This document shows, piece by piece, positions 1-64,000 of a stretch of DNA of 64,000 nt. A model generated the notes under the pieces. The model saw only the letters and a list, made by a program, of their open reading frames with translations, was not told the origin of the DNA and did no database searches. Numbering within the stretch: the first letter of the stretch is position 1; each line of letters opens with the position of its first letter. Source of the stretch: Eutreptiella sp. 'Long Island Sound 2002' (lineage: Eukaryota; Euglenozoa; Euglenophyceae; Eutreptiales; Eutreptiaceae); contig OZ038381.1 in NCBI GenBank assembly GCA_964036045.1, positions 155,886,352-155,950,351 of the forward strand, read 5' to 3'. The position numbers and the translations under genes were made by a program.

Positions 1-3000
1 CCGGGGGGGGGGGGGGTGGATGTTGACTATGGTGACTGCGTTGGCGATGGCTGCAATGACAAGAGCCTTGGTGGCCAGACAGCGATGGCGTAATCGGGGT
101 CGATGAGGTCTCGCTGACGGTTGCGCTCGTGTAGGAGACATCGCTGGCACTGTGCGAGTCATCCGTGTCACACATGTCATAGGGGTCATTAGATGCCCTA
201 GTCCGGGTTAAGAGCTGCCCCCGGTCAGCGGGGAGGGGTGGGGAATCCGTGGATGCCGACGTGAAGACATCGAAAAGAATAGACACTCGGAGAGTACTTG
301 CGAGAACTAAGACAACAACTATAAAAAAACTAGTAGAAGTGATGAACTTTCATGTCTATGGGTACTTCGTCATGCATCCGCCGCTTGACTGCTTGCATGC
401 CACAATGTGCTCCGGATGGGTCTGGCCCTTGTCGCGGCTGTTCGGCTGTCGTGCCGCTTTGCCGCCCTCTTTGTGGGGTTTTTTTGCCTTTTTTGTGCCC
501 CCTCTTCCGGGCTCTTGCCTCTGCGCACCCTCCTTGGCTCGTGCTTTCTTTTGGTTTCCGCCCCGGGCACATCGGGCCTTGACCCTTTTTGGTGGTGTGC
601 CTCTTTTCCTTTGTTTTCTACCTTTCCGCTTGCCTTTGTGCACCTCCTTTGTCTCTGGCTTCCGTGTGGCTCCGGCCCTGGGTGCCTTGGGCCTTTGCGC
701 TTTTCGGTGGTTTGCCCCTTTTCTTTAGTTTTCTGTTTTCCGCTTTCCTTTGCGTGCCTCCTTTGTCTCTGGCTTTCCTATGGTTCTGGCCTTGGGTGAA
801 CAAGAAGACCCCAAGGGCGGGCTTTTGTGGACGACAACCAAGATGTGGAGTGGCGCGGAAAATACTTTATGAATGGAGATGCGCACATGCATGTTGCTTG
901 TAATAGACCACTGGGACATGAAGAACGGCTGTAAATTGCTGCTTCCGTGCCATGCCATATTAGTACCACAAACGTGACCAAGGCTACGAAGGTGGAGGGG
1001 AAAGATGAAGGAGAAGGGAAAGGGCCACAAGTCCAAGAGCGTGGTGGACCCATTGGCTTGGGTACTTTGCTGGCCTTTGTCAGATTTTTGACAACTGTTA
1101 TCCGCATGCAATGCCAAGGCATGCACACAAATGTGCATTAGTGCTTGTGTGACTAGCATGGCGCATCCTCCCTAAGACCACTTCCTTTACAGTTCCCTAG
1201 CATGCTGCCCGCCAGCAGCTCAAAGATGATGGTCCATTGAATTCCATGAAGTCCATTGAATGGGTTTTGCGCGCGATCTTCGGTCTTATCCTTCAGGTTC
1301 CCGTGACTACCTGGCTCAAGGACCACCACCGACAAAAGCTCCATGAGGTGCTCCATTGAATACGTAGCAAGCTTGGCGACTCCTCCGAGGAGCAGGCACC
1401 ACAATCTTTCTTTGTCTTGCTCCTCCTGCGGCTCATCATAGATGGCTTGCGGAAATGTGTGCAGCAACTAGCCAACAAGCTGCAGTGGCACCATGTCACA
1501 CTTTTTGCACGTGTAGTTCAAGTATCTTGGGGTATGTGAGATGAGAAATGGGGCACTCATCATAAATCTCGAGAAAGAAAAAACATACCACACCGTGACG
1601 AACTGCCCGAGTCATAACCCGCACTTTATGCTGAGGTTGCAGACACGGAGGTAAAGAAATCGAAGTTTGACGCACCATTACATAGAGCAACGTTGCAGGC
1701 ACTAATGTCACTATCAGACCCAACTAGGACAAAAGGTGTGCCATAGAAGAAAGCGGAGGTGACTGTTGCATGCACACCACCAAACTAGCACCCGAGGAAC
1801 ATTCACCATGCAAAGGCATAAGCGGATCGTAGAGGCAGACCTTCAATGCCGTACAATTGTCAAGGAAAAAGCCTTGGCTATGGCCATGTGTGATGGTCCT
1901 ACCCTTGTTTTTCCACGGTTCAATGTGACGATAAAAGACAATTATACGCAAGACACACAAACTTATGGTGGAACGGATGTAAGAGTGCACACCTTAGGCA
2001 GCTACACAGGCTTCGCCAAGTGCTCCCGGAGAGCTACGTGGGCATCGTCTGGCAAGAGCCAATCATGTGCCATGGCGGTAGCGGCCGATCTTCAATCCAA
2101 GTCCACCGGGACACCTTGTTCTGTTCTTGACTTGAGGCTCCCACTCACTATGGGTCTTTGAAAGAAAAGGGAGAGGCATTGCTACGATAGTGTATGTTAA
2201 AACGAATGCTTGCAGGGCGGCCGTTGACAGAGTGCATACTTCACGATGGAAGGATCAATGTGTTGTCGTCTCGGAAATGCCAATTGTAGTACGTCTTCTC
2301 CTCCAAAGTTTGAACGCTTTTGCTGCTCGGTAGGGTTAACCTTTGGGGTGCAAACCTGACGTGTGCCCAGATCCAACTAGCCAATAACACCATCCGCGGC
2401 TAATAAATTGGTACGCCATTGGAAGAAAAGATATACAACGTGCATAACAACATGTCCAATACATCACAAACTTGAACCTTAAGGACGTGGAAAAGTCACA
2501 GTACGGTGTTAAACACCAAAATACCTTTGGTATTCTTTGACAAAACAAAAAGGGGCGGCTGCCAAGCAATGGGTACACTCGTTTTGTCACCGGGCGGATC
2601 ACCGAGCACTAGTAGTTGTGGCGCCATCCCAGATCACTTCTTGTGGTATGCTTTTTGGTATGCTTTTGAAAATGGGTCAGCACCAGTGGAGGTGGTGGTC
2701 AATCCGAGTCAATAGGCAGGAGAGGATGTGAATGAGTTGGTCAACTTCACTGTAAAAGAGGACAAGGCCAAGAAGACAGGCGGCTGTTTGTACGGCGTGC
2801 TTCTAAAGCAAATGTCCCATGCCTGGTAAAAGTCTTCCGGGGTCGCTGCACTATTGAAATTGGACACAAAGACCCGCTACCAACACATAGTGCGGAGGCC
2901 ACAATGGGCGCCACCCAATAACCGACTACCGTACCGCATCCCAACCACCAGTGACACTGGATCCAAAGAAACAGAGATACCTAACAAACATGCATATTTT

Positions 3001-4340
3001 AAAAACCATTTGTGCTACCATCATTATGCAATTAGGAGTAGGAAAATTGAGGACGCAAGGTGATAACGTTGTGCATTTCTTCGGAGGATGTAGTGAAACC
3101 CTCTCCGAACAAGAGGGACTAGAGGTCATGAAGCGCAAAGAGTTTGTGAACTGAAAATGAAAAATTTGAACGACTTTGGTTGGGTGATGGATGATCACAA
3201 AGGTTTTCAAAAATAATGCATCAAACATTTCTTTCACCGGATCCATCATAACACCCACTTGCATTTGACGAGGTAGATATTCTTACAATGGAATGTTGTT
3301 TTGCATCCCCATGTCCATTGCTCCATGTGCTCTATCCTAGGGCCCTGGAAAATAATGCTTGCCACCATTCAAGTTGCCCCACACAAAAAAAGTGTTGCAT
3401 GCAGACGGTGTCGTTTCCCCTTAGCCCTCCTGTGTGCCCCATCCTGATTACTCTCACGACATGCATTTTTAGTATTGTGCTATCCAGCTTCCATTTGTTG
3501 CATGGAGTTGTGGTTGTGTACTTCCATAGTATCATGCGAAACTTTTTTATGTTCCTTCGGTGTGGGCATATCAATGCAACATGTGTGTATTTCGCCTTGT
3601 TAGAGAAGGGAAAGATCCTTCCATCTCGCTGGAAATACCAGAAACGCCACATTTGTGACATGGTACCCAACTCCCGAACATCAAGGTTTTGGAAACCATG
3701 TAACATACAATGCAACTTAACTTGCTTGCACTTTGGACACTGCAATCTAGGTGTGTGATAGAGATGGGGAGGGTATACATGCCAGTAGAAAAACCAAACT
3801 CCCGGTTGAAGCCATGCACTTCATATATTGAGTAAGCATGTTTTGGTATAAGCATACCAGAAGCACATTCGGGTCTCCAAACATCTTTTGCCACATCGGG
3901 TTGAACTCAATTTCGAAGAATATCTGGGAAACAGATGAAAGCAAGATACCAAAAACAAATCAGAAAAGCAGATTTTTATCCGGATCCACTAAAAGTAGGC
4001 TAAAAACCGGGTGAAAGAAGAGGTGTGGTGTTGGTCAAAGTACCCCGAGGTGCCGCGAAACATTGACACTTGCAAAACAATATCGGAACCTTGTTTCACT
4101 TGTGTAACAAAATGGCATCAACAAAAGAAGCTAGATGTGCGGGCAAGTAAGTGCACGGCAAGGGAGGACAACACGGTGTAGAACAAATGGCAGTCTCCGT
4201 AGTCTCCTGCTCAGCCGTGTAGATAGCCCACAATAACAGCAACCAATGTAGTAGTACTGCGACTGGTTGGTGAAAAGCTCCTAGGTTTGCGATTGCGGAT
4301 GTGGTACGGTAATGTACGGTAAGATGGTAATGTTACCCTC
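1..4340. other. No supportable gene; AT-richer non-coding DNA
   Basis: The window opens with a G run (3-16). The open frames to 4.3 kb are short, overlap on both strands and show no recognisable motif or splice-consistent exon. A T/C-rich stretch at 420-790 gives hydrophobic frames on one strand and basic frames on the other, which is a composition effect. I see nothing I can name. Confidence 0.5.
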
Positions 4341-4355
4341 AACAAGGACGACCGT

Positions 4356-4709
4356 TTGTCCTGGTTGTTTGCCCACCTTGCATTTGAAGGTGGGCATTGG
4401 GCACATGCGGAACGTGAGCAGGTTTGCCGCGCCGTACGGGCAATAAAGCCTTGCCAAAGGCCCCTCGACGAACATGGTCTCACTCCCGAAGCCTTACAAG
4501 AGGCAGTTGCCAAATTGGGAGCAAGGGAGCCATCAGTGGATGCCTTCAGCTATGCATACTCCGAAAGTCTTCGATTATGCAAGACATATTGGCATACCAA
4601 GGACTCAGCGTGGTTCAAGCGATTGGATGAGCATTTTTGGGGATTGCTATGGATTCACTACAACCCAGGATGTGTACCCTGCACCATTGCGAAAATAAAG
4701 TCCTACTGA
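4356..4709 (+). pseudogene. Coding-like fragment, unknown family
   Basis: An open frame of about 117 codons with balanced amino-acid use (Trp, His, Tyr and charged residues, for example around KTYWHTKDSAWFKRLDEHFW) that looks more like real protein than its shadow frames. It ends at a stop, but the next ~150 bases continue with similar protein-like character in another frame. It lies just upstream of another decayed coding block (4864-5385) in the same orientation, so both may be parts of one broken mobile-element ORF. I do not recognise the family. No start can be assigned. Confidence 0.25.
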
Positions 4710-4863
4710 GCCAAGGCCCTGCTTGTGCTAACATGGAAAGTGCGGGAAGATGACCGAGTGGTGAAGCCCCAAGATCACTTGGAACACATGATCCTGAACT
4801 CCTACGAGTTCCCGGCAGGACAAAGCATCTATCAGGATGCTACGCGCCAAAAATTAAGCAACA

Positions 4864-5385
4864 CGCCCGGCTGAATGTATAGTATATGTGGACGGCTCGC
4901 TCTTGGATGAATCGAAAGCCGGTGTCCGCATGGTTGCACGAGTAGTTGCTGAACCCATGCGCTACATGTTCGCAATGCCATCACAAGAGGTCAACCAATA
5001 CACGGAAGGGCGTGATGACCCGACCGCCAATAAGCTTGACAATGTGGTGGGATGCTGGAACAACCCTTTACACGACACCGTGTCTGCAAAAAGTCGCAAG
5101 ACGAGACCAAGTGTTGGGACGATGACTCCATCGGCTTGGGCGCCTTTGATGCCAGCGCATTTGAGCATAGAGTGCCTGACCATTGGGCCGACCAAGATGA
5201 GCTACGAGGAGGAAACCCCCCCACATATGGAGACATCTACTGGACGAAGTGTGGAGTTCATTGCCCCTCCAGGGCCTCTAGGGAGCCCTGCGCCCTGGAC
5301 CTTGAACAAGACCAAGTCCACCTGACCGGAGGCTGCTCTTTAAGCACTATGCGGGGTGTGCGTGCTGATAGTTTGCTGAAGAAAT
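4864..5385 (+). pseudogene. Decayed coding block, possible RNase H-like start
   Basis: The block opens with VYVDGSLLDESKAGV, which resembles the first strand of an RNase H fold (hydrophobic-Y-x-DGS followed by AGV), as found at the end of some retroelement polyproteins. About 60 codons later the protein-like character moves to another frame (around WDDDSIGLGAFDASAFEHRV), which implies at least one frameshift, and it ends at a stop near 5385. The remaining RNase H catalytic residues cannot be placed, so the family call is weak. The block may belong with the fragment at 4356-4709. Confidence 0.25.
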
Positions 5386-5884
5386 GAGCCATGGCTCATT
5401 CTCTTTGCATTTCGCTATCGTACACCGGCCAAATACATGATGCAACAACCCCGTAGCTTCAAATATGTTTGGGGACTGACGTAACACTACCTATACAACA
5501 CAGCATAGCACGCAACACACTACTCTGCATATGATGAAAGAACGTTGCTCACGGCACTAACATCCCTCTGACATGCAACATGCACAACAAAACACCCCCC
5601 TAAATTCTGGTTTTGAAAGTGGAGACTTGACGTATACTGGGGTAACAAACAGGCCGGCGGTTGGGCTCCCTAAGCTAGAGGGTGTTGTTGTGTGGTGCTC
5701 TTCTCAATTGGCATTTGTTGGCGTGTTGCCCTGTATTGTATGTGTCGTTTCACTGTTGATGAAACTATGTAGAGATGGTGTGCTCATTTTTTTTGAAACA
5801 GACACGCTGAGCAAAAAGCAGGCATTTTCATTGTTCTATGGCATTTCCTAGTTTGTACGAGGTTTTTCGTACTTGTGGAACGTG

Positions 5885-6200
5885 CTACTCGGGTGCAGGC
5901 TCGGACCTTTGGATGATAGGTTTGCATCCCCAAGTCAACACTTCCTTCACCTTGTGTGGGTACAACCCTTCAACCGGGGGAAAGACATAGACGTTCATTT
6001 TGTCATTGCCCTTTTTTGTCAACTTCTTCACAACCGCATAATAACACCTCCTGTCGCCGGCCCTCGGCACCTTTGTCATAGGAGAAACCAACGTTTCATG
6101 ATGGTGGAGACGGCACCTTCAACAAATGTGCAATGTGCGGTATATGGTTCTTTTTTTGACTTGCTACGACCGTGTGTGGTGGGCGACTACTTCATCCAAC
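5885..6200 (-). pseudogene. Frameshifted coding remnant, unknown family
   Basis: Read on the minus strand, a frame containing CTFVEGAVSTIMKRWF (about 6150-6100) is followed, after a frame change, by a 65-codon stretch with DRRCYYAVVKKLTKKG and VEGLYPHKVKEVLTWG, ending at a stop at 5885. Amino-acid use is protein-like, but the two halves are out of frame. Either a short intron lies between them or the gene is broken. No family is recognised. Confidence 0.25.
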
Positions 6201-8171
6201 AACATAGTCAAAGGTTGTTTTGGTGCCACCACATTGCATCACATTGTGGATGCATCCTAAGATTTGGCGGATTTCCAAAAGCGTGCCATATTTGATGATC
6301 ATGATTTGGTGGTAGTGCTGCTAAGGGATCGGTGGTAATAACTTCTTGGCTCGTGCTCGGCATCCTTATGGTTGGCTAACCTTAGGTGCTACCCGGCGAT
6401 CACCCCCGGCTTGCCCCATGCACCGCAGAGAAGGGGTGGAAGGATGGACGGCTTTCAAAAGCTGCCGGCGGAGAATATTCGGTAGGCAAAAGCATAGTGT
6501 CTAATGACTGTCCTTCAGGCAACACACCATGGCAGACCAAGAGAATGTCACGCATATAGTCGTCCGACGCGTCTCAGGTTCTCGCGCGTCATCTTCACAA
6601 CAGCATCGGACAACTCAAGTTTGCCGACAATGATAGCTCCCGCAAGTAGCCCGCAAGCGCAAAAAGAAGCCTAGACAGTTGCAATCCTCCATGTTAGCCA
6701 GACCATCACAAAATTCAGTTGCGGCGACTGCTGTGGATTGAGTTGAGGCTAGGTTAGATGGTTCCTCGGAGGACAAAAAGGAGGTCAAAATGCATTTTTC
6801 AAACTTGACGAAGACAGCGGTAGTAGAACGTGAGGGTTGCGAGGGCTAAGAGTCACACACTGCTAGGATCCACTCTCGTGCCCTTCCTTCTTTATTTTGT
6901 TTGCCTTCACAGCCATAATGTGAGTGGATGAATGAGAATGACCACAAAATGCATACATTGCAAAGGAACCTGCACTATGAGCCTGATAAAGCATGTAGAA
7001 GCTATGTCCCGGACACTTATCATCTACAAGAGAAAGAATACTCCCCGGAACTGGTAAATTAACACAACAACGAATTCGGCAATGTAGCCCCACCTAAAAT
7101 TGTGGCAATGATGGAAGCCCACCACTGCCATGCATGGTTCACAGTGCACTCAAAAAAGCACCGGATTGTAATGCCGGTGTAAAAAGCATTCTGCAAGGGC
7201 CTATATAGGGCTTTTTGGGGGGCTCAAGAATGGCAGTTTTAATGGTAGTTAGTCAAATGATGCCTAACATCAGGTCTAAGAATTGCATGAACATGGTGCT
7301 ACTAACGGGGTGATCCGGATGGAGGCAACATAGGCACATTGCAATGGCCATTTCTCGTGGTACCGTGGGTACATTTGTGTGTCTCGCATGTGTCGTACAC
7401 AACATCATTGATGGTTACCATCCATGCTACTGCAGCTACCCACCAACACATTTCTCATGGCGTCACATTTTCGGTGCCAACAATCACACAATTAGCATGA
7501 GAGTGGCATATGTTTGTGAATATGTTAGTGTCGTGGGGGAACGCAACCTTGCATCCATCAATCTACAATACATAACTAGCTATGGGTGAGCAAGACGGTA
7601 TTTGTGGATGGCTATCTTGGTGCATACGCACTTCGAACCCTATGGTGCATGCATTCTCTACGCACAATGACAATACTATATGCATGTATTTTACTTATTT
7701 ACGTAGGGGAAGTATCCATCTATGGCTTAAACGGATTCATTTGAGGCAAGCACAATTCACTAATATTGCACTCTTAACATTGCAACCTGTTGGGGCAATC
7801 CTTTTTGGCACTTAATGCGGTCCTAGCCTTGATTAAACTTGGAATTGGTAGCACCGGATGCAACTCCGCCAAATGTGTAGCATAACGTGACAATTCCGAC
7901 AAGTATGTGTACATCCATTGGTGTGGTGAGATATGATGTAGCTAGCTGAGGCAGTGGATGGTCCACGTGAACCTTGGAACATAGTGACTTCCAATGCAAC
8001 AAGAGTGGTCAATGGAGCAAAATCACCTCAACGTGCATGAGACGGTGCGGATGAGCAGCACAATAGGCACATGGATGAAGTGTAATGTGTCATGCCTATA
8101 CTTGGGGCTGTGTGATCAAACCTATTGATGCTCGTTCATTTCACATAGGGCCTCTGGTCAAATAAACCACA

Positions 8172-8172
<1 letters not shown>

Positions 8173-8211
<39 letters not shown>
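8173..8211. repeat. (CA)n microsatellite
   Basis: About 19 uninterrupted CA units, directly readable. Confidence 0.95.
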
Positions 8212-8214
<3 letters not shown>

Positions 8215-8392
8215 TTGAAGCAAGACGAACAAGCGTGACAAGCAGAGCACTGCACTGGTCGCTGATGTGCTTGTCGACGAGGTGGATCACTCATCCTTTC
8301 GTGATCCTCAGCTTGTGTAGCACAATTTTTTTAGCTATGAGATTTGGACAGTCGGCTTGGATTGTATGGGGTGTACCATGTGGTGAGTGTGC

Positions 8393-8430
8393 ATGTGTGT
8401 GTGTGTGTGTGGTTTGGGGGGGGGGGGGGC
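8393..8430. repeat. (GT)n followed by poly-G
   Basis: About nine GT units, then TTT and a run of about 13 G. Confidence 0.9.
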
Positions 8431-9592
8431 AAGGTGGTAGGGAAAGTGTAGGAATGGGTGAGGAAGTGGGCCCACTAGGAGGGGGTTAAGTGCACGTCTT
8501 GGACACCCAAGGGGTGTGAGGACCCAAAGCGTATGAGGTGGTATGGAATAGTGATTGGGATGTGCTTGACATGCTTTGCTAGCAGAGCTGCCACGGGCAA
8601 AGAGAGAGTGTGTGCCCCCCCGGTAATGGGTGGTACGTGCAGGTTCTCGATTTCCGAATCGTCCTGATGGGACAACGGGGGCTACGGTATGGACCTGTCG
8701 GGGAAGGGGGTTGGAGGAAAGTTTGCACATCATAGAGGTGCTGGCATGCTTTTGTTTTCCTGCCTACAGGTGTGGACAGAACACGTGGGCCGCCCCACTT
8801 GCTGGTGCCTCATGGTGGTGCACCTGTTGTACTACAGAAAGGCGCCTAGCCGACATGCTCTTCCACACCTTCTTCGGATGATCTACTTGGCCTCAAGAGA
8901 TTTGTTAGCCTCCAAATCATCCGCATCGAACGCAAATGGGGAGCCCGCAAATGGGGAGCCCGTGAGCAAAATGGCCAGGGCAAAGGGCTTTCTACTCGTG
9001 CAAACTTGCGTGCACATGCACTTTTGTGTGGTTGGCTTCGCGAAAACTTTTCCTGCAGGAGTGCCATGACAACAACCATAGGTCCTTTGTAGGTAATTCA
9101 CTGGAAAAAAGTAAAAAGGAGGGGGGAAGTAAAATGGCACGTGCTGCTACTAGAGTCATTGCACCATGAGACAACGAAATGTCCCTGGGAGGAATGTACT
9201 TGTCATTCCAAAAGTGCTGTACCTTTGCAACCTTTGTGAAACGCCAGCACACAAATGGGGTGTTGATGTCTGGCACGTAGCGCACAAAGCCGTGGATGAA
9301 GGATCGTAAGAGGCTGTGCAACCTTCGAGAAACTAGACCAATTCCTGCTCACACTGAATGTCAGGCAAGGCCAGTGGTAGGTCTTGGAGTAGTAGGTCTT
9401 GGACTCCCTCAAGTATTGTATGGTGAGTCAATTATTTGCAACTGTTGTTTAAGCGTCCCAGTAGAGCCTCAAAAATATCCTCAACATAGAGACATGCAAA
9501 TATCGTATCATGCCCCACATATGAGCACATGGGTGCTTTAAATGTGCAGGCCTGTATGCTCACCGCCACCACACTCACCCACTCACCACCGG

Positions 9593-9700
9593 GGCCTTGC
9601 AAAACGGGCAAAACGGTGCAAAACGGTGCAAAACGGGTGCAAAACGGTGCAAAACGGTGCAAAATGGGTGCAAAATGGGTGCAAAATGGGTGCAAATCGA
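9593..9700. repeat. GCAAAACGGT tandem array beside the hAT gene
   Basis: About nine degenerate 10-12 base units (GCAAAACGGT, GCAAAACGGGT, GCAAAATGGGT). A single related unit with CACTCACC motifs recurs at 11640-11700 on the other side of the transposase, in the same orientation. The two could be subterminal repeats of the hAT element, since such elements often carry clustered transposase-binding sites near their ends. That role is inference; the array itself is plain in the sequence. Confidence 0.85.
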
Positions 9701-9838
9701 TTGAATGGTCAAAAGCGAAGATGGGGAAATGGTGGTAGGATGGTGGGGTTGTGGTGGATGACAACATTGACAAGCCTCCCGGAAGATTGCATGCACATTG
9801 CAACACCATGGACATCATTTCCTTTGAGTATGCGGCTG

Positions 9839-11503
9839 TTATGAGGCATCCACGACGCCGTTGAATCCAAATGAGACATACGCTTTGTGCAACGCATGTT
9901 GCATATTGTATTGCTTTTCTGAGCGCACATTTTTCCACATGGAAAAGGAGCGCTCCACGCCACACGAGGTGTGCGGAATGCACAAGGTTTGGATTGCATA
10001 TGGATACATCGTGGGTAGGCGGTCTTTCATGCTATCCCACCATTGGTGAATATCGAAATCACCGTTATCCGGGACCACACACGCCTTGTACAATGCCCAC
10101 TCACCATTGTCGACCACCTGGGCCTGCACATTGTTGGGAAGCATCAGAGGGTATGCAGCAGGGTCCATGGACAGGTTGGGTAGTTGTCTGGGGTCAAAGA
10201 TGCGTGCTTCTTTCGCAAAATCCATATGCTTGGGGACATATTTCCACAATTTTGCATGCACAGCTCCTAAGCACTCCAAAAACTGCTTGGTCCAATGGTT
10301 AACATCATGGACATTGGTACCACCGAGTGTCTTGCGATGCAAACGCACATTTGTGAGGTTGCGCAAAGTTTTTTGGGTTACCAACTCTTGCAATGTCGTG
10401 TGTAGGGCAAACATTCGGTTATACACACGATGCATCTGTGGTTTCCGCCGATTCTGGGGGGTGCCATGCAACAGAGTGGCTGAGGTTGACACTTGAACAC
10501 GATCCAAGAGTTCAAAAACCTCTTTAGCATGCTCAACGACAAAGATCAATTGTAAGCGCACCAAAGCGGCATTGGCTGACAACCACTGATGGAAATCCTT
10601 CATAGTCGCCGGGGCATCAGGTCCATTGGCCTCCACTCCCACCCAAGCAGAAAAATCAACAAAATTGTTGCAGTGCCAGATGGAACAGTCACACCAGCCA
10701 GACCATCGAGTGTCTGCCCAATCGGGGGGGGCACTCCTGCCTTCTACGTCGGCACCTGCACCTGGCTGTCGCAAATGCTTCCTGAGGCGTTGGCGGCGCT
10801 TGATATTTTTTTTCCCCTTCAACACTGACCGTGCCTTAGCCATATACTCACGCAACACTTGCATGCACTTGTGGTCACGGAACACCCCCCCCACCAAATT
10901 CAGGATATGGGCAACACAACGGATATGTGTTGCTTTTGGAAATTTCACTGCCCAATGCTTTCGGAACGCCCCAATATTGTAATTCACATTATCAGTCACA
11001 CAGGCCCGCACAGCATAGCGCAACGGTGAGGCGTTGGGGTCCTCATAAGGGACAATCCACCTGTCCCACCAGTCCACTACAGCGTTCCCAAAAGCGTCAC
11101 CATATTTGATTTCATCCTCTTTATCGTGCTGCACAAAGATTGTGTCACAGTAGTATGCGGCCACAGAAGTAATTATCAAGACGTTAACCGGTTCATTATC
11201 TGCGACAGTGTCACTGGTTTCATCAACAATAATGGTGACGCCACCAGTCTGTCCCTCCTTCAAAATGCGTTGCCTGATATTGTGGTCCTGCGGGCTGATA
11301 ACACGCGGGCAATGGTGCTGTCTTAATGCTTGATGGGTGTCTGGCAGGAAACCTCCATTCTTCAAATATTTTTGCAGCCATGGCAGCATTTTTTGTGTCG
11401 CATACAGGGGAATGCCTGCACTAGTCCACCACTCCTGCTTGACTACCCAACTGTTGTTCACAAAAAGTGAACCATTGTGTGCACAAAAACTTGGGGGATC
11501 CAT
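9839..11503 (-). CDS. hAT-family transposase (DUF659 type), intact catalytic core
   Basis: The enzyme cuts and pastes a hAT DNA transposon. The 554-residue frame starts at an ATG at 11503 and ends with TAA at 9839. Residues 91-100 hold VDETSD (catalytic D94). Residues 169-176 hold VTDN (D171), followed by the hAT-typical CVAHILNL (196-203, with C196/H199). TRW is at 265-267, and the C-terminal dimerisation region ends with CGVERSFS (E517). This D-D-E set, its order and its spacing define the family. A good splice acceptor (pyrimidine tract then TTTTGTGCAG) lies just before base 11507, so the ATG may sit near the start of a last exon and an N-terminal BED zinc-finger exon may be missing or unseen. 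No stops or frameshifts interrupt 1.66 kb, so this copy is young or selected. A tandem array flanks its 3' side. Clear terminal inverted repeats and an 8-bp duplication were not found by eye. Confidence 0.93.
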   Translation of the reverse strand: MDPPSFCAHNGSLFVNNSWVVKQEWWTSAGIPLYATQKMLPWLQKYLKNGGFLPDTHQALRQHHCPRVISPQDHNIRQRILKEGQTGGVTIIVDETSDTVADNEPVNVLIITSVAAYYCDTIFVQHDKEDEIKYGDAFGNAVVDWWDRWIVPYEDPNASPLRYAVRACVTDNVNYNIGAFRKHWAVKFPKATHIRCVAHILNLVGGVFRDHKCMQVLREYMAKARSVLKGKKNIKRRQRLRKHLRQPGAGADVEGRSAPPDWADTRWSGWCDCSIWHCNNFVDFSAWVGVEANGPDAPATMKDFHQWLSANAALVRLQLIFVVEHAKEVFELLDRVQVSTSATLLHGTPQNRRKPQMHRVYNRMFALHTTLQELVTQKTLRNLTNVRLHRKTLGGTNVHDVNHWTKQFLECLGAVHAKLWKYVPKHMDFAKEARIFDPRQLPNLSMDPAAYPLMLPNNVQAQVVDNGEWALYKACVVPDNGDFDIHQWWDSMKDRLPTMYPYAIQTLCIPHTSCGVERSFSMWKNVRSEKQYNMQHALHKAYVSFGFNGVVDAS

Positions 11504-11699
11504 AGCACTGCACAAAAGGGGGAAACATGAGAACACTGCACCGTTGAGTCTGAGCCTGAGCCTGAATACAACCCCAGCCATGCAAGCAGTACAAGACACG
11601 CAAGAGAAGTCCCCTTCCCACGCTGTTATGAAAAACTACACACCACCACTCACCGACTGCAAAACGGGCAAAAATGGGAACTCACCGCACTCACCGGAA

Positions 11700-14600
11700 A
11701 GTTGGTGAGCTTACACCCCTGAATGTGGAATACACATATTCACAATTGTGTGCTTGAGCTCCAAACAATGATACCCGCACTAACAATGTCTAACCTAGCA
11801 TTCCCTTGCCCACGTACCCGAACCAGCATATCGTCCCTCTGATGCACATGTTCTAACGGCTGGTGAATAGTGCCAGACAATACACTGTGAGAAAAGTAGA
11901 TAGCGCTTGTATTTTATTGGTTAGTGCCTGTATTGGGCGGCTATCTTGTTCGCTAGTGACAAATGAACCCGCAACCTTTCTTTGGGCCATTTCAACATAT
12001 CCTCTGAGGGCGTTCTCCATTGCTGTGCAATAAAATGTAGTGCTCCAAAGAGCTTTTCGCGGCAGGGGGGGGGGTTGCTGAATTTTCGTTCACTTGATTC
12101 AATGTGCAATGTGCAGTCCAAACGGTAATGTTTTGTATGCCAAACCATTTTTGTCATTGCTGAAAATTTGTAGGAAGGTCCAATGAAACCACGTCAATTT
12201 GCCCAAGAGGTCACGTTTTGCCTCCTGATTGGGGAAGCTTTGCACCCTGGGGTTGCAGTCCATAAATTGCATGTGCTTATGTTCCACAGGTTTTTCTACA
12301 CCTTGTCACTCTTCCTTCAATCTAGTGCATTTTTTCCACTTTATTGCATGTCTGACGTATTGTGTGGTAGTTGAGTTCCATTGAAAGCAGTCAGGTTTGA
12401 ATCTGGGATTTTCAATCTTTGCAAGTGCACATCATTTAATGATGTCGGAATTGGACTGCCTTTGCACCTTCATCAGCTGTCAAAAGCCAAAGGGCCACAT
12501 TGAAGAAATACTGCCGTGCAATTGGTGGGCACCACATAGGTTCTGGTTGAGGCATTGTACGCATCATAAAGAGAAATTGCAGAATGTACACACAATGCGT
12601 GGGACTGCCACAACATGACATACATTTGACTACAGGACATACTCATGGGCCCCTTGGCAGCAAACAGCAATGGATGGAATCTTGAGTTTGGCAAGGGGTG
12701 CATGCACGCCTACAGAGGAACTTCACAGAGGCAATCGCACCCAACCATATGCGACAGACGTAAAAGGAGAGCAAAGGAGAGCGTGTTTATGCTCATGTGA
12801 ATGGCATATTTCTCCGTTTTCAGGTGTGACTGAGTTAGACTTGCATAATTTGTGTCATAGATCAGCAAACCACCAACGTTGCACATTCATGGCAACCATC
12901 AGAGCCAGATCCAATTCAAGTCATTTCCAGTCCGCTACTGTTCTGGCGTACCATGGCCTAGACAAGGGGTGGATTGGACGGACGGTGAGGGCATGACAAC
13001 AACGGGAATTTTAACTTGCAACCGGACATCCGGGCTAAAACCATATCCCAACAATTGTGCCCCTCGCTCTCTCAAGGGTTCATATCGTCAGCAAGCCCCA
13101 CCAGTGATGCATGGCATCCCATATTCCTCACCGAGAGGCGAGGTATTGGAGTCAGAAATCACTGCACTGTGGTGTCCAACAGCTCAGAACCCCTTTAGCA
13201 ACCTCCAACCAGAATCTGCATGAAAACTGACGAAATCAGCAGCTGTCCTCCATTTCTTGCTCAACGACATTGTATTGGTAAAGGGTTACAACGTAACACC
13301 GAGAAATGCCGGTCAAGAGCAAAGAGCAGGTCGCGGTGATGTAATGACGAAGTAAAGCATTTCAGTGATGGAGAGGGAGGGATTCAGCCTCCCCAACCCA
13401 AACTTTGCGGCTCTCTTAGGCAAAGGCTTGTGCTGACCTTGCCCATGCCATGGCGGGAGCTGCCACCACAGGACAGTAACGGGCCTCTTTGGCCCATTCG
13501 TTTCCAGACAGTGGCGTGCAAATCCTGTGCCGATCTGGGGATCCCCTGTGCTGTCGTTCGACGCGCCCCGCAATCTGAGCACCCCAGAGGTCACGCTTCC
13601 ACGCTTGGTTGTGTTCCACTGTTCCCACATGACCCTGCGTCCAATGCAGCCCTCAGCCTTTAACAACCCCGTGCATCCCTCGACCCCGTGCAACCGTCGA
13701 TCCCTCCATCCCCTGCTGCAGAATCTCTCCAAGCAACCCTTCCAACTATCCACAACTCCGTGCAGCTTTCTATGCCCTCTACAGCCCCCACAGTAGTCCA
13801 TTACGGCTTCTATCCTCCGACAATCTTCAACTACCCCATTTTACCAGCAGCAGCAAAGCAGGAAGATGAACCGAACCAGTGCCGAATGTTGTGTGGACAG
13901 GGCGTTGCCTGGCCTTACGGAGGACGATGATGGTCACCCTCCGGAATCGCTCAGGGAAGAGCCACAGTCATCAACAGCATCATCAAAAGCAAAACATTGC
14001 TTGGAGAATGAGCAGGGAGCGGGGGGTCCGAAATCGCAAACCCCCTATTCCCCAGCACCCCAGAACACCCCCTCAGGAAACATGGCATCCACAATGGGAG
14101 CTGGGACTATCACGTATTGCTGCGTACCAACCCCCCACATGTGTGGAGCCCCTTACCCTCCCCAAAACGACACCGGCGAACGGACAGGTCTGCAGGCAGA
14201 GGCGCATTGAGGACTGCAAATGCCTTGTGTTTGGCAGTCAATGCCCGTGCTAAGGGGGTGGGGGTGAGGTGGGAGCAATAGCCACGGTGCCACACTTGTT
14301 GTGGCAGCATGGCAGCCTCACTTCCAATTCCCGCCTGAACAGACCGTTGTTCCTTGTTTGATGCAGTTGACTGCATTTGGCCGCTTGCAGGACCCTTTCT
14401 GTTATGATCTCTGATGCAGGTGTACATCCATCTGTTTAGCTACACCCTGCACAAGTGGGCCATGTATTGGGGCTGAGGAACCATGTGTACACAAAGCGCA
14501 GTTCTCGCCGTGTGGCACACAATAAACTGCGCAGTAGCGCCTGACCAAACAGAACCCATTGTGCAGACCAAATCCCGTCTGGAGGATTGGGGGGTCGTGA

Positions 14601-15170
14601 GGGGCGGGGCACTTGGTCTGCTCATTGACTTCCGGGGCCCTGAACAGCTCGAGGCGATCCTGCGCCAAGCAGCTTTGCCCGGGATTCAGATGTTTGGGCC
14701 ACGGACAGCGCAAAGCCGGAACCCCCTTCCGAAACCCTGAGTACAACAGCAGCGGAGGGTCCAGGGAAGCAGAGAAACAATGGCCGCGTGTGCATGAAAC
14801 CCCCTGTCTGCATCCGCCTTCCGCAGTCTGAGAGGGCACCAAATACCATTCAGAGCCAGGGCTCCAACACAACACTGCCAGTTCATGTACGTCAACAGAG
14901 GCCAATGCTGTGACTGGCCAACCCGTGGCGATTCACCATCATCTACCACGAACCGCCACCGGGTCACTGTAATCCTACCACCTGAAACAATGGGCTGCGC
15001 AAAGAACCGAACGTAGGCATCCTGCATCCACGTCGATTACGGACATGGCGACTTCGCACCCACCAAGACCATGAGGGCAGAACTGGCTTGAGCATCTGCA
15101 CCACCCCCGCCTTCAGCAGCGCATGGGGCATGGGAGGTCTCCGGCCCCGACCTGCTGTCTGCAAAAAACT
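11700..15170. other. Intergenic region without a supportable gene
   Basis: Only short overlapping frames on both strands. An HHxxHQQ-type composition at 13.9-14.1 kb and a cysteine-rich frame at 14.4-14.9 kb (minus) have no recognisable domain. A minus-strand stretch at 14.69-15.03 kb reads like protein (YVRFFAQPIVSG, then TVTRWRFVVDDGES) and has a possible acceptor TTTCAG inside it. It is too isolated to call. Confidence 0.45.
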
Positions 15171-15179
15171 ATTGTCAGT

Positions 15180-18100
15180 TCATGAGACCTGCGCAGGGGC
15201 CGCCTCCTTGAAGACCTCGAGTAATTCTTGGGCCAGGGCCATGGAGGAGGCTACGAACACACTGCGGCCCATAATGTCGAAGGGGCCGCCGGACGGGTCC
15301 AGGACGACGCCCCCGGCCTCTTCTATGAGAAGCTGAGCGCCGGCGAAATCCCAGATTTTGGGCCCAGAATTGAGCTCCCATGAGCCCTGTGCAACAGAGC
15401 CAGTGGGACAAAGGCCGGGCTGCGCCGAGAGGTGCACGGGATTCGGTCCTGTTGCTTGACCCTCTTCGCTGGCACACAGCGGACGCAGGGCTGCCCCCTC
15501 TGCATGTCCCCCACCTGCAGCGCCCCACCCCCACCCCCGCCCCCAATGGGGAGCTGTGGTGAAGAGGATGACCTCTGACGAGCCCCACTGGTCTCAAGAC
15601 CCACAAAGCGCATCCTGTGGTCCGGTAGCTCGGCCGCGACCTCACGCACCACGTCTCGGACTGCGGACCACGGCCCATTTGTCTCTAACGGCTGCAATGA
15701 TCCTTGCGTCAGCTGCCAATGTGGCGCACTGCACACCACATACTGTGCCCACAGCACATTCCGTGCCCTCTACACATGGCATACAACACACTGTGCCCTT
15801 TGCATTCTGCACACTGACTACTGTGCCCCGCGCACTCTTTAGGGCATAGGACAGCGTTTTGTACAGCACAGAATTTTGGGCAAAAGCAGGGATTTGCAGT
15901 GAAGACGCGGAACTCTACATATTCGGCAGAAGCTGATCGCATCGCTTGTGCTTCATGCAAGACAATGTCAGGGCACAACTGCAGGGGGTGGGGCGCAGCA
16001 GTTGGCACCCGTTTCCAATTTTGAGTGTGTCTTTTGGCAAAGACATCCATTTGTCACTTGTTGGATGCAGGTGTCGTTCGATGTGTGCCCAGCCAGTTCT
16101 GCAGCGTTCCCTTCGAAAGCAGGTGTCTCAAAAACGGGAAAGACATTTCTGTTTTTCAGTAGGAAAGTCTACAGACCCTTGGCGATTAACAGTTCACCGC
16201 TGGCAGTTGATTATGGATCCTTGACTGACCTTTTTTGGTGGTTCAACGCCGGCGAACCAATTTTTTTTTCATGTTTTTCAGAGGGGAAGTGCTGCTGGGA
16301 AGAAGGTCTCCAAGAAAATAATCAGATAGTGGCCCAGGCTGGGCGTGCCCAAACCAGGACTGCACACTGGCGCAGAGCTGGTGGGAGAGGGACACTGCAC
16401 GCTGCATGCTACACAGTGCACACAGCATTCGCCCCGTTCACTTTGCTCTGTGTAGTGTGCACGATTCTGCACACTGCCTTTTGTGTACTCAGCGCTGTGC
16501 CCATTGCACATCACACGCTTTGCACATTGCACTCTACACACCACCCTCGGCAGGTGGGTCTCCAGGGAGGACCTGTTCGAAATACGCGTCCACTTTCCCC
16601 GAGGCTACTGCGGCAACATTCATGCCACAAGAGCCAGCCATGCGCACACTGCGCACTTGCCTCCGCATCAGCCCTGCCAAGCAGCCTGTCGTGTGGGCGA
16701 TGGTCTGCTCGTCGCGCCGATAGCCCACCTACAGACATTCGGGGAAAGAGCAAGATTGGGCAGGACGCCCGACCAAGTTCTAGTGTCACCAAATCAGCAC
16801 CGGCCGGCAACAGCGAGCTGACAGCCGCCATTGTGTAATGGCCAACAGGCGGGTAGGGGGTGGGCAATGGGGCGGCTGTTATCAAACAAATGTCATGATA
16901 TTGTGGTTCAGAGTGACAGCAACGTGAGATGCCATGGAGATGACACAACCCTCCGGGTTCGCTACCTTGTGTACTGGCGGGCCACTGTGTCCGGTCGTGG
17001 GGCCTGGCAGTGAGGCTGCACGCAGCAATAGCTCCTGTCCGGGGATCAGCAGTCGATCCTCGCTGAATTCATTCCATTAACTCCAGGGGCTTGGCATGTG
17101 CTCAATTTTCCCTGTTACCAGGGAAGGAGAACCATGGAGGCACTCGGACAGAGAGACACCCTCCCATGACCCGAGCAACCACGTCCCATGGCCACCTCCG
17201 TGCAGAGACTGGGAGACAAGGCACCGCGGAGGTGCTATGCATTGTGCCAGTGAAACTAGCATAGGCTTATGGGGGGGGGGGGCATCTGCTGCAAGCAAAA
17301 TGTGCAAATAGGTAACAGCGGTCCCCAGCCCATGCCCTCTGCTTCTGCCGCAGCTGTTGTGGACAGGCACACACACACGCACGCATGCACGCACACACAC
17401 ACACACACACTCTCTCTCCCTCTCTCTTTCTCTCTCTCTGCGCAGCAGACAGCACACACCTCCATGACAACCACCGACTCGCCGACTGTTTTGGTGCCAG
17501 ATGTATGGATGGGGCCTTCATACCGTGGGCTCTTCGTAAAAGCCCCACGGCCTTTGACTGCCCAATACATTTCGTTGCCAATGGGATTGTACGTCACACA
17601 GACGTGGGCCTGACAGACAGCACAGCTCAAGAGTGAGTGGCGGGACCGGGCGGGGGGTTCCTTCCCCAGATAGTGGAACTTTTTCCAGGAGCATACTACC
17701 CCCCTTCCAGTGGGTACAAAAAGGATGTTTCCAATATTTCAGGGCCCCGTGTGTGCACCGATAGCAAAAATGTCCCTCGCCTCATACCGTGGACCCCCCC
17801 CTCCAAGAAAAAACACACACAAAATGCAAAACACTGCAGCTCAACATGACTTTAGATAGTTCAAAGGCAATGTGCATGAGTGCACCCGGGAAGGATCCCA
17901 AAAACATGCAACATATATGCACGCGGCACTCATGTGCACTGGTCACTGCTGTCGTGCACAAAACCACTCAAAAGAGGGAGCACACCTCCTTAACCTCCCT
18001 TGCCCAAGCAGATGCTTCCGCCACCGTCTGCAGCTGCCACAGCAGTGCGGCACCAGACGCTCTGTTTAAGGAGGCACTGGATCTCCCGAAAGTGGCTGCT

Positions 18101-21100
18101 CCTCGGCAATTAGCAGTAACCCTTACAATTCAAAAGGGGGGGGCTGAGCAGGATTGCATTTGAAAGGGGGTATGTGCCATAAAAGCTGAAAGCCAAAAGA
18201 GTCTGCCGGTTGGTACTTCGGGGTGTATGCACGTGTTCGCTGTTTGAGGAGGGAATCCTCCACGGGTGGGCCGTCTCCTCGCTTTTAGACGCAACCCCCC
18301 CTCCCCAGTAGAAGTGGGCCGAAGGCGCCCGGGGGGGGGGGAGGCTGGCCGGTGAGGAGGGCTTCTCTAGGGGACTAGCTAGTCGCTACTAGTTGCTAAG
18401 GGGGGGGGGGGGCTAGGGGAGAGGGTTAGCAGAGGTCTAGTCCAGTCTGGCAGAGACGCAGTGGCCTAAGGGGTTACTCTATGACAACAGAGGCCTCCAA
18501 TCTACCTCCTCACCAGTGCAATGGTGGTTGTAGGCGCTCACACCCCTTGCCTGGGGAGGGCCGTATATATATGCTGTTCTCTCCGACACGGCCCGTCACA
18601 CCGGAGAGCAGCTGGGTGCCTGGCCTCCCTAACCCCAACTCAAGGGGCCACGCAACAAAGCGTGGATTGAGAGTCCCTAACCCCAACTCAAGGGGCCACG
18701 CAACAAGCGTGGGAAAGAGAGACAGGAAAGAAAGAAAGAAAGAACGTTGTACCGCGTTCACCCTTGAAAGAATTTGGCGCGGCACTTGGGCCGGGGTTTT
18801 GCTCCAAATGCAGGATCTTCACTTCGCAACAACCGACATTTGTATAGCTTCCCGTCTTGCTAATCTTCCGCTGGAAAGCACTTCGCAACAAAAGACATTT
18901 GTATAGCACCTCGTCTTGCTAAGCTCGCGCTCAAAAGCACTGATCAAAAGTGGCTACCTCAAAATCAATAGTGGCGACCTCACCCGTGCCTTCTTGGGGG
19001 CCCGCAAGTGGGCGGAAATGCTACCTAACCCCTGCATTCTCGGGGTCTCCAGCAAAGGGGACAAAATCAAAATTGACCACCTCAGCCCTGTCTTCTTGGG
19101 GGCCCGCAAGTGGGCGGAAATGCTACCTAACCCCTGCATTCTCGGGGGTCCCCAGCAAAGGGGACAAAATTTTCAGGCGCCTTCGGTGCCACCCTATGTA
19201 TGGCCCGTAGCCATTGACCCTTGGTAACTAAGTGGGCCCGGAGGGCAGGGAGGGGGGGGGGAGTCACGTACCCGAACCGAGGAGATGGCCCCCCCGTGGA
19301 ATCCTCTACTCGTGGACAAGTGGGTTGGTTGCCAACCCGTTGGGTTAGGGTTGAAGAGGGCGGGTTCAAAAAAACTGCGAGGTGGGCAGCCTGTTGGGCT
19401 ACCTACTAGCCGGGGGAACACTATTTCTACTGCATGAGAGGGGGACAGTTGTCCTGCTGCTTACAAAGGCTGCTTCTGCCCCTTTGCGTACCTGCCGCCA
19501 AGAAGGAGTGGGAGGGAGGAACGATGCAAATTGGTGTGTGAAAAACGCACTGTCCAAAACGGGGGGCAGGGGGAAGTCTATGGGCAAGGGCTCACGCTGT
19601 TATCCATTGCTACGCCATTTAGGCGCCGCCCTGCAGTCCGTGCAGCTGTGCAATGGCCCACACACCTCCTTGTTCACCAGATACGTCACCAGAATGCACG
19701 TCCATGGCCAACGATGCACAAAGTTCGTAGTTCCATCCACAGGATCGATTGTCCACGTGGGAGCATCCGTAAGGACGTATTTCTCAGCTGCAGTCTCCTC
19801 CCCGATGATGGCGTGTTGTGGGAATCGACCTCGGATGCGGCTCGTGATGATCTGCACAGCCCAAGGGAGGCAGGATGTCGTGCGGAGCCTGGGCCGATCG
19901 CCCAGCACCCTTTGAAATCCCTGATGCCCCGATTGTGAGACCGATCAACCCTCGCGTCCCATACTCCGGGTAGCAGTCTCCAACGACGCCCTCCAGGAAC
20001 GAATCTGCGTCTGACACAGACAGCCGTTCTATGACTAGGCCCAGTGGCCTGAATTGATTTTCCTGTGTCTTGCCCTTAGCCGCGCCCTTTCCATCTACTT
20101 TGGGTTCAGCCTGCAATGAAACTTGGTTAACCACCAACCGCTGACAGTGAGGGAGCTTACCACACCGCACGCACCGCGCATGGCACCGCATGTGCACCGC
20201 GCGCTCAACCGGGAATTTTCAGGGTGGCAGGGACGTGGAGGCCTAAAGGGTCAGCATACAACAGCGGTGGCCTCCACTCCACCTCGGCGCCCTATCCCGC
20301 AGCCACGGCAGACGGGCTCACCGAAGGCGCAGTTACAGGGCCGGTGAGGTGCTGAGAAAAAGCACAAGGGGAAGGTATAACAGTGCCGTGTGAACAAGCG
20401 ACAAATGCAACGCCCAAAAGTGAGCGCACTGTGCATCGCACCGCGCAGTAGGCTCCCTCAGTGACGCCTGTCTATTCCCTGCCGTCAGGTACCACACTTA
20501 GCTAAAATGCAACGGAAAGAACTACTTCTTTATTCCCGCTAGCGACAGCCTGTGGAACGTGGTCGCATGGTGTGTGCGCTCCCTCGTTCGCCTACGGGGT
20601 GGTGAATTCTCTGTCACCCGTTGTGCATTGGCCTCTTCGAGTCCTTGCTCTGGTGCTCACATGTTTGGGAAGGTCCCCAAACAGCAACTACGCTGGCAGG
20701 GGGCGCTACGTGCAGCCCACGAGAATTGCAGGTCGATCACCAAAAAATGCCAGAACCAGCAAAGATGCACCACTCCGGGGAGTCCAATGGTCCTGGGGGC
20801 CCAGAACAAGTCCCTGCGTACTGCACAGCTCGCGGTCCCGACTCTCTGGGACCCCGGACTGTATGCGGTGGTTGCTCTGTCTGGTCCTGCGGCAGATGTT
20901 GGACATGCGAAACACGCATCGGGGTGCAGTACCATACCAACAGTCCTTCACGTGACTCCGGCTAAATGGGTTTCCTGCAGCTGGAGGTTGGCTGGAATGC
21001 ACTATCCAACAGCCCGTTGTGGGGACAGATACACTTTGAAGGTCAGATACACTTTGAAGTTGAGGGATTGGGAGTGTTGTGCAGCACATGCGCCGTGGGC

Positions 21101-21685
21101 AAAGGCGGCCAAGGGATGGGCGTTATGACAGAGAGGAGGGGAGAGGCACAATAGTGGGGGGGTGGGGGGGGGGGGCTGTCATAATGTCCAGCATCTGGCT
21201 TGTCTTGCCGACCCCTTGCGGGAGCCCATGCCTGGAATTATCTGCCATAGCAGAATGGGACTTGGGCATGGAAGTGCTTGACATCGCTAAAGCGAATGGA
21301 TGGGGACAAAAGTCGGGGCTGTTTCGGGAACAAAACTCTTGTGGCACGCCTCAGCAACAAAATTACCCGTGGCCTTGGGGGTGAGCTGCATGAGGCTTCA
21401 CCATCCTCCATCTTCCAACGCTTTCCACAATTCCCCTGTATCTCTCCTCTCCATTTCACCGGTGCACCAGTTCCCCTGACATTCTACACTTCCCTCAATG
21501 GCAACCTTTTCAGACTCCTGGTCAGTGACAGTGACAAGATCCGCTGCCCCACTCTTTGTCAGCTCCACTTCACTGCGGCATACGCCCTGCCCCCAATTCT
21601 TGATCACGACCTCGCCAGCCTCTTGTGCCACCTCTTTGGCCAACTTCAAGATCTCATCCAAATCAGCGGCCTCCGAGCCTGACAT
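15180..21685 (-). CDS. Inositol monophosphatase-family phosphatase, five exons
   Basis: A Mg2+-dependent, typically Li+-sensitive phosphatase that removes phosphate from myo-inositol monophosphates; plant relatives also act on L-galactose 1-phosphate. CDS exons (minus strand, 5' to 3') are 21506-21685, 19666-19851, 17460-17609, 16573-16728 and 15180-15386. Every intron is GT-AG and phase 0. The exons code 60, 62, 50, 52 and 68 residues, 292 in all, which is normal for the family. The start is the first ATG in frame (MSGSEAADLDE). Metal-site residues are all present: GEET with E78, DPVDGTTNFVH with D96 and D99, and WDFAGA with D237. IEEAGGVVLDPSGG follows as in active members. The join of exons 2 and 3 (NKE to AHVCVTYNP) matches family spacing exactly, so no exon is missing. 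It ends in VS then TGA. The introns total 5.6 kb and carry repeats. Probably cytosolic, as no targeting peptide is seen. Confidence 0.96.
15715..15850. repeat. Degenerate TGCACAC/ACTGTGCCC repeat in phosphatase intron 4
   Basis: Repeated CACTGTGCCC, TGCACAC and TTCTGCACACTG words. They resemble the core words of the large inverted repeat at 59-60 kb. Confidence 0.6.
16390..16550. repeat. Second TGCACACTG-like block in intron 4
   Basis: TGCACACTG, CACAGTGCACAC and TTGCACATTGCAC words occur in irregular succession just downstream of the exon 4 donor site (minus strand). It is the same word family as 15715-15850 and 59.3-60.3 kb. Confidence 0.6.
17367..17441. repeat. Compound (CA)n/(CGCA)n/(CT)n microsatellite
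   Basis: It lies in intron 3, only ~20 bases beyond the exon 3 donor (minus strand). It therefore adds a purine-rich (AG/TG)n sequence to the start of the intron in the transcript. Confidence 0.9.
18462..18600 (+). repeat. Dispersed repeat, copy in phosphatase intron 2
   Basis: Matches 26975-27125 along its length: GTGGCCTAAGGGGT, then GGAGGCCTCC-like sequence, CAATGGTGGTTGT, CACACCCC and GGGGAGGGCCGTA. The order is the same and the similarity is visibly high, with small indels. It corresponds to the left part of the DNA transposon nested in the LINE at 26.88-28.09 kb. Confidence 0.7.
18627..18711. repeat. Two-copy direct repeat (~48-bp period)
   Basis: CCCTAACCCCAACTCAAGGG with GGCCACGCAACAA and GCGTGG occurs twice, at about 18627 and 18675, separated by a short linker. 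Confidence 0.85.
18818..18915. repeat. Two-copy direct repeat (~60-bp period)
   Basis: CTTCGCAACAA, GACATTTGTATAGC and CGTCTTGCTAA occur twice in the same order in intron 2. Confidence 0.8.
18962..19170. repeat. Tandem duplication of ~110 bp in intron 2
   Basis: The segment holding CTTCTTGGGGGCCCGCAAGT, GGGCGGAAATGCTACC and CAGCAAAGGGGACAAAAT is present twice head to tail with only a few differences. Confidence 0.92.
20150..20450 (+). mobile_element. Short non-autonomous element in phosphatase intron 1
   Basis: The left part (CACCGCGC words, then TTTTCAGGGTGGCA, GGCCTAAAGGGT, GGCCTCCACTCC) matches 26.88-27.03 kb. The right part (GCGCCCTATCCCGCAGCCAC, GGGCTCACC, AGCACAAGGGGAA, GCACCGCGC) matches 27.93-28.09 kb. 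In the longer element about 0.9 kb with a DDE transposase frame lies between these parts; here they adjoin. This is the expected look of an internal-deletion derivative. Exact ends and target duplication were not resolved. Confidence 0.65.
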
Positions 21686-21689
21686 GTTA

Positions 21690-22260
21690 TCCCTTTCAAC
21701 ACGGGTCACATTGAATGCCACAAAACAAGGGCAACCAACACAGTGGGATGACAGCAGACCAAAGTGTTCTTGAGGTGCTCAGCTGCGCTGCAGGTGCTCT
21801 GCAGGTGCTCAGTCCCACAAGGAGGAGGTGCCCCCCCCCTCCCTGACCATGCTGCTGGCCTGGGCCATCATCATTGATTCCAGGTGTGTGCCCATTACCA
21901 GGGGGGCCGTGATCATGGGAACCCAAGGGGTCATGGGTGCAAGGTGCACGCGCGGTGCACATTCTTTTGGCCAATTACGCAGCTCCCAGACGGCCCCTCA
22001 CAGAAAGGCCTGCAAGCAACTGGTCATCAAATCACCTCCCAATGATCCAACTGACAGCCTGCAGGCCAAAGCCCTGCAGGATCTGAAAGCCAACAAAAAA
22101 TCAATGAGACACTTCCATACACAAGTGGGAAGCTACCCAACAGGTATGGCTCTAGTGGCATAGAAAGTCAACCCACAAGAATTCCACTTTTGCACACTAC
22201 AGTTGGCACAAAGGGGGCAGGTAACCAGAATTTCTGGATCATCGACCCCTCCAACCGAGA
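21690..22260. other. 5' flank of the phosphatase gene
   Basis: About 570 bases between the phosphatase start and a LINE fragment. It contains small GCAGGTGCTC duplications (21790-21815) and a C run. The promoter must act from here or from within the repeat beyond it. No TATA-like or other clear motif was recognised. Confidence 0.4.
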
Positions 22261-22269
22261 ACTGTATTG

Positions 22270-23830
22270 TAGGCGCAAGTAAATGCCAGGCTAGTGAGGG
22301 GGCCAACCAGCCACGTCCGCGGCCCCGCAACCCCTACCCCTGGGACGAATTCGTCGGCCCCCTACCGGGAGACACGGTCCGCAACCAGCCGCGGCTCCGG
22401 CCGGGGGCCCCGCTGGGCTGGCGGTGGCCCCAGGACTTCGGCCAGGACTTGGTCACGTGGGCCAGGGCGCTAGCCTGGATGCCGGGGCCGGCGGAAGTCT
22501 ACGGGGCTGAGCTGGCCCTGGATTACAAGGCGTTTGTGGGGCGGGCGCTCCCGGCCTCCCCGGATCACCGACTGCGGGGTACGCGCCTGCCGCTTGAGGA
22601 GCGAGCCCAAGTCCTGTGCAAGGCTGCGGGCCTGATTGAGCGCCACCTAGTGGCGGGTATGCTGCTGTACGGGGCCCCACTGGGGCGTTGCCGCTCGCTC
22701 CTCCCCCTGGGGGGCCGCGTGTGCGCGGGACTGTCGGCCCGCCCGTTTTTTCGCGGCACGCCACGAGGTGATGCTGCAGCTTATGCGCCTGGCGGGCACT
22801 GCCGGGACTCGTGGGTCCGGCGCATACGGGCGCCTGCCCGCATGCGGCCGCCGCTGGGCGACCGTTTCCTCATGGATTACTTCCCCCGTCCCCTCGAGGG
22901 AGGGCCCCCCTTACTGCCGTATGCCCGGAGGCCCCCAGGGGCGCCACCCAGGAGCGTCCCACTCGCCGCCCCGCAGCGCAGCTGCCTGCCAGGGGCGTGC
23001 AGTGGCACTCAGGGTGCGCTCTGCTTGGAACATGGGGCGCCGTCATGCGCCAGGTGCAGAAGCCTGGGCTGGGGCATCAGCCGCTGCTGCCGGGCGGGCC
23101 ACGAAGGGCACACTGACCCCTCGGCGGGCCCGCGCTGTCCGCGGGTCCCGCCCCGGGCCGCCAGGTGCTCGTCCCCGAGGACCGGCGCGCAGGGGTGGCG
23201 GCGCTGTCCTCCTGGCTTGGACGGGCCCGCCCAGCCTCTCAGGCCCTCCCGGCGTCGGGCCCCCCGGCGTCTCGCCATTGCGTGCCTCCCCCAGCAGGAC
23301 GCTGGGCACCCGCCCCTCCTCTGCACTGGGGCCTGACAACGACAGACCCCCGAAACACCCAGCGCTTGACCTCCTGGCTGACCGGGGGGGCTCGGTAGAA
23401 GAGGGGCCAGTAAGCTCGCGTGGGGGGGACGCGGACCCGTTCTCCCCCCCACCATCGGCCTAGGGGGACAACCCCGGGCCGCTGCCTGCGGGCGCCGCTG
23501 ATTCTTCTCGCCCTACTGGGGCGCTGCCCGCGCCGCAGGGCTCTCCCGCCCCCCCGCTCCCCGATGTTTTTGGCCACATCTTGGCGGCCCTACGTAGCCG
23601 CGCCATGCCGCAGCGACGGTCCCCGCCTAGGGGATGGATGCAGCCCCAGCCAAAGGCCACCAGGTCAGTAGCGGACATGCTCCGCGCGCGCCCCCCTCGC
23701 GCTGCGGCCGACGCCGCGGGGAGGGGCTCCTCTGACCCAGTGGCGGACGCGCCCTCAACGCCTTCGCCACCCAAGTCCACACTGCCGCAGCGGCGACAGC
23801 ACGGCAGGGCAAGCACGGAAGAGACCTAGT
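22270..23830 (+). pseudogene. LINE ORF2 3'-end fragment, plus strand
   Basis: Plus-strand frame around 22300-22800 (WDEFVGPLPGDTV, AEVYGAELALDYKAFVGRAL, LPLEERAQVLCKAAGLIER, GRCRSLLPLGG) has the look of the post-reverse-transcriptase region of algal and dinoflagellate-type LINE ORF2 proteins. This is family recognition from memory and is not proven here. A change of frame near 23.4-23.6 kb leads to a Pro/Ala/Arg-rich tail ending at 23827. No reverse transcriptase or endonuclease motifs precede it, which fits a 5'-truncated insertion ending about 600 bp upstream of the phosphatase start. Orientation is opposite to the LINE at 24-30 kb. Confidence 0.45.
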
Positions 23831-24076
23831 CCCCTCCGGCTCGTCCCTCCAGGCCGCCGTGCAGGCACATGCGGGGGGCCTGTAGGGGATGCCACGGGCG
23901 CCTGAACTCGACTCGGCCCACCTCCCCGCCCCCCTGCCTTTGTACATAGGTACATAGGCCAGCGGACGCTAAAAGATGAATGCCCTATTTTCCCCCATTT
24001 CCCCCTATTTCCCCTTTTTTTTCTCAGGAGGTTTGCCGTTCTCTGACAGTGAAAACGATTCATTGTTCACCTCCCT

Positions 24077-24890
24077 TCAAGGGACAGTTGTTGGTATATT
24101 CACCCTATTGCCCTCATAATACTTGTGTCTCCGCTTTCCATGCATACTAAACTCACCACAGCAGTGCAGATGCATCGGGAACAGGGAGTCCCTGTGGCCC
24201 GCCTGGTCCCCGCGGGTCGCAGCCATGCAGGCCGTGAGGACCGCCAGGTACATGCCGTACAGGCGGTACAGGAACTCGTCCAAGAGCCCCCGATCCACCC
24301 CCTGCGCCAGCCGGAGGGGGAAGAGGCCCGCCTTCCGCAGGCAGGCCGCCCACTGGTCCGGCGGCCCCAGTTGGGGGATGGCTGTCGCCGCGTCACTGAG
24401 CCAGGGGCGCCATGTCCCCCTGGCCTACTCCCACTCCGGGCAGTCCCACAGGATGTGGACTTCATCCTCGTGCGCCGCGCCGCAGGGGGGGCACGCGGAG
24501 TTGGTCTGCATGCCATGGCCCGACACCCTTGCCGCCGTCCACAGGGCCCCGGCCATGAGGCCGCGCAGCAACGACTTCTCCAACTCAGTGGAAGCGGCGC
24601 ATAGCGCTGCGCGGCAGGCCGGGCCATCCGCCCTGTCGCCCAGCCCCCCGAAGGTGACCGGGCGCCGCCTCAAGCTGGCGCAAGGAATGGCAGCGAAGGC
24701 TGTCCCGCACCCGGTAATGGATCTGGCAGAGGGGCTAGGAGCTCCTGCACGAAGTGCAGTGGGTGCTCTTGGGACGTCCCAGCACCACCAGCCCTCGCGT
24801 GGGCTCCACCCCAGGGTGGGCGCCGTGTGGAGCGCGTGCCCCACCGGGCCCGTCCCGGGCGGGCGGCCGCCTGACTCCCAGATGGCCTAG
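24077..24890 (-). pseudogene. LINE ORF2 C-terminus with CCHC zinc knuckle
   Basis: The frame at 24425-24890 contains LCAASTELEKSLLRGLMAGA and then CPPCGAAHEDEVHILWDC, a C-x2-C-x8-H-x4-C knuckle typical of LINE C-termini. A stop follows at the end of CPEWE. After this the protein-like sequence continues in another frame (GLLDEFLYRLYGMYLAVLTA, about 24100-24300) to 24077. The knuckle helps bind element RNA in related LINEs. Confidence 0.8.
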
Positions 24891-25895
24891 GTGAAGACCT
24901 GGGTGACCCCTGGCCGTCGGCCCACCCGGGTCAGCCGGAGAAGCCGTTCGTACCGCGTGTGCATGACCGGGGAGACGCGGTGCCCCTTGGACAGGACCGT
25001 GAAGACGATCTCCTTGGCCCGGGACAGGCACGTGGCTCCCCACAAGGCCCGCACGACCGCGGTCTCCAGTCCCCGCAGGTCGGAGTCCGTCACCGAGGCG
25101 ACGGCCACTCCATGGAGCGCCAGCGGGGTGACCGGCGTGCTGATGGCCTGCTCTCGGCGTTCATAGGTGGAGAGGTGGGGGAGGCGACGGAGAGCGCTCC
25201 GTCCCGCTTCCAGGCGCCAGGACAGCACCGGCCCCGTAACTGTGGACCCCCAATGGCGACGTTGACGCCAAGTTGGCGGAAAGTCGCCGCCAGCGGCATC
25301 AGGACACCCCGGAGCAGGACCGCCGGGGCGCCCTGTTCCCCCTGGACCTAGGTGCAGCACTTGTCATGCGGACATCCTGGCCCGTGACTTGCAGCCACTC
25401 CTCCGTCGCGGGGACCGTCCCCTGCAGGGAGGCCGCGCGCAGGGCCACTGCCTGGGTGTCATCCGCATAGCCTTGACGACCCCAGCGCGGCGTAGCCGGG
25501 GCCTGCATCCTAGGGGGGGGGGGGGGCTCCAGGTCCGCCGTCGCGTCCTTGTGCAGAAAGGGGGGGAGGGCGGTCGTCCGCGCGCACACCTGCCGGCGAA
25601 GGCATTCCACCTCCCATTTCCTGATTGTGGTGAGCACGTTCACCAAGATCACCGACAGGGGGCAACCTTGGAGGATGCCGTTGGTGGCCTGCCACCACAG
25701 GCCGAGGGCCCCGGCGACCTTGAAGGCCCGGCGGAGCTGCTTGTACATGGCCCCGAGGGCACGGCACGCGCCCGGGTCCATGCCCGGCTCCAACGCCAGG
25801 GCCAACATGACCGCCTGGGGGATGAGATCGAAACATTTGATGTAGTCAATACTCATCCCCGCGACTGCCCATCCTCGGAGGCGACACGGCTCCAA
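24887..25895 (-). pseudogene. LINE reverse transcriptase core and thumb
   Basis: The frame 25895-25299 carries SIDYIKCFDLIP (motif A, first catalytic Asp), NGILQGCPLSVILVNVL (motif B) and GYADDTQAV (motif C, YADD at about 25459-25470). These are the three palm motifs in the right order and spacing. A neighbouring frame (25360-24887) continues with a thumb-like segment (HLSTYERREQAISTP, VVRALWGATCLSRAKEIVF). The join requires a frame change near 25.3 kb, and another is needed to connect to the upstream RT segment. Confidence 0.93.
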
Positions 25896-25976
25896 AAGGA
25901 CCCGTGTTACCGCCGCCCCATCCAGGGCGCTCCTGGCTGGGTGGAAGCCAAAGGCCGCCGGGTGGGCCCGGGACTC

Positions 25977-26543
25977 CTACCACGCAATGGCATCCGCCAA
26001 GCGCACGCGCGCCCACAGCCTGTAGACCATGGACAGGATCGTGAGCGGGCGGGTGATCAGGGGCCCCGGCGGGCCCTCCTTGGGGATGAGGGCTGTGTAG
26101 CCCTCGGCCAGGCGGGCCAGCCACCTGCCTAGCCGCTCCACTTCCCGCAGGAGGTCCGCCAACCAGCCCAGCAGCCTGTAGGGGAGGGAGCGGAGGTCGG
26201 CCAGGCTCCACCCGTCCAGCCCCAGTGCCGGGGGCTTCATGCGGGAGAGCCCCTTGCACAGGCGGGGGCCGTCCAGCCGCGAGGCAATCATGGGGACCCG
26301 CCGGACATGGCGCCCATACCGGCGGAGGAAGGCCGTGGTATCCGACTTGGCGTCCGTCGCATACTTGCCGTTCATCGGGCGCCAGGCGTCCTGCAAGAGG
26401 CCATCCATCTCCGCCAGGTTGGCCGTGGCAGTGCCATCCGGCCTGGAGAGGAAGGTGACTGGCGGGGCGTAGGACTCATCCTTCAGCCACCGGTACACTG
26501 CCCCCTGGTCGGAGGTCCAGACCTCCTCTAGCCGGAGCGCCAC
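25977..26543 (-). pseudogene. LINE reverse transcriptase fingers (RT motifs 0-2)
   Basis: Contains GLDGWSLADLRSLPYRLLGW, EGYTALIPKEGPPGP and RPLTILSMVYRLWARVRLAD. These match the N-terminal fingers of LINE RTs (GxDGW, IPK and RP(L/I)TxxSxxYRxWA). The frame stops at 25977, shortly before the palm domain resumes in another frame at 25895. The segment upstream (26761-26528, NMPTWSFTAHDRLAPLE) is the linker to the endonuclease. Confidence 0.9.
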
Positions 26544-27134
26544 TTGCGGAGGCGGCCCAGGTCCTCCGCCCGAAGTGTGGCCCGGACCTTGCCCACTAGC
26601 GTCGTGCGGAGGCGGCGGAGCGACTCCAACGGGGCTAGCCGGTCATGCGCCGTGAAGCTCCAGGTTGGCATATTCCGGGCCCAGCGCGCGGAGTCTACCG
26701 AGGGGACGTCGAAGCGCCATCCACGCCTGCTGCACCCTGCTCGGCACCGCGCCCACGCCACGTGCCGGCCACTCTAACCAGCGGAGGCCGTTCCGGAGGG
26801 GACCCTGGGCCGCCTAGATGCGCACCAGAGGCAGGTGAGCAGCCCCCGGTGTCCCGGCGCTATTTGGGGCAGAGAGGGAGACATATGCACCGCGCGCACC
26901 GCGTTGTGCACCGCGCGTGCGTTTCTACCAACCCTTTCCTGCATTTTTCACATTTTTTCAGGGTGGCAAGGACGCGGTGGCCTAAGGGGTAAGCACACAA
27001 CAACGGAGGCCTCCACTCCATCCCCCTCACCAATGGTGGTTGTGGCCGCCCACACCCCCTACCAGGGGAGGGCCGTAGGACGAGGAAGAAGAGGATGTAG
27101 AACTCTCCGGTACGGCCGCTCGACCAAAGAGCCT

Positions 27135-27290
27135 AGTGCCCCACAGGGTGCCCAAGCCTGTGGGGCCGTTTCGAACGTTTCGCGTTTCGCTGTGCTCAAT
27201 GCACTCGTTTCGCGTTTCGGAGCGTTACTTCTTGGGGTGCCCAAGCCCAGGAAGTAACCGTATCGGTGCGTTTCGCGTTTCAATGATCAC
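27135..27290. repeat. Two hairpins sharing a loop word, plus GTTTCGCGTTTC repeats
   Basis: CCCCACAGG...CCTGTGGGG and GTTACTTC...GAAGTAAC are inverted repeats whose loops both contain GTGCCCAAGCC. Four GTTTCGCGTTTC-like units lie between and after them. Confidence 0.75.
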
Positions 27291-27298
27291 GGTGTCAC

Positions 27299-27770
27299 CT
27301 ACGAGGAAGCCTCTTCCTCCTCATCAGCAGACATAAGTGACGAGCCTGAGGATGATGAATCCGAATCCGAGTCCGAATCGGAATCGGAATCTGAACCACG
27401 ACGTCTGGTGGCCTTTGGCTGCCCGAAAATGCCATTTGGGAAGTGGTCCCAAGGGCCGTACGGCTCATAGCGCACATTGCGCACGTTGAGAAATTGCTGA
27501 ATGTGCACAACGGCTCGCACCATCAAATGCAATTTCTGCAAGCGATCTGGAAGGGTACACCCATGCTTCGTGTACATGTTCCTGCAGACACCCCAATTGT
27601 GGAGTTCTGTCAGCACGTGCTCCGACCGTGCGCGCAAGAAACTGTGGCCATCATTTGCCTTTGCTTTCCAGGGAGGCATGTCCAGTTTTTTGGGCTTGGG
27701 ATATGGGGTGATTGAGCCCTTTCGGCCACCAAAATCCGCCATCCAATAGATGGGCTTCACCAAGCTTCAT
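27299..27770 (-). pseudogene. DDE superfamily transposase C-terminal exon (Harbinger/DDE_4-like)
   Basis: A frame of about 155 codons ends at TAG (27299). Segment GHSFLRARSEHVLTELHNWG fits the last part of the DDE_4 fold: R..R.xE with the third catalytic acid as E. It is followed by LHLMVRAVVHIQQFL and RYEPYGPWDHF. A Ser/Asp run (27.31-27.39 kb) and SADEEEE form the tail. The frame has no good ATG; a splice-acceptor-like tract CCTCCTCTCCACAG lies just upstream at about 27.77 kb, so this may be a last exon whose earlier exons are absent. The fragment at 39.66-39.85 kb is related. Family assignment is by pattern only. Confidence 0.55.
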
Positions 27771-28099
27771 CCTGTGGAGAGGAGGTCCCAACTACTTCAT
27801 GATCCGCGCGTCACCGCGCACCCCACAAGAGATGCCTCTGATTTTTCATTTGTTCTCTATAGAGGGAGGGGCGAGGCACCCGTGGCAATTGTCCGCCATG
27901 GCGACAGCCATCGCAACCTGGCTTAGCGCCCTATCCCGCAGCCACAGCACAAGGGCTCACCACATGGGAGGGGCAAATAGTGGTGAGATCAGAAAACAGC
28001 ACAAGGGGAAAGAAAAGGTTGTACGCGCACGTGGAAAACGAATGCACCGCGCGCGCACCGCGTGGTGCACCGCGCGCACCGCGCGTGCGTGTCCCACAG

Positions 28100-29211
28100 A
28101 GGCGCACCTCACGGAGCAGCTGGTCGGTTCCCCTGCCTCGGGGAAGGTGAGGGGGGGGGGGGGGCAGCGGCAAGGCGGCCCCAGCCGGGAGGGAGTCCGG
28201 GGTAATGTCCGGGCAGGCAAGGGCGAGGAGGGTTTCCTCCGCTGCCGTGGTCCGGTAGGCCCAGGCCTGGTCCACGTCCCCCGTGGATAGGGCCGCTTGC
28301 CAGCCGGCCTCTACGGGGTTCAGGAGGCGCTGCGTAAGGAGGAGCCGTTCATGTTCCTCCGTTGGGATCAGCGCAACAGGCTTGGGGCGGATGAACTTCA
28401 CCACCCGCTAAGACCCGCCCTTCAGGTGCAGATCGAACCGTACCGGGGTGTGGCCAAGGATGGCCCCGCACGGTAGCAGTTCCGCTGCATGGAGCAGCGC
28501 CGCCAGCCTCCCATCTATGCGCGAGGGGCGCGTGCCCTCCGGGCCCTAGTACAAGCAGAGAGGGTCCCGCCCAAAGGCGGACGCTGGTTCAAGGTCCGCG
28601 TCCACCAGCCGGCGGACCAAGAGGGACGCCAAGACGGACTGGGGGCCCGCAGCATGTGGTTGATGTCGAAGTTGAAGTCCGCCCACACTTGCTGGGGGGC
28701 TGCCCCCGTGGCACGCCACGTATTGTGTGGCCTGGTCCCAGAAGACCCGGTTGAGGGCCGGCTTGGAGGAGACGCCGTAAGCCGCCCGGGCATGCAAGGA
28801 ATCCGCTCCCCACCCCAGGCCCGCCAGGACTTGGCACCAGCGGGTGGAGTGCCATAGGGCCTGAGCGAGGGAGTCCGCCTCGTTCCGGGGCGCTCCTTTG
28901 GGGGGTAGGATTTGTCTCGTGGGAATGCCCTGGCGCACCAGGATCCCCGGCCCCCCCCCCCGGCCGGAGCCCCCCAGGATGCGTGCCACCCCGAGGCCCC
29001 GGCCTGGGCGCACATCACTCGTTGTGCGACCGCCGTGAGGCGGGTTTCCGAGATCAAGACCACATCCACCCGCCACTCGGGCGACCGTGTGCCAGTGCAG
29101 GTGCAAGGACGTGACGTTGGCCTGCGCCACGCACAGCGGCCCCGGGTGTGGTTCCACGTCCCCGCAGTGCAGCAGCAGGAGGGGGGGGAGGTCCCGTCGG
29201 CATCCCACCAA
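28100..29211 (-). pseudogene. LINE ORF2 APE-type endonuclease with 2A-like motif
   Basis: The minus-strand frame opens with a leucine run and CGDVEPHPGP (29137-29166), which resembles the 2A consensus D-V/I-E-x-N-P-G-P with His for Asn. It is followed by ANVTSLHLHWHTVA. The endonuclease then continues in shifted frames: VDVVLISETRL (catalytic ET), GGPGILVRQGIP, ADFNFDINHM (the G/A-DFN strand) and GHTPVRFDLHL at the domain end (~28.41 kb). At least three frame changes are needed. A stop follows GHTPVRFDLHLKGGS, then VKFIRPKPVALIPTEEHERL continues as linker to about 28.10 kb, where the inserted transposon begins. Confidence 0.85.
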
Positions 29212-29299
29212 GGCGGGGGGAGGGGTGGAGACACTGTCGCCCTGGCGGGGGGGGGATGGGGGGGAGCACCTGTCCCACCCACGAACTCAACTACCATCG

Positions 29300-29930
29300 G
29301 TTAGAGGGCGCGAAGGGAGGGGTCAGAGGGGGGGGGGGGGCAGCAAAGCATGCCTGCAGGTCAACCATAGCTCCTGGGCCAGATGGGCCCGCTGCACCGT
29401 GGTCAGGTGGTCGGCGGAGGTCACCGGCCCAAGGTAGGCACGCCGGGAGGCGGGCGGGGGGGGGGGGCGGGGGAGGAGGCGGTAGCCCGCCAACGGCAAG
29501 CGGCAGGGGGGGGGGGGGGCTGGTAGGCGCGGGAGGCAGCCGTGCTCCCACCCCTCGGCAAGGCGGCCAGCCTCCGGGGCGACCTCGGGCAGGAGGTCCT
29601 GGTGGAGGCCGGGGCCGACGCGGCGGAGGACGTCCGGCCACCGGACTGTGGCCCAGACCTCCCCCAGCTCCGGCAGGGCGGCCCACCAGACGTCGGTGAT
29701 CCGGGGGAGGAGGGCTTGCACCTCGGCGGCCACCTCCCGCCACGTTGCCGAGGGCTCGGGGTCGGGGCCATGAGGCAACGGAAACTGGGCTCGCATACGC
29801 CCCCGTGTCACAGGCGCATGGTCATAACCACAATGTTCAGTGTTATCCTTGCTGCACTGCAGCGTAGACCAGTTCTTTACCACACCAGGTGGTTGCTGAC
29901 TGTGCCATGGCTTTGGTCCTCTGGACACTG
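29300..29930 (-). pseudogene. ORF1-like tail of the LINE, unknown fold
   Basis: The open frame has a protein-like part (TWREVAAEVQALLPRITDVW, LAQELWLTCRHALLP) interrupted by Pro-rich G/C-run sequence. Its position directly upstream of the endonuclease suggests the end of ORF1 or the start of ORF2. No RNA-binding motif is recognisable. Confidence 0.35.
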
Positions 29931-30419
29931 GGGTCAGCTCGCACCCACCACCCTCCCACAGTGCCGGTTAGACTCTAACCCTTGCCCTGCAGGTCGTGCC
30001 CCTGTCATGCACTTGCTCTGTGGCACGTGAGGACGTGTCGTACCAGAACCTGTGGGGCGCAAAGGCGCCTTTGGTGGCGCTAAGGCGTCTCAACATTTCA
30101 ACAACAGCTCCGACTGCCAGACACCTCAACAGATCGTTGCTGTACTGTGTGTGGCGAATACCTTTTCAGCACCATACCATGCGTGCACAAGCCGCCCACA
30201 CTTTCATGCCCCCTCGCTTCTAACGCCCTCAACGCTGCATTCTCGCGGCCCTTGTCATGCTTTTTCAACACGTAACGACGTGTCTCGCCTGTGCTCCAGG
30301 GGCGCAACGGCGCCCTGTTCTTTCACCATTTATCTGCTCTGTGCTGCCTTGGCGTCCCATACACCCTGGTCAGCTCGAACCCACCACCCTCCCTTTGCGC
30401 CGGTTAGCCCCCGTCTCTT

Positions 30420-30560
30420 GCTCTGTGGGTCTCTCTCCCACTCTCTCCCTCCCATTCTCTCCTGCTCTCTCTCCTGCACCCCACTCTCTCTCTCTCCTCT
30501 CCGTTCCTTTCCCACTGCGTCCCACTCTCACTCTCTCTCTCTCTCCCTCTCTCGCATAAA
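30420..30560. repeat. CT-rich (CTCT)n tract
   Basis: A pyrimidine-rich low-complexity tract with repeated CTCTCTC and CCCACTCTC words. Confidence 0.85.
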
Positions 30561-30599
30561 AGGGGGGTTCGGGACGTTCGGTGTATCTCTTTCCCCCCT

Positions 30600-30660
30600 G
30601 GGGTTCGAACCATCCTCTGCAGGACAGAAGAGGTGTGGCTTATCCACTTGGCTAAGACGA
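30600..30660 (-). other. tRNA-like sequence (SINE head or tRNA pseudogene)
   Basis: On the minus strand TTAGCCAAGTGGA fits a pol III A box, and GGTTCGAACC, about 45 bases downstream, fits the B box exactly. The anticodon arm has a 10-base loop and no matching acceptor stem could be paired, so this is not a functional tRNA as read. Confidence 0.5.
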
Positions 30661-30729
30661 TTGGTTATCTGCACCACTTCCTCCAATCTGTCATATTCCC
30701 CCCTGCGTGACATCCCCTGTCATGCATAT

Positions 30730-31340
30730 CTCCTCGGGGTCAGGGGGGGGGGGCTGGCAGGCGGGGTTGTTGTCCCACACTCGGCCCCACCAGTCCACCG
30801 CCACGGGGGTGGGGCATCGCGGTGGTCGTCTGTCCCTCGAAGAAAGTGAGGCGGCGGCGTCGGCGGAGGTGCCAGTAGTCTGGGGGGGTTCCAATGCACC
30901 ACCCGGCGGTGCCGGGTCGGCCGCCACACCAGCGTTCCGGTCTCCTCCTTCCACAGTGGTGCCAAGTACCAACGCCATGTGTAGGGGAGGCCGGCGCTCC
31001 GGGCGTCTGGCTGGGGGGCGCGCGCGAAGAGGACCTGGGGGTACCTCCACTGCAGGGCCAGGCCGACAGTGGCCCCCTTGTTCCCGAACTCGGGGCCATC
31101 GGGGCCCTGGACGGCTGACAGCCAGACCGGGCCGTCCGCACGATGGTGGTGGGTGTGCCACCACCCATTCCAGGCCCCGGCGAGGAGGTCTTGGAGGCGC
31201 TGGACCCCAGGGCACAGCCCCTCGAGGGAGGCAAGGGCACAGGTGGTGCTGGCCCACCCCCGGCGTTGGTGAGGGGCGGGGAACACCTAGGCGGCCCGGG
31301 GGGGGGCGACCCCTCGGGTCTGGACGCCAACTACCTCCCC
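30730..31340 (-). pseudogene. Retroelement-like coding fragment
   Basis: The minus-strand frames show a protein-like part (GNKGATVGLALQWRYPQVLF, WYLAPLWKEETGTLVW) and a segment AVDWWGRVWDNNPACQPPPP that resembles TVDWLGWNLMRQDAAQ at about 34.1 kb. This suggests two copies of the same LINE region. Family and frame are uncertain. Confidence 0.3.
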
Positions 31341-31539
31341 AACTAACTGTTGGCCGGAGGCCCCTATGGGGGGGGGGGAGGGGGGGGGTCAAGGAGGGGC
31401 TTGAGGGGGGTCTAGGAGGAGCTTGGGGGGGGGGGCTCCGGGAGGGTCGGTTGGGGGGGGGGTCTAGGTGGGGCGATTTGGGGTGGGGGGGGGGGGCACA
31501 GGCTCCCCTTACCTCCCCTTGCCCTCCCTCAACCATACC

Positions 31540-31745
31540 ATCATCATAAACCTAACCCTAACCTTTGCAGCTAGCTAGTATGGCCATGGCAGCCATGTTG
31601 ATTGGGCTGAACAAGATGCCCCAAATTTCGTTCATGGTTGCTTTTGCCACATCATTGCTCTCCATTTTGGACCCCAACACTCACTTTGACCCTAGCCTAG
31701 GGTGAGAGCCAGGGCTAGGGTTAGGGCTAGGGTCACCGAGCTGGT
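31540..31745. repeat. Telomere-like CCCTAA / TTAGGG interstitial words
   Basis: CCTAACCCTAACC at about 31547 and GGGCTAGGGTTAGGGCTAGG at about 31711, in opposite senses. Similar GGTTAGGGTTAGG words occur at 33560. Confidence 0.6.
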
Positions 31746-31763
31746 GGAACCAGTCTCCCTCTT

Positions 31764-33320
31764 TAGGTCTAGGGTGGACCTAACAGGTTTGGCAGCAGCA
31801 GCAAGCAGCAAGCAAGCAGCAAGCAAGCAGCATGCGCGAAATGGGGAAAAATCAGAATTCCGTCGTGGTGGTTCGGATTCGGCTGGAATGTTGGTGGATG
31901 ATACCTATGGGTGTGAAGTACAATCACACAAAGTTTGAGCCAGAAACTCAACGGTGGCGGCCGGGAACGGGATTCGCAAGTGGCGGACCTCCGTTTCAAA
32001 ATCTGTCAAAAGTGGCCAAAAAATGCCATTTTTAGGGCAGTTTGGGTGCCTAGGATATGCGTGAAGGGGTCCATCGTCATTGGAACTATCCTAAATGATA
32101 AACAAACACCTTTCATCATCGTTTGGTGTGTTATGTACCCGATCAGGGCCTCACCGACCTCTTTTTGGGCCCAAAATACCGCAACATGGGCCTGAAAAGC
32201 ACCCCTTTTGCATACCTTTTCAAATTACACCTTCTCGTGCCGTGTTTTATAGCCATGGATTGCATTGGGCACCCTTGTGGTGATTAATAACGATGAATGG
32301 GATCACTTTCAAGCCTTTTCAACATTGTCATCACCCTTCACTGCCCCATTTTGGCACGACAGAGTGGCGTTGAGCGCGCGCAGTGCATGTGCTAGGGTAG
32401 GGTTACAGGGGTCATGGGGGTCATCTGTAGGTCCAAAAATGGTCCAAAATCATTTTTTCCGACTTTGTTCCTAGACCACTTGGGGTGCTCAAACAAGTGT
32501 TTTTAGCCCGTTTTGAGCCCATGGTGGCCCGTTTAGTGTCTGGGGTGGACCTAACAAGTTTAGCAAGCAGCAGCAGCTAGCTAGTTTAGTGTCTAGGGCA
32601 GAGCAACAAGCAGCAAGCCGCAAGCAAGCAGCAAGCAGCACGCGCGAAATGGGAAAAAATGAGAACTCCATCGTTGTGCTTCGGATTCAGCTGAAATTTT
32701 GGTGGATGACAACTATGGGTGTGAAGTACAATCACACAAAGTTTGACCAAGAAACTCAACGGTGGTGGCCGGGAACGGGATTCGCAAGTGGCAGACCTCT
32801 GTTTCAAAATTCGTCAAAAATGGCCAGAAAATGCCTTATTTTGGGCAGTTTGGGTGCCTAGGATGTCCATGGAGGGGTCTATTTGCATTGGAATCAATCT
32901 AGATGATAAACGAACACCGGTTTAGTGTGTTTTGTGCCCGATTAGCGGGCTCAATGACCTTTTTTTGGGCCCAAAATACCGCAAAATCGGCCTTGAGAAG
33001 CACCCTTTTTGCACACTTTTTCAAGATGCACCTTCTTGTGCCGTGTTTGATTGGCATGGATTACATTGGGCACCCTGGTGGTGATTAATACCGAGGAATG
33101 GTATCACTTTGGAGCCTTTTCCACATTGTCATCACCCTTCAATGCCCCATTTTGGTACGATGGAGTGGTGTTGAGCGTGCGCAGTGCACGTGCTAGGGTT
33201 ACAGGGCTCATCGGTGGGTCCAAAAATGGTCCAAAATCATTTTTTCTAAATTTGTTCCTAGCCACTTGGGGTGCTCAAAGAAGTGTTTTTGGCCCGTTTT
33301 GAGCCCATGGTGGCCCGTTT
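31764..33320. repeat. Two-copy tandem repeat with ~800-bp period
   Basis: The first copy runs from about 31764 and the second from about 32533-32580 to 33320. Shared landmarks in the same order are the AGCAAGCAGC-rich start, CGCGAAATGGG, GGTGTGAAGTACAATCACAC, GGCCGGGAACGGGATTCGCA, TTTTTTGGGCCCAAAATACC and GGTGGTGATTAATA. Divergence is moderate, with many small changes. No coding signal is seen. Confidence 0.9.
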
Positions 33321-33369
33321 TGACCCTCCAAAATTCCCAAAAAACCTTGAAAACGGGCTTTTTGGGGAC

Positions 33370-33740
33370 CAAAAATGGGTCAAAAATGGGTCAAAAACCC
33401 TTTTTCCAAAATGATGGCTAGACCGTTTGGGGTGCACAAACAAGTGAAACGAGCCCATTTCGAGCCCATTGTAAGTGATTTTGGCCCGTCTAAAGTCACA
33501 AAATGCCTTAGAGGTGATGTTCCTTTCCCCACCAGCTCGGTCCCAATATTCGGTCGTGGTTAGGGTTAGGTGTAGGGATAGGAGTAGGCTGAGGGTTGGG
33601 GGTGGGCGTTAGGGTCAAGGTTGGGTTTAAGGATAGTGTTGGGGTTCCAAATTGCATAAAATTTGCCTTGGGGCACCTTTGGTGTTCATGGAGCATCAGG
33701 CGCCTTTGGCGCCCATGGACGCCTGAGGGCAACACCTTTG
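33370..33740. other. Non-coding tail of the repeat block
   Basis: GGGTCAAAAATGGGTC words, then GGTTAGGGTTAGG-derived sequence (33556-33640), then CAGGCGCCTTTGGCGCC. No gene is visible. Confidence 0.5.
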
Positions 33741-34194
33741 GCAACTAACTATTGGCCGAAGGCCCCTAAAGGGGGGGGGGGGGGGGCAGGGGTAGTTGGC
33801 GTCCTAGGACCCGCAGAGTCGCCCCCCCCCCCCCGGGCTGGGCGGCCTAGCCGTACCACCATCGCAGCAGGGCGAGGCCATGGTGCCGCCGCTAGTTCCA
33901 AGGGAGTGGGGGGGGGGGGGCCTGCGTGCCCGCGTCCTCGCCCTCGGCCCCGTCCTCGCGGTCCCCGTGCCGTGGGCAAAAAAGGCCGACGGCAAGTCGT
34001 AGGGGGGCCAGGGCAGGTCGCAGGAGGGCCACGGGAGTGGGCGGGCGGGGGGGGGGGGGATAGGTGGCACTGAGCGGCATCTTGCCGCATCAGGTTCCAT
34101 CCCAACCAGTCCACGGTCAGTCGGCACGCTCTGTTGGCCCGGTTCGCAGCCGCCGTCCGTCCCGGTGGGGGGGAGGGGAGGGGGGGGGAGTAAC

Positions 34195-35010
34195 TCTCAC
34201 ACGCCCGTGGCTGCGCCCAGCGCGAGGGACAGCCGCAGCGCCGCAGCGGCTGGGTCCCATGCCATCCCGCCACCGCCACACACCGGAGTGGGGCCCCCTG
34301 CCCCCGCCCAGGCGGGATCCCCCCACCGAGAGGGGCCCAAGGCCATCTCCTCGCCGTGGGGCGCCCTCGTGGGCTGTGGGCGTATAGGCACCCTCCTGCC
34401 GCAAAGAGGGTCCGGTTCCCGAGCCCATCCTAGGGGGAAGCCCACCAGTGCTGGGTCCACCGCCACCACCACCATAACTAGCCCTGGGCGCAACCGGCAG
34501 GGTGCCAGGAGGCCGGCTCGGGGCGTCGGGTCTTGTGCCTCTTCGGGTCTGGGCGCCGGTGTCGGCCGGCGTGGGCTTGCCGTCGCCCCTAGGCGCTGCG
34601 CAACCCACCCCCGCCGTTCCTCGGGTAGGCGGCATTCGCTGTCAGCCCGACCCGTGGACGTTGCCCCTCCCAAGGGGGGGGGGGGGCGTGGCACGTTCCC
34701 GGTCACGCTCGGTGCGAGGGGCAGCTGCAGTGCCGCGGCAGCTGTGCCCCCTGCCATACCGCCACCGCCCCACTCCAGCGTGGGGCCCCCTGCCACCGCC
34801 CAGGCGAGCCCCCCCCCCCCCCCCTCCAAACGGGACTGAGGGCCATCACCTCGCCCCGGGGTGCCCTTGTGGACTGCGGGCATACAGGCACCCTCCTGCC
34901 AAGTAGGGGGTCCGGTCACTGGGGCCACCCCGAGGGGGGGGTCGCCGGTGCTGGGACCGCTGCCATAACCACCACCACCAGCCCCGGGCGTGACTGGTAG
35001 GGTGCCAAGG
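34195..35010. repeat. Two-copy tandem repeat, ~490-bp period
   Basis: 34200-34505 and 34690-35010 share ordered landmarks: GCGAGGGRCAGC, CCATACCGCCACCGCC-like, GGGGCCCCCTGCC, CATACAGGCACCCTCCTGCC, GGTCCGGT and GGCAGGGTGCC. The copies differ by many substitutions and C-run lengths. Long open frames here are Gly/Pro-rich and probably reflect composition. Confidence 0.8.
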
Positions 35011-35131
35011 GGGGTAGTCTTGTTGCCACCCCCCCCCCCCCCCCCACAGGTCACCGCTCGGGTCCCTGCCAGCCACTGCCGGCAGGCTGCCACACTCAGG
35101 TAGAGGGTAAAGAGGAGGAAGGCGCAGAACA

Positions 35132-37496
35132 TTAAAGAATGTACTCGTCCTCCTCATCCACGTCGACTACCGCCGACTCCGCGTTGGCCATGGCCAGGTC
35201 CCCTGTGTGGTCCGGGGCCTCCGTGGCCGCTGATGCTGCCCCCCCCCCGGATCCCTCTTGGCGTGTCATGCGGGCCCTAGGGCCCACGGGCTCGTAGTGC
35301 CCCTGGCGGGAGCTGCGGGTGGTCCGCTCCCGGAGGCGGTCGGGGAGGCGGGTGTCCAGCGCGAGCAGCAAGACGCTCTGCCAGTCCTCAGGCACCCCCT
35401 CCAGCTCGAGGCTAAAGACCAGCCGGTCGAGGGTGCTGTGGGCCAGCTGGGTGCAACGGTGGACACGAATGGTCACCTCCGACCCAAAAGCCTCCTTGGC
35501 GTAGCGCCGGAGCTGCGCATACTCGTCCACAGCCACACCCAACTGCGACGGGTAGCCCCGGACCCGCACATAGGTCATCTGTGTCGGGGCCGGTGCGCGC
35601 AGTAGGGCAGCGATGTGCTCCACCACCGTGGGGTTTGCCGGTCCCCCAGACTCGGACCCCCACGTTGCCGGGGGCACCCCCGTCCACTAACCCCGCAAAC
35701 AGCGACTAGAGCTTCTGGTCCTTGGCGAGGGTCTTCCAGACCTCCGGGGAGGGCCCGCAGCGCTGTGGTGGCTGCTTGTACCACAGCACGTACGCGTGGT
35801 GTTGGCACGCGGCGCCCGTGTCGATCCATTGCCGGAAGTGTGCGCCCCGGGCCTTGCCGCTGGCGCGCATAACTAGGGGCACCACCTCCGTCGGGAGATC
35901 TGCTGAGACCTCCACCCTCGATCCCCAGATCCCCGCTTGCATTGGTGGGGGGTGAGGCAGGGCTGCCCCGATGAGGTGCCGCCAGGCGTGGTCTTTGCCG
36001 AAAGCACCCACATGGAGGCGGCGCGCGTTGGCATCCGCTAGAACCGCTGGGTCCAGGACGTAGACGACCCTGACCATGGACGGCAGGGGGTCCAGCGGCG
36101 CGCGGTCCACATCCGGGCGCTCGGCAGCCTCCCGCCCGTCGTCCTTCGGGAGACGCTCCCAGACGAGTTGCAAGACGTGCCCCAGCGGAGCGGGGTCCAC
36201 CACCACCGGGCTTGCTGTCTCCCAGGGCTTGCGCTCAGTCCGGACCATGCCCTGCAGGGAAGTGCCCGGCACCGAAAGGCTGGCTTTCGCGCGGCGGGGA
36301 GCGTGCGGCAAGGTCGCCACTGTGGGGGCCGCTTTGTTGCCTCCTTGGACGTGCACCACCGCCGTGACCCGCTGGATGCCGTCATGCGCCGTGATGGCGG
36401 CCACAGCCGCAGACTGGGCCTCGTGGACCGTGCAGCCCACCACGGCCACACATCGTAGGGCCCCCTTTGGGGAGGGTTGTTTCCACTCCGCCGGGTGTCG
36501 CCCCGGCGTGATTTGGGTGATGCCCCGTTCCCGGATCGTGTCCCGGGACTCACCCTGGTAAAGGCGGCGCGGCTGCACTGCCATCGTCGAAGGCAGCAGA
36601 GCCTAGAGGGCAGCAGCCGTGGGTTGTATCGGCGGGGGCGTCGTCTTACCACAGCCAGCGGCCGCCACCAGCCGCACTGCACTCAGCCGGGACCCTCGCG
36701 CAGCGGATGGTGTCATTGAGGCGTAGGTCACGCCAGGGCCAGCATGCGGGGGGGAGGGGATCCCTCTTCGATGCCCCCCACCCCCCACAAGTTGATGTTG
36801 CCCTTGGCTATCTTGATGTCTTCCCGGGCCCATTAAGGCTGCGAGGAGGCGAAGGGGTGGGGGGGGAAGATGCCCCGATCGACAGAGACACCCATTGCGG
36901 TGCTCCACGCTCCGCTGGCCAATGCCGGTCCCAGTCCACACGCACAGGGACTGGGGAGGAGCGGATGGGGAGCTCTGGGGTGCACTTGCTGCGCCTGGGC
37001 GTTCCTAGGACGCCGTTTGGGTTCCCGTCCCGCTAGCTGCCAGGTAGGGGCCGCCCGAGATGTGGGGGCAGCCGCCATATTGGCTGTCGCACTCTTAGTC
37101 GACTTTGAAGTCTTAGTCGTCGTCGTTGTCGCCGTCGCTGCGGCCGCTGCCGCCGCGGTCGCCCCGCCACGGAGCCACGGTGCCGGGGCTGGCTCGCCCC
37201 GCGACTCCACCAGCTCGCGGCGGAGGGTGTTGATCACGCCCTTGAGGGACGCAATCTGCCGCTGCAGCAAGGCGATCATTGCCTGCTCAGCAGTGGGGGG
37301 AGAGGGGAAGGCTGGGCGGGCCCACCGCCCCCCTTACGCCCCTTGGAACGGGAGCGGCTGCGTGCCGCCTGCTCATGGATGGTTGCGGGCAGAGTGCCGC
37401 GAGGAAAGGAGCCAGCGCCGCGCCTATGGCCGTAAGTACCGCGGGGCGCTGTAGGAGGGCAGCCAGTTGGGTGGCCACCCCCTCTTGGTCACCCAT
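35132..37496 (-). pseudogene. LINE ORF1-like region of a second copy
   Basis: Three minus-strand frames follow one another. 37496-37287 begins MGDQEGVATQLAALL. 37279-36833 begins with a short heptad-like helix (IALLQRQIASLKGVINTLRR), then an Ala/Thr/Lys-rich linker. 36584-35706 (MAVQPRRLYQGESRDTIRER, HVLQLVWERLPKDD, VVYVLDPAVLADANARRLHV) is followed by 35677-35132 (TYVRVRGYPSQLGVAVDEYA, RLVFSLELEGVPEDW) with an acidic end (DVDEEDEYIL). A coiled coil followed by a compact domain and an acidic or basic tail fits a LINE ORF1 protein. The frame changes suggest decay or base-call errors in homopolymers. Position just upstream of other LINE pieces supports it. No zinc knuckle is seen. Confidence 0.5.
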
Positions 37497-37639
37497 CCTG
37501 CTCGGGGCGCGAGGGCGAAGGAAAGGGGAGACGCAGAACCTTCAAAGTAAAAGTCAAGAAAATTGTAGCTTAGCTAGGCAGCCTCACCACGTGCAGGTTC
37601 ACAACAAGAGGCCTGTAGGTCCACAACAAGAGGCCGAAA

Positions 37640-38050
37640 TGGGGGGAAATAGGGAGAAATGGGGGAAAGTGGGGGAAGTTGGGGGAAATGGGGAAAAGAT
37701 ATTGGAAAAACTGGACGAAAATGGGGAAAATATGGAGACTAGGGAAAAATTGGAGAGCCAGCAAACTGATACCCAACCCATCCGTGGGTTGCGGACAACC
37801 TGTAGCGGAATGCAACGCACCCTTTTGTACGGGTGAACATGGTCCATGGGAGAAATCTGGCAAAAGTTTGAACCCTTCATTCCCCCTCGCAATGCACCCC
37901 AAACTTCTGCCCTATTCTTCCCCACTTTTCCCATTCCCCCCACCCCACTTTTCCCATTCCCCCCACCCCCATGTTTCCCCCATTCCCCCCCGTTTTCCCT
38001 TGTTGTTCCTCCAGCCATCACCCAGCATACCCACCCCCATCAACACTGAA
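37640..38050. repeat. GGGGAAAT / CCCCATTTCCC low-complexity tracts
   Basis: A purine-rich GGGGGAAATGGGG tract (37640-37760) is followed by a pyrimidine-rich CCCCACTTTTCCCATTCC tract (37920-38000), a loose inverted arrangement. A related CCCCCATTTCCCCCTA tract lies at 23990-24015. Confidence 0.75.
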
Positions 38051-39500
38051 AATCTCCCACCTTTTGGGGGGTGGTTTATCACCATTTGTCCACCCAGTTT
38101 CTAAAAAAACGACACATGTTCACCCAATTTCCCCTGTTTCCCCGTATTTTCCCTGGCTCGAAATAGTGCTCCTACAAGGTTCCAGTAGTGGGAATTTCCG
38201 AGTCTTGTGCATGGAAAGCGAGGGAGCTCATTTATAGGCTTGAAAAGAGAGCTAGGGGTGGCCAAACAGTGGGTCCAAAGGAACCCCCAAATTGCTCTGG
38301 ACGATGAAAAAAATTCCGTAAGGGGCAAAAACCCGAGGCAGAAGTAGAATGAACCCTTTTCCAGTGTCTAAGTTTCCCAGCCCCTCACCTTGGTGGCCAT
38401 AAAAAATTGGGAATCGGCAAACCCCGAGGCAGATGCATAAGGAGCCTTTTTTGTATATCTAAGTTGAACGAGCACATTGGGATATGTGATCCCTCCATGA
38501 CATGTGACACTGTCGTAGGAGCAAGAATGATTGACGTCCATTGCTTTTCACTGAAGCTTCCCTCAAGGGCTCCTAGCAGCCATATTCTTAATTGGGCACC
38601 ACATGGTCTGAAACGTGACATGAACACCCCCCAAATTCACAGACCACGAATAGTTTTGGTACCCCTAGACCTCCACCAATCGATTCACCGTGAGCCTGTC
38701 CTGCCCACCATGCCCGTCAAAAACACAGTATCGCTGTGCAGGACAACAATAATTGTGTGTATATGCATTGCATTGGATGTGTAACAAAGTGTTGCGCTAC
38801 ATGTGTGAGGTAGAAAACTTTGTTGCATTACAATGTGCTAGCTAGCCCGCATTCTCTATTGGGATGATTGTCAATTTCACCCCCTCAACCAGGGAGGTTG
38901 TCATGGCCTAGGTCAGCAATGCTTAAGAATGGGGTGATGTGTCCTCATGTGTCACATACCGGCAGTCAGGTGCGATTGTGCAAAACAGTTGCGCATCAAG
39001 CAAGTGGGCATACCATCACCCCTACCCATCCTGTCCACCTCAAGCTGGGCAGATTGGCAAGCTGAGGTTAAGCATCAGCCAAAATACACCCTCCAAACCA
39101 CCCTTAGTTTGTAGAGGAGACCCACATAAGGACGTATGTGTCGTTTGATATAGAACAACATAAAACAACCTCAAGTTGACTTCCATACCATGCCTGACCA
39201 GTGCCTTCATCCATTTGTGGGCAATCACCTCATGGGTGGTCGGGCTGCCCGCAGGTCACAAAGCGCTCCAAACATGCAGGTCCTGGTATGCATATGCCTC
39301 AATGTTGAGCATTTCTTCTCATAAGGCTGAAGCCATGGGGGAATGTTTGCCCGGCGCGCTACTTTTCTATTAACTATCCCGACTTCAGCCCCAGATTTAC
39401 CCTGACATGGAGAAAACCCCCAAGTAGACCACGTTGCACTGCAAACCTTCCCTACAAAGCACGTTGCATAATAAAGCAATATCTGTGAATTCACCAACTC
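38050..39500. other. Non-coding stretch
   Basis: No recognisable gene or clear repeat on either strand. Confidence 0.45.
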
Positions 39501-39519
39501 CAACTGTCATCTGTATTGT

Positions 39520-39850
39520 ACTTAACAAACAACATTGGTCCCACAAGTGTGGCTGTCAATACATTCAGTACAATAGTGCTCCTTATACTCATCACAAACT
39601 GCAACGGTGGAGCGCTTCTGGCCACACAACACACACACTTTTGCCTCATCCTTTCCCTCATCTTGCGTGCCACAACCGAGCAAACAGCTGCTCAATGCGT
39701 GCCCTATACCACCCGTGCACGTCATTGTAACATTGTTGGTGGGCTGTCAAAGTGCCATTCTTTCTTCCAATGAATGGCACAATGACATGAATCCGGCCAT
39801 TATAAGCACCATCATGGCCCCCAACTTCGAAATCAAAGAAATCACCTCAG
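39520..39850 (-). pseudogene. DDE transposase fragment with Cys-rich tail
   Basis: The minus-strand frame 39846-39658 reads GDFFDFEVGGHDGAYNGRIH, VIVPFIGRK, then YNDVHGWYRARIEQLFARLW. This is the DDE_4/Harbinger pattern (G-D strand, Pro-Phe turn, then N..H..YRAR.E with the third catalytic Glu). It stops at TGA. In the next frame a Cys/His-rich segment follows (CVLCGQKRSTVAVC, HYCTECIDSHTC) and ends at TAA, 39522. A frameshift or tiny intron is required between them. Sequence TTCTCGTACCTGAG upstream could be a weak acceptor, so it may be a last exon. Related to 27299-27770. Confidence 0.5.
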
Positions 39851-39899
39851 GTACGAGAAGGTCCATACCCATCCCAAATCAAAACATCTGCTGATGTCC

Positions 39900-42800
39900 T
39901 GGAGGCCAAGGGGCAAATCCATACAATGCTGCCCAACATATCAACGGCAAAAGTCCACCGGTGGGGCACGGGTCACAAAAGATGCCCGGCGCGCGCCCGG
40001 CGCGCTAACGTTCCCCCCATGTGTAACCGCAGTGTTCCACCTGAAACCCAAAGGATTGCTCTCTTCCTTGGCTGAGCCGTGTTTTGTCAACCGCTAAGGG
40101 ATCTACATGGTGCCATACAGAAAGGCACGCTATCTAGATGCCTTATTTGCTTCACCTTGCCTGTGGTTGATTCCACTTAATCAAACAAACATGGGTGGGG
40201 GGTTGTGGTCACCCATGAATCTGGATTGTTGTGGGAGTTTGGTGCCTTGTGCCTGCCTCAGAGTGCAAGTGTTTTGATATCTCTAGTGTGCGGCTGGTCA
40301 AGTCTTCTTCGAAACAGGTCTCCATCCGCACTGGCCCAGAGTCCAAAAGCTGGCGAATTTGATTTGTCCAACGTCTTGACATCAGGGAGGCAAGTGTCCC
40401 TGCCTCCCTCCCTCACCCTTCCCGCATTTTTGAATGGGCAAGGTTTTGCAAGCCAACACAACTAAAAATGCAAAACATCAGTGCCTATGCTTCCATGTCC
40501 CTATCATAATACAAAACCCCCACGCTGACACTGAATTTAATTTGCTGCGCCAAGTGCCAGAGTTTTGTTGATGTTGGTCCGGGGGCATGACCCATTCAGT
40601 GTTGGAGTTTGATGGCGAGGCATTTCAAAACCATCGAAATGCACCAGCGAACTGTGAACTTAAGTCTGTGCACACCTCAATGGCCCTTGCCAACGAGTGG
40701 GAGACGCAGTTGTATTGACAAGCAATGGGTAGCATTAGGGCTCGATGAAATGGGTTTTGGAATGTGTGCGCTGAGTGCTCCAGCCAATAAGCTGCTAGCC
40801 TGCCAGCGATTGCTGTTGGTCATTCCTGTCCACTTTATACAACTGCCAACATCAACTAGAGAAGCACCAACAACCGCCACTAGAAAAAAGCCACCATATC
40901 ACCATACCATCATCTCTCAAATGCCAACCACCGTCGACCAAATGTGCTTCACTACGTCATTGCTTTCTGGAGAACACTGCGAATTTCGGCGGACATCTGG
41001 CACAACGTGTGGCCACAGATATACTAATCGGAAAGGCCCGACATTGCACCACCCCATTCGCTGGCCCCTTGGCACCCAAGGCAAGCTTCGGCCCTGTGCC
41101 CTATGCACGACAGAGCAGCGTCTTTGTTCCAAAGAAAGAACTCACAGCGACCCTGACATCCATCTCCATCACATTGGCTGCCACCACCACAGCTGTTCAG
41201 ACGGTGGCGTCAAGAGACCATCTGGCCTCGCAAAAAATTGCAACATGCAAGGCAAGAATCCGTGTGTCTGGGCAACAACGTAAAACACACTGAAATATAG
41301 AGGGTACGTACGGACTTGCGCGATATTGTCAATTACTCGCTTCGGTCGCAAACAACGACTTCTAGCTCTGTGTACCACCTTCAATGTTGGGCCCACTGCA
41401 CTGAGGACACCCACGCTGATGGGGCCCAGAGGGCCTAGGGGCTCGCTCATTTCTGCATCCGGCGGCCCACTCCCATTTCATGCTACCGACGGAGGCGGCC
41501 TGGGTGGCGGCAACTTGCTGTCAGAGGCAGTGCCCCACTCCAGTCTTGCACACACTTGGTAGTGGGTCACAGAGCACGCAGACTATCGGCCCCCGCGCCC
41601 TGGTCCTTGCCCTCACGTGCACTACACAGTCAAGCCGTGGCAGCCACACCACAGGCCCTGTCAGATCTCATCGTCTTTCCTGTGTCCTGTCCCATCACGC
41701 CACCTCAAGGGCAGCACCTCAGCAGCGCGCTCCGGCAGGGTCCCCATTGTTGACCAAAACAGTCGGACTGCGGTTTCAGGGCCGAGAGAGAGATGCTCCC
41801 TAACACCGTTTCGTCTCATTCAAGATGAATGCCCCCCCCCCCCCTGCCCAAACAACGGCAAAAGCACTGGTAATTGCGGAAACAACGCCTGCTGATGTTG
41901 AGACAACACCATTGTCTACGCGCGACACCTCCTTGGATTAGGCCACATGGCTGGGCCATGTTGAAGCTTTGAAGAGCATCATCTTGACCTTCACGAGATT
42001 GGGGGAAGGGGATGGGGAAGGACAAAAACAAAACGTCATCCCCAACCCGCAACCCACGCCAAACCACACCAAACATCGTGACGGGCACGACCGAGAAATG
42101 AAGCCACCAAATTCCATTGTTCCAAAAATTGCAGCAACAACCCCTCATGTTGTTTGGACAAGGGGACTGTTTGTGCAGGGGTGTGTGTGGGGGGATGGGG
42201 GGTGGTATGGGCCTATCAAGGTCCAGGAGGCTGTTGTGTGCAAGAGGGCTTCGTGCAGCGTTGCGGGTACGCCCTCCGGCCCCTCACGTTAACCCCGTTT
42301 GATAAAGTGTGATAGAGGATTCGGCCTAAGGCTGTTCGTCGGACAGAGAGGTCCTCCAATACCAGCCAACTGGGCTAGAAGAGGACTCCTTCTGGTCCAT
42401 GCCCCTTGTGCCTTGCCCCCCCCCCCCCCAAGCCGGGGGTGATTCAGCCGCCTCTTAACTCGGACGGTTTGCATACAAAATGACCCACAATGCTTCCCCT
42501 CCATCAGTGCCTCCACCCCCACCCCCTGTGTACAAAAGTGAAGGATGGACTGCAGCTGACCACTGTTGTCCTGAGTAACGTCTGACCCCCGCCCGCTCCC
42601 TCGCTTTTCATGAGGTCAACATTAGGACAATTTGAAGTCTGGGCCAGGGACAGGAAATGTGTGATCTTGGTCTCCGCGTGCTCTTTGGATGCGTCACATC
42701 CCCCTTGGTATCACCTTCCCAATTACTGCAGCAGCAAAGCCCCCAGGTCAAGAGGGGGTTGAGGGGAAAAGGAAAGGAACAGCGCTCAGGGTTAGAAGGC

Positions 42801-43980
42801 AGATTGCAGGCCGGCATACCAGAACCCGGCCTGCTGCGGACATACATGCGGCGCATTGGCAGTGACTGAGGCAGCCTTGTGAAATGTCTTGGTCCTGCCA
42901 ACCCGAAAGAATTGGCCGTTTCATGCACAGGGCTTAGGGTGCAGCAAAGAGCTCACCCATGAGCAATTTACCAGTGGCACTGTACCATCAACACATATCA
43001 TTAAATTCAACCGTTGGATGCAGTGCGGTGCATGGCATGACACAGTGCCACTGCACACGAAGCAGGCACTCCACATGGGCAGAAGGAGAAACCGGGATGC
43101 GAGAGAACTGGGGTGGGAGGAAGGTCTGCAACAGAGCCAGCGCGTACCCGATTCCGCAGTCCGGAGCCCTTCCCCCCCCACACCCACCCCTCCCTCACAC
43201 CCTATCCTTGCCTTTTCTTGACACAGAATCTCCTGTTGTCTTTGCACTTGCATGATTGGGCAGGTCCGTGCCCTCACAGTCATTCCATTGCGGGTGTTAC
43301 TGCAGCTCTTCGGTGGACCATTACCTCAAAAAGGTGGGCCCGCGGTGCAAGTGACCCCTGAGCACTGCCCAAATGCTCCCTTCAGAGGTCCAGACCTTGG
43401 GCCCCGAAGTGGGGGCTGAAGGGGAGTTGCTTCGCATATCGTGCGTGCCCCCATTGGGGCACGCACGACATCACTTTTGGAATGCAGCCCCCACTGGCAG
43501 GTCCCCAGCTGCTAGCCTTCCCTGGTGCACAGTCAAGATGGTCCGAATTGCATGGGGAGCCTCAAATGTAGCGTGCGAATGAAGACCGCCCCCCCCCCCC
43601 TGCCTTCCTCTGCCAGGCAGACCACATCATCCAGGTCTATTGTCACCCACAAAAATTAGTGTGTCCATTTCACTGCAGCAGACATGCCCACGCTTGATGC
43701 TGAGCACTCCTGGCCCTGAAGAGACAGGTCTTTGTGCACCGTCCAGGTCAGTTGGGGTCCGCTTGGATCTCCATCCCGTCAATTGCCCTTGCAGCGGTCA
43801 ATCTTCGCTCCAACCCCCAGTGAGCCCAGCTCATCACCTCAAATGCCCTGCAATTCCAATAAGGGGGTGGATTGCAAAGGGAGGGGGGTCAGGTGCGTGT
43901 GAGACAGATTAAGGTAGACTGCGGCATTCAATCAGTCAGCATCGAACGTTGGGCACCGTTGGTACCCTCTCCAGCAGCAA
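39900..43980. other. Long region with no supportable gene
   Basis: Open frames up to ~220 codons on the plus strand (40.61-41.28 kb) are His/Thr/Pro-rich with no domain and overlap equally long shadows. A short CGCGCCCGGCGCGC palindrome is at about 39990, and C runs are at 41826, 42418 and 43590. Confidence 0.4.
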
Positions 43981-43984
43981 AGAC

Positions 43985-44048
43985 TCCGGTTGTCGAAAGG
44001 TTAAGAGCACACGACTTGTGCTCATAACTGCAGGTTCGACCCCCAAGG
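43985..44048 (+). other. tRNA-like sequence with B box
   Basis: TTGTCGAAAGG fits a pol III A box with one mismatch, and GGTTCGACCCC at 44033 fits the B box. GAGCACA...TGTGCTC in the middle forms a stem with a 5-base loop instead of a normal 7-base anticodon loop. No acceptor stem was found. Probably a tRNA-derived relic. Confidence 0.4.
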
Positions 44049-44198
44049 TTCGCAGTAGCAACTCGACCGGCGCCGGGAGCAGCCTACGAATGGTCCTGGA
44101 GACCCCACGGTCGAGGGTCTGCACCTGCGGTCTGGCACGCATAAGTCCACACATGCCTGGTCCTGGACATTCCTGATCCCCATTGAGAGAAATGGACC

Positions 44199-45065
44199 CT
44201 AAAGCCAGTCCTTTTCCATCGGCCACCCGCAGCTGTGCAACTTTTTGCAAAGGTGCCGGGTCTCGGAGTCCAGTTTGAACAGCACGGCCACAGTGGTCGG
44301 CCGGCCGCCGGCCAAGGGCCCCAACGTCGCCGACCCAATGCCCACGACGCAGTGCATGGTCTCGTTCTCCTGGAGGCTGAAGTAGACCCGGTCCTTCTTC
44401 GTGTCCCGCAGGTGACTGATGTCGGTGCTAAGCACCACCATCCCGTCGTTGCCCCGCTCCACCGCCTTGACCACTTGGTCAAGGCCGTGCGCCTGCAGTG
44501 CCCCCAGCGACACAAGTTCGCTCACCAGACTGACTGCCTCGTCATCGGGGGCGAGCCCTTCCCTTGCGGCTGCCTGTAGGCGCTGTTTAAGGGTCCCTCT
44601 GCCCTTCCTTTGCTCCGGCTCTTGGTCGGCTGCGTCATCGTCCATCATCCCAAGAGCCTCCATGACCGACAAGCCAAATGCGTCCCCGTTGTCGGCGCCA
44701 CCGCAGTCCGCGTCGCGGTACTCAGGATCAGGCGCAACATCATCACCAGCGGCGTCAAAGCGGACACGCTTCGCCGCAGGCTCTGTGTCCGTGTCTCCTC
44801 CTGCACCTTCATCAGGAGTGATGTGGGCCTCTTTCTTTTTCTTCTTCCTCTTCCTTGCACCCTTTTCACTGTTGTCATCCAATTCCTTCTCCTCCTCCAT
44901 GTGCTGTGCAATTTTCTGCTCCTGCTCCTTCCTCTCCCCATTCTCCTTCTTCTCCTTCTTCTCCTTCTTCTCCTTCTTCTCCTTCTTCTCCTTCTTCTCC
45001 TTTTTCACTTGAACATCCAAAGCGCCTTTGTCAGACTCTGCTGCAGTGGCCAACTCAGCACTCAT
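44199..45065 (-). CDS. Lysine-rich protein of unknown function, single exon
   Basis: A complete frame of 288 codons runs from ATG (45065; A at -3) to TAG (44199). Residues 1-20 are neutral. Residues 21-45 form a KEK tandem (KKEKKEKKEKKE) encoded by a (TTCTCC)n hexanucleotide on the plus strand. Acidic and basic stretches follow, including a nuclear-localisation-like RKRKKKKK and AAKRVRFD. From about 165 to the end the sequence is non-repetitive and looks folded (SLVSELVSLGALQAHGL, DRVYFSLQENETMHCVVGIG, TTVAVLFKLDSETRHLCKKL, GWPMEKDWL). The layout suggests a nuclear protein with a disordered, coiled N-terminus. I do not recognise the C-terminal domain. No intron or frameshift is needed, in contrast to the surrounding decayed sequence. 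A transposon-borne origin is possible but unsupported. Confidence 0.72.
   Translation of the reverse strand: MSAELATAAESDKGALDVQVKKEKKEKKEKKEKKEKKEKKENGERKEQEQKIAQHMEEEKELDDNSEKGARKRKKKKKEAHITPDEGAGGDTDTEPAAKRVRFDAAGDDVAPDPEYRDADCGGADNGDAFGLSVMEALGMMDDDAADQEPEQRKGRGTLKQRLQAAAREGLAPDDEAVSLVSELVSLGALQAHGLDQVVKAVERGNDGMVVLSTDISHLRDTKKDRVYFSLQENETMHCVVGIGSATLGPLAGGRPTTVAVLFKLDSETRHLCKKLHSCGWPMEKDWL
44938..45003. repeat. In-frame hexanucleotide repeat (TTCTCC)n
   Basis: About ten units inside the gene at 44199-45065. The unit is a multiple of three, so length changes keep the frame and only alter the number of Lys-Glu-Lys steps. Confidence 0.9.
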
Positions 45066-45079
45066 TTGTCATGCACAAG

Positions 45080-48000
45080 GCAACAAACAACCTGGAACCA
45101 GACACAACTGCTATGTGCACAAGCTGTCATGCCATGGCAACTGCAGCCCTCCCAAGCTGTGAGCGCAGTAGAGTGGCAGCTGAGTTTGTCACTGCTGAGA
45201 GGTGCTATGCTGAATATCTGTTCTCAGTGGACAAAGGGAGTACATGTGCTAAAAAAACAAAACCTTGGGAGAGTCCATGCATGTCTTTGTTCTTATCAGT
45301 AAAGAAGGCCAGCGCTTTTAAGACTTCGCATGCCATGAACCTATCTTTGTCATGAGCATAAACCTCCCAGAGGAGTGTAAACTATGCCCATTGTCCAGGT
45401 TGAATTTTTATGGAGAAGAAAATGCGTGTGTCTTCTTAGGTTGGGTGTGTCTTTTTTTTCAAAAGCGATGGGATTGCCGATGAGAGCAGGTAGGGATGCT
45501 ACTGAATTCAATCCGGCTAACATTTCGAGAGAATACAAAGAATCATCAAACACATCACTTTTGGAATGTGGTCTTGTGGCTAGTTTTTATTGTGGCTGAT
45601 GCCATTTCCCCAAATTGTGCCCTTGCATATACCTTGCAGCAAGGCTACACCCACTGAGACTGCAGGCCCAAACCCAATTGTGCAGTGTTGTCCACACCTT
45701 CCCTCAAGCTAAAACAGCATGTAAACAGACATGCATTCTGCGGACTACTTGCCTAAAGATGTACGTTTCACTTTGAAATTTGAAAGAATGGGTTAGGACA
45801 CATGGGGTATGGGTCCAGAGTGGTGAACACAAAGAGTTATGACTTTAGTGTTCAGCTGCTCCCTAGTACAGAGGACGTATGGTTTCAATGCAATCCTAAT
45901 CACTGGTGCTCTTCAGGCTGCGAAGCACAGAGGGCAATCAGACATAAGAACAGTGCCACTAAGTGGGTGTTGAAATTTGACGTGTCCTAAGAGCGGGGGC
46001 GGATTCCTCCGTGTCCTTCAGGGCCTTGGTGATAGGGTGCTGTGCTGTGTTCATGTCAAGGAGGCTCGTGGGTATGTCAACGTTTTGGCCGCGTTGCATG
46101 ACATTTTGTGGACAAGAGTAAGGTTGCCGGGGGCACGCTTGTCAAGAAAACGGCTGTGTTCTGCTTGGAGACAATGGCCACTGGGAAATGGGATGGCCGA
46201 GGTGCAATAAAGAGAAGATGTGGATATCTTACGGTTGCAAGGGAAGAGTTGGCCATCATGGCGTGCATGAGAGAAGCCCCAATTCCAGAAACAGAAACAA
46301 AGCGGTAATTTCTCACTTGTCAATTTGTCGGCTATTCAAACGGCTTGCACTCTGCAAGAATCTCTTACGGGGGTGAAAGTGATATTAAGGATCTTGAATA
46401 GCTCCACTAGGTTCACTTCCCTCACTTGATGAAGCGGGCACACCCACCAATGTTGAGGGCAATGGCAATGGTAACATTGCCCCCCCCCCCCCATCAATGT
46501 CCAGGCTAGCAAAGAGGCATACTAACTCGGTCCGAGCAAGGCACACAAGGAACTGCATGCTCTTGTGATCAAGTGGAACTCTTGTAATGCACTAGTGCAA
46601 ATAGGTAATGACCCTTTGAGAATGCTTTCTATCTTGCTTGCAGTTGCTGCTGTTGTTCCGAGAATTTTAGGACATAGGAGCCTTCGTATGTGTGGATGCA
46701 TACAACTATACGAAGGATCCCAGCCTATCACATCGGACACAACGAACCATTTCTGGTGCTTAAGAGCAAGGAAACATTGTCATTGTCACTTTGGAGTGTG
46801 GAAGCTCCCCTGAAGATCTTTGTGCTTGCTGTGATTTGCGCTATTCTTTGCCTCATGAAGGCGTTGCTCTTTTGATTTGACCTGGCGGATACATACACAA
46901 CTATCACAGCGCTACCACAGGCTACCACGCGCTACTCCACATCCGGCACAGGCACGCACGCACGCTCGCTCGCTCGCTCGCTCGCGCACACACACACGGA
47001 CACACCAACAGTGACAGCAGCAGCACATGACACTGCACAACAAAGACTGCAAAGCACGAGGCCATCTGGGACAGATAAGAGTTCAGCCCTGCTGCGTCAG
47101 AGTTGTTTGCCTCATTGGTGTGGAACTGGCCCCAATGACTGCCAGTCTCCAACGGAAACTGTGTCCACAAGACAACAACCAGGGCCTTGAAATGGCGACT
47201 GTCCTAGGACAACTTTGCAACACAAGGGCAAGAACACAACAAAAGCACACTGTGAAGGACACTGCACCAACCAAAAGAAGGGCTTGCACTGACCCCATAC
47301 TCCCAAAGCAGACAGAGGGACGAGATGATATGTATGGCCATACTGCCCAATTCACTGCCATGTGTACCGCTTAGCGCGAGTGGTGTGGTGGTGATGAGCC
47401 AGCAATAAAATTCAAAAAAAGCGTCGCAAGTTCCGCCGAAAATCACAATTCCCGGAAAGCTCCAGCAAGACGCAACTTTTGCCGAATCTCCTGTTTCTTG
47501 CGGGGGTATTTCCTGCTGTTACAGTGCGTGCCCACAGTTCACACGCTGCGCTGGCTCCCCCCAAATTTGTGGACACCCAAATACGGCATGCCCAATGCCA
47601 TACCACACACCGCATGCCACCGTGTGCCTGCAATCAAGAGAAATGCGGAGGGCTGCTATGTAGAACCACCAAACGTATGTAAATGACATGGGGCCGTTGG
47701 AGTTTCCTCAGGCTTGATCCAGGATAGATCGACAAACAATGCGATGTTTGGCAGACCACCCACCCACCCCAGCACCCACAAAATCTGCTTGACGCCTGAG
47801 CCTCAAGAAAGCGTCAGCCGACCAGCAGCCGATTCAAAAATCTACTACGTTCGATGATGTATCAACCGCCGTCAGTTCACCGCCAACAACTGCAGAGCGA
47901 CCGCAGAAAACTTGGACAAAAGGTGGATTGAAAACCACATTCTCATTGACACCCCGCAAAATGGGCTCTTCACTCCCCTTCAACTAGACAAAACAAAAGC

Positions 48001-49800
48001 ATTGCCGCCGTTTGTAAACTGTGAAGTGTGGAGTGTGTCAGCTGCCCAAGCCCTCCCATAATTGACGGGGGGCACTCAGACTCATATCCTACACCCTCTG
48101 CCCCCCCACTTCAAAAACTTTGGGGATTGTGGGGGCGGTGGGCGATTGGGATGTGTTGGGGTGAAAAAAACCTCCATCGCTCCGTAGAGATGGGGTCCCT
48201 AGAGATGGGGCAGGGGCGGCAGCAGAGAAGGCAGTGGAGAGGGAGGGGAGTCCAATTTTGTCATGTTTCATTCACATTAGAACTCTCATTCAATTCTGGA
48301 CACTCTGGGTACACAAGCGGGGCCGCCAAATTTCCATTCACACCGCCTTGACATTTGGCCCTGCTGGGAGAAAGGGAGGGGGGGGGGGGCGTGTAACGTC
48401 GGTGCCTGAGCGCCCCCCATGCCTTCTGCTGCATCATACTCAATGTACCGCAATCCTCATGAGGTACATGCCGTGTTGTGGGTATATCGAACTTTGGGGC
48501 CCGCCGCAGCTGCTCTTGAACAACCGCAATGCAGCGCCCCACGGTCCCAAGTTTATGGAAGCACAGCGAATCTAGTCCCAGATCAATGCGGTTCCTGCGC
48601 TGATTGCAGCTTGGACGGTCGTGACTTCGATGAGGGGGGCTATACGGCCGTAAAACAGGGCGTATCACCGCAGCAGATCTGCAACCCCACGGCATTTCAG
48701 GGCATGCGTCACGCTGTTGCCTAATCTGAAACAAACCATTTGCCCTGTCTGACGAAACACACGACCACAACGGTACGCACTGGGCATGAGACTGGGACTC
48801 GCCACCCAAGATCCTGAGAGACCGAAGACATCCCCGACAGCAAATGTCCAACGCAAACATGAATCGGTCGCCAATGCATAACTCACAACATATCAGATGT
48901 GCCTTATCATTTGCAAAGCACATTGACCTCGAAGGATCGGGGAGGAAATGTGTGGAGGATTGCTGTCCTTGCGGCCCTGCTTTGGTGCAACGCATTCACA
49001 ATATGTTAAAATGCGTGGCAATGGCACAGTGACGTAGGTGCAGACGTCATTTCCCACATCACCAAGCCATATGTTTCTCCACAAAACAAAAAGGATGCGC
49101 ACCCACCCTTCCCTTCAGCCGCCCCTCCCAGCTTACGCCACAAGAAGGCATCTCCTTGGATTGAAGCCTATGTGCCACGGCACGACTACATGAAACGGGA
49201 CACTAGAGCCCACACTTATTTACAGGGTAAAATACTGAGTTCAAATGATGGCCCGGACTGCGTACAGGCATCTCCAGTGAACCCCACCGCTGCTTGGAAA
49301 TCCGGGACAGCGATGTGTTTCAAAGAGAAGGAGGGGGTAAAGAGGGCGAGGTTTGAGGAGATTCAGATCAGGGGTGACTCTGCCCAACCGCTGGTTCCTT
49401 GTGCCAGTGCCAATGGAAACCTCTCATGGATGTTGGCACTTGTGCAGGACACAAAGGTGGTCTTGAGGCCTGGGCTGTCCTCCATTGACAGGAAAAGCAA
49501 GCTGCCCTCCACCGCCCTCAAATGTAATGAAAAAGCAGCCCGAGCAGCAACCGGCTGTCAGTTGATCGCCAACCGCCTTCGGCCAAGAGAACTTCTTGCA
49601 CCACCATCCTCATCCACTAAGCCATCCTTCTCAGTCCTGAAGCAAGCACTGCAATGGGGATGCAAAGGGTTTCCTTGCTCTCGGGGACAGGGGGGCGGCC
49701 AAAGGGATTCGGAAGGGGTGTGCAGGGCCCCGATCCCCCAAAAGAGCAGGAGCCGGGGCAGCGGTGCCGCGCGCGAGGGCTTTAGGGCAGCATTGGACCT
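45080..49800. other. Region without a supportable gene
   Basis: Several short frames on both strands. The longest (48261-48995 minus; 49172-49822 plus) lack any domain and have Cys/Arg/Pro-biased composition. A (CGCT)n/(CA)n tract lies at 46953-46998. C or G runs occur at 46480 and 48378. Confidence 0.4.
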
Positions 49801-49806
49801 CTGCGC

Positions 49807-52800
49807 TCAGCCAGACTGGTGACGCGTGTTCGCCTTCTGGAAGGAGCGCCAGCCTGCGTACAGCAGCGCCCCGATGCCCACAAGCGCCCCTGCCGCTGCC
49901 AGCCCCGCGAGGGCGGCGTCCCAATCGGGCTCCTCCCACAGATCCTGCTCGTACTGGTAGCGGGACATGGCAGGGGCGGAGGCTGCCCGTCGTGGCTCCG
50001 AGCCAGAGGCAGGCCGCGCGGGGCGGCGCTGATGACACGTGGTGCGCTGCAGGCCTTGGAGGACCTGCGTGTCGCTCTCGTCCAGCGCGTCAGCATTTTG
50101 CGAGAGGAAATCATCCAGGCGACGGGCATTGACCTGTGGGATGCGAGTGTTTGGCTGAAACTGCGCGCCTCGTTATACGAGGCGCAAATTGGGCTCGGCG
50201 CGCGCCTCGCTAGCACCAAACCCCCCCCCCCCCGTGCGCCTCGTCAGTGCCAACCCCCCCCCCCCCCCCCGTGCGCCTCGTCAGCGCCACCCCCCCCCCC
50301 CCCCGTGCGCCTCGTTAGCGCCAACCCCCCCCCCCCCCCATGCGCCTCGTTAGCGCCAAACTCCCCCCCCCGTGCGCCTCGTTAGCGCCAAACTCCCCCC
50401 CCCCGTGCGCCTCGTTAGCGCCAAACCCCCCCCCGTGCGCCTCGCTAGCGCGCCAAACCAACCCCCCATGCGCCTCGTTAGCGCGCCAAACCCCCCTCCC
50501 CCTGTGCACCGCCTTGCCTGTGGCCCCTTAAATAACAAGACTCCTGCGGTGGCTACAGACCGCCTTTTGTGTGCACCGCCTTGTGTGTGTACCGCCTTTT
50601 GTGTGTACCGCCTTGCCTGTGGCCCCTTAAATAACAAGACTCCTGCGGTGGCTACAGACCGCCTTTTGTGTGCACCGCCTTGTGTGTATACCGCCTTTTG
50701 TGTGTACCGCCCTGCTTGTGGCCCCTTAAATAACAAGACTCCTGCGGTGGCTACAGACCGCCTTTTGTGTGCACCGCCTTGTGTGTATACCGCCTTGTGT
50801 GTGTACCGCCTTGCCTGTGGCCCCTTAAATAACAAGACTCCTGCGGTGGCTACAGACCGCCTTTTGTGTGCACCGCCTTGTGTGTGCACCGCCTTCTATG
50901 TGCACCGTCCTGCTTGTGGCCCCTTAAATAACAAGACTCCTGCGGTGGCTACAGACCGCCTTTTGTGTGCACCGCCTTGTGTGTGTACCGCCTTGCTTGT
51001 GGCCCCTTAAATAACAAGACTCCTGCGGTGGCTACAGACCGCCTTTTGTGTGCACCGCCTTGTGTGTGCACCGCCTTGTGTATGCACCGGCTTGTATGTG
51101 CACCGGCTTGTGTATGCACGGACTTGTATGTGGACTACGCGTCTCGTGAGTGCCACCCCCCCCCCCCCGTGCGCCTCGTTAGCGCGCCAATCCCCCCCCC
51201 CTGCGCGCCTCGTTAGCGCCAAAACCCCCCCGCGCGCCTCGTTCGCAACCCCCCCCCCCGTGCGCCTCGTTAGCGCCAACCCCCCCCCCCCCCCCCCGTG
51301 CGCCTCGTTAAACGAGGCGCGCAGTCTCGGTCAAACAATGTGGGATGCGCAGGGGTGGGTTCCCTCAGTGAACTGGGTCGATACATCACTGGACTGAAAT
51401 CGGTGACTGCACACCGGCTTGCCCCAACTGTTCTGGTTGCGAATTGGTTGATCATTATTCGGGTCTGGTTCCACATTGGGTGCACTTGGAGTTTCGGGTT
51501 GGTTTCTGGTTGCTTGGTCCACAGGCAGACCACAGCAAGCACGTTGCTCATCTCTTTCCTCCTCCATCTTTCTTTCCCTCGTTGAACTGTTGCACATTGT
51601 TGTTCTCAATCGGGGTGTTTCCCAAATTAACACCAGAACCGAATAGCACATGGAAAACACGTGCAATTCAACTGTAAGGGAATTGCGATTGCATGTCACT
51701 GACTTGAATTCTTGAAATGTTTGATTTTTCTCCGTTGGTCTTGGAAAGGAAAGGAAAAGATTGTTTACAACGCTGGGTACAATGGCCCCACTTGGGGGGT
51801 TGTCCAGTGTGGGCCATTACGTAATTCGTACATAGAAAATAACGGATTGGATTACCAGCACCATCCCCCATTTTCTCAACATTTGGTAATCTACATGTAC
51901 TCAACATCTGGCACTCCTTGAGACAGATGCCTAAGCTTCTTAACAGCAGCCCCCGCCTTCACAAGCCTGCTTTTGGGACAAAAAATGGCTCGTTTTGACG
52001 AAAACTGTGCCAGTGTTGCAGGGTAGACCCCCAACTTGGGGCCAGCACCCCAGGCCGCCATCGCTGAATTTTCGGCCCAAACTTAAAGTTTGGCAAGGGC
52101 ACCTGGGGGGTCGAAGCCATGAGACTTGTGGCCGGCGTGACGCCCCTCTGTGCTGGCGATGGACAATATGGATTGGTGAGGTGCAGTAAAAACATTTCAG
52201 CACAGACACACAAACAGACACACAAACAGACACACAAACAGACACACACGCACGCCCGCATTGCAACGCAACAACACAGCAGAAAGCACCGCAACACCGA
52301 GACACAGACACAACCTGCAGAGGTCCTCGACACATCGGACAACTGGGAGTCTGGTGCTTTGCCCTGCATTGACGGACCCATCCTGCCAGACACTGGGCGT
52401 GGAAGTAGTGATGCCTGTGGACCACGACATGCAGAAGCTCAGCCCGCGGCCCCAACCCTGAGAGAAGCCTAACCATACATCGTAGCACAAATCTGAACTG
52501 TGGAGAGGAACCTGTCATTTGGTCTGCACCTCTGCATCAACACTCCCTCCCTGTGTCCTTTGTCCACCCCCCACCATTGGCATCCTTCCCCTTCGCTGCT
52601 TGCCTCCCGTCCACCAGGTCCCAAGTTGCCCCCTTCCGTGTGACGGCTAAAATTGAGATGCAGATTCCGGACCTCATCCAACTGCGCCTCCTCCTGTCCT
52701 AATGGGTGACATCTGAAGCCTGCCATCCCAGTAGTGTTGTTCGTTATAGTGTTGAATCCGCTGGGAACAATGCAAGACTCCACAGAGCTCAACCGCAACT

Positions 52801-53923
52801 TGCATCAGACGACTATCATGGTGTCATGGCATAGAAACCCGGTCTCTCTTTCACAAGCACGCTACTAATGGAACTGACCAACCGGCTGACATGCGACGTC
52901 GTGCGGCACCAACCCTCTGTATTGATCGAACCCACCAACCACCCAACATGCAAACTACAATACCAACCCTCACATGAAGGCTATCAAAGGAACCCACCCC
53001 GCATCCCCCTTGGTCCTCCCCACATCCTCGCTGTCACTGCTGCATCCTCGCCAGTCTTCCACACTTCTCCCTCCACCATCCATCGTGCTCAACTCATCAT
53101 CACTTGTCCTCCGCAGATCCTCCCCAGTCCACTTCACATCCTGCTTTGTGGGGCAAGGAGAGCAATTTATTGCTGCAAAATCAAATGCTATTGTTCAGCC
53201 TGCGTCTAGAACTGAAATAAAATGGCTATCCCACAAATAATGTTGTGGTGGATATGAATTCGACGTGTGGTCGTTCGTGGGGAGCAGGTGAGCACAAATA
53301 ATGTCGAAGGTTGCTCTAACCACCATCTGCTTCCATTTGATGACTCATGCATGTGATGATCAAGCCACATTGTGCTGCTAGTGCTGGTGCCACTGGCCAC
53401 AAGGTGGGGGCGTAGCCCACAAGGGCATTAGGCATGAAGCAGACGAGTGGGTTTCATTTACCATCGGGCTGTTATGCAATGGCAACATGTGAACCGCCAC
53501 AGCACAACAGCGGTTATTGTTCACGTCACGGGGTTCAAGGTAAACTGATGGTTGGTGGTGAACATGTGGTGCCTCTGCCCCTGCCCCTGCCCCTGCCCCT
53601 GCCCCTGCCCATGTCCAGGTCCCTGCCCCTGCCCATGTCCTTGCCCATGCCCATGCCCCTTCCCATGCCCCTGCCCCTGCCCCTGCCCCTGCCCTTGCCC
53701 CTGCCCCTGCCCCTGCGGTTGGCATCTCCTTAGGAGCTGTGTTATCTCAATTGTGGCATTTGGGACGAGAAACGGTAGGGTCGTGGTCAGCCCTCAGACA
53801 GCGCATACTGTTGGAACCCCGCACCAGAGCAGCGCATTGCTGCATCGGACCGCGTGATTGATTCCTGGCAAATTGGACAATCATCGAGCTCCAGGGCATT
53901 TGGACTGGCTTCAGGCGAAGGAG
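49807..53923 (-). CDS. RING-H2 protein with C-terminal membrane anchor (last three exons)
   Basis: Likely an E3 ubiquitin ligase anchored in a membrane by its tail. Visible exons (minus) are 53809-53923 (or ending at 53818), 52315-52414 and 49807-50133, with GT-AG introns. Exon A codes ELDDCPICQESITRSDAAMR and then CSGAG. Exon B codes HHYFHAQCLAGWVRQC and CPMCRGPLQ. Exon C codes VNARRLDDFLSQNADALDES, a basic linker, and a final stretch with AALAGLAAAGALVGIGALLY as a transmembrane helix, ending HQSG-TGA. Together the Cys/His ligands form a C-C-C-H-H-C-C-C RING. The exon A donor is either GTATGC (808) or GTTCCA (817); both keep frame, and the second gives a shorter loop before the His pair. Upstream exons were not found, so the N-terminus is unknown. 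The last intron carries a mobile element at its acceptor. Confidence 0.85.
50175..50512. repeat. GTGCGCCTCGTTAGCGCC tandem array (left)
   Basis: About nine units of 30-40 bases, each GTGCGCCTCGTTAGCGCC(A) followed by a C run of variable length. The unit copies the arm of the palindrome next to the element end. A shorter array of the same unit lies at 51145-51310. Confidence 0.9.
50512..51130. repeat. ~98-bp tandem repeat, about six copies
   Basis: CCTTAAATAACAAGACTCCT then GCGGTGGCTACAGACCGCC and repeats of TTGTGTGCACCGCC recur at about 50527, 50627, 50725, 50823, 50920 and 51005. GCGGTGGCTACAGACCGC can fold into a small hairpin in each unit. Confidence 0.92.
51145..51310. repeat. GTGCGCCTCGTTAGCGCC tandem array (right)
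   Basis: About five units like the left array, in the same orientation, ending in the right-hand palindrome. Confidence 0.88.
52197..52252. repeat. (ACACACAAACAG)n minisatellite in RING intron
   Basis: Four 12-base units followed by CA/CG dinucleotides, about 60 bases beyond the exon B donor on the minus strand. Confidence 0.9.
53571..53716. repeat. (GCCCCT)n hexanucleotide array
   Basis: About 24 units with variants GCCCAT and GCCCTT. It lies in the RING gene intron, about 90 bases beyond exon A. Confidence 0.95.
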
Positions 53924-54167
53924 CTGCGACATGCAGATGTATACGGAGAGGCAGCACACTCACAGGTGCAGGCGCACACCGAGATGTACACGCACAGACC
54001 CAGGTGAATAACATGGGCCCAGGCACACGCAAAAAAATTGCACAGAGACCATCACAGTATTACCCGCTCCAAACGTTCGAGGGCACAATATGGCAAAAGG
54101 CACTGCTGATGCTGCCGGTCCTGTGGTTGATATGGCATGACATCGAAGAAAGAGGTCAAGATTGGAG

Positions 54168-54345
54168 GCATGGAAACGGATGACAGCATAGGCGTGTGCA
54201 TGGTGCATGTCCTCTCCAGTGACTCCACAGAGGGTGCCCTCCCTACATCGATGATTGCATTGAAACAGATGATTGCATAGGCGTGTCCCTGGTGCATGTC
54301 CTCTCCAGTGAATCCACAGAGGTTGCTCTCCCTGCGTCCCCCCGT
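54168..54345. repeat. Two-copy tandem repeat, ~90-bp period
   Basis: GCATAGGCGTGT, GGTGCATGTCCTCTCCAGTG and ATCCACAGAGG recur 89-90 bases apart with preceding GAAAC(G/A)GATGA. Confidence 0.9.
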
Positions 54346-54349
54346 GTCC

Positions 54350-55990
54350 CTCCCCCGCGTCCCACCGCCATGTCCTGCTGTACCGTTGAAATGATTATTT
54401 GCCTTGATGGCAACCCACAGGGAAGGAGCCACAAGAGATGCTTTAGCGATGCTTGAATTTTGAGTTGAATCTTTGTCCCAAGGATCCTTTTGAACAATGT
54501 GCTCAATTGTTGTTTTTTGGTCATTGGTTGGTGCACATTAATTGGGCAATTATTTTGCATGGATGAGGGCATGGGCTGAGCATGGGCTTTGCCAAACCCC
54601 AAAAAATGGTTGCAACCCTACGTCTTTTGAAAACGGCCAATTTCACACCCTCCCCGCGCCCCCCCCCCACCACCACGTCCACAACACCCTCAGAGATGCA
54701 CAACAGAGGGTGAGAGTGAGTGCTACACGTACACAGGTCATCTGCCCCGGGGGGGGGGGGCGACTACAACCGGTGCGGATGCAACACGCCCCCCAGCTAT
54801 CTGCCAAGACTTGCGGGTGGGGGGGGGGGTCAGCGGGAGGGTGGGGGGGGGGGGCGCTGCGTGCAACCCACTACTACCACATGCATACCTCAAGGGGGTG
54901 TGTGTGTATGGGGGGCACGGGGGTATAGAGGTATGTATGCAATAATAGCGATTTCTTGTCTTTGCCGGGAGGAAAGTCTTAAGGGTCTTAAGGACCAAAG
55001 GCATAGTACCCCCTTCAACTAAGCATGGGACAAAAAATTTGGCGCCGTTGGCACCACGGCCCCTGCACCGCTATGTTTCAAATCTCGGGGGGGGGGGGGG
55101 GGGCTAGGGGGTGTTGCATACAAGGACCGGGCCCGGCTACCCCCCCCCCCGGGTCATCTGCATCATAACGACAGCTACTACATACTTGCATAAAGTCTAG
55201 CTCGGCTGTGTTACTGCTGGTAAAGTAAGGATTCACATTCATTATGAGAACTGTCATCCACGTATAAGGGCAGTACCCACGCACATCTTTGAACATTGGA
55301 TGTTCCATCTGTTGTGGTTTCCTACTTTTGGTGGTTGACCTACCTGCATGGCTTGCACGCTGGTTGTGGACGACAAAAAGCACCATTTCGTTGATAAATG
55401 AGAGCCATTGTCCAAGGATTAGCTAATAGTACGTACCAAAACAAAGCAAAGCAATTTATTCATCCATTCATTCATCATTGGCAGCTGAGACCCGGCCTAG
55501 GCAAATCCACACGGGTGCATAAAATATGCACAGAAATTAGTATCCGTAAGATGGCTGCCACCAAGATTAATCGAGTGGCAACACATAGCAAAGTCTGGTG
55601 ATCGAGAGACAGCAAGTGTACATTGATATAATAACAAGCACACAGAGACCAACCACAAATGCGCATCTGAGGCTGCAAAAGATGACAAGCATGAAGAGTG
55701 CAAGTCCTGGGACACCAGCCCCCGATCCCCCGTGTGCACTTGTATGTGTCTTCATTATAATATATATCATAATACTGATATGGATCCATTGCAGGGTAGA
55801 TCTTCACGTGTCTCAGTGCAAGCGAAGACAGCAGCACTGATCACTTGTACATTAGACTAAGAAACAGTATGTGAAATCGGATCCTTGAAACACACAATAG
55901 CATGTACCATGCGCTCTGTGTGTACTGACTCCTTCACACCCATCATGTGAAGACTATAGTGCAGGACCATTGCAGGGTATTGGGGAGGCA
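54350..55990. other. Mostly non-coding
   Basis: G and C runs at 54661, 54750, 54821, 54845, 55087 and 55141. A minus-strand frame from ATG at about 55788 (MDPYQYYDIYYNEDTYKCTR, then a hydrophobic LLCVATRLILVAAILRILIS) runs to 55475. It is intact but has no known relative that I recognise and no clear splice context. Confidence 0.35.
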
Positions 55991-56059
55991 CCCACGTTTT
56001 GGGCCCTAGCCTTTCGTTTCTTCTTTTGCTGTTGTTCAAATCATGTGTGAAACGACGAC

Positions 56060-56806
56060 ATTTCAAGTGTTGTGTAAGCTACTCTAGTGCCGGCTACATG
56101 CCCTACTTCCCTAGCGCAAAGGACGTCCAGCTTGTCTACATAGGTTGCCAATCAAATCAACAAGCTCCGCCTACAACAGGGCCTAGTGCTCCATGGTTAA
56201 CGCCCAACCAAAACTACTCCGGGTCTAACGACAAGCACTACTTACTACAGTGGCGGACAGGGAGATGGCCAATATGAATATTCAAGTCTACGTCCTGCTA
56301 CTGACTGTCACATTCATCATCTGGACCATCAATGTACGATGGGTTACCCTCACGACCCCCACCCCTTGGGCTACTTTGAAGACCACAATGTGGCCGACCA
56401 AGGTTTTGCATCAACTTTTGAAATGCGGATACAACCAGTCCTTGAAGAGTCCGACATCTTCCCAATCCCTATCACCACAAGACCACCGGTGCCAGCTCCT
56501 AGAGCACTCCAGCTAGGATGTGCCCCTCCACCGGATGCGTACGTTGCTAACAGGATCACCCTAGTGCCAATATGTGAACCCTGCGCTCCGCAGTCACAAT
56601 GCAGCCATGGCGAATCCTCCGCTCTCTCTTCTACCAACGTTGATGACCAGCCCTACGACAACTCGTTGGCCTCGCTGCTTGCCCCCGTCATCCGGGCGTT
56701 CGCCTCTCCCAAAGTCTTCAACGTTTTACGGCTTGCCATGCCCAAGCCCAACAACAAAATGCTTGCCGCAACTGTGAATGTACCTACGGCTCACTTGGAA
56801 ATGTGA
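56060..56806 (+). pseudogene. Coding-like exon running into the large inverted repeat
   Basis: The plus-strand frame 56252-56806 reads GGQGDGQYEYSSLRPATDC, GYFEDHNVADQGFASTFEMR, IQPVLEESDIFPIPITTRP and NSLASLLAPVIRAFASPKVF, and ends TAHLEM-TGA. Just upstream another frame (QQAPPTTGPSAPWLTPNQNY, SGSNDKHY) appears to join it at a YY..SGG step with a small frame change or a splice (CTACTTACTACAG acceptor). Composition is protein-like, Pro/Gln/Tyr-rich upstream and folded-looking downstream. The last nine codons lie inside the arm of the inverted repeat (from ~56779), so the original C-terminus may have been replaced. No family is recognised. Confidence 0.4.
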
Positions 56807-56989
56807 AGTTGGGGCTCGGTTGGGGCTAAAACGGCTCATTTGGGGCTAAGTGGTGTTTTTCAAGGGGTTTCATGTGAAAACTTGTGGCTTTCGGGGGTGG
56901 GTTGGGGTTTTGGAATGTCCCCAAAGGGATCCCAATCCCTAGTCCAAGAGGATTCGACCGGGGGGGTATTTTTTTTTCGACGGCTCAGT

Positions 56990-57140
56990 TGACTAAGCAC
57001 CCCGACTCAGCCGTCACTGAGCCGTCACTAAGCCAGCTCACTTAGCTCTCACTTAGCTCTCACTTAGCTCTCACTGAGCGCGCCAAATGGCTCACTGAGC
57101 GCTCACTGAGAGCTAATTAGGGGCTCACTCAAGGCTCACT
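56990..57140. repeat. TTAGCTCTCACTGAGC-type array, left arm
   Basis: Repeats of GAGCCGTCACTGAGC, CTCACTTAGCT and CGCTCACTGAG. The mirror copy is at 62405-62560. Confidence 0.9.
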
Positions 57141-58019
57141 CAGGAGTTTCTCCCCCTTTCCGCCCTCTCTTCCCACCCTTGCCGGCCCACACTTCACCCT
57201 TTTCACACCAACATCGGTCCGCAGTTGTCACCATGTCTTTTCTCCAAGAACTTGAGCGTGCATGCACACATACATACTTGCATACATGTACCCACCGCGA
57301 CAAACACACAAACATCCAAACACACACACTTCGTGAGGGACACAAATATCCAAACACATACACACACATACACCCATACACACGTCCACACACACATGCA
57401 CATGCACAAATGGACAACCACATTCATTCTTGTGTGCAATTATCTTGCGTGTACATAAACACATGGCCACATTGAGGCATGCGCAGTGAAGGGCTAGGGA
57501 GAGATGGTTACGGGGTTGGGGTTTGGGGATATGAACCTAGCCATTTGCGAGGGTGTTCCTCGTTGCCTCATGACAATGGCACCCCCTCCCCCCCCCCACA
57601 CACAGGGGCGCGCGCCATGAAGCACAAATAGGGCATAGAGGATATTGCTCGCTTTTGTGAGGTTCATCATACAACCATCTTGACCTACACCATGACACAC
57701 TCATTCCCCTCCCTCCTTATCCCCTCCCCTCCCCTTTTGCATTGCCGCGTCCCCCCGCTTACCCCATGCGAACCCCTTCTCTTATCTTGCCTGTCGCGTC
57801 CCCTTGCCCTGCCCTTGCCATGCCTTTCCTATTTGTTGGCCATGGCATCAAGTGCATGATGGTGGCGGCAATGACGATGACCTTTGCAGGTATGGTGTGC
57901 TATTGTGTGTGCTTGTGTGCGTGTGTAGTTGTGCCCATGCGCATGTGCGCAAGTGTAGATGGTTTGTTCGCTCTTGGTTTCTCTCATTTAGTGTGTTTTA
58001 TGCATGTTTGTGTGTGAGT

Positions 58020-58645
58020 CGGGGGGGGGGGGGGGCTTGCTTGGATCGATGGGTGGGTGAAGGTGTCCTTGTGCGTCACTGTGAGTGTGTGACCGCATTC
58101 TTTGGTTTCTGGTTGCCCAGGTTTGTGTGCGTATGTGGATTCGTGAATGTGTGTACGCGCAGGTGTGTGTGTGTGTGCCAATGTGTGTGTGTGTGTGTGT
58201 TGCAGCTTTTGCAGCTGTGGTTTTGGATGTTGTTATTGGTTTTGGTGTTGCGTGGCATAGGCTTTGATTGTGTGCGCATAACATTGTGTTTGTGGCTGCA
58301 GATGCAGGTATGGTTGTGTTTGTGGTTGTGGCTGTGGTTCTCGGCTTGCGTGCGGTTGTTGCCATGGCCGTTGTGGTAGCTCTCGTTGTGGGTGTGGTTA
58401 TGGCAGTGGCTGTGGTTGCGGCTTTGGTTGTGGGTGTGGCTGTGGGTGTGGGTGTGGGTGTGGGTGTGGGTGTGGGTGTGGCTGTGGGTGTGGGTGTGGG
58501 TGTGTTTCTGCAAGCTGTGTTGTGTGTGGATTTGGTTGTGGTTGTGTCAGTGTGTGTGGCGCTGGCTGTGGCGAAGGCTGCAGTTGCAGCTTTCACTGTG
58601 GCTGCAGCTGTTCTTTGGGTTCTGGCTGTAGCTGTGGGGGGGGGG
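58020..58645. repeat. (GT)n and GGTTGTGGCTGTGG degenerate array, left arm
   Basis: Long G/T-rich tract with GGGTGT and GTTGTGGCTG words. The mirror copy (CA/CCACAGCCACAA) is at 60935-61560. Confidence 0.9.
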
Positions 58646-58714
58646 GGGTTAAAGGACTGCAAAGAGGGGGCTCAAATTACCATCCACCCCCTCCAAAAAA
58701 AATCGCACCAAGTT

Positions 58715-59107
58715 TACAGTGACAGTGTACAGTGACAGTGTACAATGACAGTGTACAGTGAGAGCATACAGTGAGTGTAGAGTGACAGTGTAGAGTGCTA
58801 GTGTAGAGTCTTGGCCGTTGTGGCGGACGCACTGTGTGTGGGGATACATTCTATGAGACCTTGGGGAGTACAGTGTACAGTGTACAGTGTACAGTGTACA
58901 GTGTACAGTGACAATGTACAGTGACAGTGTATAGTGACAGTGTGCAGTGGCAGTGTGCAGTGTGCAGTGACAGCGTGCAGTGCCAGATTACAGTGTACCA
59001 TGTACAGTGACAGTTGATAGTGACAGCATTGACAGTGTACATGGACAGTGTACAGTGACAGTGTACAGTGACAGTGTACAGTGACAGTGTACAGTGACAG
59101 TGAACCA
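58715..59107. repeat. ACAGTGTACAGTG array, left arm
   Basis: GTACAGTGACAGTGTACAGT units, interrupted at 58800-58868 by a unique 65-base spacer (TTGGCCGTTGTGGCGGACGC then GAGACCTTGGGG). Mirror copy at 60490-60870. Confidence 0.92.
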
Positions 59108-59275
59108 TGAGTGAGCCCTCACTGAGCGCTCACTGAGCCATTTGGCGCGCTCAGTGAGCGCTCACTGCGCCGTTTGGCGCGCTCAGTGAGCGCTCAGTGA
59201 GCGCACGAAACCGCTCAGTGAGCGCTCAGTGAGGGCGCCAAACGGCTCAGTGGGCACTCACTGAGCACCTGAACG
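59107..59275. repeat. GAGCGCTCACTGAGC array, inner left
   Basis: Palindromic words GCGCTCACTGAGC and GGCGCGCTCAGTGAGCGC with CCATTTGGCGCGC. The same word family as the outermost arm repeats. Mirror copy at 60330-60490. Confidence 0.9.
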
Positions 59276-59280
59276 CTTGC

Positions 59281-60330
59281 ACTGTACGGTGTGCAGTGTG
59301 CATTACACAGTGTGCAGTGCGCAGTGTACACTGCGCACTGCACACTGTGTACTGCACACTGCACACTGTGTATTGCACACTGCACACTGTGTATTGCACA
59401 CTGCACACTGTGTATTGCACACTGCACACTGTGTATTGCACACTGCACACTGTGTATTGCACACTTCACATTGTGTATTGCACACTGCACACTGCAATGC
59501 ACACTGCACACTGTGTCATGCACACTGCACACTGTGCATTACAAATTGCACACTGCACGCTGTAATGCACACTGCACACTGTTTATTGCACACTGCACAC
59601 TGCACACTGTGCATTACAAATTGCACACTGCACGCTGTAATGCACACTGCACACTGTGTATTGCACACTGCACACTGCACACTGTGTGTTACAAATTGCA
59701 CACTGCACACTGTAATGCACACTGCACACTGTGTATTGCACACTGCACACTGCACACTGTGTGTTACAAATTGCACACTGCACACTGTAATGCACACTGC
59801 ACACTGTGTAATAAACTCTGCACACTGTGTATCGCACACTGCACACTGCACACTGTGTATTGCACACTGCACACTGCACACTGTGTGTAGTGTCCACTAC
59901 ACAGGGTGTAGTATGCCGCGTGTGATGTAATCCACACTGCACACTGTGTAATGCACACTGCACACTGTGTCATGCACACTACACGCTGCACCCTGTGTAT
60001 TGCACATTGGGTATTGCACAGTGCACCGTGTGCAGTGTGCAATACCCAGTGTGCATTACAAAGGGTGCGGTGTTCAGTGTGCAATACACAGTGTGCAGTG
60101 TGCATTACAGTGTGCAGTGTGCAATTTGTAATGCACAGTGTGCAGTGTGCAGTGTGCAATACACAGTGTGCAGTGTGCATAACAGTGTGCAGTGTGCAAT
60201 ACACAATGTGCAGTGTGCAATACACAGTGTGCAGTGTGCAGTGTGCAGTACACAGTGTGCAGTGCGCAGTGTACACTGTGTAATGCACACTGCACACTGT
60301 GTCATGCACACTGCACACCGTACAGTGCAA
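59281..60330. repeat. TGCACACTGTGTATTGCACAC core array
   Basis: About 650 bases (59340-60000) of TGCACACTG with GTGTATTGCAC and GTAATGCACAC variants on the plus strand, then about 255 bases of the complement (CAGTGTGCA). The turn-arounds are short perfect palindromes, for example GCGCAGTGTACACTGCGC at 59326-59343. Confidence 0.93.
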
Positions 60331-62934
60331 GCGCTCGGGCGCTCAGTGAGTGCTCACTGAGCCGTTTGGCGCTCTCACTGAGCGCTCACTGAGCGGTTTC
60401 GCGCGCTCACTGAGCGCGCCAAACGGCGCAGTGAGCGCTCACTGAGCGCGCCAAATGGCTCAGTGAGCGCTCAGTGAGGGCTCACTCATGGTTCACTGTC
60501 ACTGTACACTGTCACTGTACACTGTCACTGTACACTGTCCATGTACACTGTCAATGCTGTCACTATCAACTGTCACTGTACATGGTACACTGTAATCTGG
60601 CACTGCACGCTGTCACTGCACACTGCACACTGCCACTGCACACTGTCACTATACACTGTCACTGTACATTGTCACTGTACACTGTACACTGTACACTGTA
60701 CACTGTACACTGTACTCCCCAAGGTCTCATAGAATGTATCCCCACACACAGTGCGTCCGCCACAACGGCCAAGACTCTACACTAGCACTCTACACTGTCA
60801 CTCTACACTCACTGTATGCTCTCACTGTACACTGTCATTGTACACTGTCACTGTACACTGTCACTGTAAACTTGGTGCGATTTTTTTTGGAGGGGGTGGA
60901 TGGTAATTTGAGCCCCCTCTTTGCAGTCCTTTAACCCCCCCCCCCCCACAGCTACAGCCAGAACCCAAAGAACAGCTGCAGCCACAGTGAAAGCTGCAAC
61001 TGCAGCCTTCGCCACAGCCAGCGCCACACACACTGACACAACCACAACCAAATCCACACACAACACAGCTTGCAGAAACACACCCACACCCACACCCACA
61101 GCCACACCCACACCCACACCCACACCCAGACCCACACCCACACCCACACCCACAACCAAAGCCGCAACCACAGCCACTGCCATAACCACACCCACAACGA
61201 GAGCTACCACAACGGCCATGGCAACAACCGCACGCAAGCCGAGAACCACAGCCACAACCACAAACACAACCATACCTGCGTCTGCAGCCACAAACACAAT
61301 GTTATGCGCACACAATCAAAGCCTATGCCACACAACACCAAAACCAATAACAACATCCAAAACAACAGCTGCAACACACACACACACACACACACACACA
61401 CCTGTGCGTACACACATTCACGAATCCGCATACACACACAAACCTAGGCAACCAGAAACCAAAGCATGCAGTCACACACTCACAAACACTCACACACAAA
61501 GACACCTTCACCCACGCATCGATCCATGCAACCCTCCCCCCACACACACACAAGCAGACATACAAACACACTAAATGAGAGAAACCAAGAACGAACAAAC
61601 CATCTACACATGCGCATGGGCACAACTACACACGCACACAAGCACGCACACCCACACCCACACACATAATAGCACAACATACCTGCAAAGGTCATCGTCC
61701 TTGCCGCCACCATGATGCATGTGATGCCACGGCCAAAAAATTGGAAAGGCATGGCAAGGGGACGGGACAGGCAAGAGAAGAGAAGGGCTACACACGAGGG
61801 AAGCGGGGGGACGCGGCATGGCAAAAGGGGAGGGGAGGGGATAAGGAGGGAGGGGGATCAATGTGTCATGGTGCAGGTCAAGATGGTTGTATGATGAACC
61901 TCACAAAAGCGAGCAATATCCTCTATGCCCTATTTGTGCTTCATGGTGTGTGTGTGTGGGGTGGGTGGGTGCCATTGTCATGAGGCAACGAGGAACACCC
62001 TCGCAAATGGCTAGGTTCATATCCCCAAACCCCAACCCCGTAACCGTCTGTCCCTAGCCCTTCACTGCGCATGCCTCAATGTGGCCATGTGTTTATGTAC
62101 ACGCAAGATAATTGCACACAAGAATGAATGTGGTTGTCCATTTGTGCATGTGCATGTGTGTGTGGACGTGTGTATGGGTGTATGTGTGTGTATGTGTTTG
62201 GATATTTGTGTCCCTCACGAAGTGTGTGTGTTTGGATGTTTGTGTGTTTGTCGCGGTGGGTACATGTATGCAAGTATGTATGTGTGCATGCACGCTCAAG
62301 TTCTTGGAGAAAAGACATGGTGACAACTGCGGATCGATGTTGGTGTGAAAAGGGTGGAGTGTGGGCCGGCAAGGGTGGGAAGAGAGGGCGGAAAGAGGGA
62401 GAAACTCCTGAGTGAGCCCTGAGTGAGCCCCTAATTAGCTCCCAGTGAGCGCTCAGTTAGCCATTTGGCGCGCTCAGTGAGAGCTAAGTGAGAGCTAAGT
62501 GAGAGCTAAGTGAGCCGGCTCAGTGACGGCTCAGTGACGGCTCAGTCGGGGTGCTTAGTCAACTGAGCCGTCGCCAAAAAAAGTACCCCCCCCCCCTTGA
62601 ACCTTGACCAAGTGAGTATCTAAAACTTCTAAAAGCAGTAAATGCACATTACCTAGCATGCAAAAAGCACAACAAACAAGCACAAAGACATCGCAATGCA
62701 CAACTGAGCCCCAAATGAGCCCCAACTTCACATTTCCACTTAGCCACCAGTGAGCCGCAGGTACAAACGCCCTTGACAACGTTCCGACGGCCACCTGATT
62801 CACCGTAGTTCAACGATCTTGTCAAGTAGGCGACATCTGCGTAACAGGCAAAGCCCATGGTGTTGGACATTGTTGTTGGAGGCTAGCCGATGACAGCGGC
62901 GATGGACGGGCTTGCACCCAAGACAAACGGGAAG

Positions 62935-63668
62935 ATGTATGTACCCTTCGTGAACCGGCCGTTTGAATCCGAGATTCACGGTACCGTGAATTTCACCGAT
63001 TTTTGCTTTGTTTTGCTCGTAACTTGGCGCCATCGTTAGCGTTTCTTGTGCCATCTTCGCCAAAACGTTGTCGTTAGAAATGTCTTGAAATTTGATGTTT
63101 AACCTTGTTGGTAGCTTGCGAATGTTGGGCTCAATCACCGTGAACGCAACACAAATTTACCAAATTCACGCATGCGTGAATTTGCGTGAATTTCACGTGA
63201 ATTTGGGTGATGTTTTCCTGAAATTTGGAAATTTTGGAAATTCGTACGAATTTCGTACGAATCTGGAGATTCTGTGAATTTCGCAGACAGTGCGCGCGAC
63301 ATTCGCACGAATTTCGTACGAATCTGCCGAATTCGCACGAATTTCGTACGAATTTCCTACAAATTCGTACGAAATTCGTATGAAATTCGTACGAATATCT
63401 CAAATTCAGGCCCAAAGGTACCGGGACATAATTCTGGGATTGTTTTTGGGCGCCGTTTGGGCCTGATGGGTCCGTTTGGGGTGGGACTTTCACTGAATCA
63501 TGGGGACTGAAAATGGAACTTGAGGTTTGCCCCCTCTAATACGTCATATTGAAGCTAAAATGTAGTGTTTTCTCAAAAAAAAAAACACCAAAAATGGGTC
63601 AAATTCGCATGAAATTCACGCAATTATTCAAACGGCCACTTAACCCCCGTTCACGAAGGGTACATACA
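62935..63668. mobile_element. 734-bp inverted-repeat element with 5-bp target duplication
   Basis: GGAAG flanks it on both sides (62930-62934 and 63669-63673). The ends are inverted: TGTATGTACCCTTCGTGAAC from 62936 and the same read inward from 63668, each followed by GGCCGTTTGAAT. The interior is full of AATTTCGTACGAATT-like palindromes. No transposase is present, so it is a MITE-like element. It sits about 170 bases outside the large foldback element. Confidence 0.85.
63170..63400. repeat. ATTCGTACGAAT palindromic array
   Basis: Roughly ten ATTCG(C/T)ACGAAT(T/C) units in close succession inside the 734-bp element. Confidence 0.9.
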
Positions 63669-63679
63669 GGAAGCACCAC

Positions 63680-64000
63680 AAAGCCTATGGCCGCAAAAAG
63701 TACACTGCTTCCTGCCGTACGCTTCCCTCATAGCCTCCACATTAATAAATCGAGTTATGCTCTCAAAGACCGCTTTAAGCTTCGTCACGTGCTGGTCACA
63801 GGCTACGCAGCAATGCAAAGAAACAAAGCAACAAAGCCAACGACACTAGGCACAACCTTTTTGGAGAGAAACCGGGGGACAACCAAAGAAGTCCGGCGAC
63901 GTGAGTGACCACGCGTAGTGTTCCATTGGCTCTACACACATAACAACCTTTTTTGAGGTTAGGTGTCTCTGTAGGCTATAGGGTATGATCCTTACCCTTG
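63680..64000. other. Right edge of window, no gene
   Basis: An open plus-strand frame continues from 63549 across the element end to about 63908 (Arg/Lys/Thr-rich). It spans the element boundary and is likely fortuitous. Confidence 0.4.

Follow-up and report, generated by a model that had tools for sequence, protein, structure and literature searches.

What is the near-palindrome of some 6 kb that lies between positions 56,779 and 62,765 of the window, a 64,000-nucleotide stretch of the genome of Eutreptiella sp. 'Long Island Sound 2002': a mobile element, a local inverted duplication, a fusion of two related copies or an error of assembly? We favor the first answer, with a probability of roughly 0.6, and read the sequence as a foldback-like, non-autonomous element in a eukaryotic genome. 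On this reading its arms have been homogenized in patches, and the present copy is possibly chimeric.

Architecture of the element

Alignment of the region with its own reverse complement recovered, over 56,960-62,592, the two mirrored arms that had been described in a first-pass annotation, which had itself called for such a self-alignment (88.8% over 5,813 columns, with 291 mismatches, 62 gap openings and E=0). Long inverted repeats make up most of the element and the arms are internally built of tandem repeats, both of which are hallmarks of the foldback class. Six block types have rows in the output of Tandem Repeats Finder (TRF), namely 11-bp CACTTAGC/CACTGAGC units, part of a TG-rich block, 6/12-bp TGTGGG units, 13-bp GTACAGTGAC units, 11/32-bp CACTGAGCGCT units and the 14/21/75-bp TGCACACTG core (Table 1; the limits of the repeat blocks, from C onward, were drawn by eye), while the CA-rich block was seen by eye and has no TRF row at a score of 50. 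The fixed order of repeat families claimed earlier is thus real, but the arms do not consist of simple repeats throughout, as 57,481-57,880 and 58,641-58,710 are of another kind. Nor do they form one continuous inverted repeat, given that spacers of about 110 bp per side, unrelated to each other (39 of 100 columns identical), lie just inside the outer ends.

The core switches strand at about 60,028, and its two parts are unequal in length (749 bp on the left versus 304 bp on the right) with extra tandem copies on the left; the symmetry center previously placed at about 59.77 kb is therefore merely the geometric midpoint.

Table 1. Features of the element, by position in the window
Feature	Position	Strand	Remarks
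Left outer inverted repeat, begins TGTACCTACGGCTCACT	56779..56850	+	lacks 10 bp found in right end; has 20 bp absent from right end
Left spacer	56851..56960	.	no relation to right spacer
Block C, left arm: 11-bp CACTTAGCTCT/CACTGAGC units	56978..57150	+	TRF
Block D: CA-rich	57151..57480	+	no TRF row
Block E: for the most part non-simple sequence	57481..57880	+	
Block F: TG-rich; inside divergent zone 57,581-58,245	57881..58230	+	TRF (part of block)
Block G: 6/12-bp TGTGGG, TGTGGC units	58231..58640	+	TRF
Block H: poly-G and short stretch without repeats	58641..58710	+	
Block I: 13-bp GTACAGTGACAGT-type units	58711..59105	+	TRF; 35 CACTG/CAGTG in 395 bp
Block J: 11/32-bp CACTGAGCGCT units	59106..59277	+	TRF
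Left core: chiefly TGCACACTG units; 75-bp tandem expansion at 59,477-59,876	59278..60026	+	TRF
Right core: chiefly CAGTGTGCA units	60027..60330	-	
Right arm: blocks J to C, order and strand reversed	60331..62592	-	inverted self-alignment
Right spacer	62593..62700	.	no relation to left spacer
Right outer inverted repeat, reverse complement begins TGTACCTGCGGCTCACTGGTGGCTAAG	62701..62765	-	

Ends, flanks and coding content

Beyond the spacers, the outer inverted repeat starts with TGTACC on both sides, at 56,779 on the given strand and at 62,765 on the opposite one; an alignment of these ends over their first 60 bases scores 60, which none of 2,000 shuffles reached. These short repeats would probably serve as the ends recognized by a transposase supplied from elsewhere. 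Is there a target-site duplication around them? Mutator elements are flanked by duplications of about 8-11 bp, and at the outer ends no 9-mer with one mismatch was found (0.39 expected); exact 7-mers, as expected for the P superfamily, to which Galileo belongs, were likewise absent there (0.22 expected), and two 10-mers with two mismatches compare with 1.31 expected. The only candidates for a flank repeat are the self-complementary GTAC or, directly outside TGTACC, AA. At the inner ends there was one exact 7-mer, AAAACTT at 56,877 and 62,622 (0.27 expected), with the single 9-mer with one mismatch at the same place (0.42 expected) and eight 10-mers with two mismatches (1.73 expected); AAAACTT was rejected as a target-site duplication because its two copies lie at unequal distances from the inner repeat.

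In line with the earlier remark that the element has no transposase, no transposase domain, nor any other family, was detected in the six element ORFs scanned (192-227 aa). The single transposase domain among the 34 scanned of the 52 window ORFs of 180 or more aa was of the hAT type, and Rfam and ARAGORN returned nothing for the window. An ORF in the left flank that stops just inside the element (56,201-56,785) had no homologs at E<=0.01 among 110 candidates and matched no Pfam family.

The window holds a second inverted-repeat element with internal arrays, at 50,146-51,338, which has an 11-bp direct repeat on its flanks. A small inverted-repeat element also lies to the right of the large one, at 62,936-63,668. 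The right ends of the large and the small element both start with TGTACC and contain GGNGGNTAAGTGG, a pattern with two matches in the window that was picked after both had been seen; their anchored alignment scores 19, a value reached by 2 of 5,000 shuffles, whereas an ungapped local comparison was matched by 188 of 2,000. Kinship between the two is only suggestive, because another TGTACC site scores higher (24) against the large right end.

Divergence between the arms and related sequence at other loci

How did the arms come to differ? Their differences are clustered: positions 57,228-57,500 of the left arm match the right arm without a mismatch in 273 columns, the zone 57,581-58,245 carries 52 mismatches in 610 columns, and the longest mismatch-free run, 726 ungapped columns when two gaps inside it are ignored, compares with a maximum of 274 in 2,000 shuffles. 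We read this pattern as homogenization in patches.

A search with an arm ORF found, among 7,996 candidates scored, at least three predicted proteins at E<=1e-5, from three other contig records of up to 489,672, 3,208,326 and 175,610 bp, one of which could be the window's own contig. Against the right arm they score 272, 191 and 86.7 bits, where 200 codon-shuffled arms reach at most 57.8, 58.9 and 29.3; against the left arm the whole matches give 161, 153 and 50.8 bits, so that all three proteins, P0008 included, favor the right arm, partly because the frame of the left arm is broken in that region. Within the divergent zone the typing differs: P0007 agrees with the right arm at 37 of 43 residues (left, 27) and P0009 at 30 of 40 (left, 21), whereas P0008 agrees with the left arm at 36 of 45 (right, 28), as judged from hand-chosen pieces of 44, 45 and 40 residues for P0007, P0008 and P0009, with one frame per arm. 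P0008 also shares a 3-residue insertion with the left arm, to which it aligns ungapped over a 58-residue frame (46/58 identical), and is mixed between left-like and right-like at some residues. Its residues 1-43 match 57,233-57,358 and residues 37-164 match 61,176-61,538, on one strand; its locus would thus apparently join an outer arm to the opposite arm, with about 3.8 kb of the center deleted, or else the join could reflect a spliced gene model. P0009 runs out of the arm in mid-block into sequence that has no counterpart in the window, a break as compatible with a fragment as with an element.

These putative partial copies are known from predicted proteins alone, of the same genome or a relative. 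The arm ORF gave 21 pattern matches in viral_contigs and 124 in genome_contigs, none confirmed, two exact motifs found nothing in viral_contigs, and 721 bases of the arm had no match among plasmids; entries from the genome of the window itself, or from a close one, may be missing from the collections searched.

Possible origins

In the foldback-like element that we favor, the TGCACACTG core is enclosed by two inverted arms, each about 3 kb long and assembled from tandem-repeat blocks in a set order. In favor of it count the arms themselves, the outer inverted repeat, the ordered blocks, the arm sequence in proteins from other loci, the patchiness of the arm differences and the second inverted-repeat element of the window, with its flanking 11-bp direct repeat. 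Pairing of the arms would promote gene conversion or template switching in patches, leaving near-identical stretches next to divergent ones, and tandem slippage may have altered block lengths, as in the core. Since two old variants are present in its arms and the search for a long target-site duplication found none, this copy is possibly chimeric, derived from two others. Against the element stand the missing direct repeat of 7 bp or more at the outer ends, the unrelated spacers and the lack of a transposase domain in the scanned ORFs, with other copies seen as proteins only.

Could the locus instead mark a rearrangement breakpoint, at which ectopic recombination fused two foldback copies? This proposal, which is compatible with a foldback-like element, we hold as a tentative one. 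The recurrence of left-like and right-like variants at separate loci speaks for it, as do the unrelated spacers and the lack of a long target-site duplication, and Galileo offers a precedent in its divergent inverted repeats and non-matching flanks (PMC3573991, PMC2775673). Yet the three copies are partial, seen at the protein level, and P0008 is mixed; moreover, every copy could normally have these two variants as its arm pair, and the same flanks would result from a superfamily whose duplication is 2 bp long.

It seems unlikely that a minisatellite-rich segment was duplicated locally in inverted orientation, through template switching at replication or through break repair instead of transposition, with the related pieces as segmental copies. 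Such an origin would accommodate the non-homologous spacers, the missing long duplication and the mid-arm junction of P0009, but a single simple event would not be expected to place matching outer inverted repeats beyond unrelated spacers, and in P0008, from a different locus, outer-arm sequence runs on into sequence of the opposite arm. Finally, near-palindromes are a known form of artefact, yet a fold-back chimeric read or other assembly or library error is very improbable here, because the left-like and right-like variants recur in proteins from other loci and so appear to be old, while mismatches are clustered instead of evenly spread, core lengths are unequal and outer spacers differ. The first-pass annotation, which preferred a real unit over a chimeric read, is supported by these recurrent variants, and arms identical apart from read errors, which it had named as a refutation, were not what was found.

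Relation to known foldback systems

Foldback elements that lack a transposase and whose arms consist of tandem-repeat modules have already been described (FB4, PMC4022104; Tetris, PMC4079207; Tm1, PMC3169594), so that the earlier verdict of an unusual element holds only for the length of the arms and for how many ordered blocks they contain. As far as the published descriptions allow comparison, FB4 of Drosophila melanogaster shares long inverted repeats, minisatellite-like internal modules, varying lengths and a non-autonomous nature, but its ten studied copies span 627-2,266 bp, as against about 6 kb and about seven ordered repeat blocks here (PMC4022104). Tetris of Drosophila virilis has modular inverted repeats with tandem units, rearranged copies and no apparent coding capacity; according to its description, however, its inverted repeats reach at most 1,735 bp with a single tandem unit of about 220 bp, and its target-site duplications measure 8-10 bp, where the present element has none of 7 bp or more (PMC4079207). 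Galileo, of the P superfamily, is similar in that its inverted repeats are long and repetitive inside and in having chimeric copies whose arms diverge and whose flanks do not match, and differs, in the accounts available, by inverted repeats of up to about 1.2 kb, a 7-bp duplication and a known transposase, neither of the latter being found here (PMC3573991, PMC2775673). The Mutator/foldback element Tm1 of Meloidogyne has inverted repeats of composite build, in which several motifs keep a fixed order, a tandem unit of about 14 bp and some copies devoid of target-site duplications, although the family, as described, is defined by 9-bp duplications and includes members with transposase, and the element here has longer arms and more repeat families (PMC3169594).

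What would such an element mean? A bolder version of our reading, rather improbable as a whole, posits a foldback family in whose arms micro- and minisatellites succeed one another in a set order, four block types being CACTG-rich, and which is maintained by patchwork conversion from arm to arm; this copy would combine two sublineages as a chimera and lie at a rearrangement breakpoint, and such elements would act as satellite nurseries and breakage points in the genome. The foldback type would extend to arms of about 3 kb in which more repeat families follow one another in order, here in a eukaryote, and the element offers a test of whether foldback-like elements give rise to satellites, which has been argued in the case of Tetris, and to rearrangements, which have been reported in that of Galileo.

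Structure of the near-palindrome

The near-palindrome is real: self-alignment recovers the mirrored arms where the first-pass annotation had placed them, and outside this main inverted repeat lies, on either side, a spacer of ~110 bp (the left and right spacers are unrelated), followed by an outer inverted repeat starting with TGTACCT(A/G)CGGCTCACT. Of the outer repeats, the right holds 10 bp missing from the left, and the left about 20 bp missing from the right. From its left end, the element runs through outer repeat, spacer, 11-bp CACTTAGC/CACTGAGC units, a CA-rich block, a mostly non-simple stretch, a TG-rich block, 6-bp TGTGGG units, poly-G with a short non-repeated stretch, 13-bp GTACAGTGAC units and 11/32-bp CACTGAGCGCT units to the TGCACACTG core, after which the series is mirrored. 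At least six ordered repeat families had been claimed, and seven repeat blocks are present; Tandem Repeats Finder gave rows for six of them (the TG-rich block being covered only in part) and no row for the CA-rich block.

Features of the window and segments of the arms
Feature	Position	Detail
Near-palindrome	56,779-62,765	
Main inverted repeat	56,960-62,592	88.8% to own reverse complement, 5,813 columns
Arm segment	57,228-57,500	0/273 columns mismatched
Arm segment, divergent zone	57,581-58,245	52/610 columns mismatched
Arm segment	58,246-59,144	4/886 columns mismatched
Arm segment	59,278-59,530	16/244 columns mismatched
Orientation switch of core units	~60,028	
Right-arm ORF	60,921-61,571	
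Second inverted-repeat element	50,146-51,338	39-bp ends, 87%
Direct repeat TGTGGGATGCG, 11 bp	50,135-50,145; 51,339-51,349	flanks second element
Small inverted-repeat element	62,936-63,668	ends 66%/89 columns
hAT transposase-type ORF	9,839-11,599, minus strand	586 aa
ORF with lysine-rich start	44,199-45,065	Ribosomal_L7Ae just under cut-off
Open frame	56,201-56,806	201 aa
High-GC stretches	about 21-32 kb, 33-38 kb	GC 0.61-0.71; flanks about 0.5-0.58

Exact core units follow one another as 2 reversed, 49 forward, 19 reversed and 3 forward. Within core limits that we set, the left core measures 749 bp versus 304 bp for the right; the shorter one can be aligned at more than one position along the longer, whose extra length is tandem expansion. 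The motif CACTG/CAGTG occurs 2.3, 8.9 and 5.8 times per 100 bp in the left-arm blocks of 11-bp, 13-bp and 11/32-bp units, similarly often in their right-arm copies, and 8.1 times in the core, the background being 0.32 (window 1-56,700); the TGTGGG block has 0.73, values for the CA-rich, TG-rich and non-simple blocks range from 0 to 0.29, and neither the left outer repeat nor the left spacer contains the motif. One might speculate that this motif is a protein-binding site.

Uneven divergence of the arms

The arms are similar without being identical, as had been proposed: 94 mismatches (52 transitions, 42 transversions) fall unevenly among the 2,473 columns that align without gaps over left-arm positions 56,980-59,540. 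The longest mismatch-free run, counted by omitting two internal gaps of 13 and 11 columns, extends over 726 columns (58,455-59,204), whereas in 2,000 shuffles such runs average 129 columns and reach 274 at most. The natural reading of this sequence pattern is that some stretches were converted recently; constraint might instead have held them near-identical.

Arm sequence at other loci

Among the best 7,996 candidates, i.e. those with most words in common with the right-arm ORF, three predicted proteins match it at E<=1e-5, each being one sequence on one contig, one of which could be the window's own. The right arm scores 272, 191 and 86.7 bits over the whole matches, ahead of the left arm in every case (161, 153 and 50.8), versus maxima of 57.8, 58.9 and 29.3 for 200 codon-shuffled arms scored as a low-complexity control. 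In pieces that we chose from the divergent zone, P0007 and P0009 are nearer the right arm (37/43 versus 27/43 left; 30/40 versus 21/40) and have DPCN in common with it, and P0008 is nearer the left (36/45 versus 28/45 right), with which it shares a 3-residue insertion (KAA), residues IQASPPP and one ungapped 58-residue frame across the arms' 4-bp difference. P0008 is not purely left-like, having YT and PRQ as in the right arm, and P0007 follows the left arm at ST and KEC.

The start of P0008 matches outer arm 57,233-57,358 and, equally, 62,318-62,193 (65% over 43 residues, E 1.4e-12), and its continuation matches 61,176-61,538 (76% over 128 residues). Since both matches lie on one strand, P0008 passes from outer arm into the opposite arm and skips ~3.8 kb, a join that may alternatively stem from a spliced gene model. 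P0009 enters the arm at ~61,431, and the 100 residues preceding that point match nothing in the window.

Coding content

The proposed lack of a transposase holds as far as the scan reached: 33 stop-to-stop ORFs of 100+ aa overlap the element, and the seven scanned (six internal, one flank ORF) contain no Pfam family. The open frame extending into the element's left end has no homologue at E<=0.01 among 110 candidates.

Of the window's 52 stop-to-stop ORFs with 180+ aa, 34 were scanned (eight after trimming to a start codon), and one match passed its curated cut-off, Dimer_Tnp_hAT (39.7 versus 21.4 bits), the dimerisation domain of the hAT ORF; DUF659 in that ORF (19.8 versus 34.7), Ribosomal_L7Ae (21.4 versus 22.1) and CLIP_1 (17.8 versus 26) fell below theirs. 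Together with the texture of the window, the hAT ORF suggests that this DNA is eukaryotic. Six relatives of the hAT ORF were found, five on ENA contigs measuring at most 1.18 Mb; one, on a 1.15-Mb ENA contig, is 96% identical over 81% of the ORF. The high-GC stretches (region 21,000-38,000) carry many overlapping open frames, with no Pfam match among those tested.

Insertion marks and precedents

Within 12 bases of the outer ends, GTAC alone is directly repeated at a length of 4+ bp; being self-complementary, it carries no information. A search of the outer ends for directly repeated exact 7-mers, or for 9-mers allowing one mismatch, gave none. Taking TGTACC as the start of the element puts AA on both flanks, a weak 2-bp match. 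The second inverted-repeat element, which holds 34-bp poly-C-bearing and 16/99-bp ACCGCC arrays, is flanked by an 11-bp direct repeat with no further copy in the window on this strand. About 170 bp right of the large element, the small one contains palindromic AATTTCGTACGAATT-type units, and TGTACC plus GGNGGNTAAGTGG is common to the right ends of both.

How unusual is such an element? No ~6-kb foldback with as many repeat families appears in titles or abstract openings among the matches listed, which leaves absence unproven. PMC4079207, PMC3169594, PMC3573991, PMC2775673, PMC4022104 and PMC3310237 offer precedents for arms of ordered tandem-repeat modules, for asymmetric ends, for chimeric copies and for copies without target-site duplication; the supposed unusualness is upheld for arm length and number of families, and not for ordered tandem-repeat arms as such. 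The element is probably foldback-like, with relatives elsewhere, and would have moved by transposition.
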